Below are positions 1-64,000 of a stretch of 64,000 nucleotides of DNA, piece after piece (position 1 is the first letter of the stretch; every line of letters starts with the position of its first letter). This DNA comes from Clonostachys chloroleuca (taxonomy: Eukaryota; Ascomycota; Sordariomycetes; Hypocreales; Bionectriaceae), in NCBI GenBank assembly GCA_037952775.1, contig JBANAY010000003.1:4278001-4342000 (forward strand). The letters run 5' to 3'. The notes beneath the pieces were generated by a model. The model was not told where the DNA came from, made no database searches, and saw only the letters and a program-made list of their open reading frames with translations. The position numbers and the translations under genes are program-made.

Positions 1-96
1 TCAGGTCTCACCTAATCAATTATCACTTGAACCAATTGCGGCATACCCAATTCCGTCTCGATGGTACATGCCCTTTTTGGTAAATCATTGTAAGTC

Positions 97-1264
97 TTGC
101 CGGCAATCCTACTGCTGACCACGAGTGCTGATTTATATACAGACCATGAGATGCAGTTCCCGAGCTTTACTCGAAAGGGAGACCTTGATAACGATGAAGT
201 GTCCAGGAAGGAATGGATTCAGGCAACACTATCTGATCCATGCATTTTCCATACTATTTTGTTTGCCGCATCATCCCATCTTGATGTACTCCATGGCGAG
301 GTTGGCAACCCTGTCACTGAATATCACCGACGACATGCAGTAACACTTCTTCTGGATCACATTTCGTCCTCAGAGCAGGCATCTATCACCGCAATTGCTA
401 CGGCCACCTATCTCTGGCACTACGAGGTACGGATCTTTGTCCAACTTAGGAACGAAACTAACTTGGCAAAGGTCATGAGTTCCAACATAATTGAAGGGAA
501 AATTCATAAGAAAGGCCTTCAACAGATGGTGAAAGGGCATGGTGGACTAGGGGCAATACATCTATGCGGTGATCGGCTGTCTAATTTGATCATGCTGTGG
601 GTATACTTTATCGGTCTTGTGATTAACGACTAACCATGAAGCTAGTATCGATATTGGGGATTCTATTCTTAATGCTTCCAACCCAGTATTCTACGTCGAA
701 GGACCACCGCAGCATCCCAATACGCCCATATCTCTCGTTTCTACCCTTATATGTCAATCTGAGAGAGCATTACGCGAAAGCGGTATTACTGAGCCATTGA
801 TATCCCTACTTAGGAGAGTCCACAATGTGACTTTGGATTTCGAGTATGAGCCTTTAGCGAAACCCATAGAAGAACGAGTTGTGATTAACGAGCCTGAGAC
901 GGAGAGCAATTTCTCGACGGCCATCGTGGTTGCGGCAGGGATTCATCTTTACTCGCTTCAACGTCGGACTAGGTTCTCCGTTGATGATAATCAAGACAAG
1001 GTGGAAAAGCTCCGTCTCTACCTTTCCTCGCTTCCTCAAGGCAGCAAATGCGACATTGAAAACGAGCTTTACGTGTTTCTATGCTTTAGTGGAGCTGCTG
1101 CGGCGAGAAAGAATAGCGCATGGTTTTTAGCCAAGGCCGGGCCTGTGGTGATGTCTCTCAACCAGAGCCAGCTTCACCATTTCAAGATCGCAACTACGCG
1201 CTTCTGCAGAATTCTACAAAAGCTGCAAAGTGCTCAAGGCGGCAATGGTGAAGATGGTTTATAA
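97..1264 (+). CDS. Fungal-specific transcription factor domain protein (left part uncertain, split gene)
   Basis: Two open stretches (about 97-600 and 644-1264) read together as the central and C-terminal part of a fungal transcription-factor regulatory domain (PF11951-like). Recognisable features are an FHTILFAASSHLDVL helix near 247-292, an AIATATYLWHYE helix just before a likely 45-nt intron (427-471), and a KGLQQMVKGHGGLGA motif that is very typical of the family. A second short intron lies around 601-643; I could not fix its exact borders. No zinc cluster is seen, so the N-terminal exon(s) either lie left of the window or are missing. The 3' end is a TAA at 1262-1264. The likely role is a nuclear regulator, but no target can be inferred. 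Family confidence is good; the exon model is weak. Confidence 0.6.
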
Positions 1265-1471
1265 TCTAGCTTTGAATTTCTGATTGGTCCCTTCTATTCA
1301 CAACTAAAGGTTACAGAAGATGTATAACCAATGATAGACCAGGTTAGCTTTGCTACAAGAAGCCTCTTGAAGCTGATTCTGATAGATAGATGCTTCTGTT
1401 GAACACTCGAGTTAATCTAACAGTCAAGTCATGTAACAGACGTGAGGTCTTGGCCTTCTAACTTTCAATGT

Positions 1472-2868
1472 CTAAGTAGTGTTCTCGTCCTCTGTAATCT
1501 CATCAACCTCCACTGGTCGTAGTCCAGAAAACAATATCCACAACACGAGACAGCAAAACAGCTGAATAACGATGACAACACCAAACACTCCAAGACCGAT
1601 GAGCTGACTCAGGGCTCCCAAGCCGAAGGGCAAGAAAGCGCCGCCAATTTGACCAACTGATGCAACGAAAGAAACCGCAGCGACGTTGAGATCACGGGGT
1701 AAGAGCCTGGTGAGAAGAATAATGCAAGACGGGAAAAGAGGGCCACAGAAGAACCCAACAAGGGCGATTAAAATCGCAGAGGTTACTTGGCCTTCCACTG
1801 TGACAAAGAGAATCTGAAACACTAGAGCACAGACAATATAGCCGTTTGTGGCGCGCTTGACTCCGATCCTGTCGGTGAGCAGTCCGAGTATAAGTCGCCC
1901 GGCGGCCATGCCAATCCAGAAGCTAGAGGAGCAAGTACTCGCATGTTGTGTCGAAGAGTGACGGACTCGAAGCATGAAAGACACGATCCAGCCCGAAATT
2001 CCTGATTCGGTGCCAACGTAAATAAGGAGATATAGAGCACAGAGCCATGTCGACTTGTAGTGAAAGATTTTGGAAAGCTTTTGGTGGCTTTCCTCTGCTA
2101 TTTCGTCATATCGGCGGTTGCGGTACATCTTAGCGTTCTCATGTCTGAACGCGAACGGCAGGATAGTTAACTCGAGAATGCTAAAGGCGGTCTGCGTGAA
2201 AATTAACGTTAAAACAAAACGATTCCAAAAAAAGGACGTAGACATCGAAGGACAGCAAATGATCATCTCACCAAAGCATAGAACCAGGAATACCAAGGCC
2301 TGTTCCCAGAGAGCACGAGCTCGGCAAGGACGGGGCCGCAGCCAGCCCCAAGAGAGAATGATCCATGCAGCAGACCTGATATCAGGTTTGCATTGTCCAT
2401 GCGTCCCGCCCAAGCGCACCACGATCCATCTAGAAGACCAGCTCCGAATGCACCCAACGCAGCCGAGGCGAGTACTATGGGGAATGGAGGATGCATGGCC
2501 GTAAGAGCAGCCGAGAGGATCTGAAAGATGGGTCCCACAACAGCAATTCCCCGTCTCCCGAAGTGCAAGTGAATAGAATGGTTGAGTTGCGCAGAAATTA
2601 CATATCCAACTGGCCCAGCTAGAAAACAGAGGGAAACTTGGACGTCATTGAGGTGATAGAATGCTTCCATACGGGGTAGCATTACTCCAGTGGTTGATAC
2701 GAACAGTCCGAGCAACGCAAACGAGTACATGGCAGCCCCAGGCATGAGGAGCGTCGTCGTCAGAGAAGAGCCTTTGGCGGCGTTGTGAGATCCATCTTCG
2801 GCAGGAGATTGGTCGTCCCGCGATCCGAGAAGAGGCTGCCGAAGTTGCGATGGCGATGACTCTGCCAT
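1472..2868 (-). CDS. MFS transporter, Bsc6-like
   Basis: The model has two exons, 2868-2272 and 2191-1472. They join in phase 0 across an 80-nt GT-AG intron and encode about 438 aa. The N-terminal tail (about 45 aa) is polar. It is followed by about 12 hydrophobic segments in two blocks of six, with a long loop containing the charged stretch around FRHENAKMYRNRRYDE after exon 2 begins. The sequence resembles fungal MFS proteins annotated as bypass of stop codon protein 6 (FHS or glucose/fucose-permease-like group). The substrate is unknown. It sits head to head with a second member of the same group (3527-5031) across a 658-bp shared upstream region, so the two may be co-regulated. The copy looks intact. 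Confidence 0.85.
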
Positions 2869-3526
2869 CCTGTCAAAGAGGGTATTTGACGGGGTGGTTA
2901 TTTTCGATGTGATACCACTTTCCAGGTGGTTTGTGCAAGCCGTCCAGTGTAGTACACTTTTAAGGTAGGGATGATCTCAAGTCTCACCTCAATCAGGCAG
3001 AGCTCACTTAGGCAGGCCGGTAGAACTTCGGGACTGCCTCGATTATGCGGAGAGGCGGAGTTTCCTTGTGGGGTAGTACCGGCAAGTCGCAGCGACAAGC
3101 CGGCCGTGAACAACGAACAACGAGAAGAATTACCTAGGGAGGAATTAGGGGAGTGAGGCACGACAATCCACGCCCCAGATAGCCCCTTGGCGCTCTGTAG
3201 CTTACTTCCTAAACTCGCCTAGCCATGTTCGGAGGCACTCCGATTCTCCGCGGTTCGCCTAGATGGCCCATGACGCCATGCTCTGTACATGTAATATTGG
3301 GCTTCTAGGTGCCCGTATTGATACAATGCCTCAGGATAAATGCCGGCATCTTATTCTCTAAATAACCCAAGGTATTGCCGAGTTCACCCTGGCCATCCCT
3401 ATTCAAGCCTATATATACTCATCAATCTGAGAATGAAAGATTGCGAATAGGCAACGATCAAATGTTCTTCTAGAAATCAGCAATCTCCAGAGTTTGGCAA
3501 CGCGATAACCCAAAGGTCTCAGTATC
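2869..3526. promoter_or_regulatory. Divergent promoter region between two MFS genes
   Basis: This stretch has no convincing gene and separates two divergently transcribed Bsc6-like transporters, so it must carry the upstream signals of both. A TATATATA element at 3410-3417 lies about 110 nt before the ATG at 3527 and is a plausible core promoter for the plus-strand gene. I saw no clear palindromic operator. Confidence 0.5.
3410..3417 (+). promoter_or_regulatory. TATA-like element
   Basis: TATATATA lies 109 nt upstream of the MFS start codon at 3527. Its position and sequence suit a fungal core promoter; there is no other support. Confidence 0.4.
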
Positions 3527-5031
3527 ATGGCCAATTCCAAGGGCCAACAAGGCCACGAGCTCCGCTCAGTCCCAGAGAATACAAATGCACCAGGTATCGC
3601 TGAAATTGAGGGAGATCCGCCTTCAGCTCCTCTAGAACAATTACCCAACCATACCATTCTCAAGTTCCTCACCGCCAGCTTCTCGTTCTTTGTCGCCGGT
3701 GTGAATGATGGCAGCGTCGGTGCGCTCATTCCCTATGTCATTCGCCAATATCACATAAATACTGCTCAAACATCTGCCTTGTATGTCAAGTCCCAGATCT
3801 GCCTCAAATCTAGATCCAAACATACTAACCACATGGCAAGATACGCCACCAACTTTGCGGGGTGGTTTATCTCCGCCATAATTAACACCCACCTAACCCA
3901 GTTCTTCGATCTGGGTTCTATAATGATGCTGGGCGCAGCGTTACAGGTCCTAGCGCATGCACTGAGGATCTGGAACCCGCCGTTTCCCCTTTTCGCCATC
4001 AGCTTCACCTTTGTCAGCCTTGGTCAAGCCTTGAATGACACCCACGCAAACTCCTTTGTTGCAGACGCTCGAAGCTCCCACCGCTGGCTTCCCCTTATCC
4101 ACGCTTCGTACTCTGCTGGCTGTCTCGTCGGACCATTTGTGAGTACGGCGGTTGCGGCTGCAGCAACGCCTTCTGTTTGGTACTATTTTTACGCCGTGAC
4201 CTTGGGACTGTGTGTCGCAAATACGGCTTTTATTGCCCTCGCCTTCCGTGACACCGTCAAATTCAGGCACAAGGGGGAGATATCCTCGGAATCGCGCCAC
4301 AAGGATGCCTCCAAGTTGATGGCACTCACTTTCCGTAGCCCATCTCTATGGTATCTCAGCATCTTCTTCTTCTTCTATCTAGGCTCTTCGCTCACTGCAA
4401 GCGGATGGCTAGTGGAGTACCTCATCGATGTGCGCAAAGGTGACATTTCGCAGATGGGCTTCGTGGCGGCAGGTTATAACGGTGGTACTCTCCTAGGGCG
4501 TTTACTATTAGCAGAACCTATCCACCGCTTTGGTCCTCGCTATATGGTCTTTGCGTTTGGTATCTTGTGCATCGGCTTCCAGCTGATTTTTTGGCTGTAG
4601 GTACCCCCTGGGCTCTGTGTACAACCTGGAAGAGAAATTTACCAAACTTGTGCAGTGTGCCAAGTATTATCGCTGCGTCTATCGCGGTGAGCATTGTTGG
4701 GTTCTTTGCGGGCCCATTATTCGCCACAGTACGTATCACTTCGATCACTACTTCTGCATAGTCCAGTTATTTACACTTGCATGTTTAGGGTGTTTCTCTT
4801 GCGGCGAAACTCTTCGAACCAGATGTAAAGCCAACGGCACTAGCCTTCGTATTCGTAATGGCACAGGTTGGGGGTTCATTGTTCCCAATGATTACAGGGG
4901 GCGTGGCATATTCGGCCGGTGTGGCAGTCCTACAGCCTATGTTAATTGCACTTTGGGTGGCTACATCAGTAAGTTGGCTCTTGGTTCCGCAGACGAAAAA
5001 ACAAAACCTCGCCGCCACTCACCAGGAATGA
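3527..5031 (+). CDS. MFS transporter, Bsc6-like (second copy)
   Basis: The four exons are 3527-3780, 3841-4596, 4656-4728 and 4789-5031. All joins keep phase and give 441 aa. The cytosolic N-terminus (about 45 aa) is followed by about 12 membrane segments, including VNDGSVGALIPYV in the first, a glycine-rich GYNGGTLLGRLLL motif in the second half, and AQVGGSLFPMITGGVAYSAG near the C-terminus. These are typical of the Bsc6-like or fucose-permease-like MFS group. Intron 1 (3781-3840) is 60 nt and in frame, so a gene finder could miss it. The gene is a divergent neighbour of the relative at 1472-2868; the two are clearly distinct in sequence, so the duplication, if any, is old. The substrate is unknown. 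Confidence 0.87.
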
Positions 5032-5437
5032 AACCTCGGTTTGACCGCACCGAGCACCCCTCCACCTACTACAATACGCATAACTAGGCCTATCGGAATA
5101 ATCAATAAACTCGCTGCTAGTCGCATATCATAACCTTGGCCATGTGCCCCAACCTCTGAACTAATATAGTCTCGCTTTATTTCATTATTTTTCCGCCATG
5201 AATCATTATAAGTGATATTAGCATTGGCTATAAGAAGCTATCCAAGTCAACCACAACTTGAGTGTGCATAGCTGTTTGTCATCATGTATTCTAGCAGACG
5301 AAAGGTCGCTTGACGACGATTAGAGTATACTACAATAACAATATATCAATCCCCATGACTTGCTGTACAGTGGTCCAATCAACAGTAGTTTCCGCCACTG
5401 AGCATCCCGTCTCATAGGCGACTGAGTCCCTTGTTTG
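5032..5437. other. Intergenic, no gene seen
   Basis: This is the 3' flank between two convergent genes. It is fairly AT-rich, with no coding pattern or repeat that I can identify. Confidence 0.5.
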
Positions 5438-6948
5438 TCAAGCCATTTCGATGATCTGGCGAGCCTGGGTTCTATTCTCAATCCCCAGGCGTGAAGAAAA
5501 CTCAAACCACCTCCGAACCATATCCCGCTCGCTTGGCACACACGCTTCCACTGCTGCGACGAACACCGGCCATAATGATATGCTCCCGCCATCCATGTCA
5601 AGAAATGTTGACATGTCATTCAGTACGGATGATGTGTATGTGCTGACCTGTGAAGGCGTCACACCGGGTCCGAGTCGCTTCAGACATATAATTGCTGCGT
5701 TGAGAAACATCCGTGAATGGAGTTGGGCGAGGTGGTCCAGCCGCCCATCCGTCTGTGAACGCTCTTTGTGAAGTCTTGATCCATGCCCTGTGTCTTCCCC
5801 CTGCACCGAGTTCAAACTCCGCAATTCATCACATATTTCAGCCTCGAGGTTAGTTTGACTATTCGGTTCCTTATCAACTCTCTGTAGTTGCGAGAGTGCT
5901 TTAAGCGCTGCTCGAGGGCTCCCAATGGTATATGCGAAGTCGCTCCTCATGGAAAGAGCATCCAGAAGCATCCCAGTAGGACCAGCGTCTCGTGCTGAAT
6001 CAATATGGCCCGTTTGCGCAATTGCCAGAGACAGCGCAAGGCTTTGGGATATTACCCATGCATCCGACGATTGGGTCCAGTCTCGGCCATGCAACATTTT
6101 ACTCACTAGCGCAGCGGCTCCTTTGAAATGAGAGCGCCAGCTGTATACTTCTGTAGAATACACCCCCTACGACTTTGGTTACTATCATCATCGGTTGAAA
6201 AGGCATATCATGCGTTGCGTACCTCAATCATCAAAATTGTCTGGAAAGTGGCAACTTGGCAAACAAACTCGGAATCAGGCGTATCAAGACTCTCTCGGAG
6301 CATGTTTAGCGATATGCCATAATGCTTGAGTCCCTCATGTCGGTGCCGAGCAAAGGAATCATAATCTCCGCGTCGTAAGTTTGCGAGATTAAAAGCTACT
6401 TGGGAAAGGGGGTCGTGTTATAGACTCTTACACGCGGCAGATTGGCTGCCCAGTGCCATTTCTGGATAAACCGACTTCCAGGGATTCCTACCATTGTCGA
6501 TAGGTGTCATGAGGAACGCCACGTGGCGCACATAATGGGAGAACAGAACCTGTTCTTGTGTGTGGCGGCCAGCTAAGTGATGAACGTTTGGCCTCGCTTG
6601 TCGTAAACAGCTCGTAGAGTAACGAGGCCCGGTAAGCATCAACCCAAACGGGTTATTTGGAGACGTGCGGAGTTCATAGTCGCAAGCCTTCAGGTCTTCC
6701 TCAAGCAGATGCTCCAACTGCCCTGCTGAGTAGGTCTGATGATTAAGCCAGGTAAGCTCCGGACTTAGTATTCGCCGTAAACGAGCGGTATATCGGCCAG
6801 TCTCAGTATCAACCCAAGAGAGTTGGATCCCGTACCCCTCACAGTCGAGGCTCTGTCTAGCGCAAGTTAGCATCTTCCCGTCACAGCGAACGTGCCGTTT
6901 TCGACATGTCCAGCATGCGGTAAGAGTGCGCTTCACTCGTTTCGGCAT
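5438..6948 (-). CDS. Zn2Cys6-type transcription factor with damaged zinc cluster
   Basis: The N-terminus (residues about 8-40) shows a fungal binuclear cluster, ACWTCRKRHVRCDGKMLTC then ARQSLDCEGYG. Only five of the six cysteines are present: the expected CxxC after LTC is missing its second Cys. The rest matches the fungal regulatory domain, including an HYVRHVAFLMTP block and a VYSWRSHFKGAAALV block. Exons are 6948-6432, about 6398-6223 and 6166-5438. The 56-nt intron 6167-6222 joins cleanly. The first gap has an in-frame TAA and is bridged only by a 33-36 nt GT-AG intron, which is unusually short. Either a tiny intron is real or the gene carries a stop. With the missing Cys this suggests a regulator that has lost DNA binding or is decaying. 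Confidence 0.65.
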
Positions 6949-7560
6949 TTGAGAAGCCCAGGTGCGAAGCTCACAGCTGGGATAGATCTACAAAGATGGC
7001 TCGTCACGCGCCACGCCAGAGGGATTTGTCCAGAGCAAGGCCCAAAAGTTGAGTAGAACCAGCGGGGCGAACGCGATTAACCGAAGCCATGGTCTGCTTA
7101 TGTTAGAGCGTGGACCAGCTACAACGGTCTCGAATTGGTGGCATTAGCTTCATTACTGACCATAGGTACTTACACGTATGTATCATTCCCTGTTCAACCG
7201 TGAGTGTAATGTGGTCAAGGAAACAACATATGAGCAAACGACATTGAAGATTGGTCGAAATTCCTTCCACCAACGCTACATAAGCCTAGTCTCATGCAAA
7301 CCAGTAACAGTGTGAATCTCTGTTCGGGTGGTTGTATTTCATAGCTATTACAAAGATGATGTGACTTGTTTCAACTGCTGCCATTGACTAACATTGTCAC
7401 CCCTGCCTGATGTTTGTTAAATAGAAACACAACAAAAATAATTATCCATGCCACAGGTCTTCTTCTGTGTCATCTGAAAACACGCACATGTTATCAAATG
7501 CAAATTCGTCAGTACATGCGTGATAATAAGACCGCACATACCAGAGAGTTACTCTCTTAC
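6949..7560. other. Intergenic, upstream of the minus-strand regulator
   Basis: No gene is visible. The stretch probably holds the promoter of the minus-strand regulator and then runs into AT-rich decayed sequence belonging to the aminotransferase relic. Confidence 0.4.
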
Positions 7561-7599
7561 TTAGCCCACGAACCTGAATGCACACGTAATACCTGTTGT

Positions 7600-8640
7600 A
7601 GGAAAGATTCATATGTGATAACAAAACCTTTAGAAGTGGTAGCATATTTGTTAATATCAGCATCTTGAAGTTCCAAGTGCGATGCAGTATAACCTTATAT
7701 CTTATGTTCAAGCATATGGAAATAATAAAGAGTCTGCAGCTCTTTAGCATATAATCCACTAAAGCGCACATTGATCATACTACCTTGTCCGGTGACAAAT
7801 ATGATAGGGAGGCGCTCGTAAGCAAGAGATGACTGGTAATCTGGATAGATTATTCTGAAGCTTGAAGCTGTCGATCTCGACGATGGAACGTGAAGCACCT
7901 GTAGGATGCGGCGCATATACGCCATGTCTAATGAGAATTTCCTGGAGCCTTGTCTTGAATCTGATCCCGAGAGCATTCAGCCTCTTAACTTGCGCGGCAT
8001 TAAATATCTCCAGGGAAGCAGCGCCAGCAGACATAGTGACCATGCTATTGTTGTAGGTTCTAGGATGTTGATTGAAGACCTGATATCTCTGGGTCAAACA
8101 CCTCCATGATATCCCGCCTTCCTCCAAATGCCCCAAAAGTCATGCCATCTCCAACATACTTGCCCAGCGACATGAGATCGGCCTTGATTCCCGTGGCGGC
8201 ACTGCAACCATTGGGATCAAGCCTCGATGTCATGACCTCATCTATGATCAGCAGGCATTTTTGGTTATCCGCAGATAGTAGCAAGTAATGAAGAAACTCC
8301 TTTGTGGCCAGACGGCAGCCGGCAGAGCCTTGAACCGGTTCAACAAGGTTGGCAGCAAGGCTTTCAGCAGGCAGAGCTTGAACGATAGCCTTTGTCTCTT
8401 CAATATTATTGAAAGGTGCAAAAACAAGGTCGTGAGGCAGGCTTACATTACACCGATCCTTCATCAAGTCCATGGGAAAGATCAATGTCCCTCCGTGTTA
8501 AATACCGCTAAAGACGAGAACCTTTCGCCTCGTGGTGAAATTTAAGGCGGCGGCAATGGCCAGCATATTGGCCTCCGTATGCCAAACATCCGTCGGGTGA
8601 GGTTGATGCAACATATACAGTATCGGAAGGTTACTACACG
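7600..8640 (-). pseudogene. Relic of a class III (glutamate-1-semialdehyde-type) aminotransferase
   Basis: On the minus strand the fragments run in the order of a PLP-dependent class III aminotransferase of the glutamate-1-semialdehyde 2,1-aminomutase type. There is a TEANMLAIAAALNFTTRRK block near 8560, a VFSGI-stop-HGGTL block where a TAA replaces the expected Tyr, then LVEPVQGSAGC, LLIIDEVMTSRL and LGKYVGDGMTFGAFGGRRD, which includes the PLP lysine (LGK). The frame is lost after FDPE near 8060-8085 and resumes as HPRTYNNSMVTMSAGAA. The C-terminal part (GQGSMINVRFSG, then YYFHMLEHKI) breaks again. At least one stop and two frame changes make it non-functional. Confidence 0.8.
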
Positions 8641-9018
8641 TACATCAGCCGGCCTATAACCAGACACTCGGTCCGCAACAGCCGCCATTTACAGTGTTCC
8701 TCGACCTTGCACTACATCAGGGGTGTCACAACGCCGACATTCCGTTCTACGAGTATATTCACGTTCGAGACCAGGAAGTAGCCCATTACATAGTGTGGGA
8801 CTCCTCTACAAAGACAGCGGCTGCAGGAGGTCAGCGGTGGAGTGGGTTTCGTAATGAGGAGCTATTGGCGGTCCTCACCTCGTCGGCCTCTTGGATTTTC
8901 GCCGAGACCACTAGATATGTGATGGACGGAACGTACATGCAGCTCGTTATATGATCTCCCAGCTCGTACCCCGCATGCAGCTCGGCTCCAGGTTTTCGGA
9001 TGTTGGGTTACGAGAATG
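8641..9018. other. Intergenic or decayed sequence
   Basis: An 86-codon plus-strand open frame (8694-8954) exists, but I recognise no family in it. It is flanked by relics, so it is probably not a gene. Confidence 0.35.
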
Positions 9019-9072
9019 GTGAATGAGCGGTTCCTCTCGTACTAAGCTCAATTACCATTGCGGCGAGGTCAT

Positions 9073-9122
<50 letters not shown>

Positions 9123-9123
9123 A
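9019..9123 (-). rRNA. Fragment of the 3' part of 25S/28S rRNA
   Basis: The reverse complement matches, nearly base for base from memory, the highly conserved LSU rRNA stretch that runs from ACGTGAGCTGGGTTTAGACC through GACAGGTTAGTTTTACCC to TTAGTACGAGAGGAACCG. On both sides the match stops abruptly: I find neither the preceding nor the following LSU sequence. This is a stray piece of about 100 bp and not a functional rDNA unit. The conserved core is unaltered, which suggests a fairly recent insertion or local resistance to decay. Confidence 0.85.
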
Positions 9124-9208
9124 CGGGACTAACTTCTAAGAAGACCTCAAGAATCGCCCGTGAAGCATCAACTTCGGCTTCCACGACAATAGCCGCGTAG
9201 GATTTCAG

Positions 9209-9420
9209 CTAGTAGAAGAATTCAGAACACGAAGACCCTGGCCCCCCGTCCCGCCAAGCTTCCACATTCGGCTCCTCACAGACCCCAGCATACATCCTCT
9301 TCAAGTCCTGCTCATTCCACATCCTCGTGAACATAGTAATCGGCCCGATGTCCATGGTGACCTGCTCCACGTATGTAGTCCATGCACGTGGTCGCAAAGC
9401 TGGGGTAAGTGTAAAAACGC
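9209..9420 (-). pseudogene. Short unknown ORF, possibly a terminal exon or gene remnant
   Basis: A minus-strand open frame of about 65 codons ends in a TAG near 9209. It begins after a good intron-acceptor-like sequence (pyrimidine-rich, CTTAC, then CAG) near 9400, so it looks like a last exon. The residues are protein-like (WTTYVEQVTMDIGPITMFTR, then WNEQDLKRMY), but I do not recognise the family. I found no matching upstream exon before the start of the divergent regulator at 9745. It may be a truncated remnant. Confidence 0.3.
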
Positions 9421-9744
9421 GATCAGGGGTGGACAGCGATGTTCCCCGATATGATCCCCATTTACATGATGTTCAACCAGTCTCTCTCTTCCCCACACTG
9501 TCTCTCTTCTTTCCATACCCCAGCGGCAAAGAGCTGGATACGACACGAATCCTGCTTGCGTCGGTTGAGATGCCGAGTCCATGGTTTAACTCTTACCTCC
9601 ACGTCACCAACGAGACTACCACGTTACTGGCAGCAAAGATAATATGAGATGTCCGATATACCGCGGAACCTAAACCAGACTCAACGCGTCTAGTCTGTGC
9701 GCGATTCCCAGCCTTATCGTCATCATCAATAGTGTTAAGACACT

Positions 9745-11805
9745 ATGCAGAGCACGTTCTCGCATGTCGCTTCGCAGCCCCCACAGTCTCCCCCACAAGC
9801 TGAAGATGCTGTTCCCATCCAGGAGCAGGCGACCTGGATGACCTTTGGAGCCAGCAGTACCCTTCCATCGGCAGACGATGTCAGTACAACCGGCAGTCGC
9901 GGTACCAAAACCGGGAAGCGCCCTGCGGCTCGGGGAACTGCCTTCTACCCGCGAAAGCGAGCCAACACGGCATGTCAGGTGTGCAGGGCCCGCAAGACCA
10001 AGTGCGACAGCGCCATCCCATCGTGTTCCTACTGCGTCAGCGTTGGTGCGACCTGCATCCAGTCGCCGGTAGACCTTTCTAGCTTTGATCCCGCGAGCAT
10101 CAAGATCCTCGGGCGACTCGATGATCTGGAACGAATCCTCAAAGACCTGCCGGCGGCTGTCAAGGAGAATGAATCGTCACCACGAGCCTCTGCTTCAGAG
10201 CAGCAATCGTTGAGTGCGACCTCTGCGACCCCCATCTCTGCTACCACATACCCGGATCCCGAACCGCTCTGCGCATGGTCTCACGCGAACCATGGTCGCG
10301 CCTTTCGGCCTGCGCAACAAGCGTCCACCTCCACCGCCACGGGTCCAGGTGATGTGGGCTTGCGCATCTGTAACGTGCTGCCTCAACGCGTCGACCACAT
10401 CCTCTCATGGCCCATGTTCAGGACGGAGATGGAAGGCTTAGACGGAGAGGGGGTTAATGCCGTCGCCAATCGCGGGTTCAAGTCGTGGTCAGGGGGGACA
10501 CCATCTCTTCTAAGTCTTCTGGAATCGGACGCTGGGCAGATAAACCGACTGCTAGACAACTTCTTCGCATACGTTCACGGCAGTAATCCGATTCTCGACG
10601 AGCCTAGCACACGCCGACTGGTCAAAGAGACAATAGGAGACGGGCTAGATTGGTCCTCGTCCTCTTGTTTGACCTTGATCATCTGTGCCCTGGGCTGTAT
10701 AGCGACGCCCTTTGGCCCCAGCGGGGTGATGAGGCCAACGGCTCACACCGACTCCCAAGTGCTCTTTGAGGCATCTCAAAAGCGAATCGGCTCTTTGCTG
10801 GTCAAGAATGATCTCACTACGGCGCAATGTCTATTCCTTTCGGGCGTCTACATGATGTACATGTTCGAGCCCGTCTACAGCTGGAGGTTTTTCCTGCAGG
10901 CATTGGCAATCTGCCAGACGTTACCGTCCATCGTCGAGGCCCGACGACTAGGCTCTACGCCTGCGACGCCGCCAGCTTCGCATGAGCTGGGCAATAGGTA
11001 CACGCAGGAACAGGCTGTCTACTGGTCTTCGTGGAAGTCGGAGCGAGAGCTACGCGTTGAGCTCTCCTTGCCCGACTTTGAGAGCCGTGATTTGGGCATC
11101 ACGTTATATCCGCCATTCTTTCCTACACCGCCAATCTCAAACGAGGATGCCTTTGACAAGTCTGAGGCGGAGGCATCAAGAGCCCGCGAAGCATGGCTAT
11201 TCTACCTTGCGGACATTTCTTTGCGGCGTCTGACTAGTCGTATGTGCAGCGCCATGCTCGATCTAGAGAGAGCTGCGCCTTCAAACACGGAGTTCTTGAT
11301 GGCTCTGCTCAAGATGATCCCCGACTACGAATTTCAAGCACGTCAGTGGCGGGATAACCTTCCCGAGGAGCTATCTCTTGCTGGGTCTATTGAGACAGAC
11401 AACATCAACCAATTTGTCCTCCGCGGCAAGATGTTGAACTTTTTCGAGATCATCTACTGGCCTTTTGTGGTCGGGAGTCTTAGCCGCTTGTTTGCGAGCA
11501 TTCCGGTACCTCCCGACTTCCACGATATAGTCACTCGCGGGCTAGACACACAATTGATGCAGATACGCATCAACGAGACGGGCTTCATGTACAGGCATCA
11601 TGGCTGTTTCTTCATGATTAGGTCTTGCACCAGGAGTGCCCTCGTCTTGCTGGCCGCTTCCAAAGTGGGAGCTGTGGTGCCCATGGATTGGGATTTGCAA
11701 GTGCTAAAGGTGGCCAGGATGCAGTCGTACTGGGAGGAGGAAGACGTAGAGGCGAGAACATGGAGATGTCTTATTGAGCGGGAGCTATCTGCTATGTCGC
11801 GTTGA
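9745..11805 (+). CDS. Zn2Cys6 transcription factor, candidate regulator of the glucanase locus
   Basis: A single exon encodes 686 aa. A complete binuclear zinc cluster spans C77, C80, C87, C94, C97 and C104 (C-x2-C-x6-C-x6-C-x2-C-x6-C), preceded by a basic FYPRKRANTA segment. It is followed by a short coiled linker (GRLDDLERILKDL). The middle region matches the fungal-specific transcription factor domain, with FFAYVHGSNPILDE and the ALGCIATPFGPSG segment. The predicted protein is a nuclear DNA-binding activator or repressor. It converges on the GH3 beta-glucosidase, with only 168 bp between the stop codons, and stands at the left edge of a run of beta-1,3-glucan-acting genes, so a local regulatory role is plausible but inferred only from position. 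The gene looks intact. Confidence 0.9.
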   Translation: MQSTFSHVASQPPQSPPQAEDAVPIQEQATWMTFGASSTLPSADDVSTTGSRGTKTGKRPAARGTAFYPRKRANTACQVCRARKTKCDSAIPSCSYCVSVGATCIQSPVDLSSFDPASIKILGRLDDLERILKDLPAAVKENESSPRASASEQQSLSATSATPISATTYPDPEPLCAWSHANHGRAFRPAQQASTSTATGPGDVGLRICNVLPQRVDHILSWPMFRTEMEGLDGEGVNAVANRGFKSWSGGTPSLLSLLESDAGQINRLLDNFFAYVHGSNPILDEPSTRRLVKETIGDGLDWSSSSCLTLIICALGCIATPFGPSGVMRPTAHTDSQVLFEASQKRIGSLLVKNDLTTAQCLFLSGVYMMYMFEPVYSWRFFLQALAICQTLPSIVEARRLGSTPATPPASHELGNRYTQEQAVYWSSWKSERELRVELSLPDFESRDLGITLYPPFFPTPPISNEDAFDKSEAEASRAREAWLFYLADISLRRLTSRMCSAMLDLERAAPSNTEFLMALLKMIPDYEFQARQWRDNLPEELSLAGSIETDNINQFVLRGKMLNFFEIIYWPFVVGSLSRLFASIPVPPDFHDIVTRGLDTQLMQIRINETGFMYRHHGCFFMIRSCTRSALVLLAASKVGAVVPMDWDLQVLKVARMQSYWEEEDVEARTWRCLIERELSAMSR

Positions 11806-11973
11806 TAGGGAAAGTATCTTTAAATCAGAAAAGTACCTTATGAACTATTTTCTTTTTTGGCACGACCGCGCAACCGCATCATACACATGGGCTACTTACA
11901 GCCCAAAGCACAGTTGTATCCTCACTGATTTGGAACCTGAGCTACGGCCTTGACAATCTATGGTTCTCGACTC

Positions 11974-14585
11974 TTAAATACCAGACCACCAATAAGACTT
12001 GTCTACTGTGAAGCTTCCTGTGATACAAATGGTGCTATTGAGATCGCTCGTGTTACTGACGATAACCTCGTACTCACCATTCTCGACACACCATTGTTCT
12101 CTCTCCTCATCGAAATATGATGCAGCATACTTCTCAAGTTCCTTGACACTGATTTCCTTAGACTCACCGGGGTTCAAGTGAACCTTGGTGAATCCCTTCA
12201 GTTCCTTGACTGGCCGATTGATCTTTGACTGCCGCGGCTTGATGTACATTTGGACGACTTCAGCACCGGCGACCTGGCCTGTGTTCTCAACGACGAGGGT
12301 CGCGATCACCTCACCTCCCTGCGCCGTGTGAGAGACCCGGAGATTCGAAAGCTCAAAGGTGGTGTATGACAGGCCGTGCCCGAAAGGAAAGTTGACCTCC
12401 TTGTCAGCGAACTCATAATATCGATATCCAACATAGACGTCCTCGCCGTAAAGGATCCGTCCAGACTCGGTTCGCATGTTCAGGTACGAGGGTACATCCT
12501 GGAGACGTCGGGGGAAGCTCAATGATAGCTTACCGGACGGATTTGCATCTCCAAAAATGATATCTGCGATGCAGTTTCCTGTCTCGTTGCCGCCGTACCA
12601 GGCCTGAAGCACAGCTGACGCTGTCGATAACCATGGCATCTCCTCAGGGGTTCCGGTTTGCATGACCACAACCGTGTTGCGGTTTGCCCCTGTTACTTCT
12701 GCAATGAGCTGATCAAGCAAGCCCGGAAGCTTCATACTCGCGCGGTCTGCGCCTTCCGTTTCCCAGTCCGAGTTGAGTCCAGCACAGATGATCACTTGCT
12801 CATGTTCTCCAGCGAGTCGAACGGCCTTCTGGATTTCTTGCTGTCCGTCAATGACCTTACAGCCGCCAACGCGGAGGGAACCATGGCCTGGTACAAAGGC
12901 GTCGCTCTTCAAAGTAAAGGTTGGGGCAGAACCGAACTCAACTTTGATGTTGTACGTACGTCCCTTTTCAAGACGGACAACTCCTCTTTCTTCACAAGTT
13001 GCCGCCCCATAAAAAGCATCACCTGCAACCTGCTTGGTCGCATTGTCGATAACAAGTTCACCGTCAACGTAAACTCTAGCCGTGCCGGACACAACGCAAC
13101 CGAGCTCATACTCGCAGTCCTCATCGGCGTATAGAGAGCCCTCCAAGTCAGCGTACCATATATCGCCAACGTCCGGATTTGAGTAGTCCACTAGATGCAT
13201 CTCTGTCTTGCTGAAGAACATCTGATCGATAACCTTTCGTGGGCTTTCGTCTGAACTCCCGGGGGGCTCATTGTACACAGTCCAGCGCATGCCAGGGTTT
13301 CCGTTAGGTGCTGTGCACTGATGACCGAGCAGAGGAAGAAAGCGATGTGCGTAAGCACCAACGGTAAAAGTCGGTTTCGTTTCGAGCTTCTGGCAGATCC
13401 CGTCATACGGAGCTACAGCGTAGTATGCTGGCAAAGCTGCCGAGCCGCCACCATGATATGTCGCTACTTTAGCATTCGGGCCGATAACGAGAGTTGATCT
13501 CTTTGTCTTGAATGGCAAGACGGCGTTGTCGTTCTTCAATAGCACAATGCTCTCATTTCCGATCTGGCGAAGCAGCGCAGCTGTTTCTGGTGTATCTCTC
13601 GTGGTTTCCGGTCCGAATTCCGGAATGCCAGATGCTGCACACCGATTGACGAGATTCAATACTGCACGGGCTCTATCATCGATGATATGTGGCGCAGGTT
13701 TCCCAAAGGAAGCGTTGAATTGGAGTAGATCGCCGCGGAACCTTGAAGGACCCGGCATTTCCAAGTCGAGACCAGCCTTCACAGCTTCAGTTGTCGTATA
13801 CGTCCCGTACCAATCGCTCATGATGATACCGTCCCAGTTCCACTCCTTTCTCAGCAAACCTTCGAGATATCTCGGATTCTCGCTGCAAAATACGCCATTA
13901 ATTCCATTGTAAGCAGTCATGAAGCCCCCTGGTGGTGCATGTCGTACGGCAAGTTGGAAGGGCATTGCATAGATTTCCCGAAGCGCTCGCTCAGTAAGGA
14001 TGCATTGAGAGCCCATGCGTCTGTCTTCTTGGTCGTTACAGAGAAAGTGCTTGATTGTAGCTTGTATTCCTAAGCTCTGAATGCCCTTGATCAAGGCTGC
14101 TGCTCCGAGACCAGCAAGAACAGGATCCTCGCTAATTGATTCAAACCCACGTCCACCCAAAGGTGATCGCTGGATGTTAACGGTCGGCCCGAGGAGCACG
14201 TGTGCGCTCTTGGCCTTGGCCTCCTCTCCCATGAGCCTACCGGCTTGCTCAAGGAGACCCTGATTGAATGTCGAGCCCAAGGCAGTGCCACATGGGAAAC
14301 ATGCCGACAGCGTTCCGTTGAAGAACTTTGTCCCTCTCACGCCATTGGGGCCGTCAGACAGTCGCAGAGAAGGGATTCCGTATTTCGGAAGGGCTTTTGT
14401 GTGCCAAAAGTCGATTCCTTCAAACAAGAGGATATCAGTAAGCGGGTACAGAATTGAACGCCAAACCCAGCAGATGGGGAAAGTTCGCAGGTTCAGAGCA
14501 CAATCGGCTGCCTACCTGTGAGAAGCTCTACCTTTTCGAAAGATGTGAGATTCGAGAGGATGTCTTCGACGTTTATGCAAGCCAT
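11974..14585 (-). CDS. GH3 beta-glucosidase (PA14-containing), likely intracellular
   Basis: Exon 1 is 14585-14516 and exon 2 is 14417-11974, joined by a 98-nt intron in phase 1; the product is 837 aa. The sequence opens with a short MACINVEDIL segment, then VELLTGIDFWHTKALP and PSLRLSDGPNGVRGT, typical of GH3. The catalytic nucleophile motif GIIMSDWYGTY is present, as is the KHFLCNDQEDRR loop. A PA14-type insertion (around DIWYADLEGSLYADEDCEYE) and a C-terminal fibronectin-III-like domain follow. There is no signal peptide, so the enzyme probably acts in the cytosol on short gluco-oligosaccharides such as laminaribiose or cellobiose. The neighbouring glucanases and sugar transporter fit import followed by intracellular hydrolysis. 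Confidence 0.93.
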
Positions 14586-15402
14586 GATATTTGGGTTCTT
14601 TGAAGGTCACGAGATGAGAGCAGCGTCTGGTGAAAGAGCTATGATCCGGAATCAGTAGACGGTGAGAATCTTGCCGTGAGATAAATACACTCTTTAACCC
14701 TGAGTATAATAGACAGTTTAATTGCTGCGCTTTCTAGTTCGCATACGTAGATACGGAATGTTGGCTTGACCTGGACCTCCGCACCAAGCGTTGCTAGCTA
14801 GCCTCGTGCGCAATGTTCCCTGCGTTTGTCCCCTTTGATCAGGCATAGTAACTCACCCATCTCATGGTGATCACATGCAGCCACCAATAAGTCCTTGCCA
14901 ATTAAGTGAGTGCACACCTTAAGATGGAGTTGTAACACTTCGACCGAGTATCCCCGCCTGCCCCAGGCGAGGAGGGGCAACAGGGGGGCCTCTGTCAGGT
15001 CAACTTTCTTTGCCTGATATTGTGAGGATCACAAGCAACTTCCTCTTCTGACTAGGGCTGCCTTTACTGTGGTTCGTGTCCCCGCATCATATGCAGGTTC
15101 CCAAGCGGGACGACGCCCTGGCCGTTTCGCGTAATCAAACAAGCTGCAACTCGCAAACGTGAACCAATTCTCGTTTATTCCATGTTGCTACTATCCACAG
15201 TTACGGCAACATGTACTCAGCGCAGTCTTCGGTCTTTACTAATCCTGCCACAAGCTGCTGGGGCAGAGTCCACAAGACGAGATCGCTTGCAGAAGACTAC
15301 TTCTGCACAAAAGTGTGAATTGAAATGAAACTATGCATATGCTTCTGAACGGCCAAGCCCTACATTCCTCCTTGTTGCCTCCCACTCAATCGTGTCTTCT
15401 TC
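14586..15402. other. Intergenic, no gene seen
   Basis: This contains the promoter of the GH3 gene and the 3' flank of the DUF1996 gene. No coding signal or repeat is recognised. Confidence 0.5.
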
Positions 15403-16547
15403 CTAGATACCCCAAACAGGGTTGTTCCCGGGAAGGCGGTCAAGAGGACCATTCTCTCCGACCTCTTCGTTGGGAGCAGGAACCTCCAGCTCCTGGGGGC
15501 CAGCCTGTCCTGGTCCGTTGGGTCCAACATTGAGACTGCAATTCACATCATTGACACCATTTGGCCCAGTGCATGTATCCATGGCTCGCTCAAAACGGCG
15601 CTGATCGGCCCATCCGTTCAAGAAATCACCGTGCAGACCGTAACCCTTGGCGTCTCCCTGAGCCCAGACAAGTCTGTTGAAGTCTTGAATGGCATTGATA
15701 TCGTAGAAGAACTCAAAGAAAACCGAGAAGATGGCTACCGGGTGGGACGGAGGGCAGACTCCAGTGTTGTAGTCACCGATAGCCGGGAATGCGACCTATT
15801 ATACTCCTGTTAGCTGCTAGGCGCAAGGTGCATGAGTCTAAAGGAAGGAAATCATTACGTACGTGGCTCTTGTGGTCGGAGCTGTCAAGATTCTTGCCGT
15901 CCCAACAAGACGGGAAGAAAGTTTCAGCGCGCATGCGCAGGCACTTCTGACGAGGCAACTCGTACCCATCGTTGGAACCCGTGGCTGTTAGGCACTTGTG
16001 ATAGATGGCGCGATGCTCGAAGTTGTTCGTGTCCAAGGTCTGGCGGAATGGATCTCCGGTGACCATTCTCAGACCTGCTGGGGGTGCAACAGGGCCCGGA
16101 GCACCGTTGCAGTTCTGTCGTCCTGGCTTGTAGTCGCACGTTCGCGGCAAGTAGTACGCGGCCTAGGAGCTGTTAGTAGTGATACACTCTTTGTCATTCG
16201 TAACTCAACTAGAGACGTTTGAGGGATCTTACATTGCCTTGCATGTGAACCAACTCAAATTTTCCATCTCTACGCTGATGGTAGAGCTGGGGCTGCCAGT
16301 AGTTGCTTTTGTCAAGAATCTTGTCACATGTTGTCGCCTTGGCGCCAACGGCAACCTCATTGGGTTGGTTGAGCTGGAAGGCCGTGCCGCCAGTGACGAC
16401 ATGAACGTGAGGGGAGATCTGGCCTGGGAATACAATGGGATCACCGCGTTGAATGGTGAGCGGCTGGCAGTTGACGGTGAACTCGGCCGTGACACCCTGC
16501 AGCAGGGCAAGACCGGCAAGGGCCTGAACAAAATGGGAAGCAGCCAT
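15403..16547 (-). CDS. Secreted DUF1996 protein
   Basis: Exons are 16547-16233, 16162-15863 and 15795-15403. Both introns (70 and 67 nt) are phase 0, and the product is 335 aa. A signal peptide is clear (MAASHFVQALAGLALLQGVTA). The body matches the fungal DUF1996 family: an N-terminal CQPLTIQRGDPIVFPGQISPH segment, several conserved Cys and His residues (SPHVHVVTGG), an RMRAETFFPSCWDGKN motif and a VAFPAIGDYNTGVCPPSHP motif. The biochemical role of the family is unknown; members are secreted or wall-associated. The location inside a set of beta-1,3-glucanases makes a role in glucan or wall handling attractive but unproven. The C-terminal tail is Gly/Pro/Asn-rich and low in complexity. Confidence 0.9.
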
Positions 16548-16649
16548 TGTGCAGATACGAGACGAGAGTTTGAAGTTGATTTTGAATGGTTCTTGAAACC
16601 TCTAACTTCGAATTTGGGTCATATTCTCGTTCAACGAGGCTACACAATA

Positions 16650-16662
16650 GACATATATATAT
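16650..16662 (-). promoter_or_regulatory. TATA-like element upstream of the DUF1996 gene
   Basis: An alternating AT run (ACATATATATATGT) lies about 105 nt upstream of the minus-strand ATG at 16547, a suitable place for a core promoter. Confidence 0.35.
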
Positions 16663-17756
16663 GTTCTTCAACCGCCCTTGGTGTCCTCACACACGAGTTC
16701 TCACAATTGATCACAATATCGACCTGACTATTCTGTAGCCTATTCGTTGTCAAGATAAAGATCTTGGCATATCTCAATGATGTTGACAAGCTGTAACTCA
16801 AGGCTCTTTGTCGCCGTACTAGAACACCACATGATAGCTCTCAAAGAACCTCTGTATTCGGCCCGGTCCTCAATTCTGCCGAGAGAAGTCCCATGGCAGA
16901 CAGGTCAGACGAAGCTCATCGGAGGGTAACAGAAACACCCCGTGAGCTCGTCTGGCCATACCGAAGTTGCTGCCAAAGAAGACGAATGATTCTATACTAA
17001 GCCCTGAACGGCATCTCAGGTGCATCGGGGAACGTCGCTCATTTCAGGGGGAGTTAAATAACGGACGTGAACCCTGATCACACTAACCTGAAAGAACGCT
17101 TGTTACCCCTCCACCACCCATTACCGATCGATGTCACAGTGCCAGAAAGTTCCTCAACTTGGATTGAAATAGCCTGAATGGGATTCTCAAAAGTTTCGGT
17201 AACATCACGATGTGATCACATCTTTGCGAAGCGTGCTTCCTTTTGGCGGGGAAACAACAACCGTGCACCTGGTTCTATCATCACCTGCTCGAAAAAGAGC
17301 CGAGATGTTCCCTTACCCATGCAACAAGCAATTACGGTTGCCCCCATGCTGAAGCGGCCGCCGAAATTGCCCCCGTTGCACGGGGAATATGGACTACGGG
17401 TATAGCCCGTCTTGGAAAGAGGACCCTGAACCTCATCGTCATCTACTAATCGACCGAGTAGTATAGAATTAGGCTTCTCGATACTGACATCAGACCGTTT
17501 GAGAGGTCGAGCATCCACATGCGATGATGCGCAATCCTGAGGAAATGGATAGCAGCTTAGAAGCGTGATGAGTTGATGTGTGGTGGACCTAGCATTACTG
17601 TTGACTGTTCTGAAGAATGGTATCATTGCGGATGATCTTGAAGATCTAAAGTCGACTTAGTCGATCTCCTGAAGGCTGTTATTTATTGCCAGGCGTTTCC
17701 CAGGGGCTCTTTAGGTTGAGCACCGTTTTGTTCCAAGACATTATAATACCTGCAAA
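16663..17756. other. Intergenic between two divergent secreted-protein genes
   Basis: This long shared upstream region lies between the DUF1996 gene (minus) and the GH81 gene (plus). A 136-codon minus-strand frame (17216-17626) shows no family features and is probably chance. The region should contain the regulatory sites of both genes, but I could not identify a repeated motif by eye. Confidence 0.45.
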
Positions 17757-20700
17757 ATGTTGCCAAGGCTTGTTCATCTCCTCATTTTCTCTGCCGTTGG
17801 CACAGCGTTATACGTCAGACGCGGTGCTCAGTCTCAACATGATACCACTATCACTGGCAGCAACTTGCACGAGAGAGCCGCAACTCTGGCTCCCATTGAC
17901 ACCAGTCCTGCTGATGGAATTACCGGTGGACGGGTTGCCAATAGCCTACCACCTCTGGACTCTTTCATTGTGGACCTGAAGCCTCCAGTAAGTTAATAAA
18001 AGGCTCATTTGAATAAGCAATTGGGCTGACACAAAGCACTAGTTTCCGACTAACACCTGGTGGGCGCCGTACCTCGCTCAACCAGGCGACCAAAATGCAG
18101 CCGGCCCTTTCCCCTACCAGTCATCGCTCGGTGGCTCTGGTGTGAAATTTGGCGTCAGTACCGACAGACATTTTGACGGCACTTCCATCCAACAGCCAGT
18201 GCGGATTGACTGGCTGGTTGGGTTCACCGAGCACCAAGGGTCTTTTAGTGGACACAAAGCCACAAAGTTTGATGAGCAAACTGTGACGGTTCAGTATTTC
18301 CAGGGAAACGCGCGAATGAACGCATTCCTCGTGCCAGGATCTCCCTATATGACATTCGAGTACGAGGGAGCCACACCTAAGCTGGAGCCGCAAAATGCTT
18401 CCATAAAGTCGTTCAACGGAAAATCCGTGGGCGAAGGCAGTGCTGGTGAGCCCCAATCTGCCAACTCTCGATAGTTGCCAAGCTAACATCATCTATCCAG
18501 TCACCGAATCCGGCACAGTCTTCATCGTCACAGACACTGAAGACGCCACCTATGTCATTTACGCTCTGGAAACTGTCACCCTTAGAGCATCACCCGATGC
18601 CATCACAGCTGATGTCGCCTACAATAATGTCATTCGCCTAGCCAAAGTCAGCCAAGAGTCGCATCGGGTGTTATTGGACCAGTACCACAGTGCGTATCCG
18701 ACCGCAGCTAAGCTTGAGTATGAGCTTGGCAACACCGAAGGTGCCATTGTGTTTAGCTGGGAGACTGTAGGATCTGGCGAGTTGCTCATGTTGACGTGGC
18801 CACATCATCGCGGGGTCATGCAGAATGGCAACTTTCCTCCTACCTCTGCGCTTGGCTACTTGACTACCAAAGTAGGTTTCGCCATTGAACTACCTTCATA
18901 CTGGCCAACGTCAAATAGTTGCTTACACAAACTGGTAGGGGTGGATGTACCCGGCTCTTGGAAAGCAATGGCGCCTGACGTATAAACTCAGCGACGTTGT
19001 CTGGAACCCAACCCGAAAGCTCGATTCTTCATGCTCCGATGCTGTCATCAAAGGCTTGGAATATGAGGTTAGCCAGCTTAAAACCTCCGATGCTCCAGTG
19101 CCAAACGACTTTTATTACTGGGGAGGGACGCTGGCAGCAAAATCTCGACTGGCATTGATTGCGTAAGTGCACCTTCGTCCTCCCCATGGCTGAACTTGAC
19201 CTGTGTCACCTCTTGCTGATAGAGGTATAGGGATGACCTTGGTCGACAAGATCTGATTGCTCCTGTTATTGGTTACCTGAAAACGTCATTTCAACCCTGG
19301 TTCGAGTACTCTCACACGACCCAAGCCGCATACGAGACAGCATGGGGAGGCATCATCAACAAAGCCGGAGCAACTAATGAATTCGTCGATTTTGGCAACG
19401 GATACTATAATGACCATCACTTTCACTACGGATACGTTCTCGCCATTGCCGCCACCATTGCAAAATATGACCAGGGCTGGTTGAATCAGCATAAGACGTT
19501 TATCAACTGGTTTGCTAGAGACATCATAAACGCGTCGCCTTCAGACCCTCAGTTCCCTCATACTCGCTGCCGAGATTGGTTTGCTGGCCACTCCTGGGCA
19601 TCTGGGATCCTGAACGGAGCTGGCAGTCGCAACCAAGAGTCCTCAACCGAGGCGGTCAACGGATACTACGGAGCTATGTTGTGGGCATCCGTTGCCATCA
19701 ACCAGGACTATGCCAACTTCGCTAAGCTTCTTGTCGCTTCGGAACAGCAAGCAACTCGGGTCTACTGGCATTTATACCCCCAAAAAAGCTCGCAAGATCT
19801 TAGCAACCCTTACCCCGAAGATGGTCTGAGAAATCTTGCCACGATTGGAAACGTGTTGGACTGGCAGAGCGGTGCCTTTCTTTGGTGGGGAAACCAGAAG
19901 GTGCAGATTGCCGCCATTCAAATTCTACCTCTCATCCCGATTAACGAGGTAAGGTTGCATTGGCTATAATGTTTTCCTGGGCAACTGCTAACAGATACAT
20001 TATTAGGCTTTGTATGATGAAGCCTGGGTTCGAAACATGTGGTCTTATACAATGCCCGAGCTCGTTGACCCGGCTTACGGAGATGAATGGTGCATCACCC
20101 TGGTCTTGACGTCGTTTGCGCTATTGGCTAACATTCAACAGGAAAAATCTCATTGTGGCAGCTTATGCAAACGCTGAGCCTCAGATCGCGGCGGCTTGGA
20201 GCTCAAACATCACGAACTGGGGTAAGTCCAAGATATTGATTGAACGTGCAAGGCGCGAAGGACCAGTGTGCCCTAACCTCCTGGACAGGAAGTGGCAATA
20301 CCTTCACGAATCAGCTTCACTTTATCGGCACCCGTCCTAACCCAAGCGGCCAGCCCATCTGCGGCAACTTGGCACAGAATCCCATGGGCAACTTGAGAGT
20401 TCGAGTCGCGGGCACTAATGACTTCGTTGTCGTCGAAAGTGACAACATCCTCAAGACCGGCGCAGAGGGCAACGCTGCCGTCTTCGACAGTGCCTACGTT
20501 CCTAACTCGGGCACCCTTCAACTGACTAGCACAGGGCGATACGTCACCGCTGATCAGTCGGCCAGCGGCCCTCTGACGGCTGGGGCCGCAGTAGCGTCCA
20601 CTTGGGAGCGGTTTACCATCCGTCCCAAGGCCGGCGCTGGGTCAGGGGTGTACACGATCAAAGCAGCGAGCAACGGTCGGTATGTGGTACGTGGTAGCGA

Positions 20701-20761
20701 TGGTCGATTGGTGAACAGTGCGGTCAGTGAGGCAGACGGTACAGGGTTCTCTTTCGTTTAG
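17757..20761 (+). CDS. GH81 endo-beta-1,3-glucanase with C-terminal beta-trefoil-like module
   Basis: The eight exons are 17757-17987, 18043-18445, 18501-18871, 18939-19162, 19231-19948, 20007-20089, 20142-20221 and 20289-20761. All seven introns (52-68 nt) keep phase, giving 860 aa. A signal peptide (MLPRLVHLLIFSAVGTALY) sends the protein out of the cell. GH81 hallmarks are FPTNTWWAPYL near the start, the catalytic-core block GNGYYNDHHFHYGYVLA with the acid Asp, RDWFAGHSWASGI, and NQESSTEAVNGYYGAMLW with the catalytic Glu. The last 120 or so residues form a repeated GRYV-type module (TGRYVTADQSASGPL, then NGRYVVRGSDGRL) typical of fascin- or ricin-like beta-trefoils, which may bind glucan. 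It hydrolyses internal beta-1,3 bonds of glucans such as laminarin or fungal wall. Confidence 0.94.
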
Positions 20762-22268
20762 GTTACTACTCTACATGACTGAATGCCTGACTGGCCCTAT
20801 AGCTAGCTGCCCTTGATGGCCAAAGCTGTAGTGTTCAGAAGTGATTGTCCATTGTTGGAAATGCTATTTCACCGAAGAAACATTATTCGCTCTCCAATCC
20901 TAATATTGTTGTGTGCAGGCTGTGATTAATAGCTAGGGGATGGATTGGAATATTCCCTGATGAGATGTTCTCTTGGTGGCCTGTAGAAGCTCGTGATCTA
21001 TGGAGGACCCTTTTCTCCTTTCGCTAGTCGGCCTCTTGCTACGTCAGTTCCACATAATACATCCTGTCCCTCACCATGATTCCGTCGGGGACAATGCCAT
21101 GATAACAAGCACACTTGCTTTGCCACGTGGACAAGAGGCGAAATTGATCAAGGTCGCCGCTCCTGCTCGACCACTTCGCACTAACGATTGTCTCAAACTC
21201 AAGTTAGTTCGAGGAGATGACCTCCGACGCCTATGGAATAAGCATTTCCTCGATCCACATTCACCATCACAGGAATGATTTGGACGAGTATGCAACGTAG
21301 AATCCCTGTCTAGTCGTAACCACAAGCTCCCGATGACTGTGGTCCAGAGACTACGCCTATGGGTGACGGATTGTCAACGGCCCTTCGCATTCAAAGAACG
21401 AAGGCCTCGCCATGATTCCTCCTGTTGTCGCTTTCGGCCATACGATGCAGGCCACCGTCCGAAATCGCCGTACAGACGTGGCACCAGTGTGTGGCCTGTG
21501 AAGCATAAATCGGTCCGAACTGTGAAGCGACTTTCTCCTCATATACCCGCACTGAAGGGTCGGTTGACTAGTTGTTCTTGTACCAAAGGAAACCACCATC
21601 AGGCATATTCCATTCGACGTCCCGCGGGGAGTATCGCTCTCCCCGCTCACTTCATTAGCCACAAGCATCCCGTAATCTCCTCCTTCCCCGCATCTTCTAC
21701 ATCGGAGTTGAGCCACATTGAATGAGAGCATGTGCCGGAACAAACCTGGATAGAGTGTCTTGTAATGAGGTCACGAGTATATGACAGGAACCGTCCTTGT
21801 GCCTTAGGGGAGTTCCCCACAACTCCAGATTGCACCGGCGGGACTTTCGGTCGAAGCCGAACTCTTGGTGACGAATGTGATCTATCTTCCAAGAAAGTAG
21901 TCTGTCTCTTTCCGCGATACAAAGTAAGAAACTAGAGGATTTCCGCATCATTAGCGTGATGCTAACGCCGTATTCTGGCCTGTCGAAGCCTTCCTAAATG
22001 ACAATTATATTACCGAGAGACTCGCCGAGTTGGCCACGAGGGCATCGCTCCCACAGCGACTCTGGTGTTGAGAGCAACTTTGGGGTTTCTCTTCATCGTC
22101 ATAACCAGCCAAGAATCTCGACGGGGGAAATTGGCGATGGTGTATTTAAGGTCTCTTAAACCATCACCCGACTGAGTCCTAGATCTCCAACCACCTCGCA
22201 TCATCGTCTCAGGAGGAAGTCAATAGACTACCCTGGTAACGTTCTTATCCATTGCTAAACTTTTTGCA
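20762..22268. other. Intergenic, 1.5 kb
   Basis: Several overlapping open frames of up to 130 codons occur on both strands near 21330-21740, but none has a recognisable family or a sensible start or splice context. The right end carries the GH55 promoter; a TATTTAAG sequence near 22142-22149 is a possible core element about 120 nt before the ATG. Confidence 0.45.
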
Positions 22269-24623
22269 ATGGGTCCTTTATCTTCCCTGAAAGCGACTCT
22301 GCTCGCTGTAGGGCTCTTTGTCTCGACCTCCGTGTCAAGCCCCCTCCTCGCTCGCAACACCAGCGCGGATGCCAGCTTGGATGCCAGCGCCACCAATTGG
22401 TGGTTCGGTAATGTCGAGCGCACCGGCAAAGTCCCATTTGGAAGCAGCGCTAGCTACCCCGTCTTCCGCAATGTCAAGGACTATGGTGCTGTCGGTGATG
22501 GCAATACAGACGATACCGACGCCATCAACGCAGCCATCACTTCTGGTGGCCGCTGTGGTCGTGGCTGTGACTCGAGCACGAACACGCCTGCCCTCGTCTT
22601 CTTCCCACCTGGAACCTATCTTGTATCCCGACCACTCAACCAGTTCTACTACACGCACATGGTCGGCGATCTTCTCGATGTTCCCACTCTCAAGGCAGCC
22701 GCCGGCTTCACCGGTTTTGCTGTGATTGATGCCAATCCGTATGACAGCAACGGCTTCAACTGGTTCACCAATCAGAACAACTTCTTCCGCCAGATCCGCA
22801 ACTTCAAGATTGACCTCACCGCTCAGCCCATGAACACCGGCACAGGCATCCATTGGCAGGTAGCACAGGCTACCTCCCTGCAGAACATTGAGTTTTTCAT
22901 GGTGCAGTCTGACTCTGAAGATAACCGGCAGCAAGGTATCTTCATGGAGAACGGATCTGGCGGCTTCATGACGGACCTAATCTTCCATGGTGGAGGCATC
23001 GGCGCTGCCTTTGGCTCGCAGCAGTTCACCGCGCGCAACCTCCAGTTCAACAACTGCAAGACCGCTATTTCCATGTTCTGGAACTGGATTTGGAACTTCC
23101 ATGGCCTCAAAGTGACCGGCTGTGGTCTTGGTATCGACATATCCAGCAGGGGTGACGAGGGTCAGAGTGTCGGAACAACCATCATTCAAGACGCCACCTT
23201 TACCAATACTGCTGTCGGTGTTCTGACGGCTTATGATACCAATCAGAGCGGTACCAGTGGTACTCTCATTATTGACAACACCGATTTCGTCAACAGCCCC
23301 GTTGCTGTTCGCTCCGATGTTACCGGAAACACGATTCTGCAAGGCAACAAGCGTATCGCCTCTTTTGTCCAGGGCCGATCCTATGTCGGTTCATCTGGAG
23401 GCGCCGTTCAAGCCGAGCGGCCTGCCCCTGCGAAACCGGCTGTCCTTCTCGATGGCGCTGGGCACATTTTCACTCGCTCAAAACCGCAGTATGAGAACGT
23501 CCCTGCGAGCAAGTTCATCTCCGTTAAGACGCATGGAGCCAAGGGCGACGGTATTGCAGATGACACCGCGGCTCTGCAGGCTGCTTTCGATGCCGCTGCT
23601 GCTGACGAAGTCGTGTTTTTCCCACACGGCGCCTACCTGATCCACGATACTATCGATATCCCCGCGAACATTCGCATTGTCGGCGAGATTTGGCCTCTCT
23701 TGATGGCAGCTGGCGATAGCAACTTCCAAGATCAGCTTAACCCCAAACCTATGCTTCGTGTAGGTCAGCCAGGCGATGTTGGCAATGTTGAGATCTCCGA
23801 CTTCATGATTGAGACCAAGGGCAGCCAGCCAGGCGCGATTCTCATGGAATGGAACTTGGAGTCTGCGTCCAAGGGATCTGCCGGTTTGTGGGACGTTCAC
23901 TTCCGTATTGGCGGATCTGCTGGTACGCAGCTACAATCCGATACCTGTACCAAGACTCCAAATGTTCCCACGCAGCCCAACCCCGACTGTATCGGGGCTT
24001 TCATGCTGATGCATATCACCGAGACTGCCTCGCTTTACATGGAGAATACATGGCTTTGGGTCTCTGACCACGAGCTCGATCGCAACGACTATAATCAAAT
24101 CAACATCTACAACGGCCGTGGCCTTCTTGTGGAATCAACAAAGCCGGTTTGGCTCTGGGGAACCGCATCGGAGCACAATGTTCTGTACAACTATCATTTC
24201 CAGAATGCGCAAAATGTATACATGACAGTCATCCAGACCGAGACAGCCTACTTCCAGGCCAATCCTGACGCAACTGTTCCATTCATCACCCAAGCCGAGT
24301 GGCACGACCCTGAATGGGAGTCTTGCTTGACGAATGACAGGTGCCGAAAGACCTGGGGTCTACGCGTGCAAGATTCCAAAGAGATCCTCTTTTACGGTGG
24401 TGGAATGTACTCGTTCTTTGAAAACTACACACAGGAATGCCTGGATACGGAAAATTGCCAAGACAACATGGTCGAGATCAACAACTCCAATATTATCATG
24501 TATGGTGTGAACACAAAGGCATCCACCAACGTCATCACCCTCAATGGTAAGGGTGCAATGACTCACCTACCGGACAACGAGAGCACCTTTTGCGCGGCTA
24601 TTGCGGCGTTTGTCCCTGCCTGA
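22269..24623 (+). CDS. GH55 exo-beta-1,3-glucanase
   Basis: A single exon encodes 784 aa. The signal peptide (about residues 1-24) is MGPLSSLKATLLAVGLF followed by a Ser-rich stretch. The protein has two tandem pectate-lyase-like beta-helix domains, as expected for GH55. The first opens with VKDYGAVGDGNTDDTDAIN and the second with VKTHGAKGDGIADDTAAL. Other family features are FFPPGTYLVSRPL, the WYWN-like SMFWNWIWNFHG segment, and MLMHITETASLYMENTWLW between the repeats. Length and order match fungal exo-1,3-beta-glucanases, which release glucose or disaccharides from chain ends. It follows the GH81 gene on the same strand and would act on its products. The lack of introns contrasts with the heavily split GH81 gene. 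The gene is intact. Confidence 0.95.
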   Translation: MGPLSSLKATLLAVGLFVSTSVSSPLLARNTSADASLDASATNWWFGNVERTGKVPFGSSASYPVFRNVKDYGAVGDGNTDDTDAINAAITSGGRCGRGCDSSTNTPALVFFPPGTYLVSRPLNQFYYTHMVGDLLDVPTLKAAAGFTGFAVIDANPYDSNGFNWFTNQNNFFRQIRNFKIDLTAQPMNTGTGIHWQVAQATSLQNIEFFMVQSDSEDNRQQGIFMENGSGGFMTDLIFHGGGIGAAFGSQQFTARNLQFNNCKTAISMFWNWIWNFHGLKVTGCGLGIDISSRGDEGQSVGTTIIQDATFTNTAVGVLTAYDTNQSGTSGTLIIDNTDFVNSPVAVRSDVTGNTILQGNKRIASFVQGRSYVGSSGGAVQAERPAPAKPAVLLDGAGHIFTRSKPQYENVPASKFISVKTHGAKGDGIADDTAALQAAFDAAAADEVVFFPHGAYLIHDTIDIPANIRIVGEIWPLLMAAGDSNFQDQLNPKPMLRVGQPGDVGNVEISDFMIETKGSQPGAILMEWNLESASKGSAGLWDVHFRIGGSAGTQLQSDTCTKTPNVPTQPNPDCIGAFMLMHITETASLYMENTWLWVSDHELDRNDYNQINIYNGRGLLVESTKPVWLWGTASEHNVLYNYHFQNAQNVYMTVIQTETAYFQANPDATVPFITQAEWHDPEWESCLTNDRCRKTWGLRVQDSKEILFYGGGMYSFFENYTQECLDTENCQDNMVEINNSNIIMYGVNTKASTNVITLNGKGAMTHLPDNESTFCAAIAAFVPA

Positions 24624-25562
24624 GCTTGAGGTGAGATCTGAGTTACGGAAAAGTTGTATGTAGTGGCGACTTGGCCGAATGGATGCTTGTGAGAAGTATC
24701 AACGAGTCGTAGCGTATGCATTCGCCGGTAAGGCAGATCTGGTAGTTATACTGAAATAAAAGCAACAGAATGCAGTACATGAGCCGTGTTACTCACATTC
24801 AATTTGTTTTGTGTCCCTCCAATGCTCGTGAGCACAGCTTTTTGGGCCAGTATTCTTATCCATCAGACAATTGCCTTCGGCTGCACACAATAGATATGCA
24901 TCCTGGATGCTTCGATACTAGGCAGAAACCTGACCTCCTAGTGTACAGAGGGTTTCGTGATCACGAAATCTTTATTCACAATTGAGGACATAGTGTAACT
25001 CTTGGCGTGGTGCCACTTGTGACTTGTAGCTGCGCAGCAACTTCAGTGAATGGTAACAGAACCCAGTGCCACAATCTCTTCATTCTATGCCATATATCCC
25101 TGCTAAATCATTTCCACATGCCTAACGATCGACATGTATTTTGAGCTTGGAAATATGCTACTAAGCGTGCCTTGCTTCCGCGTGCTTGATCAATTTGACT
25201 TCCGTCCAGACACGATCCCGTCTCACTCGTTCTCCAACCTACCCTGTACTGTGAACTGAACCTTCACACCACTACGCACATTGGTGCACCATCGATAAGC
25301 GAACCACGATAAGGTACACTCTCTGTCAGCCTAGACTGTATTATACACACTCATTGAAAGCAAAATGAATATAGGAGGCTTTAGCCTCGTTCAGGTTGCT
25401 GTTGGGGCTGGCTGATAATCCGCACACGTATCTACACGGCGGATGTAGCAACAGACACCTAGCTACAGTGTTGCAGCAAATGTAGGTTTGCTTCAAGTTC
25501 ACGTGTATTTTTGGCCGCTAATCCACTCTGCATTCGCAAATTGTGACATCCTAGCAGTAACA
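24624..25562. other. Intergenic between convergent GH55 and GH128 genes
   Basis: No gene is recognised. The sequence is AT-leaning in part and I see no repeat family. Confidence 0.5.
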
Positions 25563-26477
25563 TCAAGCCGAGATGGGATCAAGGCCAGTTTCACCAAAGC
25601 CAAGATACAAGGAGCCAATGTTTGTGAGGAGGCCACCATTGTTTAGAAATGTAGCATTGGGCCCGACATTACTGACCTGGGACCTGAAAGAACCAAAATA
25701 GCTGTATCTGTCTATCTTTGGGTGGTTGTCCAGGTACTCGGCCGACAGTCGATAGAACTCCTTCGTTGCCTCGAGGTTCTGGTGAGCAAACGCGTATTCG
25801 GTGACCCAGATACGAGCATCGGGAAATCTGGAAGTCGTCTGTTAGACGATATTATTATGTCTGCCTCTCTAGAACCACTTACTCTGCGATTGCTTCGTCG
25901 ATGTGAGACATAAACCCTCCGAAATTGTCATACCAATGGACGGGGACAAAGTCGTACTCGCACTTTCTGTTGAGTAGCTGCGTGCAATTGCCCTCAAATT
26001 CACGAAGCCATTGGATCCCCCATCCCGCCCCAGAGACAGAAGGCAGACCCAACTTGATCCCGCGGCTCCTCAGAGGTACAAAGTTGGCCACGTAACCGCG
26101 AGCGGCTTTGGCAGGAGTAAGATCGCTCCCCCCCAGTCCCATCGCATATCTGGTTCATTGAAGGCTAGGACGTGGCGAATATTGACTCCCGCATCCAGCT
26201 GGCTGTTGATTGAGTTGAGAAAGCCTGTATCGTCTGGATCGTCTCCCATACCCCACATCATGGGCACAAACTCCAGGTCAGAGGCAGGGGGGTTATACGC
26301 AGCATGTGGCTCTCTGCCGTAAGTATAGTACCACGTAAGGACCGAGTTATGTTGGATCCAGATTGCATCGTCTTGTGGCCAGGCTTCGTTGGGGACGTAG
26401 ACAAGACCTCGTTTTGGGGAGGCTGCGCACAGAGTGCCAAAGACAGCAAGAGTTGTCCAGCAACGAGATGGTATCAT
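25563..26477 (-). CDS. GH128-type (Asl1-like) endo-beta-1,3-glucanase, frameshifted in a G run
   Basis: Exon 1 starts at 26477 and runs to 25883; a 55-nt intron is followed by exon 2 at 25827-25563. The signal peptide is MIPSRCWTTLAVFGTLCAA. GH128 features are TWYYTYGREP, EFVPMMWG, the acid/base motif VLAFNEPDM and the nucleophile motif IWVTEYAFAHQN, with FVPVHWYDNFGGF between them. At 26128-26134 a run of seven C (G on the coding strand) breaks the frame: upstream ends in RWDWGG and downstream continues as GSDLTPAKAARGY in another frame. One extra G would restore a continuous protein of normal length. It is either a sequencing or assembly error, or a recent null mutation. No splice sites can explain it. 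The natural product would be a small secreted glucanase. Confidence 0.82.
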
Positions 26478-28049
26478 GTCTCAGTAAGGATTCAAAGCAA
26501 ATAATGAGTAAGATAGTCTTACCACAACCAGTGCCAAACATGCCCTTTGACCATATCTTATAGAGTATCACATCTTGTCTTTCTACATAGGGAGGTCGCG
26601 GTCAAAGGAAATGTCTGCAGGGATGTTAGCGGGAGGCCCAAAACGTCAGAAAAGCACATGTATACTCAGATCACTAGGTGCAAATCTTCATCCTTGTTCC
26701 TCCCTCCTCTTCATCAGCGTTCTAACCTAATGTGGCACTTGATACCTGACCGAATGGGACTGTGTTGTTTCGTCGCATATCCTCTAGACCAAAGTTCGAA
26801 TGGGAATTGAGCAGGGGTAACCCGGCACAATGTAGTCTTCGCTGAAGAGGTGCCGTTTTCTCCCCGTTCGCGCTCGATTCGGGCCTACTAGGCCCAGAAA
26901 CTTGCTGCAAGAGAAACAAAAGCTCCGTCACAACGGCGTTGTCAGTCGGAGAAACGTGAATGAGATGCTCTCTAGAGATTTCGATTGACATGTGAGCCAA
27001 GTTCGTTGCTAGATGGCAGAGACAACGAAAAATACCGAGATGGGAGCAAACGAAATGGCTGCAGTGGTTCAATTGTGGCTCAGCAAAGGTCGATGGAATC
27101 CAAAGGAGAGACGCAGGGATCGTCAACATACGACAATCCGGCTGCCTCCGCGACAAAACTTATCGAGTAGGGTCTTGGAAATCCTCTGACCACATAGTTG
27201 GTTACAACTGCCACCTCGCTGGCCTTGACAGCCACGAGAGCAAGGCTGGAATCCAGTGCAAGCACGTTCCCCGATGGGCTTGAAGCTGCGCTAGAGCAGA
27301 ACAAGCCGGTGTGGGTGACTTCAAAATTGTGACCCGCGGTAGCTCGGAGTTAACGAGAAGACGAGTGGGGGCGTCGGAACTTGGACTTGGAGACCTCTTC
27401 AGGCAGGAGGACTTCCCCGGACTGGCTTTCGAGCGGGTACAACCGCCATCTAGATGCACTGGACTGAAAGCTCCCCGCATTGGGGGAATCGTGTCCAGCC
27501 CGTTGCACTGCTTACACCCCAGTCTCTTCTGTACTGGTCGTGGGTCTCTGCACAGAACAGGGCCGAATCGGAGCCATCAAGTGGTGTACCAAGAGCATGG
27601 TCACTGGTGGGAAAGGTTAGTCACCTGTTGAAACTTACGGGACTCGCATATGCATGTAGGCTTAGATCAAGTACTCGTACCTGAGAAGGCTAATTGACCG
27701 AATCTCTCGAATGGAGACCATGCATCTTGCACGTCCCTGACGCCGCCTGCACTGTTTGCAACCAGGGAGAGACAGCTGTTGACCCTTGCTTCTCAGCTTT
27801 AGCTTCTACCGGTGTGGCAGCCATGTGTTCCCATCCCGCGCCTCAATTCGGGGAGAACCACATTCCTGCTCGCCTCGCCCTAAACCTATGAAGCTGATGA
27901 TGCTGCATTGAAAATGAGCGCATTCCCGTCGTGATCATTACTTGAAGCCCCTCGCCATCTACGTTCCATCTTCTCGCTCACCTGTCCCGGTTGCCCTTTT
28001 CTACCTAGACGACATTGTTCATCTTTCATCCTGTCACCCGTCTTCCAAT
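26478..28049. other. Intergenic, 1.6 kb
   Basis: The open frames here (for example 26722-27156 minus and 27311-27631 plus) have no family match that I know and overlap on opposite strands. I see no convincing gene. The region separates the GH128 gene and the sugar transporter and probably contains both promoters, since they are divergent. Confidence 0.45.
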
Positions 28050-29675
28050 ATGAGTCAGCTCGCCGAAGATCCGGTGACTTCGCGTTCGGACGGTCCTCAC
28101 ATTGGCAAGCCGAAGGTTCTGCTCAAGCAGGAGGCTATTCGTGTTGATCACAATGCGGAGAACGCCTTGACCGTGAAGCAGGTTTTCAAGAACCATCCTG
28201 CTGTTGTGTGGTGGTGCTTCTTCTGGGCTATGGCTGCTGTTGGCTGGTTAGTGTCTCATTGCCGACCTGATCCCGGTCGATAGTACTAAACTCATGACGA
28301 TAGGGGATTTGATGCCCAGGTCAACGGAGGCATGCTCGCTGTCAAGTCGTTCCGTCGTGACTTTGGGTACATCTTCGAGGGCGAGCCTGTTTTGCCCGCC
28401 AGCTGGCAGAGTGCGTTCAACGCCATCTCTTCCGTCGGGCAGTTTGGCGGCGGCTTCCTCTGCTCGTATCTCGCAGATCGCTACGGTCGCAGGTGGTCAC
28501 TTCTTGGCGGCGTTGTCATTGCGACTGGCGGCATCATCGGCGAGATCCTCTCCACCACCAATGTCGCTTTCCTCATCTCGAAGCTCATTCTCGGTGTCGG
28601 CCTCGGCTTCTACCTGACGATTGCGCCACTGGCCACGTCTGAGATAAGCCCCGTCGTCTTTCGAGGTATCGCAACGGCAGGCGTGCAGTTTGGCATCGGA
28701 TCTGGGCAGCTTCTCTCTAATGCTGCCATCAAGGCCTTTGGCGAATGGGAGAGTCGCTGGGCTTATAGGGCACCCTTTGCCCTCCAACTCTTCTTCTGTG
28801 TGTTCCTGCTAGCTGGCCTCCCTTTTGCGCCCGAAAGCCCGTGGTGGCTGGCACGCAGAGGCAAGCGTGACGAGGCCAAGAACGCTCTGATACGACTTTA
28901 CGGATCCGGTGTCGATATCGACATCAAATTGGCCGCTCTGGAAACCACCATTGCCGAGGAAGAGGCTGCCAGATCGAGCCAAGGTTCTCTCATCCAGTGT
29001 TTCCGGGGCACCAATCTCGTCCGTACCTCGATCAGTATCTGCATTTTCCTCTGCCAGCACTTCACTGGAATCATCTTTGCTCTCGGATACTCGTCCTACT
29101 TCTTCCAGCTTGCCGGCCTCGAGACCTGGAGGAGCTTTGATCTTGGTGTAGGAGTCACGGCCGCAGGTGTTGGCGCCACAATCATCAGCTGGTTCATCAT
29201 CGAGAGAGTTGGACGTCGCAATCTTTTCCTTTTGGGATTGGTAGTGCTCACTACCATTCTTATTCTCATCGGCATTCTCGATGTCATTCCATCGGGAGGA
29301 GCCAAGTGGGCCCAGGCTTCTCTCACCATCGTCTATAGTTTCTTCTACTTTGCGACACTCGGAGCTATGGCTTTTGCTATTTTGGGAGAAGTCAGTAGCA
29401 CCTCTCTCCGAGCACCGACCATTGCCATCGCCACTGCCACCCAGGCTGCCATTGGCACGCTCTTCAACAGCGTGATCCCATACATGATCAACCCGGACGA
29501 AGGAAACCTCAGAGGCAAAGTTGGCTTCGTCTTTGGGGGTCTTTCTGCCGTTGCGACTGTCTGGGCCTTTTTCTTCGTCCCTGAGCTCAAGGGCCGACCT
29601 TTTGATGAGATTGACTACATGTTCCAAAGCAAGGTGTCTCCACGCAGAATGGGATCATATGTCGTCAGTTTGTGA
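28050..29675 (+). CDS. MFS sugar transporter (maltose/alpha-glucoside-permease type)
   Basis: Exon 1 is 28050-28246 and exon 2 is 28304-29675, with a 57-nt intron in phase 2; the product is 522 aa. The start is the ATG at 28050, which gives MSQLAEDPVTS. Sugar-porter signatures are present: GFDAQVNGGM in the first membrane segment, LADRYGRRWSLLGG between segments 2 and 3, FAPESPWWLARRGKRDEA after segment 6, a QHFTG motif in segment 7, ERVGRRNLFLLG, and VPELKGRPFDEIDYMF near the C-terminus. These fit plasma-membrane disaccharide/hexose proton symporters. Next to secreted beta-1,3-glucanases and a cytosolic beta-glucosidase it could import laminari-oligosaccharides or glucose, but the substrate is an inference. 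Confidence 0.93.
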
Positions 29676-30366
29676 AGAGCAATAAGGCGTACGTATAGAG
29701 TAGAAATTGGCGCGGGGTGGGATCTATTTTCATAGGGACCGGTGGTCGGATTCTTTTGCGAGCTTGGCCGTTGAGATCGCTGCAGCCACTCTCTATATTA
29801 TTTCAAAAGCAAAGGGATGCCGATAGCGCGAATTGGTATTGATAGCTCAATTATTCTAGCTTGGTAGATGCGAGGAAATCAATGACGACCTTATATGCTC
29901 CGGTGGCTTGTGACTGACAACATATATTCGAGAGGAAATAGGTTATTTAAAGATGTTTCTTCTAGTCTTCAAGCTTATTACACACCCCTTTCTGATACTC
30001 ACTAAGATCTGCGATCCGCGGTCTCAGCTTTTTGGTCCATCAGTCGACGGAAACTTTGGTGCATCTGTGTTTCCATAACCTCGGTGATTGGACAATGAGA
30101 GGAACGCGCGGACATTGCTCTCCGTCGGAGGCTGCGGAATGTCACTGGAAGCAGGTACGACGCCGGACATAGACCACCCGCCTCGAATAACAGGCGAAAC
30201 AGTTCGCTTGTTGTATATACGGGGAAATCCAAGTTTTGCTACTGAACCTAAATAGCGCTCGAGGAGTCGAAGTCTCGGATAAGCGTCCTCAGCATATCTT
30301 ATTTCTATGTTACATGCGACAAAACCAGGTGATGTGAACACCAACTGCCGCTTCGACTAAGCCATC
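29676..30366. other. Intergenic, no gene seen
   Basis: Short minus-strand frames near 30000-30344 have no recognisable content. The right end is the promoter of the SDR gene. Confidence 0.45.
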
Positions 30367-31265
30367 ATGTCAGATTTGATTCGTCCAGAGCCCCCGTCAC
30401 GGTCATTGCACGGGCTAGTCGCCATAGTCACAGGCGCTGCTGACTCAGGTATAGGAAATGGGCGTACGCTCTCCATGTTACTTGCTGCCGATAGGTGCAG
30501 AGTATTGCGTTTGCACAGAAATTTCGACTGGGCAGAGCAAACAGTGCAGATGGTCAAGGAGAACATAGCCGGAGCGCAAGCCTTGGTGGTGCTGAGCGAC
30601 GTGACCTCTGCGGCCGACTGCGAGTCTGCCATCAACGCCGCATTGCAGCAATTTGGCCGTCTGGACATCTTGGTCAATAATCTAGTTGTCTCTGGCGCAC
30701 CTGGTACTGCTGTTGAGGTAGATATGGAGCAATGGGCCAAGGGTTTGGAGCTCAATGTCTCTAGCATGGTCCAGATGGCCAAATATGCTATACCAGCGAT
30801 GATGAAGAATATGGGCGAGATCAAAGGCAGCATTATCAACATGGGCAGCATTGCTGGCCTCAAAGGGGGAACACCGCACTTACTATATCCCACTGCAAAG
30901 TGCGCTGTAGTAAACCTGACCAGAGCCATGGCTGCTCAGCACGCGCTTGAAGGGATTAGAGTCAATTGTATCTGCCCAGGAGTAAGTCTGAATACGGATT
31001 CCCCTTGACTCTTGGAGGCTAATCGGGGCAGATGTTGTACACGCCAATGATGTACGCAAACGGCATGTCAGAAGAGGCGAGACAGGCCAGACAGAAGAGA
31101 AGCCTCCTTGGCACCGAGGGCAACGGCTGGGATGCTGCTTGTGCCACGGTATTTCTCGCCGGACCTCATGCTAGATGGATAACAGGATTCATTTTTCCCG
31201 TCGATGCTGGGACAACTGCTGCAGTCGGTATAGGCCTTCCAAAGACGGCGAGCGTAAACGGATGA
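30367..31265 (+). CDS. Short-chain dehydrogenase/reductase (SDR)
   Basis: The two exons, 30367-30981 and 31032-31265, join in phase 0 across a 50-nt intron and encode 282 aa. Classical SDR features are the cofactor loop VTGAADSGIG, an LVVLSDVTS acidic segment, ILVNNLVVSG, NMGSIAGLKGG with the catalytic Ser, and YPTAK as the active-site Tyr-Lys pair, followed by VNCICPG across the intron. The C-terminus has FLAGPHARWITGFIFPVDAG, the usual last-strand motif. It probably oxidises or reduces a small alcohol or ketone with NAD(P) in the cytosol; the substrate is not predictable. No peroxisomal or secretory signal is present. Confidence 0.92.
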
Positions 31266-32100
31266 GCGCATAGCTTGACAGGTAGACTCACGTAGGCGCT
31301 CTAGTTCTGGGGCAAAAGTGGTGGCAGAAAATAGGCGATTCCTTCTGATCTACTCCAAAGATTAATTAATCTTTACGGTTTTGACAGTTTCGAAGTTTGA
31401 GGATCACTCAACGTAATGTCCTTATTCATGTACAATTTGGTACTTCATCGTGTGCAATTTCGCATGCGCATCAGCAATATGTCGACGCGCGTACCAAAAT
31501 AGCCACAGATCACGAGCAATCACCCATCAAGAGGAGGAAGAACTCTGTATACAGACATAATGTGACAAACTAATTAGATTGCCTAAACCGTATTCCGTCA
31601 GTTCAAAGTGCCAAAACCAATCTGGCACGAAAACAAAGGTGGCTATATTGTTGTCACTATGAATTGACGCATTGGATTCTTCTTTTCCTTCAGGGCTACC
31701 CAACAAGCTAGTGAAACCTAGGACTTGTGTGGCTTCTTCGCCAAGAACACTTGAGCTTTGGGGCGTCATCATTTCACGGCGGTATAACTAGTGGCACCGG
31801 ACACCTACTGCCCATAAATATACTACCACTGACGGAGTTACATTTTCAAGCCGGGTCAAAGGAATAAAAGATTCCGGCACGAGCGCAGTCCTTACGTCCG
31901 CTGGGAGGTCGGACATCCATGTCCGGGTTGGTTGGTAGCTGAGTCATGTGGGCCTAGATGACTTCAATGTTGGAAAGCTCAACTACTAGTAGCCCCGAAT
32001 TCCCCAGACCCTGCAGCTGGTTTTCCCCAGACTCGGGTAGCATTCAGACCGGGCACGCCACTTACATTGAACTTTACCCAGACGACACAAGTCTGCGCAA
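31266..32100. other. Intergenic, no gene seen
   Basis: An 81-codon minus-strand frame (31527-31772) lacks family features. The right part may be the old promoter of the decayed permease that follows. Confidence 0.45.
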
Positions 32101-33330
32101 TGTCGGACGAGAGGAACCCCTCTGCCGCGACGCCTCCGCTCGATAATGCTGAAGTTGCTCATCTGGAGAAGCGGCAGCAAGCAGGACTCCACGATGCTGT
32201 GACGGGCTTCGAGGGCATGTCTCCCGAGCAACACAGCAAGACTTTTCGAAAGGATGACTTGCGCCTTATGCCCCTGCTCATGGCCCTTTACCTTATTGCC
32301 AACCTCGACAGGTGAGATTCCAGCGTACTCCTTGGATACCATTTTACAACTGCTAATGCCATGTTCCCAGAGCAAATCTGGGCAATGATAAGATTGAAGG
32401 CCCTGAGGCCGACCTCAAGATGACTGGCAACAACTACAATATTGCGAACGTGATGTTCTTTATCCCGTAAATTCTGTATGAAATACCTTCGAACTGGATC
32501 CTCCTCAACTTCAACAAGCCGTCAACCTGGATCAGTCTCATCGCCATCGCTTAGGGCATCGTCATGACCTCCAGCGGATTCACCCAGAACTTTAGGGGCC
32601 TAGTAGGCACTCGCATACTACTCGGCGTTTTTGAATACGTTCTATCTGCCCCTTACGCTTGTTCGAACACTTCTTCGAGCCCTCTGGCTAACGTGTATGA
32701 ACCACAGAGCTGGGTTCTTTCCAGGTGCCGTCTATCTTCTCAACCAGTGGTACCCTCCCAAGATGACGCAGTTCCGCATGTCTTTGCTACTGTGCTGCTG
32801 CCATGTCTAGCGCCTTCTCGGGCCTCTTAGCCGCCGCCATCGCCAAGATGTCCGGAATTGCGTGCTATAACGGCTGGCGATGGGTCTTTATCACTGAAGG
32901 CATCTTGACAGTCGTACTTGGTTTGTCGACCTTTTTCCTCCTACCTGATTCGCTGTCGCACTCTACCCGCTGACTCTCAGAAGATGAGATTCAGTATCTG
33001 AACTTCCTGTACCAGAAACATCGCGGCGGTCATGCTCAGCAAAACGAGCCGCAGCGAGAAGGGGTTCCAGCAGAGAAGACAAACAAATGGAAGGTTCTGG
33101 GAAGCGTTCTGACCGATTAGCAGTTCTTCCTGCAGACTCTTATCTGGATGGCCTTATCGGTGCCTCCGTATATGCTTAAGTTTACTCTTCGCAAATCATG
33201 GTCAATCTAGACTTCAACAGCACCCGGGTGCAGCTTCTGTTAGCCCCCCTATATCGCTAGCGCTATATTAGCGATTGTGGTGTCTAAGTTTGCAGATAGA
33301 TCGCTCTGATCTTGCCAGCTAATTCAAGAT
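32101..33330 (+). pseudogene. Decayed MFS permease of the allantoate/nicotinate (Dal5-like) group
   Basis: The start (ATG at 32100-32102, MSDERNPSAATPPLD) and first exon are intact to LYLIANLDR, where a normal intron begins. The following coding sequence is recognisable (LGNDKIEGPEADLKMTGN, then LLAAAIAKM, NGWRWVFITEGILTVVLG and FFLQTLIWM) but broken. Stops replace expected Trp codons at three sites: TAG in the IAxGIVMT context near 32552, TGA in RxLSEDE near 32972, and TAG in LTDxQFFLQ near 33118. A TAA lies in the ILYEIP context near 32469, and the frame slips near 32790. Intron borders are partly preserved. The Trp-to-stop changes are all G-to-A on the coding strand, as expected from C deamination on the other strand. 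Confidence 0.88.
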
Positions 33331-34145
33331 ATTACGTCATAATAATACTCCAGTCCAACTACAGAGCTACCCTATAGCCATGGTCAGTTCCTTCAATTCT
33401 ATGGCGCGACGTAGCATCCTGTAAGCTCGGTTGCAATGGGGCAACATGAGGGCTATGAGTCAGTGTTTATTAATACAGGATCAGTTAGAAAGTCGACTTC
33501 TTTTGATTCAAAAGTGCTGCTCTCAGAGGCCACTGGCCCCTCACTTACCAATCAATGTTTGGCTTTGATCCAGTATATCGTCCGGGGTTGCCTTTTGTAA
33601 AAAGTCCCCATAATTATGTGGCATTATCCAGATCTTGGCAAGGTGGAGAACTTTGTGAAACGGGGCAGGGTCTTCAAACTGGCATTCATCCAAAATGACG
33701 CTTTTTACAATACTGAGTGACCTATCGCGGACGGATTGTCTAGGCTTTGATCATATGACCCTGCCGACCATCCGGCCTCACCATATTTCTCCGTTTCTCC
33801 GCTGCTAGATCAGTCCGAGGTTGGCATCCTTGACTCATCAAATGTCAGCCCCTGAGCCTGTTACTTCTATATCGGGTAGTTAGCGTACCGAACTTTAGCC
33901 TAACAGGTGGACCTATCACTGGTGTGTCTTTAGAATCTATTTCCATCTCTGGGAACTGGCTGCCAAGACAAACCCCTTCTTCCTTGACGGGATTTACCCG
34001 GCGGGGGCAAGAAGCATCAACAACAGAAATTTCGACCAGGCTCCGGCTTAGATGCGCAACGATATCCCACTTTGGTTATTCTTCACTGAAAAAAAAAAAA
34101 AAAACTCCCTTCGGGGCCACACGACACCAAGTTAGTGGAAGCGAA
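33331..34145. other. Decayed or intergenic sequence
   Basis: The left part may be unrecognisable C-terminal residue of the permease relic. No gene is supported. It ends in the upstream region of the acetyltransferase gene, with a 16-base A run. Confidence 0.4.
34089..34104 (+). repeat. Poly-A tract (16 A)
   Basis: A homopolymer of 16 A lies 42 nt before the acetyltransferase ATG. It could be a promoter element that keeps nucleosomes away, or simply a mutable tract. Confidence 0.8.
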
Positions 34146-34859
34146 ATGGTGCCACCGGTCAAGACGGAGAAAAATGATGCGGCTATTGCCCTCGCCAGGA
34201 CGTTGACTAACGTCCCCTGGTGCGATGATTACGAAAAGATGGTGTCGGGCATGCTTTACAGCTGCATGGCCCCAGAACTCGTCGCTGCGAGGAGTCGCGC
34301 TCGCCGCCTCGCCCAAAAATTCAACACCTATGTGCCTGGCGACAATGACTCAGACGTAGAGGCCAGTGCTGTCAAGGAGGGCTTGATCAATCAGCTATTT
34401 GGCAAGGTTGGTGAGGGTACATACCTTGAACCCAGCCTACAGGTCGATTACGGCTGCAATATTACCGTCGGTAAGGGGTTCTATGCCAACTTCAAGTAGG
34501 TCCTTTTTCAACGCATTCAATACGGACTGCTCCTAACTTGAGTAATTAGCTGCGTGATACTTGACTGTGCGCATGTTACTATCGGGGACCGGGTCATGTT
34601 TGCCACGGGCGTGAGCCTCATCACTGCGACCCACGAGACGGGTCTGCAGTCGCGCCGTGACAACATCGAGTATGCTGAGCCTATTGTGATCGGAGACGAC
34701 TGCTGGCTGGGTGCCAATGTCACAGTTCTTCCTGGAGTCACAATTGGGAAGGGATGTACCATTGGAGCTGGTGCTGTAGTTTCGAAAGACATCCCTGATT
34801 ATTCGGTAGCTGTTGGCGTCCCTGCAAAGGTTATCAAGAGGGTTGACCCGTTAGAATAA
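34146..34859 (+). CDS. Maltose O-acetyltransferase-like enzyme (left-handed beta-helix), copy 1
   Basis: Exons 34146-34495 and 34550-34859 join in phase 2 across a 54-nt intron and encode 219 aa. The start is the ATG giving MVPPVKTEK. The N-terminal maltose-acetyltransferase domain shows PWCDDYEKMVSGMLY, and the C-terminal hexapeptide repeats form a left-handed beta helix (VILDCAHVTIGDRV, then DCWLGANVTVLPGVTIG and CTIGAGAVVSKDIP). The His of ITATHETG is the expected catalytic base. The family transfers acetyl from acetyl-CoA to sugars or related hydroxyls (MAT, GAT and NodL). A second clearly paralogous copy lies at 54622-55455. No targeting signal is seen. Confidence 0.93.
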
Positions 34860-35476
34860 ATCAATCCTCGAGGTTCTCCAGGGAAAATAGATATCTAGAG
34901 ATTACTCTTACGTAGCGTTCTAAATTTGAAGCATTTGTCTAAATGACTGTATCTCTGACTCCAAATTTCTCGGTTGTTCAACTCGAGGCTGCTCTTGATT
35001 TCGCTAATGAGATGCCTGACTTCTGTAGCAGCTCCACAGCTTTGTGGCCTTTGTATGTGAATCAGGGGTGCTTAGATCATGTGGCCTTGTTAATGCGTCT
35101 GACCCCATAGGCCCATCCAATAAAAGACGTTGAGCGACTCTTGAGGAGCAAAGTCGTGTGTCAAGGGCCGACCTTCTACCATAGAATTACCGCTAGACAA
35201 GTTGTGGTCTCACCACCAGAGCTGAATCTGAGGGCATTGCTCGCCCCTTCGACACTGGATACACCCTCCGTTCGGAAGCCACGGACCGAAATTCCGTCGG
35301 TGTGATCCTCTAAGAGGTTTTAGAAGCTCTTCTTTGATTGAGGTTATATTGACTGCCTCACTTCCACTTAAGCCTACCGACCGACCGACTGATACTGCAA
35401 TACTCCCATTCTTTCTTAGATACTCGCGACTTCATTAGCCATCTAGGTGAATCGATTCACCGCGATATCTTTCGAA
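34860..35476. other. Intergenic, no gene seen
   Basis: This is the promoter region of the HxxxD acyltransferase. An acceptor-like CTAG before 35447 leaves open a short upstream exon, but I found no convincing partner. Confidence 0.45.
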
Positions 35477-36997
35477 ATGTTCTACGACAAATTCAATTGG
35501 AAAGAAACCCAGCCCGGGCGCTGGGAACGCGCGACGGACGAGATTGAGCACTTCTACTTCTCCCTCGCTAAACTTTACGAAGGCAGTGGACGTATGTTCT
35601 TCGCCATGACCGGACATGTCATCCTCAAAGCCAACCCCATCCCCGATCTTTCCATCGATGAGGCTGAACGACGGCTCGACGCCGCCCTAAAGAACGCTTG
35701 GCTCGCTCTCCGGTTCGACCATCCTACGATAGCATCCCAAGTATTTTTGGACAGTAGCGCGACCTCCTCCACAAAGGTCTATCAATCCCCGCAAAACTCC
35801 TCAGACCTAGATGCCTGGGTCACAGAAACTCTTGTATCAGTCCCGAACAATGTAACCGGCGAGGAGTGGGCAAACTCCGACCCTCCTGCTCCTCTAGTGC
35901 CCAAGTTATTTGTTCTGAGACCTGCTACATCTGAGCTTAGGCGGGATCTAGTACTCCGGTCTCCCCACGAGATCTTGGACGGTATCGGAACGCTTCAAAT
36001 GCTCAACAATCTTATTCGTCATGTCGCGAACGAATACGAGAAGGGCCACGGAGCCGAATCGATCTCCGACTTGGGCTCAGAGGTCAAGAACCTCAGCCCC
36101 CCTTATCGAGTGGCTGCCAACGTGCCCATGGAGCTGACTCCCACTCAAAAGCAGCGAATCCAGGAGATAAATGAGCAGAAAGCAGCGGCGTCGAAGGGCA
36201 GTGAGTCTGTCCCCGTTCTCACCATCCCGTATACAATCGGGGAGACGCACCCGGGACGTCACCAACGGGTTAGCCTTTGGCTGTCCGAGGAACAGACTGC
36301 AGCTCTTGTGGCATCCTGCAAAGCCATCGGAGCTACCGTTACCCACGCATTCCACGCCGCCATCGCCATGGCCGTCCGCGATCTCCAGAAGCCGCCGGTC
36401 ACCAACTCGCCTGTTGGACAATACGTCAACTACATTCTCCGAAACGAACGCACGAGCTGCGTCGAGCCATACAGTTCAACAGCCCACCCCGTCACCGTCT
36501 ACCACTCGGTTTCCGGTCAAGCTCTAGTGATCGACCTGGATCTATCCGTTGCCGAAAAGTCGGGGGCTCGCGAGCGATCTGATGTGGCGTTCGAATTCGC
36601 GGGTATCCTACGCAAAATACGCGACTTCTATCACAACGTGCGCGACGATGCTGAGCACTATGTCTTTGCGCCCTCGTACTGGGCCGCCAGCACTCCGCCG
36701 TTGCCCTCGGATGGCTCGATTCCGCCTGTCCCTCCGCCTAAGACCACTCCGACAGCATCGATATCCAGCATGGGTAAGATAGATGCAGTGATTCAAAGTA
36801 CACAAGGAAACATCGAAGTGTATGATCCCTGGGTGACCGGCGAGGAGCTTGGTAACGGTTATGGTGCGTTTCTTGGAACCTTCAGGGGTAGGTTGTCCTT
36901 AAGCGCCGCCTACAATGATGCCTGGCACAACAAGGAAGAGACTTTAGAGTTCCTGGGGCGATGCAAGGACATTGTTTTTATGTCCCTGGATGTTTAG
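35477..36997 (+). CDS. HxxxD acyltransferase (condensation-domain/trichothecene 15-O-acetyltransferase fold)
   Basis: A long uninterrupted frame gives 506 aa from the ATG at 35477; the open frame reaches back to 35447. The opening PGRWERATDEIEHFYFSLAKL resembles fungal acyltransferases of the chloramphenicol-acetyltransferase-like superfamily. The active-site motif HxxxD is present as SPHEILDGIG near residue 170. VTHAFHAAIAMAV matches the second-domain helix of this fold. I see no clear DFGWG motif, so it is not a typical plant-type BAHD enzyme. It most likely transfers an acyl group, often acetyl, from CoA to a hydroxyl or amine of a small molecule in the cytosol. The similarity to trichothecene acetyltransferases is in fold and organisation only; nothing else from that pathway is nearby. 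Confidence 0.78.
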   Translation: MFYDKFNWKETQPGRWERATDEIEHFYFSLAKLYEGSGRMFFAMTGHVILKANPIPDLSIDEAERRLDAALKNAWLALRFDHPTIASQVFLDSSATSSTKVYQSPQNSSDLDAWVTETLVSVPNNVTGEEWANSDPPAPLVPKLFVLRPATSELRRDLVLRSPHEILDGIGTLQMLNNLIRHVANEYEKGHGAESISDLGSEVKNLSPPYRVAANVPMELTPTQKQRIQEINEQKAAASKGSESVPVLTIPYTIGETHPGRHQRVSLWLSEEQTAALVASCKAIGATVTHAFHAAIAMAVRDLQKPPVTNSPVGQYVNYILRNERTSCVEPYSSTAHPVTVYHSVSGQALVIDLDLSVAEKSGARERSDVAFEFAGILRKIRDFYHNVRDDAEHYVFAPSYWAASTPPLPSDGSIPPVPPPKTTPTASISSMGKIDAVIQSTQGNIEVYDPWVTGEELGNGYGAFLGTFRGRLSLSAAYNDAWHNKEETLEFLGRCKDIVFMSLDV

Positions 36998-37369
36998 TTG
37001 GATTATAAGTCAGGTAGGACAGCGAGGGACCAGGTCTTCTAACTCGGTATACTTAGTTAGATATAGAACCTAGCATCGAAAAGAGATCGAATGTTTATTC
37101 TTCGAATATAAATCTCGAAATAAGTCCCTCTCTGATATATACACAAGTAAGGAAGTAGATACCAAGGAAGAGGGGTTGGGGTATTTGAAGGGTGTGATGA
37201 TAAGATACCCGCTAATGAGAGGTAACGCCCTAACCGAAGCACTGACTCGTGCCACTTCGCCTCCGCTCCGCATACGTAATTCGCTCATCCGCTCACAACA
37301 GACTTTGAAAAAGACCTTCCCCATGATCCAGCCCCGACTTCCATCGAGGCTTTGCCAGTCCCGTCAGCT
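36998..37369. other. Intergenic, no gene seen
   Basis: AT-rich just after 37040. I looked here for an upstream zinc-cluster exon of the next gene and found none. Confidence 0.5.
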
Positions 37370-39394
37370 ATGATGCCGGGAGAAACAGAACCACGGCAGT
37401 ATAGATTCGTCGGCGCCTACAGCCGCAAGAGACGGCGCCGGAATGCACCGCTCGGCGAAGGCGCGGAGGCCTCACACACACAGCTGCGAGCGTCGACGTC
37501 TGCGTCTGATATCGTAACCGCATCTGCGCCAACTTCCAAGGGTACCATTGAGGAGCAAGGGGGTCATACTACCAGGCACAGCAGCCCACCCCCTGTAACG
37601 ACTTGCGTGCTCCAGGTCCCTCCGCCTCTTGTAGAGGCCGCTCTAGTCGTACAAGAATATGCCCATTCTATTGACAATATACTAATGCCATCAATCTTAC
37701 CTCCTACTGAGGACGCGAACCAGCATGGCCCTGTGGATTGGTCTTACTCATCCTTCATGAACTCTTCATTTGACCCAGCCTTCTCTCCAGCAGCAGCATT
37801 TGACACCCCACACGACCATGCCCAGGTCACGACGCAGCTTGGTGTTGACGTACCACTAAGAAGCGAAACCCCTTCATCCCCTGAGTCATCACAAGACACT
37901 GTCGTCTATCCAGAGACTCCCTCCCACGGCGAACCGCCACCCCAACCCGTGGAAAGTCCTGGAATCGCCCTATCACTTCCCAATCCGCAGCAGATAGTGT
38001 GTAGCAACCGCGTCACGGTTTCAGACCTAGTCGCCCGATGTATGTGCCGTGTCCAGTCCCTACATTGTCTAGCCGGCGTTCTAATATGAGAGTGTAGATG
38101 ACAAGGAGTTCTGCGTCATGCCTCTAACTCATGACTTTGATGCCAACCCGTTTCGCTTCGACACGAAATCCTACCGAAATTCAAAACTCCTATTCCATTC
38201 TATCCTAGCCCTCTCATATAAACATATCAACCGCGAGACCGGCTCCTGCGCCGACGAGGCGAGAACCTATAAGACGAGGGCCTTGCAGATGCTTCACGAT
38301 ACTGAAAATGCGTCAACGGGCACGGCTCTCGCAACAACTTTTCTCGATGCTCTATTGATCATGATGACCCTGGAAGTAAGCTCGAGCTGGCCCCATCCAT
38401 TCCTTGACTTTGCTTTCCCGTAAAGATGCCGCAGCTAAGGACAGTAAAGTGTGCAACTTCAGCCCATGGGCCTTGGACTTGGTATTTGAAACGTGCATAT
38501 AAGATGATGCAAGCTACCAAGTCTCTGAATATCGAGGTAACGCCACGAATGCGTGCGCGAATGGAGATGCTAGTATGGTATGCGATTTAGTCCCAGCATC
38601 CAGCCTTTTTGACAAATTTATCTGACATGACCAGGTGGGACGTCACACTTGCGTTGACTAGCCGCCAGGGCTTCGTGTTGCCAGAATCAGCCATCGTCGC
38701 TCTCTTCAGCCAGGACAAGAGCAAGAACGAGACGTTTTACGACGTGTCAGGCTGCCCCGAGGCTCTATTCCGACACATGATCCGTCTTGGATCTTACGCA
38801 AGAGAGTTTGAGCTCGTGTCTAGCATGACGTGTGCAAAATTTGACATCGAGCCGGTGCTTGAGGTAGAGAAACAAATCACGGAGTGGAGGGACCCGGATT
38901 ACGAGGATCGCCCGGAACAGTACGATTTCACGCTATCTTCTGAACAGATCTGCGACATCGAGGCCATGGCGCAATACAAGGAAGACCTTCATCATTGCGC
39001 CGAGGCCTGGCGGTACTGTCTTCTAATCTACATTGGCCGCGTCTTTCGATGGCAGCGGGATCAGCCGGCCCAGCCGATCCTTGGCTTCCTGGCCCGTAAG
39101 ACCCTCAGACACGTCACTTGTTGTCGCTACACGTCGCAACTCCAGAAGCAGCTCCTTCTCCCTGTGTTCTTGGCGGGCTGCGAGACAAATGATGAGCATT
39201 TGCGCGAAGCCGCGTTGTCGTACTGCAAATGGTGGAGCGACAAGACGAAATACGACATGTTCCTCACAACCCACTCGCTACTGCAAGAGTTCTGGTCTGA
39301 GGACAACCATGAGCCTTGGTGGGGATCATTTTTGGATAAGAAGACGAGGTCGAGCGATGGGAGTGCGGATTCACGACAGTATTTATTTGGGTGA
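37370..39394 (+). CDS. Fungal transcription-factor-domain protein without visible zinc cluster
   Basis: Exons are 37370-38039, 38098-38375, 38450-38577 and 38635-39394; introns are 57-74 nt, all in phase, giving 611 aa. The N-terminus (about 1-215) is disordered, Ser/Pro/Thr-rich, and contains a basic patch (YSRKRRRRNAPLG) but no Cys cluster. The C-terminal two thirds match the fungal regulatory domain: DDKEFCVMPLTHDFDANPF, LLFHSILALSYKHIN, and a distinctive end block QLLLPVFLAGCET and YDMFLTTHSLLQEFW finishing in SRQYLFG. The C-terminal 160 residues are clearly paralogous to the partial gene at the right edge (63507-64000). It could be a regulator that acts through protein contacts, or the zinc exon has been lost. 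Confidence 0.85.
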
Positions 39395-40127
39395 GCGATC
39401 TGGTGTGCAGGTTTGTGGGCCAGGATTGGATTGGATACTTGATTGGGAACTAACTGCTTCTTCCCAAGTTGGTTTAAGCAGAGCAGGTTTATGTTTGCTT
39501 TTCTATACGGGGTAGCGGTTCAACGGAACATAGCTCAGGACTACTCTCACAGTGGCTGGAAAGAGCCATGAACCTACAACCGCGCAGGTCGCAGGGACGC
39601 CTCTGTCTATTCATGTGTAATGGAACCTCGTTTGGATGATATTGCTAATTTAATGTAAAATAATTCGTATCTCTTTATTTTGGTGCGTTTGAGCGCAACT
39701 ATGTCCTCAAAGTAAGGAAGAAGCTTGAAATAGAAGTATCCTAGCCATGGTGGAGGATGTGTTTCTCCTCTTCGCCTACGAAATCCATCGCCAGTTCTTC
39801 CGAGTTGGCTAATGGGCTATTGCCGGATCCGGTAGAGAGCCAGTGGTGGCAAAACTGAATCGCATCTTTATCAACCACACTACTACCTGAATAGGAAATA
39901 CTGAGAGGAGATTCTGAGGTAATCGAATGGCCTCGGTTGATCTTGGAGATACGGATGATCGTGGGGTATGTTGAAGTTGCAGCTACTTAAGCAATCGACT
40001 ACATTGTACTCTAGACCCAAGAGACCAGCATCCTTGCCTGCACAAGTTCCGCATTTCCATATACATCATTCGTGGAAACACATCAAGTTCACAATCATAT
40101 CGCCATCTTCATTAATCAATATTCAAA
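39395..40127. other. Intergenic, no gene seen
   Basis: This is the promoter region of the transaminase. No gene or repeat is recognised. Confidence 0.5.
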
Positions 40128-41095
40128 ATGGCCACCATGAACACTGTCTTTGCCGGCTACGCCGAACGACAGAAGGCCCTCGAGGCCAGCCAAGCCTCGA
40201 ACCCATATGCCAAAGGCATCGCCTGGGTCGAAGGCGAGCTCGTCCCTTTACACCAAGCCCGTATTCCCCTACTTGACCAGGGTTTCATGCATAGCGACCT
40301 CACATATGACGTCCCCTCCGTCTGGGATGGCCGGTTCTTCCGCCTGGACGAACACCTGGACCGTCTGGATGCGAGCTGCAAGAAGATGCGCCTCCGCCTG
40401 CCTCTTGATCGGGAAACAGTCAAGAAGACGCTATGTGACATGGTCGTCAAGAGCGGTATCCGCGATGCCTTTGTCGAGCTGATTGTCACGCGTGGTCTTA
40501 CTGGCGTTCGTGGCGCTCGCCCCGAGGATCTCCTCAACAACAACCTCTACATGTTCATCCAGCCGTACGTCTGGGTCATGGAGCCCGAGGACCAATATAA
40601 GGGTGGACGCGCTATTGTCGCCCGAACTGTGCGACGAGTCCCCCCGGCTCCATCGACCCAACCATCAAGAACCTGCAGTGGGGTGACTTGGTCCGCGGTT
40701 TGTTCGAGGCGAATGATCGTGGTGCCACCTACCCCTTTTTGACGGATGGCGACGCCAACCTCACGGAGGGATCTGGGTTCAACATTGTCCTGATCAAGAA
40801 TGGCATCCTCTACACCCCTGATCGCGGCGTGCTGCAGGGAATCACGCGGAAGAGTGTTATTGATGCCGCGCACTCTCTTGGCTACGAGATCCGCGTTGAG
40901 CATGTCCCCGTGGAGGCCGTCTATCAGGCCGATGAGATCCTTATGTGCACAACTGCCGGTGGTATCATGCCCATCACCACTTTGGATGATCAGAAGGTTC
41001 AGGATGGCAAGGTTGGCCCCATCACGAAGGCCATCTGGGATAGATACTGGGCTATGCACTGGGAGGACAAATTCAGCTTCAAGATTGATTTTTAA
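40128..41095 (+). CDS. (R)-selective amine transaminase (BCAT-like, fold type IV PLP enzyme), frameshifted
   Basis: The sequence closely follows the fungal (R)-amine:pyruvate transaminase group: [51 protein letters not shown], then [10 protein letters not shown] with the PLP lysine, [15 protein letters not shown] and [15 protein letters not shown]. It has no introns. The reading frame breaks in the C run at 40640-40645: upstream ends RTVRRVPP and downstream continues as [15 protein letters not shown] in another frame. One more C would give a full-length protein of about 322 aa. The lysine lies after the break, so the frameshifted product would be inactive. It is either an assembly error or a new null allele. 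The enzyme normally moves the amino group between (R)-amines or D-amino acids and keto acids. Confidence 0.9.
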
Positions 41096-41759
41096 ATGTA
41101 TGATAGAACTATAAGAAAAAAGTAAAAATAACTACAAGGCATTTGTTGACCTATTTCTCACTGCTGTCGAACAAAGGGATTATGTACGTAGAATGGCGCT
41201 CACTACACTGACACCGTCTACCAGGAGAAGGCAGACTTCCGATCACTACATTTTCATTATTAGCTTGGCAAATTACCCAATGGGTCCCGAAGTCAAGAAA
41301 TATTACTAGCGCTGCTATCCCACGCATGCTTTAATGATGGCGGGCTGTATCACGAGCTCATTTTTGATCCCTCGTCTCCTCACCCCTCAACATGAACCAA
41401 GCCATCGCGAAATAGGAACTTCCAGATTAGGTATTACCGTCTTGTGGGTCCAGGTCTTCAATTCCTATCTGGGACTTAGTTCATCACCCCTGGGATAGAT
41501 ATTGCGGATCACGGTGAGAGCCGGGTTTACCCACACCCATTGGGGCATGGGACACGATTTACAGAACACCAGAAAGCGACATATCTAGAACGATACGATC
41601 ATTCCAGATGAGGCCTAATATTCTGTTTGTTCAGTGAACTCATATAGTAGTGAATTTCTGTAATCTCATCTTCACATCCGCCCAATCCCATCTCAGTTCC
41701 ATTTCACAACACAACCTTACCGAAGAGATAAACAAGAGTAACTATAGTGGACTGCCACC
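41096..41759. other. Intergenic, no gene seen
   Basis: This separates the transaminase from the D-amino-acid oxidase on the same strand. It holds the oxidase promoter and nothing else recognised. Confidence 0.5.
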
Positions 41760-43049
41760 ATGGCTTCTCAAGACAATATCGTTATTGTTGGGTATGTTAA
41801 CACTAAAAAAAATGAAGGAGCTGGAAAGCATTATCTAACATTGATTAGTGCAGGTATCATTGGCCTCGATGTCGCGCTTGTCCTCGCTGAAAGAGGATAT
41901 GGAAAGCAAATCACTGTCATTGCGGAATATCTACCAGGTGACACAGCCATAGCCTACACATCACCGTGGTGAGTACACCTTCCCCTCAAACGGAAAGTCT
42001 TACTAAGAGAGTCTGAAGGGCTGGTTGTAATTTTTCTGCTATCTCTGGTTCGGATGCCAATGCCTTGAAGTGGGATAGGTTGGGATATACGCATCTGAGC
42101 AAGCTTGCCTCGGAAAAGCCTGAAGTAACACATGTCAAACGCACACCGTCCACAGAGTTGTGGGATGACGATGTGCCGCATGAAAAGATTAAGGCCATGT
42201 CCGAGTATCTGGAAGACGTTAGTGGTGACGAATCTAGGATATGGTTACTTCCCAATGCTAACTGATACTGCACAGTTCCGGGTGCTCCCAAACAATGAAC
42301 TGCCACAGGGAGTCAAGTTCGCGGCATCCTTCACAACATTGACCGTAAATGCGCCAAAGCATCTTCTTTACTTGTACAACCGGCTGAGAGACGACTATAA
42401 TGTCCGCTTTGTACGCCAGAAACTTCCGGATATCCAGACCGCCTTCTCCAGCTCCTCCACCAAGGTTGTGTTCAACTGCACCGGCAATGCCGCTCGGACG
42501 CTGCCAGGTGTAGAGGATGCCAAGTGCTATCCCACGCGCGGGCAGGTTTTGTTGACAGCTGCACCCGAGGTGCGCACAAACATGATGCGACACGGCAAAG
42601 ATTACGAAACGTATGTTATTCCCCGACCCAACTCAAATGGGCATGTGATTTTGGGCGGATATATGCAGAAAGGCAATGGGTAAGTGATGATCCCCAGATC
42701 CTGGGTGCTACTGGGTATCTAACCGCTGTTTTTTTTTTGAAGTGATGGATCAACCTACGCGTATGAAACAGAGTCAATTCTGCAACGGACCAAGGAACTC
42801 AGTGAAGAGGTCAGAAGAAGCAACCCGGAGGTCATTATCGCTGTTGCTGGTCTAAGACCATCTCGCGAGGGAGGTGCTCGAGTGGAGAGAGAGACTCTGT
42901 CCATTTCTGGCCAAAAGCGTACAATTATTCACAACTATGGTGCTGGTGGAACTGGCTTTCAAGCTGGGTACGGCATGGCAGTGGATGCTGTGAAGGCTGC
43001 AGAGTCACTGCTTTTGGAGTTGTCAGGAGGGTTTCGCTCCAGATTGTAA
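41760..43049 (+). CDS. D-amino-acid oxidase, peroxisomal (C-terminal SRL)
   Basis: Five exons (41760-41791, 41849-41968, 42019-42217, 42276-42679 and 42743-43049) are joined by introns of 50-63 nt with conserved phase, giving 353 aa. The FAD-binding loop GAGIIGLD spans the first intron. DAO hallmarks follow: AYTSPWAGCNF, VKFAASFTTLTVNAPKHL, VFNCTGNAARTLPGV, YPTRGQVLL, YVIPRPNSNGHVILGGYM and VAGLRPSREGGAR, ending with IIHNYGAGGTGFQAGYG. The C-terminus is GGFRSRL, a classical type-1 peroxisomal targeting signal. The enzyme oxidises D-amino acids to imino acids with release of H2O2. The Cys in WAGCNF replaces a residue that is usually Ala. Gene models that miss the tiny first exon would lose the nucleotide-binding loop. 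Confidence 0.95.
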
Positions 43050-43460
43050 ATGAACGGCGAAATAAATAAACAAAAGCGTCCCATGATTATCTGCAAGGGG
43101 CCAGAAAGTACAGCACATTGGCAATTCTTCTCATTTTGCTATATGCATGGCTTTGTGGACGAAGAGGCATTAGGGTACGAATAACTTGCAACTGAAGATT
43201 TATAATTGCCTAGGCCAAAACCGTCATGTGATACGCTTGTAGCTATTGAACGTATTGTAACCTAGGCAGAATGGTATATCCTCGGTATAAAGAGATAAAA
43301 GCCCGCGATAATGAAAGGCTGTCCCTGTTGTTCTCCCGGTGTTTCTATCCCCAAAGTCGACCGTCTATCTTAGACTTTGATAGAGATGAGGTTGTCGCTA
43401 AAAGGCCGTCAGCGTTATGGACAAGAATCACCAGCGATAAAGAAAAAGGCTCAAAACAAC
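43050..43460. other. Intergenic between convergent genes
   Basis: AT-rich 3' flanks of the oxidase and the MFS transporter. No gene is seen. Confidence 0.5.
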
Positions 43461-45277
43461 TTACAACCGCTTGCCGGTTTCAGACCCAGCATCTTCCACG
43501 CCGTCCATGGTGTCGAAGGCGCGTGTCTGGGCACGGTGCGCCCGAGTAACCTTTATTGCGTTGAGCCAGGAGCCTTCGAAGATCTTATCGACCTCCTCGA
43601 CACTCAGACCCGCGATTTCAGGCACCATCAAGTATATGTAAATCAAGCCGATGACACACCAACCAGCGAAGAAAAGGAAAGCACCCCAGTTGTTTGTGTT
43701 GTGCAAAAGACTGGGAAGAGACTGTTTGATAGCGAAGATGAACAGCCAGTGGAAAGTCTGTCCAACGGCACCACCAAACGAACGGATTCTATCAGGCCAA
43801 AGCTCGCCGCCAAAGACGTATGGTAGGATGAAGAGGCCTAGATATGCACACAACTCGGTCAGCATAGATTCCTAGGTAGCGTCTTTGAAAAGTAGACGTA
43901 CGTGCCGTCTACACTTACCGACAGCGTAGCCAAAGGCATGTACGAAAAGAGCTGCAATAGCAGCCTGGCCAGAGGCGGCATTTGTCTGGCCCTGCTGCTG
44001 GTATTTGATAAAGACAGCAATATAGATATGCGAGATGGTCTGGAAGGCGATTCCGATGAAAAGAGAGCGGCGGCGTCCAACAATATCGATAAAGAAGAAG
44101 GAGGCAATAAGACTAAACCAAAGCTTGGAGAACGCATACATAGAGCTAAGGAAAATGGAATATTGGGTGTCCGTTGAGTGTCCCAAGAGCTTCATGATAG
44201 GGATAAAGTAGCTGGTAACCGAATTGGCACCAGAGAGCTGGGCAAGGGCATAGCACATAGCAACTTGCTGGAGACGACGAAGGTTCGAGCCCACGGTAAA
44301 GGTTTCCTTGGCCACAACCCAGAGGCTGGGCTTGCCACCGAAATCACCGTGGGCTGCGACGATAGATGCTTCCATGTCAGCCAGTTCTCCTATGATACGC
44401 TCGTGATCCCGAGGCAGCTGGCGTAGCTTGGCCATAGTAGCCACCGCCTCCTCTCGACGCCCAACCATCAGCAGCCAACGAGGGGACTCGGTGATGAAGA
44501 AACTAGCAAGGATGCAGAGAAACATAAAGCCAGAGATAGCAGCGGAGGGGATCTGATACTGGACCTTGCTGTTGGGGATGTGCTTTATAATGCCGAGAAC
44601 ACAGAAGTTAGCAGTAGTCAGGGCTATACCCTGGCATACGGTATACCAGGAGGTAAGAAGACCGCGAATCTCTTTTGGCGAGATTTCAGCGATACTCATA
44701 GGTCCGATAACACTAAGGGAACCGATGCCCATCCCGGTGATAATACGTGCACCGTACAGGGTTCCCATATTCGGTGCGAAAATGCAAATAATCTGACCAA
44801 TGATAAAAAGAAGTATGTAAGCCCGGTAGGCCCAGCGACGGCCGATGCTATCATTAGCGAAGAAGGAGAGGGCTGCTCCCATCGCATACCCGATGTAGAT
44901 GATGGAGAGGTAGTTTGAGATAGCGTCAGCATCCGCTCCAGATGAAACTTTGAACTGCTTCTGAAAGCCCGGAAGACTAGGTATCACGGCAGATGCGCCC
45001 TGTTCCCAAGCTGTACACAAAGAAGTTAGCCGGTCTGGTTTTTTTTTCCCAAGTGGTCTCGGGGTAACGCGAGTCTGATCGTTATTTTTGTTGTTGTCAT
45101 TGTCCTCCCTTCTTTTTCAATTTCTCTAAAACACTTACTTAGAGGTATAGCTGACAGGGCGTACAAAAAGGAACTGAACCATAGAGGACCGTTGAAGATG
45201 ATATGGCGAGGAGTCTCCTTGATGCGTTGTGCGTACTTAGCCACAGAAGACTTCTGGAATATTTTTGAGAAACGCAT
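43461..45277 (-). CDS. MFS sugar-porter-family transporter
   Basis: Exons are 45277-45139, 45010-43919 and 43837-43461, with introns of 128 and 81 nt; all phases fit and the product is 535 aa. The start is the ATG giving MRFSKIFQ. Sugar-porter features are WEQGASAVIPSLPGFQ in segment 1, NDSIGRRWAYRAY, SIAEISPKEIRGLLTS, FFITESPRWLLMVGRREEA, DIVGRRRSLFIG, and PYVFGGELWPDRIRSFGG near segment 10, followed by VPEIAGLSVEEVDKIFEG. The region around PYVFGGELWP fits the fungal quinate/lactose/alkyl-sugar subgroup more than hexose carriers. It sits between two amino-acid-oxidising enzymes and a PEX11-like gene; whether it carries a sugar, an acid or an amine is open. Confidence 0.92.
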
Positions 45278-45289
45278 GGTTCCCCCCAA

Positions 45290-45440
45290 AGGTATACGAG
45301 CGACAAGGGAGGGGAAGCAGTATAGGAGGAAGAGGAAGGTGGGAGAAACAAGTAGATGGCAGTTTCAGATTTGTTTCATCTCTTCAACCCGGGAAGGGGT
45401 GCTGTTCAGGAAAAGATAAACGTATTGGAGAAGAAGCGAT
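45290..45440 (-). promoter_or_regulatory. Pyrimidine-rich upstream tract of the MFS gene
   Basis: The plus strand is strongly purine-rich here (GGAGGAAGAGGAAGG-type sequence), so the coding strand of the minus-strand MFS gene has a CT-rich tract just before its ATG. Such tracts are common near transcription start sites of filamentous fungi. Confidence 0.35.
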
Positions 45441-46040
45441 GAGGAAAAGGGGGATGAAGGACTGTCTTGTCGCGACTTTTTAAAGTCGTCAGGCCTCAAG
45501 CCAAGCGGGCATGATAAGTGCCTTGCTTTTCCCCAGATTACGGATTACCATGCAAAGGTCACAATCTAGACGGAGATCGTGGGGTGCCGTGGCACCGCAG
45601 TCCTTAGGCCGGGAAAAGCCTTCAGTCATGATGGTTATGGAAGTTTCCGGTGTAGTGGCCGGAAAGATACGCTGGGGCCTGTGTCCCGGAAGTATACGGG
45701 CAGCCAATCATGAAAATCCGTAGCCTCCCCCGTGCTTATCAAGACCTTTTAGGACTGGCGTGGATCCAGACCAGTCAGTCAGTATTATGAACCTGGACGA
45801 GCAGCCGCCATTATTGAGGTACCGTGTATTCCCCTAATTTTATTTGTCTAGTTACATACAAAAGTCAGTTCCATAGTGAGTCTGTTTGTACGTCCTCCAA
45901 GATTGAACTACTTACTAATGTTATGTACCGATATTCCTTATATTCCTTACGCTTATGTCTTCTTCGTCTTATTAGTCTTGCTCTTCTTATCTGTCTCCCT
46001 TGTTATTCGCCCTTCAGGTCTTTCTCATCTGGTATTCACT
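45441..46040. other. Intergenic between divergent MFS and PEX11-like genes
   Basis: Shared upstream region. The open frame extends left of 46041 to 45876, but that part is hydrophobic and unlike the family, so I place the PEX11-like start at 46041. Confidence 0.4.
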
Positions 46041-46938
46041 ATGGTTATCTCAAACCAGTACTTTCCGGAATGCTACTCCCGTTATCTCGCCACCACACTT
46101 GGGCGTGATAAGCTACTGCGTCTAGTTCAGTATGCGTCTCAAGTGTGCTCCTGGTTCCTCCGCATTCGAGGCCTGGACCTCGCTGGCTGTAACCGAATCA
46201 AGGGCCATATGGCATTGACGCGCAAGGTTCTGCGCCTGGGCAAGACAGTCGATTTCTGGTTCGCGGCATTGGACGCCACGAAGCGAGCGGGAACTACCGG
46301 ATTTGCGGTGCCTCAGTTTGCCTCCATCACTAAATCTCTGTCATTGATGTGCTACTGCACCCTTGACGCGGCTACAATCCCAGAGGCAATGGGATTCCCT
46401 GTCCGTAAACACACGAAGAAGCTCCAAAAGCAGGCCATCGGGTTCTGGTGTCTCGCTATTGTTTGCAGCCTCGTTGTCCGGGTGCACACTCTATACACGT
46501 CTCCAAAGGTCAAAAAGGAGCTTGTTACCGAAGAGGCCAAAAAGCCCGAGACAGAACAAATCAAGAGGTTCGTATCGCCATTTGAGAGACTGAATGAAAG
46601 TGAAGAAGATGAAAAGGATCTCCACATATCAGATATTCTTCCGAGTGTCTCCCTCCTCTTCCAATGGCCCCTTGTGCTGATTGTTAGGCCACAGCATGTA
46701 TGTAACCACAAAGAAACTAGTCTTTTCAGATCTGTGTGATCTATGGATTTGTATTTCTAGTATGGGGTTTGTCAAGTCCAACGACGGCCTGCTAGGCCTT
46801 TGCGGGATGACTAGTAGTTTAATTGGGGTGTCTCAGCAGTGGAAGGCAACGCGTTGTAGACTTAATCACGAACAGGATGAATGGCCACCATGGCTCAGTT
46901 CATGGCCTTGGCAAGATCATGGGGAAATGTATGGTTAA
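46041..46938 (+). CDS. PEX11-like peroxisome proliferation protein
   Basis: Exon 1 (46041-46644) and exon 2 (46721-46938) join in phase 1 across a 76-nt intron and encode 273 aa. The N-terminus, YLATTLGRDKLLRLVQYASQ, is the most characteristic PEX11 segment. It is followed by MALTRKVLRLGKTVDFW, which matches the amphipathic membrane-binding helix region. The middle has a hydrophobic segment and an acidic stretch (ESEEDEKDLH). The C-terminus has KSNDGLLGLCGMTSSLIGV, the typical last membrane segment, then QQWKAT. PEX11 proteins drive elongation and division of peroxisomes. A PEX11 relative between two peroxisomal FAD oxidases is notable. The exact donor site of the intron is my choice among several. 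Confidence 0.78.
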
Positions 46939-47552
46939 TCAGGCGGCAATAATATAATTACTGACTAGATGGTTCCAAAGGATAATCCCTCTCCTGAGTT
47001 CACACCACGACAGGCCGCCAGACACACGTTGATCTACGACACGGCCAAGCCCAAAGAGTGGAGGATCAAGGCTAGCCTACATTTTAACTTTTGTTTTCAT
47101 GCCATACATGTATGCTGGCTTGACTTAGCGAATTTCAGTCCATCAATAATATAATAACGAACTCATTCTAAACGGATAAAAAGACCTCTCCTTTACGTTG
47201 ACGGATTCTACAATAGTGAACAACGAATTACCGCTAGAAAGTGAGCCATATAGGGTAAGATCATCAAGAGTGGATGATGGGAAGTTTCCGAGCAAACTGA
47301 GAAGCTAATTTGGTTGGCAAATCACGTGGAGAACAAACATGCAGTGACTTATCCGGAAACTTCCAGACGATCCATCGGAAAATGGATACCTTTACATGAT
47401 GGTTTTGATCAAGGGCGCCGCCTCTGTAACAAACCGCCGTCGTCTGTCTTACCCCTCGTCTCGATCCTCCATTCCCCATCCCCACGTGTTATCATCCTGA
47501 AAACACTCGGAGAGACAGAGAGGACCTTGTACGGGTCTGTGCAGGTGACGCA
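46939..47552. other. Intergenic, no gene seen
   Basis: A 61-codon plus-strand frame (46969-47154) directly after the PEX11-like stop has no family match. The right part is the promoter of the zinc-cluster gene. Confidence 0.4.
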
Positions 47553-50081
47553 ATGCAGCCTCCGAGAACGGGCGCAGGTCACGCCCGACGTCGCCGAGGG
47601 CGCAACAATGGTCCAAGGGCCCTGCAGGCATGTCTGCACTGCAAAGAGAAGAAACTCAAGGTGAGTTCCATTGTTAAACCACGCTGCCTCTTGGGGCACA
47701 CTGCATAACCTTGTAGTGATGATGATGATGATGATGTTGGTGATGAGCTGTAATGACACGAGGCTACGATATTAGTGTGATGACCAGGTGCCGGCTTGCA
47801 GTCATTGTAAGAGGCTGAGTATCTGTAAGTCCCGTCCTCCATCCACATAGATCACGTACCTTATCAACCACCTTGAGGCACATCTCCTTGTAGCCGTCCT
47901 CTAACACGCCTGTTCTAGCATGTCTCGTTCAAGATTCCCAGACCAGCCGCCCCAGACCTCGAAACTATGTCGAGCTTCTCGAGGATCGCGTGGCTAGCTT
48001 GGAACACATATCAACAACCACCACGGCAAGGACAGACTCCTCCTCCGTTCATCATTCGGGGACGGCGCAAAGCACGAGCAACGCCCCTGGGAGCACACCT
48101 TCGACAAATTACTACACTTCACCAGAGCAGGGAGGGGGACCCAGCAGCGGCGACCTGCCATCCAGAGTTGGGATGCTGGATTTCCGCACACTGCAGATAG
48201 AACCGCAGTACCTGGGCTCTTCGTCTGCCTTTGCCTTCTCGCGCATCATAAGCCTCCCCCTGAACAGAAACCTGCCACCGTCAGCAGCAACAACAGGGTC
48301 AGCATTGGGGGACCAGCCAAGCTTGACGGGGACGCCATGTCCTCTACCAGACTATGACACTGCCATATCGTTGAGCAATGCCTACTTCAAATACATACAA
48401 CCACAGTATCCCTTCCTGCACGAACCAACCTTTCGGACCTGGGAGGCCAAGGTGTACGGTGCGTCACCAGAATCTATTCATACAGAGCTTTTTGGACAAG
48501 CGCTGTTCTTCCTCAATATGGTAAGAAGCCGTGATCACTATCCAGGTACCAGGCACGTTATTCATACAAAGCAGGCAGGGCTGTTGACTCTCATCGCTTT
48601 TTATAGGTTTATGCCGTCGCGGCTCTCCTGAAAAATAATACAGATGCTTTCGCTGAGGTATATCTGCATCTCAATCTCCCCTAATTTGCCTTTGCCATCA
48701 TCTGAGCTTGTAGGGTGCTTGAAATAAGCTAACCATCCCTCTTTTCCATTGCAGCAACTTTACACGTCCGCTCAGCTGCACTCAGATGCACTGGCAAATG
48801 ATAGCTTGGAGTCCATTCAGGCTATCCTTCTCTGTGCCATGTACTCTCTACGGTCTTTGACCGGGCCTTCTCTTTGGTATGAATGAAAAACGCAACCTGG
48901 CCAAAGCCCTATCACCCTCGTCATGATCATCATCTTACTTATACCACACTGTATATAGGGAGCTATCAGGTCTTGCTTTACGAAAATGCATCGGACTAGG
49001 CTACCATCGCAGCGCTAAACGCCACGCTCCCCCAGCCAACATGTTACGGCACGAATTGCGCAAGAGGGTATTCTGGGTAGCCCAAGGCCTTGACTGCACC
49101 ATGGCCCTCCGTCTTGGGAGACCCCTCGGGATCCCTCTGCAGGAAATCGACGCCGAGCTTCCTGCTGATGTCAACGACTCCTGCATCTCCGAGATGGGAA
49201 TCATAGCGGAGACTGGGGCTTCGAGCGAGCCAGGCCAGCTCGGCAAGTCGACCATTACACATGCCAACCACGTTTTCAGGCTTCGCATCATACAGGCCCG
49301 GATCTGCACCTCTCTATTCTCTGATACGGCTAGGCTGAGTGTCCACGACACGGCATACCAGAGTCGAATACAACAGCTGCGCGCGGATCTAGATCAGTGG
49401 CATGCGACAGCCTCGCCTTCAACAAAACCATTAGCGGTCGATGATCTCACCATGTTCAATAGCACTGAATGGTACGACATGAACTACAGCTATACCATTC
49501 TTCTACTCTATCGCAATCAATTAGAAGCGTATGAACCATCGTCGGACCACATATTCTCGGAATGCGTACGTGCTTCCCGGAGTGTGTGCCAGGGGTATCG
49601 CCGTTTATACATCGGGACTTACAGGCGTTACACTTGGGGTACCTTATCCTGCCTGTTCTTGGCCGGCCTGGTGTATCTGCACTGTCTCTGGACCGTCCCT
49701 TCTCCCTGGGATCTCGTGGCTCTCGACGATTTCAGTAAAACATGCACAGAGTGCACCATGGTCCTTGTGGCCATATCAGAAGGGTGGCGAGGGGCGGCAC
49801 CGTACCGGGACACGTTTGAAGTCCTAGCTAGCCGAACCATGTCCATGTTGATCAATAGGGACCGATCTTTGCCACTCCAGGATTTTCCTCCGCCAAGCTC
49901 CTCGACCAATCTTAGAGGAGAAGGGGGAGGAGGGGGAGGTGGAGGGGGAGATCAGGTGGACTGGAACAACTGGCTGAGGGTTGCCATAGAGGCAGGGACT
50001 TTGGATGGCCTAGATGGTTTCTTTGGAGGGTTTATTGAAGACTTTGGGAGAATTGACGATATCGCCGGTTCCATTTTGTAG
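47553..50081 (+). CDS. Zn2Cys6 transcription factor
   Basis: Six exons: 47553-47660, 47776-47824, 47919-48520, 48607-48657, 48755-48876 and 48959-50081; all phases close and the product is 684 aa. The zinc cluster is encoded across the first three exons: ACLHCKEKKLK ends exon 1, CDDQVPACSHCKRLSI is exon 2, and SCLVQDSQTS opens exon 3, giving all six cysteines. A linker (NYVELLEDRVASLEH) that could dimerise follows. The fungal regulatory domain shows YFKYIQPQYPFLHEPTF, AILLCAMYSL, KCIGLGYHR and KRVFWVAQGLD. The C-terminal region has a run of Gly around residues 630-640. It is likely the nuclear regulator of the surrounding amine/amino-acid genes, inferred from position only. Confidence 0.92.
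47716..47745 (+). repeat. GAT/ATG trinucleotide microsatellite inside an intron
   Basis: About six to eight tandem TGA/ATG-type trinucleotides, slightly interrupted, lie in intron 1 of the zinc-cluster gene, which splits the DNA-binding domain. Confidence 0.7.
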
Positions 50082-50659
50082 CTCTTGTACTATCTCTCCT
50101 CTTTCCCCTGGCACATATATGTATCTATCTACTTGGACCATGAAGCGTGACTGAATTTAGTTTCTAAAGCTCATCCAGACTGGGGTTTTCTGCCCTTGAT
50201 AAGCTTCATCACTTGGTGTAGTTGTGTCAGCACGTCTTAATGCCCGAGATAAGAGATTAGAAATGGCGACCAATAAAAGTTAATCCCGAGGAATCTGGAT
50301 GATTACATTATTTAATGATACACGTTTGCCACTCACTACCTTGTCTTCAGATGTTCGCGGCAACCGGAAGAAGCCCCAGACAAACACCAAGGCCGGCAAG
50401 TGGAGTCGGAAACTTCCGAGCATCCCCGACCTTCTTTCGGGGCTGGGACGACCCGGAGAAGAGACTTAGGTCCATAGAGCGAAAGAGTGGGCAAGATGGT
50501 TCTCTCTTCGAATTCCGTTTACTTTGGTATAAAGGTCGACACTGGTTCCAAACAAAACCTTTGTTGCAATGACGTCCATCACATAACCTCTAGCGGGATC
50601 TATCTTTACTCTCGGATCATCCTGCGCGAACAACAACGGCCACAACGTCAAAGACAACG
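50082..50659. other. Intergenic, no gene seen
   Basis: Promoter region of the second FAD oxidase. Nothing else is recognised. Confidence 0.5.
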
Positions 50660-51769
50660 ATGAGCGATCAATCTGACCCTATTATCGTCATCGGAGCCGG
50701 CGTCGTCGGTGCCTCCATCGCGTGGCACCTGACCAAGGAGAAGAAGAAGGATGTCATCATCATCGCAGGAGAGGTGGGCGGTGTGGTGACACCAAAGTCG
50801 TTTTCCTGGCTCAATGCAGCCGGCACCACCACGAAGTTCTACTATGATTTCCGACGTCGCTCCATGGCTCGTTGGGTTGAGATGAGCAAGGAGCTGCCCG
50901 ACCTCCCAATCTACTGGGGAGGCACCTTGACCTGCGACAAGACTCCCTCCGAGCGCACCGAGTTCCACGAGCGTCAGCAGAAATGGGGCACCAAGATTGA
51001 GCGCCTGGGCAAGGGAAGCCTGGCTGCGGTCGAGCGGGAAGTGGACGATGCCCAGTTCGCCTCGGCTGAATGGGGCCTGTATGTTCCCGACGAGGGCACG
51101 ATCGAGGCACATGATGCCGCAGCTATGCTCGTTGCCGATGCCGAAGCACGAGGTACCAAGGTCCTCCGCACGACTGCCACTGGATTCCTGAGGTCGAGCG
51201 ACGGTCGGAGAATCGCTGGAGTGGTGACGGGCGCTGGGCACATACGTGGTAGCCACGTCGTTGTAGCTGCTGGTCTTGCCAGCGTCGCATTGCTGGCAAC
51301 GGAGAATATTAGGCTTCCCGTCAAGGGCACCGAGGGTCTGATTGTCAACACGACGCCTAGCAAGAAGCGATACCTAAACACGCTGCTCCGCTTGCCGGCA
51401 ATGCACCTGCGCCAGACACTCGATGGGCGCATCCGCTTCGCTGCCAGCTTTTCGGGCGGTCCACCGGGGGATGACCCGGAAGTCACTGCCAGAGAACTCT
51501 TCAAGGAGATGCAGAAGCTGTTCAAACGGGGGCATGAGCTAGAGTTCGGCGGCTATACAGTGGGAGTACGTCCTGATCCGGAGGATGGATATCCCATCCT
51601 TGGCTCTACGGGCTTGGATGGGATGGATGTGGCGTGCATGCACTCTGGTGTGACGAATGCTGCGCTTGTTGGTCAACTTCTGTCCAAGAAGATTCTATAT
51701 GGCAACGAAGATCCAATGCTTCATTCCTATCGACTTGATAGGTTTCGGGAAAGTCGTGCAAAGCTTTAG
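50660..51769 (+). CDS. FAD-dependent amino-acid/amine oxidase (DadA/DAO superfamily), peroxisomal (C-terminal AKL)
   Basis: A single exon encodes 369 aa. The N-terminal dinucleotide-binding fold is IIVIGAGVVGASIAWHL. Next come PKSFSWLNAAG, an active-site region typical of the glycine/D-amino-acid oxidase group, then VVVAAGLASVALLA and YTVGVRPDPEDGYPILG, with MHSGVTNAALVGQLL near the end. The protein ends SRAKL, a good type-1 peroxisomal targeting signal. It would oxidise an amino acid or secondary amine (sarcosine-like or D-amino acid) and give H2O2 and an imine. It is not a close copy of the oxidase at 41760: the two come from different branches of the superfamily but share the predicted location. 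Unlike that gene, it has no introns. Confidence 0.93.
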   Translation: MSDQSDPIIVIGAGVVGASIAWHLTKEKKKDVIIIAGEVGGVVTPKSFSWLNAAGTTTKFYYDFRRRSMARWVEMSKELPDLPIYWGGTLTCDKTPSERTEFHERQQKWGTKIERLGKGSLAAVEREVDDAQFASAEWGLYVPDEGTIEAHDAAAMLVADAEARGTKVLRTTATGFLRSSDGRRIAGVVTGAGHIRGSHVVVAAGLASVALLATENIRLPVKGTEGLIVNTTPSKKRYLNTLLRLPAMHLRQTLDGRIRFAASFSGGPPGDDPEVTARELFKEMQKLFKRGHELEFGGYTVGVRPDPEDGYPILGSTGLDGMDVACMHSGVTNAALVGQLLSKKILYGNEDPMLHSYRLDRFRESRAKL

Positions 51770-52140
51770 CTTATGTCGTTAATCGGTAGCAAGCAGCCTG
51801 TGAAGGCTTGATATCCTATACTTCACTAGATTGTTAGACTTTACGTGCGACTTGTGGAGCTTGTGAGCCAATTACACCATTATTTTCCTTTCGGTCTAAA
51901 AATTTATAGGCAAATCCCATATCAGTGGTGATAAAGGAAGTAGCATATAATGTAGCTAGATTTAACGTAGGTATGCTGGCCTAAGAAAACATAGCCAGGA
52001 GGCATGGATGACCAATAGACGCCGACCCATCCTCACTTTCCAATCAATTCATGGCAAATCCTCAAGGCTGAGACCCTGCCATGCTCAGTATTCCCACGAA
52101 CGATGTTTCATGAATACTGTGGAAGTAGTAACAAAAGTCC
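51770..52140. other. Intergenic between convergent genes
   Basis: AT-rich 3' flanks of the FAD oxidase and the permease. No gene is seen. Confidence 0.5.
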
Positions 52141-54123
52141 TTAGGAACTTTGGACATTCTGCTCGCTGAGCATGCTCCAGTCAATGTTCGGACCCTCAAA
52201 TGCACGGCGAACCGAGAACCACAAGGCCACTAGAATGATACCCATAAACCCAAGGACAACGGAAACGCTAGAATAGTGTCAGTTGTTGTTCCTGTACTAA
52301 AGAATTACACGGTGAACTTACTAATTCATTGACGCAGCTGACACCGGGATGACATTGGGGAAACAGATGAACACGCCGATGGTGGTAACCCAGAGTGGGG
52401 TCCAAGCATTGCAAAGGTAGCCGCAGACTTTGCCAAGCTTGAATGGTCGATCAGGGAGTCTGCTGCGGCCATGGAACAAGGTAATGGCCTGTGGAACAAC
52501 ATACGAGATGTTGACTCCAAGGACAGCGGTGATGATGATGGAGTTGAAGGCCTGCGAGCTAGCAAGGTACAACACGCCGTAAATGATACAGAATGCCACG
52601 GAGAGGAGGGTGGTGCGGACAGGGAATTCAAACTTGGGAGAGATATGGTTCCAGTAGTTAGAGTATGGAAGCCCGCGCTGGATTCAATAGTTAGCTTCAA
52701 GTAAGACAGATGGGCCATTCGTGTTACATACGTCTCTGGAGAATGCCCATGTAAGTCGGCCGCAAGTGATCCACTGGGAAGGCATGCACGCTATTTCGGA
52801 TCAGCTCTGTCCTCTATACTACTTAGTGAATATGAACTTACTATAAAAGAGCACTACAAGGATTCCCTGGAGGCCGAGAGCAGCTGCCTCACTTCCAGTG
52901 GCCTGATAGAAAGCTTCAAGGCTCGGAAGGTGGGCACTACGAACTGCGTCAAGATCCTTGATGCAAAACATCATGGCAATTATGAACGGAACCGAGGTGA
53001 CTAAACCAATGAGCAGCGTAAGGTTCCTAAGTCGGTTAGTTTGGTAATGTTTGGCAGGATGGGAAAGGACTCACATCGCCTTAGGGATGGCCTTTCCAGG
53101 GTGGTGCATCTCCTCTGCAACGTGGATGACGGCATCCATACTGGCAAAGGCGTACATCGCATTGCCCACGCTCATGATCCAGGCAACGCCATCAGGCCAC
53201 CCACTAACTCCGTCAAACTTGACCAGGAAGCTGGGGTGGTTGTATTCCTTGCACATGGCAAGGATCGTAACGGTAACAATAACGAATCCGGCAACAGACA
53301 AAAAGAGGCATGTTTCGGTCCACTTGCCAAGATGGCGCTGAGGGATTGTGAAGATGGGAATTACTATGGGGAATTAGCTGCCGTTGTCTCTTCTCACGGA
53401 TATTTAACTAATATCGCGGTATCTCCTGTTTGGGAAGCGAACTCACAGGTTAGAAGGATCAGTGCTACGTATAGCAAGAATGAATGCCATTGTTGAGGTT
53501 CGTAGTCGGGATTCGCGAATACTATCATGCCGATGATGCACTGGACGTTGTTGGAGATGCCGGAGCAGGTAATCACCCACCACCCCAGGACACTGATAGT
53601 TCCAACGGCGAATGCGGCGAACTTCTTGTGTTTCTTCGGAGCAAGGATATACGTGAAGTGGTACTGGCCTAGAAGTTACTCAAGTTAGAATCAAGAAGTA
53701 TAGCTAAGAGTAGAATACTCACCCCCAGACGATGGAAAAGCTGAAGCTTGTTCAGCGAGCCCAAGAACAACGAGCCACTGTACAGCGCATGCGACGATCA
53801 GCCCAAACACGGTTGCTTGAGGTCCGCCGTAGAGTAAGCTCTGCCCAAAGCAGCTAGCATAGGATAGCCAGGAATTGGTGATACTGCGCGAGGTGAGGAG
53901 GTGTCAGGGTCGATCATGCGTTGCGGGGGAATGTGAGGAGTCAGAAATGGGATGCCACGTACCTGAAACCAAGTCCAAGGGTTCCGAGAAGGTTAAAGGA
54001 TCTCTTTAGGACCGGAACATGGCCTTGAGCCATCAGAATGTTGTCGTCGACATCCTCAACCTTGCCGACGCCAACGTCCGACTCATTGCAGTTGGACATA
54101 TCTTTCGTAATTTCTTTGCTCAT
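52141..54123 (-). CDS. APC-family amino-acid/choline permease
   Basis: I resolve eight exons: 54123-53963, 53883-53723, 53668-53447, 53363-53075, 53026-52842, 52790-52732, 52677-52322 and 52267-52141. All introns close in phase and give 519 aa. The start is MSKEITKDMSN. The sequence is that of the amino acid/polyamine/choline permeases: LKRSFNLLGTLGLGF before segment 1, SYASCFGQSLLYGGP, LAELASAFPSSGGQYHFT, IHVAEEMHHPGKAIPKAM in the cytosolic loop, and RGLPYSNYWN after segment 8. It has about 12 membrane segments. The closest known types are fungal GABA or choline permeases. As a plasma-membrane importer it could supply substrate to the neighbouring oxidases and transaminase. An earlier TTG- or ATG-type start is possible but less likely. 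Confidence 0.92.
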
Positions 54124-54621
54124 GATGGATATCAAGACAGCGAGTTGGGAGAAGAAAGTAGTTGTTGCTTGAATGGGGTGACTGAGGAAGTGACTGCTGA
54201 GTGATGGAACGCTGGGGTTGCAAGAGGCGACGAAACACGGCCTTTTTACCTTGAAGACCAATCTTCACTCGGCTATCTCTAGCTCCTCCCCGTCACAGTC
54301 TGGTAGCCATCTATCCGGGGCCAAGACTGGTCGATAAGGTAGCCCTGGTCCACCCCCACAACATATCAATGCCAAGGAGTGTGGGGAAGCTAGACGGCAA
54401 GCTGAGTCAAGCAAGATTAGACGGATCACTCGGACTCTCACAGTAGGAGATCGCACGGTGTGGCGGCCTGCCCTCGTCATTGGCCGCCGAACGCGGAGAG
54501 CCCTTAATACCTATTTAGGAAAAACGGTACGTCTCTCCAGGCTTAAAAGATGGCCAGTTGCCTGCTACACAACTCAAACTCCTCACTAGCGAGCGAGAAT
54601 ATCACTGGACGAGTGGATACA
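54124..54621. promoter_or_regulatory. Divergent promoter between the permease and acetyltransferase copy 2
   Basis: The two genes start back to back here, so the region should control both. The open frame of the acetyltransferase extends back to an ATG at 54550. I prefer the ATG at 54622, because the family N-terminus begins just after it. Confidence 0.45.
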
Positions 54622-55455
54622 ATGGCCGCGCAGCAGAAAGATAACGAGATGCTTGAGCTCGGCAGGGGGCTGCGTGGAACCCCCTGGTGTGAAGAGTACG
54701 AGAAGATGATCTCTGGAATGTTGTACGTTGTTTTCCCAGCCGCAATTTGTTCCTGTCCAACCATGTACTGAGCCCTCCCTTGGCTTGCAGGTATAACCCC
54801 TTACACCCGAGACTTTTGGAGGGGCGTCACAATGCCCGCTGCAAGGCCTTCAAATACAACAATCTGGATCCAAACAGCGGAGACTACGAGCAGATTGCTG
54901 ATAAGCGCTCTGAGTTACTCTCCGACATGCTTGGCAAGGTTGGCACAGGCACTTGCATCGAGACACCTTTTTACCCAGACTACGGCTGCAACGTGTCGAT
55001 TGGTGTGAACTGTTTCATGAATTTCGGGTCAGTCTTTGAAGTAGTGTACGGGCTGGTAACAAGATTCACTGTTGACTAACACACCAACAAATAGGTTGAC
55101 CATCCTGGACACAAGCCTTGTCATTATTGGTGACAGGGTGCAGATGGGCCCCAATGTTCACATATACACTGCTGGGCACGAGACAAGTGTGCTTTCCCGC
55201 ATCAAGTTTGTAGAGTTTGGCCACCCCATCCGCATCGAGGATGACTGCTGGATTGGGGGGAATGTCACCATTCTTCCTGGGGTTACTATTGGCCGGGGAT
55301 GCACTGTTGGTGCCGGCGCGACTGTGACAAAGAGCTTGCCACCCTACTCCATCGCCTTGGGGTCGCCGGCGAGGGTCGTTAAGACAATTCCCTCGGTTGA
55401 GGAGGAGCTCGCCGATCCCGGCAACCCGTACCGCAACATGCCAGATAGAGATTAG
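54622..55455 (+). CDS. Maltose O-acetyltransferase-like enzyme, copy 2
   Basis: Exons are 54622-54722, 54791-55027 and 55095-55455; introns of 68 and 67 nt keep phase and give 232 aa. Domain order is as in copy 1: an N-terminal PWCEEYEKMISGMLY segment, then NPLHPRLLEGRHNAR, and a hexapeptide-repeat helix (DTSLVIIGDRVQMGPN, then DCWIGGNVTILPGVTIG and CTVGAGATVTKSLPP) with the catalytic His in TAGHETS. The last intron of both copies falls at the same place (before the VILD or LTILD strand), which supports common origin. This copy has one more intron. It transfers acetyl from acetyl-CoA to a sugar or other hydroxyl. It is divergent from the permease. Confidence 0.93.
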
Positions 55456-55804
55456 AGAGATACTTGGAATGAATACAACTCTACGATGGCTTGGCCCAAA
55501 TCTAAGAGAACGGCGTGATGTAGCTTGAAGCTTAACTCGACATATCACTTTCTGATGATCCTTGGTTCAGTCACATTAAGTAAGGAAAAAGACATTACTG
55601 TATGCATATTACCCGCTTAATATCTCTTGAGAATATGATTGTAAACTTTCCATCCGTGACGTTCACATATTTCCTGGCTTTATTCCCGCTCAACATTTGT
55701 TGGTTCTCACACCTAACGAAGAACAGCAATGAGCAAATTTCTGATCACATTCTGATGTAAGTTGTATGGAAAAATTTAGAGCTAGCTTATGCATCGCAAT
55801 ACCT
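55456..55804. other. Intergenic between convergent genes
   Basis: AT-rich 3' flanks, with no gene seen. Confidence 0.5.
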
Positions 55805-56224
55805 CTAGTTGCCTGCGATGGCTTCTGCTTGCAGTTCTAGATGCATGCCGGGGTTGACAAGCGCCGCAACCACCACCGAGGTCAATGTTGGCGTGTGACC
55901 GGGATATCGCTCTCGAAACAGGGCCAGCATCTTAGCCTCGTACTCGGTATTTGTGAAGTACGCTACCAATTTATGCGCGGTTGCAAGACCTTGACTAACT
56001 CCAGCATTCTTGAGAGCTGCGTCGAGGCAGTCGAATACAGCATTGAACTCGTCTTCAATAGAGCTGGTGACTAGTTGTCCAGTTTTAATATCAACCCCAA
56101 CATGTCCTGTTGTGATGACTAGAGTTCCGCCCAGGGGAATCGCCACTGTAGACGCCAACGAAGCGGAGCGCAGCATTTCGCCCACAGGACCTGGGGTGAA
56201 TTGATATCGAATCGAAGAAGCCAT
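55805..56224 (-). CDS. RidA/YjgF/YER057c-family enamine/imine deaminase
   Basis: A single exon encodes 139 aa. The family pattern is clear: GGTLVITTGHVGVDIKTGQLV, a central FDCLDAALKNAGVS, LVAYFTNTEYEAKM and the C-terminal TLTSVVVAALVNPGMHLELQAEAIA. RidA proteins hydrolyse reactive enamine/imine intermediates formed by PLP enzymes and amino-acid oxidases. The Arg that contacts the substrate carboxylate in canonical RidA (in an xRxxV context before the last strands) is not in the usual place; TLTSVVV replaces it, so this may be a divergent subgroup. It lies close to two FAD oxidases and a transaminase that make imines. No mitochondrial or peroxisomal signal is evident. Confidence 0.9.
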   Translation of the reverse strand: MASSIRYQFTPGPVGEMLRSASLASTVAIPLGGTLVITTGHVGVDIKTGQLVTSSIEDEFNAVFDCLDAALKNAGVSQGLATAHKLVAYFTNTEYEAKMLALFRERYPGHTPTLTSVVVAALVNPGMHLELQAEAIAGN

Positions 56225-56669
56225 GGCTGTGAGGGAACGAAGCCGTGTGTGAATTTAGATGTTGGCTAGTTGTTTTGCCGAGGATACTTGTCATTCCTAT
56301 TCCTGCTGCATGTTACAGGAGTGTTTTGTATCTCAAAGATGGGCGATCACAACCTTACTTCCTATTCTGGTAGTTTTACTCTGACACCAACAAGGACTTT
56401 AGAGTTGGTGGGAAGTGTCTAAGACCCACTTGTGTGGCGACTGAGCTTTGGCAAAGATAATTTGGCCAACTTGGGGTCTAGGCCAGAAGAATGCCGGAAG
56501 CAAACCCCTCAAATGCCGAGCCGAACAGACGATATAGCATATGTCTTGGACACGAGGAAAATACAGGCACAACACCCCTGCCCAAAGCACTTTGTTTGGG
56601 AGTAGGAGCTTCCTCTCCAAATAGCATATTCCATCACTCATTCTCTAGACTCTCCGGAACAAGGCGAAG
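56225..56669. promoter_or_regulatory. Divergent promoter between RidA-like and LovD-like genes
   Basis: The region upstream of both genes. No further feature is recognised. Confidence 0.4.
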
Positions 56670-58145
56670 ATGTCCTCCGCACTGTCTGCCGATACAACAG
56701 CTAGGTTGTGTGATATCATAGATGAGTATACATCTGGAAATAGTAACCGCAAGATCCCGGGTCTCATCTACACTGCTTTTCGGCGCGATGGAACAAGCAT
56801 CTACCGACATTGCTCTGGCACCATTGGCATAAGGTCCAATGAGCCTATGTCCTTTGACACCATATTTTGGCTGGCTTCCTTTACTAAGTTGGCTACCTCA
56901 GTTGCCTGCATGCAGCTGGTGGAACAGAAAGTCTTGCGTTTGGACGATGCTGACCAGATAGACGGCATCTGTCCGGAGCTGAGAGATGTCAAAGTTTTGA
57001 CACGCGGGGCTTCAGGGAAGTTTGAATTGGTTGAGAAGAAGAGAAGAATATCACTTCGCATGCTCCTTAATCACACAGGTAATAGTTCGAGTATATTTAT
57101 TATTGAGGCTTTGCTGAAACCCGTATAGCTGGATTTGGTTACGCTTTTGAAGACGATAATCTGGCAGATTTTACGAGGCCGATCGGATCGGATGATTTTT
57201 CAGGGATATCAGTGGAAAAGTCCAACAGACCACTTGTGAACCAACCCGGAGAGACGTTTCAATACGGAACATCAATGGACTGGGTTGGAGTAATCATTGA
57301 ACGTACTTCCGGAGTATCGCTGGACACTTACTTCAAGACTAAAATTTTCGAGCCTCTCGGGATGGAAAGCGTGACATTTCATCCCTCTGCTGAGGCCAAG
57401 TCAAACTTGGCGTTCATGCATAGGAGGCTTCCGAACGGAAAGCTCACATATGCGGATCATCTCTATCGGCGCCCTCTGGTAGAGGAGAACGTTCCTTGCG
57501 CGGGAGGCCATGGATGCTTTGGAAAACCAGCAGAGTTCCAGCGTGAGTTAAATTGAATATTAAATACAAGGAAGAAAAGTTAACAAACCCAAACAGGACT
57601 TATATCACTCTTGTTGAATGACGGAACGGATCAGATCTCAGGTACAAAGTTACTGGAGCCTGAGACAGTTCAAGGTGCGTTGTAACAAAAGCAATCCCAT
57701 AGCCGTTCTGTATTAGTTATTGACAGTCAGATTAGAGATGTTCAAGGATCAAATTCCCGACAAGCCGCGATTCAGCAACGTTTGTGTTCCGGTGGCAAAA
57801 CCCGACCTGGCGAACCCGACTCCTCTTACCCCAATGCCGGATGATCACACCGAGGGTTGGGGGTTCTCCTTTTCCATTAGCCATTTCGCAGAGACAACGG
57901 GCCGAGCTCCAGGAGCAGGATCTTGGGAAGGATTACCAAACCTCTTCTGGTTTGCTGATCGGAAGAATAACATCGGTGGCATCTTTGCAAGCCAGATTCT
58001 TCCCTATGGAGGTAAGCAAAGCCCTTGAGTCACGGTGACCAAAGGCAAAATCTCAGGCTGACTAAATTACATGTTGGTAGACGCGCAAGTACGAGAATGT
58101 TCAGATAGAGTGGAAACTGAGATTTACAAAGCCTTGACTTCATAA
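56670..58145 (+). CDS. Serine beta-lactamase-fold hydrolase/transesterase (LovD/EstB-like)
   Basis: Exons are 56670-57078, 57129-57542, 57597-57674, 57727-58011 and 58081-58145; four introns of 50-69 nt keep phase and give 416 aa. The nucleophile motif SxxK is ASFTKL (Ser70 and Lys73). The second motif is a Tyr in FQYGTSMDW, preceded by VNQPGETF. A CAGGHGCFGKPAEFQR segment and a GWGFSFSISH segment follow the usual order of the family. Fungal members include LovD-like acyltransferases that move acyl groups onto secondary metabolites, and esterases or amide hydrolases. There is no signal peptide, so it acts inside the cell. The substrate is unknown. Confidence 0.9.
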
Positions 58146-58589
58146 TGGTCACGGTTAGTTTGGGAGACAAGTAGAACCTAAATTCTTGAAGACAGTATGA
58201 ATAAAACGATTGCCTCTGGTATTCTTTTTCTACCAATGTGTTGAATCCAGGTCTCGCAAACGCCATCCAGGTCTTGGACATTGCTGTGTATCGTCTCAAG
58301 CTAGGAAGGAGATTCTCCGGATCCCGGCAAGGGGCCGATCTACGGCCGTATCTGGTCTCCCATGGAATTGTTCGACCCGTATTTGGTAGTTAGCTTGATG
58401 GAGAGTTCGCCAGGCCGGTTTCGGTAGTATGATCAAAGCCCCACCGGCTGGCATTTGCACCTAAAACTAGAACGACGGTCCAGACCTTGCTGCCGTTGCC
58501 ACTTCACATGCATCGGTGACGTATTCACTAATTTGTTCCCAAGTGTAATCTCTAAAGATTGGGAAAGCGTCACAACATTACGTTGAGAC
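58146..58589. other. Intergenic, no gene seen
   Basis: Promoter of the following hydrolase; nothing else is recognised. Confidence 0.5.
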
Positions 58590-59753
58590 ATGGGAAGTAC
58601 AAACTGCGAGCGTGATGCGCAATTCAAGGCGTTGACTGATGTCCTGCTTGGCGTTTCTCCTGAAATTTTCAGGCCGTTTGACATTTTCAGGGCCCAATAT
58701 CCCTCAGCAGGCATCAAGATTGAGGTCGACATATTGGTCCCAAAACGAAAGACAGCAACTATGTCTAGCCATCCCGTGATTGTTCGCATACATGGAGGTT
58801 TCTTAGTACGTAAACATCCATCTTAACGAATATGATCAAATCTGACAGGAGTTAGGTCACTGGCTCAAGTTTGTTTCCAGCCTGGTTCTCAAAATGGATT
58901 CTGGACTACGCAGAAGAGAATAATGCCATAATCGTCAGCCCCAACTATCGTTTACTGCCGGAAGTGAGAGGCCGCGATATAATACAAGACATGGAAAGTT
59001 TTTGGTCTTGGGTTGGGGATGGCGGAATTAAACGACATCTGAATTCCATCAGACGTCCCGATATATCGTTGAATCAATCCAGGCTTCTCTTAACTGGTGA
59101 AAGCGCAGGTGAGTTTTTGAGCTCCGAGAAAAATCGGTAGGATCTTCCACCTAACACGAGCCTATATGCATCAAGGCGGATACCTGGCCTTACAGTCGGT
59201 CATGTCAGGTTTTGTACGGCCGAAAGGCATTATTGTACTATATCCAATGGTTGACATGACCTCTCCCCATTACACAGAGCAGTATCCGAAGCCAATTGTA
59301 GGAGTGACAAACTATGGCGAAGAAACAGTAGAGGAGTTTCTTTCTTCTGCACTGGGAGCTGCACCCATAACCGAGGCAGATCCGCCCTCCCGCCTGGCCG
59401 CTGCAATTGCCGCGGTTCAAAACGGACGGTTTTTAGACCTCTTCGGTCGTGATGAGGATTTGTTCTTGCTTGAACGCCTCCGAAAAGGATCGCCTCTCGC
59501 CCACGAATCGGGAACGCCTTTCTTTCCCCCGATATTCCTATTGCATGGAGAGGACGATACCGCAGTCCCCGTTGAGGGCTCGATTAAGTTACTGCGACTG
59601 TTAAGACAAGCAGACCCCGCTGCTAAAATACATGCAGCGATACGACCTGGGGATCACGGATTCGACTTTAAGGCTTCAACAGAAGAGCCCTGGCTGAGGG
59701 CGGGTTTGGAGTTTATCTCAACTGCTTGGATAGAGAGTCAACATCATATCTAG
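58590..59753 (+). CDS. Alpha/beta hydrolase (HSL-type esterase/lipase)
   Basis: Exons 58590-58805, 58856-59108 and 59176-59753 are joined by introns of 50 and 67 nt, giving 348 aa. The oxyanion-hole motif HGG is in VIVRIHGGFL and the nucleophile elbow is LTGESAGGYLAL. The acid is in LLHGEDDTAVP and the His in RPGDHGFDF. NYRLLPE is a typical strand-turn of hormone-sensitive-lipase-like enzymes. There is no signal peptide. It probably cleaves ester bonds of small substrates and might act with the LovD-like enzyme next to it on the same strand, 444 bp upstream. The C-terminus (SQHHI) is not a targeting signal. Confidence 0.92.
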
Positions 59754-60053
59754 GCTTCATTTGTCTTTGGAAAAAAAGAAAGGAATAGGTTTCATAAGTT
59801 TAACAACCGGTGCATGCAAGCTAAGAGCTGCCCCCAATATGTTCTATTAATGCAAAGTCACCACATACCCCTGTAAAGGAGACATGAAAAGTGCCAGGTA
59901 GAGAAGGCGCATCGACATCCTACAGGTATGATAAACCAACCTCAAAACATCGAATATGTGTACATAACGTGTATATTGTATTGTACATGTGTTATCGTGG
60001 CTCTTGGGGGGATGACATTTGCAAGATAAAAATATATATTCTCTCAAAGCTAA
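59754..60053. other. Intergenic between convergent genes
   Basis: AT-rich, no gene seen. Confidence 0.5.
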
Positions 60054-62186
60054 CTACTGTTTATGTTGTACCACCTTTATAATCTCGTCGACAACTGAAG
60101 GATCTGACAACGTTGATACGTCTCCAAGCTGGTCAGCTTCACCCATTGTCACCTTGCGTAGAATACGACGAATGATCTTTCCAGAGCGAGTTTTGGGGAG
60201 ATCTATGACGACGTATATAGTTTTCGGTGCTGCAAACGGCCCAATGGATTTGCGAATGTGGAGCTTCAACTCATGGCTAAGAGACGCATCTCCTAGTACC
60301 ATATCGGCTTGTTTCTTTAGGCTCACGAAGGCGACAACAGCCTGTCCAGTGATCTCGTCAGCTACGCCCACCACTGCCGACTCGGCAACGGCTGGGTGAG
60401 CAATTAGAGAAGATTCAATCTCCGCCGTCGTTAGTCGATGACCACTGACATTGATGACATCGTCGACGCGGCCTCGGATCCAAAAATAGCCGTCTTCATC
60501 GCGGCTAGCACTGTCACCAGTGAACTAGATTAGGCTCATACGTATCAGTAAACCCTTCAATGAGTAGTCAGAACCTTTTTTGGGTTAGCTATTAACTCAC
60601 GTAGTATCCTTTGTACGCGCTCAGATATGTCTCTTGAAACCTACGGTGGTCGCCCAATATGGTTCGGGCCATACTAGGCCAAGAGGACTTGAATACAAGA
60701 ACTCCATCCACATTTGGCTCTGGAATATCCTGTCCTGTGACAGGATCAACTATAGCAGCATCAATTCCAAAGAACGGCAAACATGCGGCACCGGGCTTTG
60801 TAGGGGTAACGCCGGCGAGAGGTGTGATGACATGGGAGCCAGTCTCCGTTTGCCAGTATGTCTTACCTCAGGTTAGTCAATATGCTTCTTGATAACGATT
60901 AGGAATAAATCGATCCGCAGGGTGACTTACATCTACCACATGGCATCTGCTTTTCCCGACTTCTTCATCATACCATTTCCAGATATTTGGAGCAATGGGC
61001 TCGCCTACGGAACCGAGGACGCGAAGGTGTTCCATCTTGAAGCTGGACGGGGAGGACCCTGCTCTCTTGAGGAGTCGCAGGGCCGTCGGTGCCACGTAAA
61101 AGTGCGTAACACGGTGCTTGTCGATGATTTCCCAGTATCTTGAATGAGTTGGGAAGGTTGGAGTTCCTTCAAAAACCACGGTGGATATACCTAGAAGTAA
61201 AGGCGCATACACAACATATGTATGGCCGGTGATCCAACCCACATCTCCGCCACAGAAGTAGCGGTCGTTGTCATGAATATCAAAAACGTATTTTCCGGTA
61301 GAAGCAGCCCCTACCAAGTAGCCTCCTGTAGTATGAAGGATCCCTTTTGGTTTCCCGGTGGATCCTGATGTGTACAGGAGAAACAAGGGATCCTCCGAGT
61401 CCATGGATTCTGCTGGACAATAAGCGGGCCATTTCTCTACCTCCTCGTGCCACCAATAATCTCGTCCCTCTGTCCATGAAACGTCGATCTTACCAGCCTT
61501 GAATACCAGGGTCTTCAAGTCGTGTACATCAGCCAACGCCTCATCAACTATCTTTTTCAAACCTATGATCTTGCCACCACGGCAGCTGGCATCTGACGTG
61601 ATAATGATCTTGCTTTTTGAATCAACCACGCGGTCTTTGATAGAACCGGATGAAAAACCAGCAAATATGACGGAGTGAACAGCTCCAATCCGAGCACACG
61701 CAAGGATTGCCACCAACGCTTCAGGAATCATGGGCATGTATATGGAAACAACATCCCCTTTTCGGACTCCCAAATCTTTCAAAACCCAGGACATTTTGCT
61801 GACCTGCTTCAATAGCTCGATGTACGTCAAGCTGCGCGGATCATCCCCGTCATCGGTCTCATGGATAATGGCGTATCTGTCCGGATATTTCAGGGCATGG
61901 CGATCCACACAGTTGACGCATGCGTTGAGCTTTCCGCCCAGGAACCATGAAATATTACCCTTGTCAAGGGAGCCGTACTGAACAGCATCAAAATCAGAGC
62001 TCCACTTGATCAGCTCCCGTGCGACATTACCCCAGAATTTTGCCGGGTTGTTAATAGACTCGGCGTGCATTCTGAAATATTCACCCATGCCTTTGGATGG
62101 TAAGAAATGTGGTTATTACGGGATAAGGGAGAGTGTAACATACTGCCGATATGAGGCTGACTTGGGTGATCTATTGCTGATGGCAT
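60054..62186 (-). CDS. Acetyl-CoA synthetase
   Basis: Exons are 62186-62144, 62090-60931, 60861-60601 and 60524-60054; introns of 53, 69 and 76 nt keep phase and give 644 aa. The short first exon ([14 protein letters not shown]) completes the family N-terminus. ANL-superfamily signatures are [41 protein letters not shown] and the catalytic-lysine loop [16 protein letters not shown]. The [18 protein letters not shown] opening is diagnostic for acetyl/propionyl-CoA synthetases. It converts acetate, ATP and CoA to acetyl-CoA. It is somewhat shorter than the usual fungal housekeeping enzyme and sits beside hydrolases and acetyltransferases, so it may be a second, pathway-linked copy. There is no C-terminal peroxisomal signal. 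Confidence 0.94.
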
Positions 62187-63506
62187 TAGCAGCTTGAACA
62201 GACGATTGAGCGGTTAAAGTCACAAACTTTGAGGGACCATTTTCTGGTGGCCTATTGATTCTCTTCTGTCAACGCCTTTCGGCCTCTCTTGATGGCTAGA
62301 AAACTGCTGTTTGATTTAGGGCTGATTGTCATACCAATATTTGAGGCACCCTTGGCCTCCTCAGTCGTGAGCGAGGCACCCATGCTGTATCCTTGTTGCC
62401 GGCTTAAATCAATTGGCACTTCGTTTTCTAGCGACAAAATCTGTAGACCAGTCGTTCAGGTCTTGGTGCATTGGACTCCTATTTCATAAGAATATCTTTT
62501 GAAGATTTATGAAACCAAAGTTGGATAACTCCTTGTCTTCGCTACCTGACCATGCCTCGACTGATTAGCTCGTTTGGAGATATTCAAGATGGCTACCGGA
62601 GTTTCTACTTTCTCATTAGTAGTAGCAAACCCTCTCGTGACTGACATGTTGTTCCTAATTTGTGAAGAAGTGGAAACTTGTTGTTTTACTGCCGAATTGG
62701 GTATAATTGTCGCTTCTATTACACGCAAGGAGTCCCACAGCCTAAGGGCTAGATACGCAACGGTGTTGTCATAAACCTGAGGGTATATAGGTTTTCAGGA
62801 GGTACAGTGGATTTCGAATGAAACCGCGATTCCAAACGGGGAATTTTACGAACTTTTAGTATATTACGGTCTTTCCTAGTAAAGTAATTCCACCACCTAA
62901 TGGAGTTACTCCGCACAGCTTTCGAAAATAGAGCGAAAAAAAAATACTTAGTATAAAAACAGAGGGGCTATTTATCAAGATTTCGCACGTTTCCCTCCTT
63001 AAGCATCTGACCCTTAGTAAGTACGATTCATCCTAGTGTAGGGGGGTCAGTTTTCCATTCTAGGAGTAAGCGTTCAGCATGGAAATCAGATATAGAAGAC
63101 TACTAACGTTGAATAGGTAGATAAGCCATAACCTATAGACCCACCGTAGTGCAGTCGCAATTCTTATTTAGGGACTTGATTCCTATTTAGGTAGTTAATT
63201 TCTATGTAGGGAATTGGTATGGTGCTGGCATGTCACCCGATCAGCCCTTGCAAATTCGGCTTTACCGATTGCGCAATCGTAGGATCAGTCGTAGGGGGAA
63301 AGGAGAACCTCCCGTATTATTCTGTAGTGAGTGCAGGGAGTAAAGGAAGTAGTGATGTGCCACTCTCCCTGTAATGTGTCGAGATACACTTTGGAGGGAA
63401 CCGAACCTTGGAACTCGGCCGGGCTCGACGCCCACTACCACAACGCGAATGTATAGAGCATACATTGAATAAATTATCATTAGCTAACCTTCAAAGTCAC
63501 CTCTAG
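62187..63506. other. Gene-poor AT-rich region
   Basis: Several short open frames (62252-62774) show no family. From about 62800 the sequence is AT-rich, with near-repeats such as CCTATTTAGG and CTATGTAGGG around 63160-63220, which looks like decayed mobile or repetitive DNA. No terminal repeats or transposase fragments are identifiable. Confidence 0.4.
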
Positions 63507-64000
63507 TTAACCAAAGAGGTATTGCCGTGATTCTCCTGACCCCATATTGGCTCGGCTCTTGCTATCAATCACTGAACCCCACCAGGCATGTGAGTTCCCT
63601 TGGTTCCATACTTCCTGGAGCAAGCCCTCAGCAGTCAGAAACATGTCGTACCGGGTTCGCTCCGTCCACCAGTTGCAATAGAAACGAACTGCATCTCGTA
63701 GATGATTGTCCGAGGTCTCGCAGCCTGCCAGGAAGACTGGGAGAAGCAATTGCTTCTGAAGCATGGAAGTCTGCCTACATGCTGACACATGGTTCAGTGT
63801 CTTCCGTGCGAGAAATTGAAGGATGGCTGGAGGAGGCTGGTCGCGCCGCCATTTGAAGACACGTAGGATATAGATGAGAAGCGCGTACCGCCACCCCTCG
63901 GCGCAATGATGCAGATCCTCCCTGTAATGTGCCGTTTCTGCTTCATCGCAACCGGGGTTCGGTGCGGTATTGTCAGCTGAGATTGGATAACCAGCACAAT
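63507..64000 (-). CDS. C-terminal part of a fungal transcription-factor-domain protein (runs off the window)
   Basis: An open minus-strand frame of about 164 codons reaches the right edge and ends with SRQYLFG and a stop at 63507. Motifs YREDLHHCAEGWRYALLIYI, QFLARKTLNHVSAC, QKQLLLPVFLAGCETSDNH, RYDMFLTAEGLLQEVW and HAWWGSVID align along their length with the C-terminus of the regulator at 37370-39394. The rest of the gene lies beyond the window. It is the only pair of clearly related regulators here. Confidence 0.85.
   Translation of the reverse strand, partial: CAGYPISADNTAPNPGCDEAETAHYREDLHHCAEGWRYALLIYILRVFKWRRDQPPPAILQFLARKTLNHVSACRQTSMLQKQLLLPVFLAGCETSDNHLRDAVRFYCNWWTERTRYDMFLTAEGLLQEVWNQGNSHAWWGSVIDSKSRANMGSGESRQYLFG

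Follow-up and report, generated by a model that had tools for sequence, protein, structure and literature searches.

The four genes between positions 43461 and 51769 of the 64-kb window, the whole stretch of DNA analysed here, probably make up a self-regulated module (we put this at roughly 60%) composed of an MFS porter, a PEX11, a PPR1-type Zn2Cys6 regulator and an FAD oxidase ending in AKL. Judged from its genes, the module would most plausibly take up an amino acid or an amine and oxidise it in the peroxisome, with a PEX11 of its own alongside. In fungi, peroxisome abundance is usually viewed as responding globally to fatty acids or methanol, by way of dispersed regulons. The control sequence common to these four genes hints at a small pathway able to call up additional peroxisomes for itself and, if this is true, pathway-specific peroxisome scaling becomes testable through one transferable 8-kb block. 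The core genes are:

43461..45277, minus strand: sugar-porter-type MFS transporter, 535 aa, 3 exons; Sugar_tr 3.8e-73
46041..46938, plus strand: PEX11 paralogue, 270 aa, 2 exons; Pfam PEX11 7.2e-43
47553..50081, plus strand: Zn2Cys6 regulator, 684 aa; Zn_clus 6.9e-8, Fungal_trans 5.4e-31
50660..51769, plus strand: FAD amino-acid oxidase, single exon, 369 aa; DAO 2.9e-41; ends SRAKL

All four families had been named in the original prediction, and all four are present. The porter belongs to the sugar-porter family, and its nearest solved structure is STP10 (7aaq, 5.6e-22). The PEX11 domain is full-length, covering profile positions 5-222 of 222, although the intron of this gene was placed by hand and remains uncertain. 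The intron in the zinc cluster and those of the D-amino-acid oxidase (DAAO) described below were likewise hand-placed, the automatic splice models being wrong in all three genes.

The oxidase, whose SRAKL end is read directly, is probably peroxisomal, as this PTS1-type tail predicts. It is of the glycine oxidase/D-amino-acid dehydrogenase type (structure match 7fgp, 8.1e-20), nearest to glycine oxidases; D-amino-acid dehydrogenase, sarcosine oxidase and dimethylglycine dehydrogenase also match it, less strongly. Its DAO domain contains a GVRP region, which we take to be that of the carboxylate-binding arginine. All 14 of its 14 NCBIfam matches fall under their cut-offs, among them ThiO (72.1 of 250.8 bits) and the D-amino acid dehydrogenase PRK00711 (64 of 383). 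A single-query search for relatives in bacterial and archaeal genomes gave 133 pattern matches and 0 confirmed, and a structure predicted from a two-sequence alignment was left aside (mean pLDDT 32.7). The genome also holds a paralogue of about 52% identity (51% / 52%) that ends in RFKE-stop, just before the targeting tail. Read-through of this stop to a hidden PTS1 was rejected, since only SNK follows the TGA before a further stop. These sister oxidases, with and without a PTS1-type tail, make a clean comparison pair.

What, then, holds the four genes together? The answer probably lies in an 11-base word, CGGAAACTTCC, found 4 times within 4.8 kb out of a genome total of 25 copies in 59.4 Mb. 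It occupies the divergent MFS/PEX11 promoter (one site), that of the regulator (two sites) and that of the AKL oxidase (one site):

45639..45649, minus strand: CGGAAACTTCC in the promoter region between the divergent MFS and PEX11 genes, at distances of 372 and 402 bases from their ATGs
47280..47290, minus strand: CGGAAACTTCC in the regulator promoter, 273 bases from the ATG
47354..47364, plus strand: CGGAAACTTCC in the regulator promoter, 199 bases from the ATG
50407..50417, plus strand: CGGAAACTTCC in the AKL oxidase promoter, 253 bases from the ATG; the next base, G, completes a full CGG-N6-CCG

All four sites are intergenic, at 199-402 bases from the ATGs, in a block of which the intergenic share is 24%. 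The form CGG-N6-CC is common to the four, the full CGG-N6-CCG being found in just one; the other three are non-palindromic, with A, C and A as the next base. Across the 64-kb window, with low-complexity words excluded, CGGAAACTTCC is the only 11-mer to reach at least 3 copies in 5 kb. Any 11-mer present 4 times in 5 kb was met in 1 of 1158 order-3 Markov windows (0 of 60 in a smaller run), the reference for chance being Markov sequence and not other real windows. Outside the cluster, two copies are never closer than 61 kb anywhere in the genome, and the reversed control word reaches a maximum of 2 per 5 kb.

The signal lies in this clustering and in the exact form of the word. Genome-wide enrichment is absent (25 copies versus 50 for the reversed control), and several of the 21 copies elsewhere lie within open frames. 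Nor does the 10-mer with up to one mismatch show enrichment in the window, with 5 matches versus 4.33 expected, a count reached by 49 of 100 shuffles. The motif was spotted by eye before it was tested, and was lengthened from 10 to 11 bases once its flanks had been seen. The full palindrome CGGAANNTTCCG was rejected as a signal by itself because only one of its 36 genomic places is in the cluster. Other 10-mers common to three promoters do exist, in a count where the divergent pairs MFS/PEX11 and permease/acetyltransferase enter twice with the same upstream sequence, and HGATAR occurs 0-6 times per upstream stretch. A duplicate of the cluster elsewhere was also rejected: the motif, with up to one mismatch, is absent from seven 9.9-kb paralogue loci (one around the oxidase paralogue, one around the best-matching paralogue of DAAO, two around DAAO-Rid pairs and three around the other PEX11 loci).

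The regulator is of a type that fits this motif. With its first 311 aa as query, the best solved relative of its DNA-binding domain is PPR1 (1pyi, E 7e-12), in an alignment that spans both the zinc cluster, which reads C-x2-C-x6-C-x6-C-x2-C-x6-C, and the PR-YV--LEDR linker. PPR1 recognises CGG-N6-CCG, and the spacing of that site is the one seen in CGGAAACTTCC. An inducer, probably the substrate imported by the MFS porter, would activate the regulator, which would bind the CGG-N6-CC sites in its own promoter (a positive autoregulation) as well as those in the common MFS/PEX11 promoter and the oxidase promoter. The AKL oxidase would be imported into peroxisomes, where it would oxidise an amino acid, N-substituted or not, and yield H2O2, while PEX11 would enlarge or multiply the organelles. 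We tentatively see here a catabolic cluster with its own organelle-scaling gene, in which a self-amplifying PPR1-type regulator may switch on a transporter, a private PEX11 and an oxidase that has a close paralogue with no peroxisomal tag, one locus thus targeting the oxidase and enlarging the peroxisome on demand.

A wider unit had been predicted, a single D-amino-acid/amine catabolic cluster from a transaminase to a Rid protein, with DAAO and the AKL oxidase as parallel peroxisomal oxidases. It involves these additional features:

40128..41095, plus strand: (R)-amine transaminase, class IV; Aminotran_4 in both halves; frame broken
41512..41523, no strand assigned: single CGG-N6-CCG site in the DAAO promoter, with a different core, 248 bases upstream of the ATG; weak
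41760..43049, plus strand: DAAO, possible member, 353 aa, 5 hand-placed exons; ends SRL (PTS1 type)
52141..54123, minus strand: AA_permease_2 transporter, 489 aa, automatic 8-exon model
54622..55455, plus strand: hexapeptide O-acetyltransferase, Hexapep match; model uncertain
55805..56224, minus strand: Rid-family protein lacking the catalytic Arg; no PTS1- or PTS2-like signal

DAAO and the amino-acid permease were named correctly, and the two are possible members of the module. DAAO matches the structures 7ct4 (1.4e-42) and 1c0i (6.5e-36), with GLRP and YVIPRP aligned in 1c0i; the GLRP arginine and the YxIPRP tyrosine are presumably the characteristic residues of the family. An amino-acid permease beside two oxidases with PTS1-type ends speaks for the wide cluster, as does the site at -248 of DAAO. 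Yet CGGAAACTTCC is absent from the stretches upstream of the transaminase, DAAO, permease, acetyltransferase and Rid genes, and the outermost genes raise doubts of their own. Each half of the transaminase matches the solved 4cmd (E about 1e-93), an (R)-selective amine transaminase listed as AMINOTRANSFERASE and, we assume, from Nectria haematococca; in the gene of the window, however, the frame breaks at a run of C, after VRRV and before GSID, which reflects either a genuine lesion or an error of the assembly. A search of the genome with the second half of the gene gave a single other match, a distant one (27%), and no targeting signal was found in the protein. The family assignment holds, but a role as working partner is not supported in this assembly. 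The same applies to the supposed RidA-type imine deaminase, a Rid-family protein that reads HTPTLTS where its relative 2b33 has HRPARS, with Leu replacing the imine-deaminase Arg. This conserved residue, Arg105 in E. coli TdcF, is required for imine hydrolysis (PMC4433059, excerpt). With neither the Arg, a PTS1- or PTS2-like signal nor the motif, the imine-removing step lacks support. The acetyltransferase, inside the interval, had been missing from the predicted list.

Proximity tells a more favourable story for the wide cluster, DAAO-like and Rid loci being neighbours in this genome more often than random placement would predict. Rid loci are found within 5 kb of 2/21 DAAO-like loci (expected 0.11, p 0.007), within 10 kb of 2/21 (0.24, p 0.025), within 15 kb of 3/21 (0.35, p 0.0045) and within 20 kb of 4/21 (0.48, p 0.00025), in a test that assumes uniform placement, ignores gene-rich regions and counts the pair of the window from 15 kb up. 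Overall, a single eight-gene pathway is unlikely; what survives of the joint pathway is the link between oxidation and peroxisome proliferation, carried by the common motif, the PTS1-type ends, PEX11 and the regulator.

Equally doubtful is a chance neighbourhood, in which the catabolic genes would be unrelated members of families expanded in this genome and the PEX11 could be an ordinary PEX11B of filamentous ascomycetes. Because Rid and DAAO-like matches are abundant (39 Rid matches in 34 loci and 35 DAAO-like matches in 21 loci, merged by hand), neighbourhood alone proves little; the catalytic Arg is present in 5 of 15 pattern-readable Rid loci, from 29 fetched in this genome. Most filamentous fungi are thought to carry at least three PEX11 genes (PMC4517885, excerpt), and ascomycetes up to five (PMC9603656, excerpt). 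Of the loci matching PEX11 here, three are free of inner stops and a fourth is decayed, so that the copy of the cluster could be the expected third. Against chance speaks the CGGAAACTTCC common to all four core genes, PEX11 and its divergent neighbour included. This PEX11 is moreover 31.6% identical to the best-scoring, canonical copy (22.8% to the divergent third), versus 18.1% between M. oryzae PEX11B and PEX11A, as calculated by different methods (PMC4517885, excerpt). Least probable is a variant compatible with the four-gene module, in which the porter would move a sugar-like conjugate, as its family might suggest, and the oxidase would open the C-N bond of an opine- or glycated-amino-acid-like N-substituted amino acid, hence not D-amino-acid catabolism; the spread of oxidase matches agrees with it, but none of them reaches its cut-off.

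How new is the four-gene module? In a limited literature search (titles and abstract openings, most subscription journals lying outside it), neither a catabolic cluster that includes a PEX11 of its own nor a case of RidA with DAAO in fungi was recognised, which is weak evidence of absence. The regulator shares its zinc cluster and linker with regulators of the PPR1/UaY type, as well as the CGG-N6-CC spacing; in this comparison, limited to the DNA-binding domain, those factors serve purine and pyrimidine pathways with other neighbour genes. Like the module, the hxn nicotinate cluster of A. nidulans joins co-regulated catabolic genes to an inducible regulator alongside, but that regulator is Cys2His2 and PEX11 is not among the genes described in the excerpt (PMC5746545), as opposed to Zn2Cys6 and PEX11 here. 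In bacteria, the dad locus (DadA, DadX, DadY) and Rid-amine oxidase clusters place a Rid protein next to an FAD amino-acid dehydrogenase or an amine oxidase (PMC9714295, PMC4433059; excerpts); DadY carries the relevant Arg that the Rid protein of the window lacks. Close in logic are the Aspergillus regulators FarA/FarB and the Fusarium regulator CTF1, which are Zn2Cys6 factors that act on CCTCGG in fatty-acid metabolism, FarA activating pexK/PEX11 (PMC5068947, excerpt). In that system, as proposed for the module, a Zn2Cys6 factor drives PEX11 along with peroxisomal oxidation; it does so through fatty-acid genes and CCTCGG, whereas the module has contiguous genes, a PPR1-like regulator and an amino-acid-type oxidase. 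CCTCGG occurs 0 times in the 763-base MFS/PEX11 and in the PEX11-regulator intergenic stretches, and once in the regulator-oxidase stretch. Since Zn2Cys6 regulators driving PEX11 are already known, the module is therefore best described as a variant whose parts have precedents.

The distribution of one promoter word, CGGAAACTTCC, suggests at the sequence level that four neighbouring genes form a co-regulated core module, the function of which we infer. They encode an MFS porter, a PEX11 protein, a Zn2Cys6 regulator and a FAD oxidase (the AKL oxidase), and all four copies of the word lie in intergenic DNA, at distances of 199 to 402 bases from the start ATGs of the regulator, oxidase, MFS and PEX11 genes. 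In the window (C3:4278001-4342000 of a genome that its genes mark as fungal) the region is arranged as follows:

41760-43049: D-amino-acid oxidase (DAAO)
43461-51769: core module
54622-55455: hexapeptide acetyltransferase (Hexapep), between the permease and the Rid protein
55805-56224, minus strand: Rid protein

The word was picked after inspection and not beforehand: its ten-base form, GGAAACTTCC, was seen four times while intergenic stretches were being read, with a C before each of the four. Within the window, CGGAAACTTCC is the sole 11-mer with at least three copies inside 5 kb, low-complexity words being excluded, and of 1158 order-3 Markov sequences modelled on the window, one had any 11-mer four times in 5 kb and 276 had some triple. 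The genome (59.4 Mb in four contigs) holds 25 copies, four of them the cluster sites, and no other two are less than 61 kb apart; the reversed word, used as a control, has 50 copies and reaches a maximum of two inside 5 kb. The 11-mer is not enriched genome-wide, nor is the 10-mer enriched in the window when up to one mismatch is allowed (5 matches vs 4.33 expected; at least 5 in 49 of 100 shuffles). No exact copy stands upstream of DAAO, the transaminase, the permease, the acetyltransferase or Rid, and the one single-mismatch copy in the window, at 42417, falls within the DAAO coding sequence.

Which protein might read this word? The best solved relative of the regulator's DNA-binding domain is PPR1 (1pyi, E 7e-12), in an alignment that covers the zinc cluster and extends into its PR-YV--LEDR linker, and in this regulator class the linker sets site spacing. 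PPR1 and UaY, a pair linked in the title of a cited reference, bind CGG-N6-CCG. The cluster sites read CGG-N6-CC, with the full palindrome in one of the four, and two of them lie in the regulator's own promoter. Together, the PPR1-like domain and the form of these sites make the in-block regulator a natural candidate for reading CGGAAACTTCC. The DAAO promoter has one CGG-N6-CCG with a different core, at -248, which is weak evidence because 11 such sites occur in 64 kb. Two regulator-like genes flank the region (37280-39394, Fungal_trans_2, and 63510-63998), their C-terminal ends alike by eye.

The remaining 21 genome copies of the word may reflect chance or a wider regulon. A Pfam scan of 10 ORFs at 7 of these loci took in an ALDH/PhyH divergent promoter, a stretch close to a P450 gene and the 5′ region of an MFS gene, and gave a peroxin match in none of the 10. 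At locus L024 (C3:23860292-23863302), one CGGAAACTTCC sits between aldehyde dehydrogenase and PhyH-domain genes that diverge from each other, and this may be a remote target of the core-module regulator.

The original prediction had proposed one peroxisomal D-amino-acid/amine cluster from the transaminase to Rid, and its gene list was right as to families and C-terminal ends, DAAO ending in SRL and the single-exon FAD oxidase in SRAKL. Pfam matches were obtained for the gene models of DAAO, PEX11, the Zn2Cys6 regulator, the MFS porter and the permease, all models except the MFS and permease ones being made by hand. The (R)-amine transaminase keeps its family assignment, each half, searched separately, matching the solved structure 4cmd (the Nectria haematococca enzyme, which suggests kinship to that fungus) at E about 1e-93, but its reading frame is broken at a C-run that separates VRRV from GSID, and the break may be a lesion or a homopolymer error. 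Its second half has one other genome match, a distant one (27%). Two sugar-acetyltransferase-like genes stand about 20 kb apart, one at 33834-34496 (Mac domain) and the other the Hexapep gene, and an apparent acetyl-CoA synthetase paralogue was recognised by eye at 60057-62112 on the minus strand.

One close paralogue of the AKL oxidase, 51-52% identical, exists in the genome; a third match is at 24%. This paralogue (L057:4655-5722, C3:8.247 Mb) ends in RFKE-TGA precisely where the window copy runs on into SRAKL, and its TGA is followed by SNK and then a stop. The two copies, one with a PTS1-type end and the other lacking it, make up a natural pair in which either one copy has gained the tag or the other has lost it. 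The nearest solved relatives of the AKL oxidase are glycine and D-amino-acid oxidases (7fgp, 8.1e-20; 1ng3, 2.5e-15); sarcosine oxidase and dimethylglycine dehydrogenase are more distant. All 14 NCBIfam matches fall under their cut-offs and so assign it no substrate.

Four genome loci exceed the Pfam PEX11 cut-off, and four more places fall below it. Besides the window copy, the loci above the cut-off are:

C3:25.59 Mb: best-scoring, presumably canonical PEX11
C3:10.46 Mb: divergent third copy
C3:23227563-23228276 (L063, C3:23.23 Mb): decayed copy with in-frame stops

Identity to the window protein is 31.6% for the canonical copy and 22.8% for the third; the canonical and third copies share 25.4%. 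Published fungi have two to five PEX11 genes (PMC9603656, PMC4517885). The window gene may be the general PEX11B or may be an additional copy, and identity with PEX11B is the main route by which the reading of a cluster with its own private PEX11 could fail.

The Rid protein, cast earlier as an imine deaminase, does not fit that role: it has HTPTLTS at the place of HRPARS in its solved relative 2b33, and so lacks the Arg needed for imine hydrolysis. In one study, replacing this Arg in tested RidA proteins almost abolished imine hydrolysis, and Rid subfamilies without it presumably have other functions (PMC4433059). No PTS1 or PTS2-like signal is present in the window Rid protein. The whole genome gives 39 Rid-family and 35 DAAO-like matches, with two tight DAAO-Rid pairs elsewhere:

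C1:4886589-4888424 (L059, C1:4.887 Mb): Arg-bearing Rid with HRPARS, DAAO-like protein ending SHL
C3:7559087-7559987 (L060, C3:7.559 Mb): apparently decayed DAAO-like sequence (6 stops), Rid match with a stop

The second pair neighbours genes for an amino-acid permease and for a class I/II aminotransferase. When 21 DAAO-like loci are compared with 34 Rid loci, a Rid locus is found within 5, 10, 15 and 20 kb of 2, 2, 3 and 4 of the DAAO-like ones, with 0.11, 0.24, 0.35 and 0.48 expected (p 0.007, 0.025, 0.0045 and 0.00025, assuming uniform placement). As these loci are closer than under random placement, the proposed association of oxidases with Rid has some genomic support, but the window Rid is of the wrong kind.

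Among the papers listed, none was recognised as describing a catabolic cluster with a PEX11 gene. PEX11 is upregulated in Candida parapsilosis on hydroxyaromatics (PMC8929692). The components of the arrangement have known counterparts: in the FarA system PEX11 (pexK) is driven by a catabolic Zn2Cys6 factor (PMC5068947), and the hxn cluster combines catabolic genes with their own regulator (PMC5746545).
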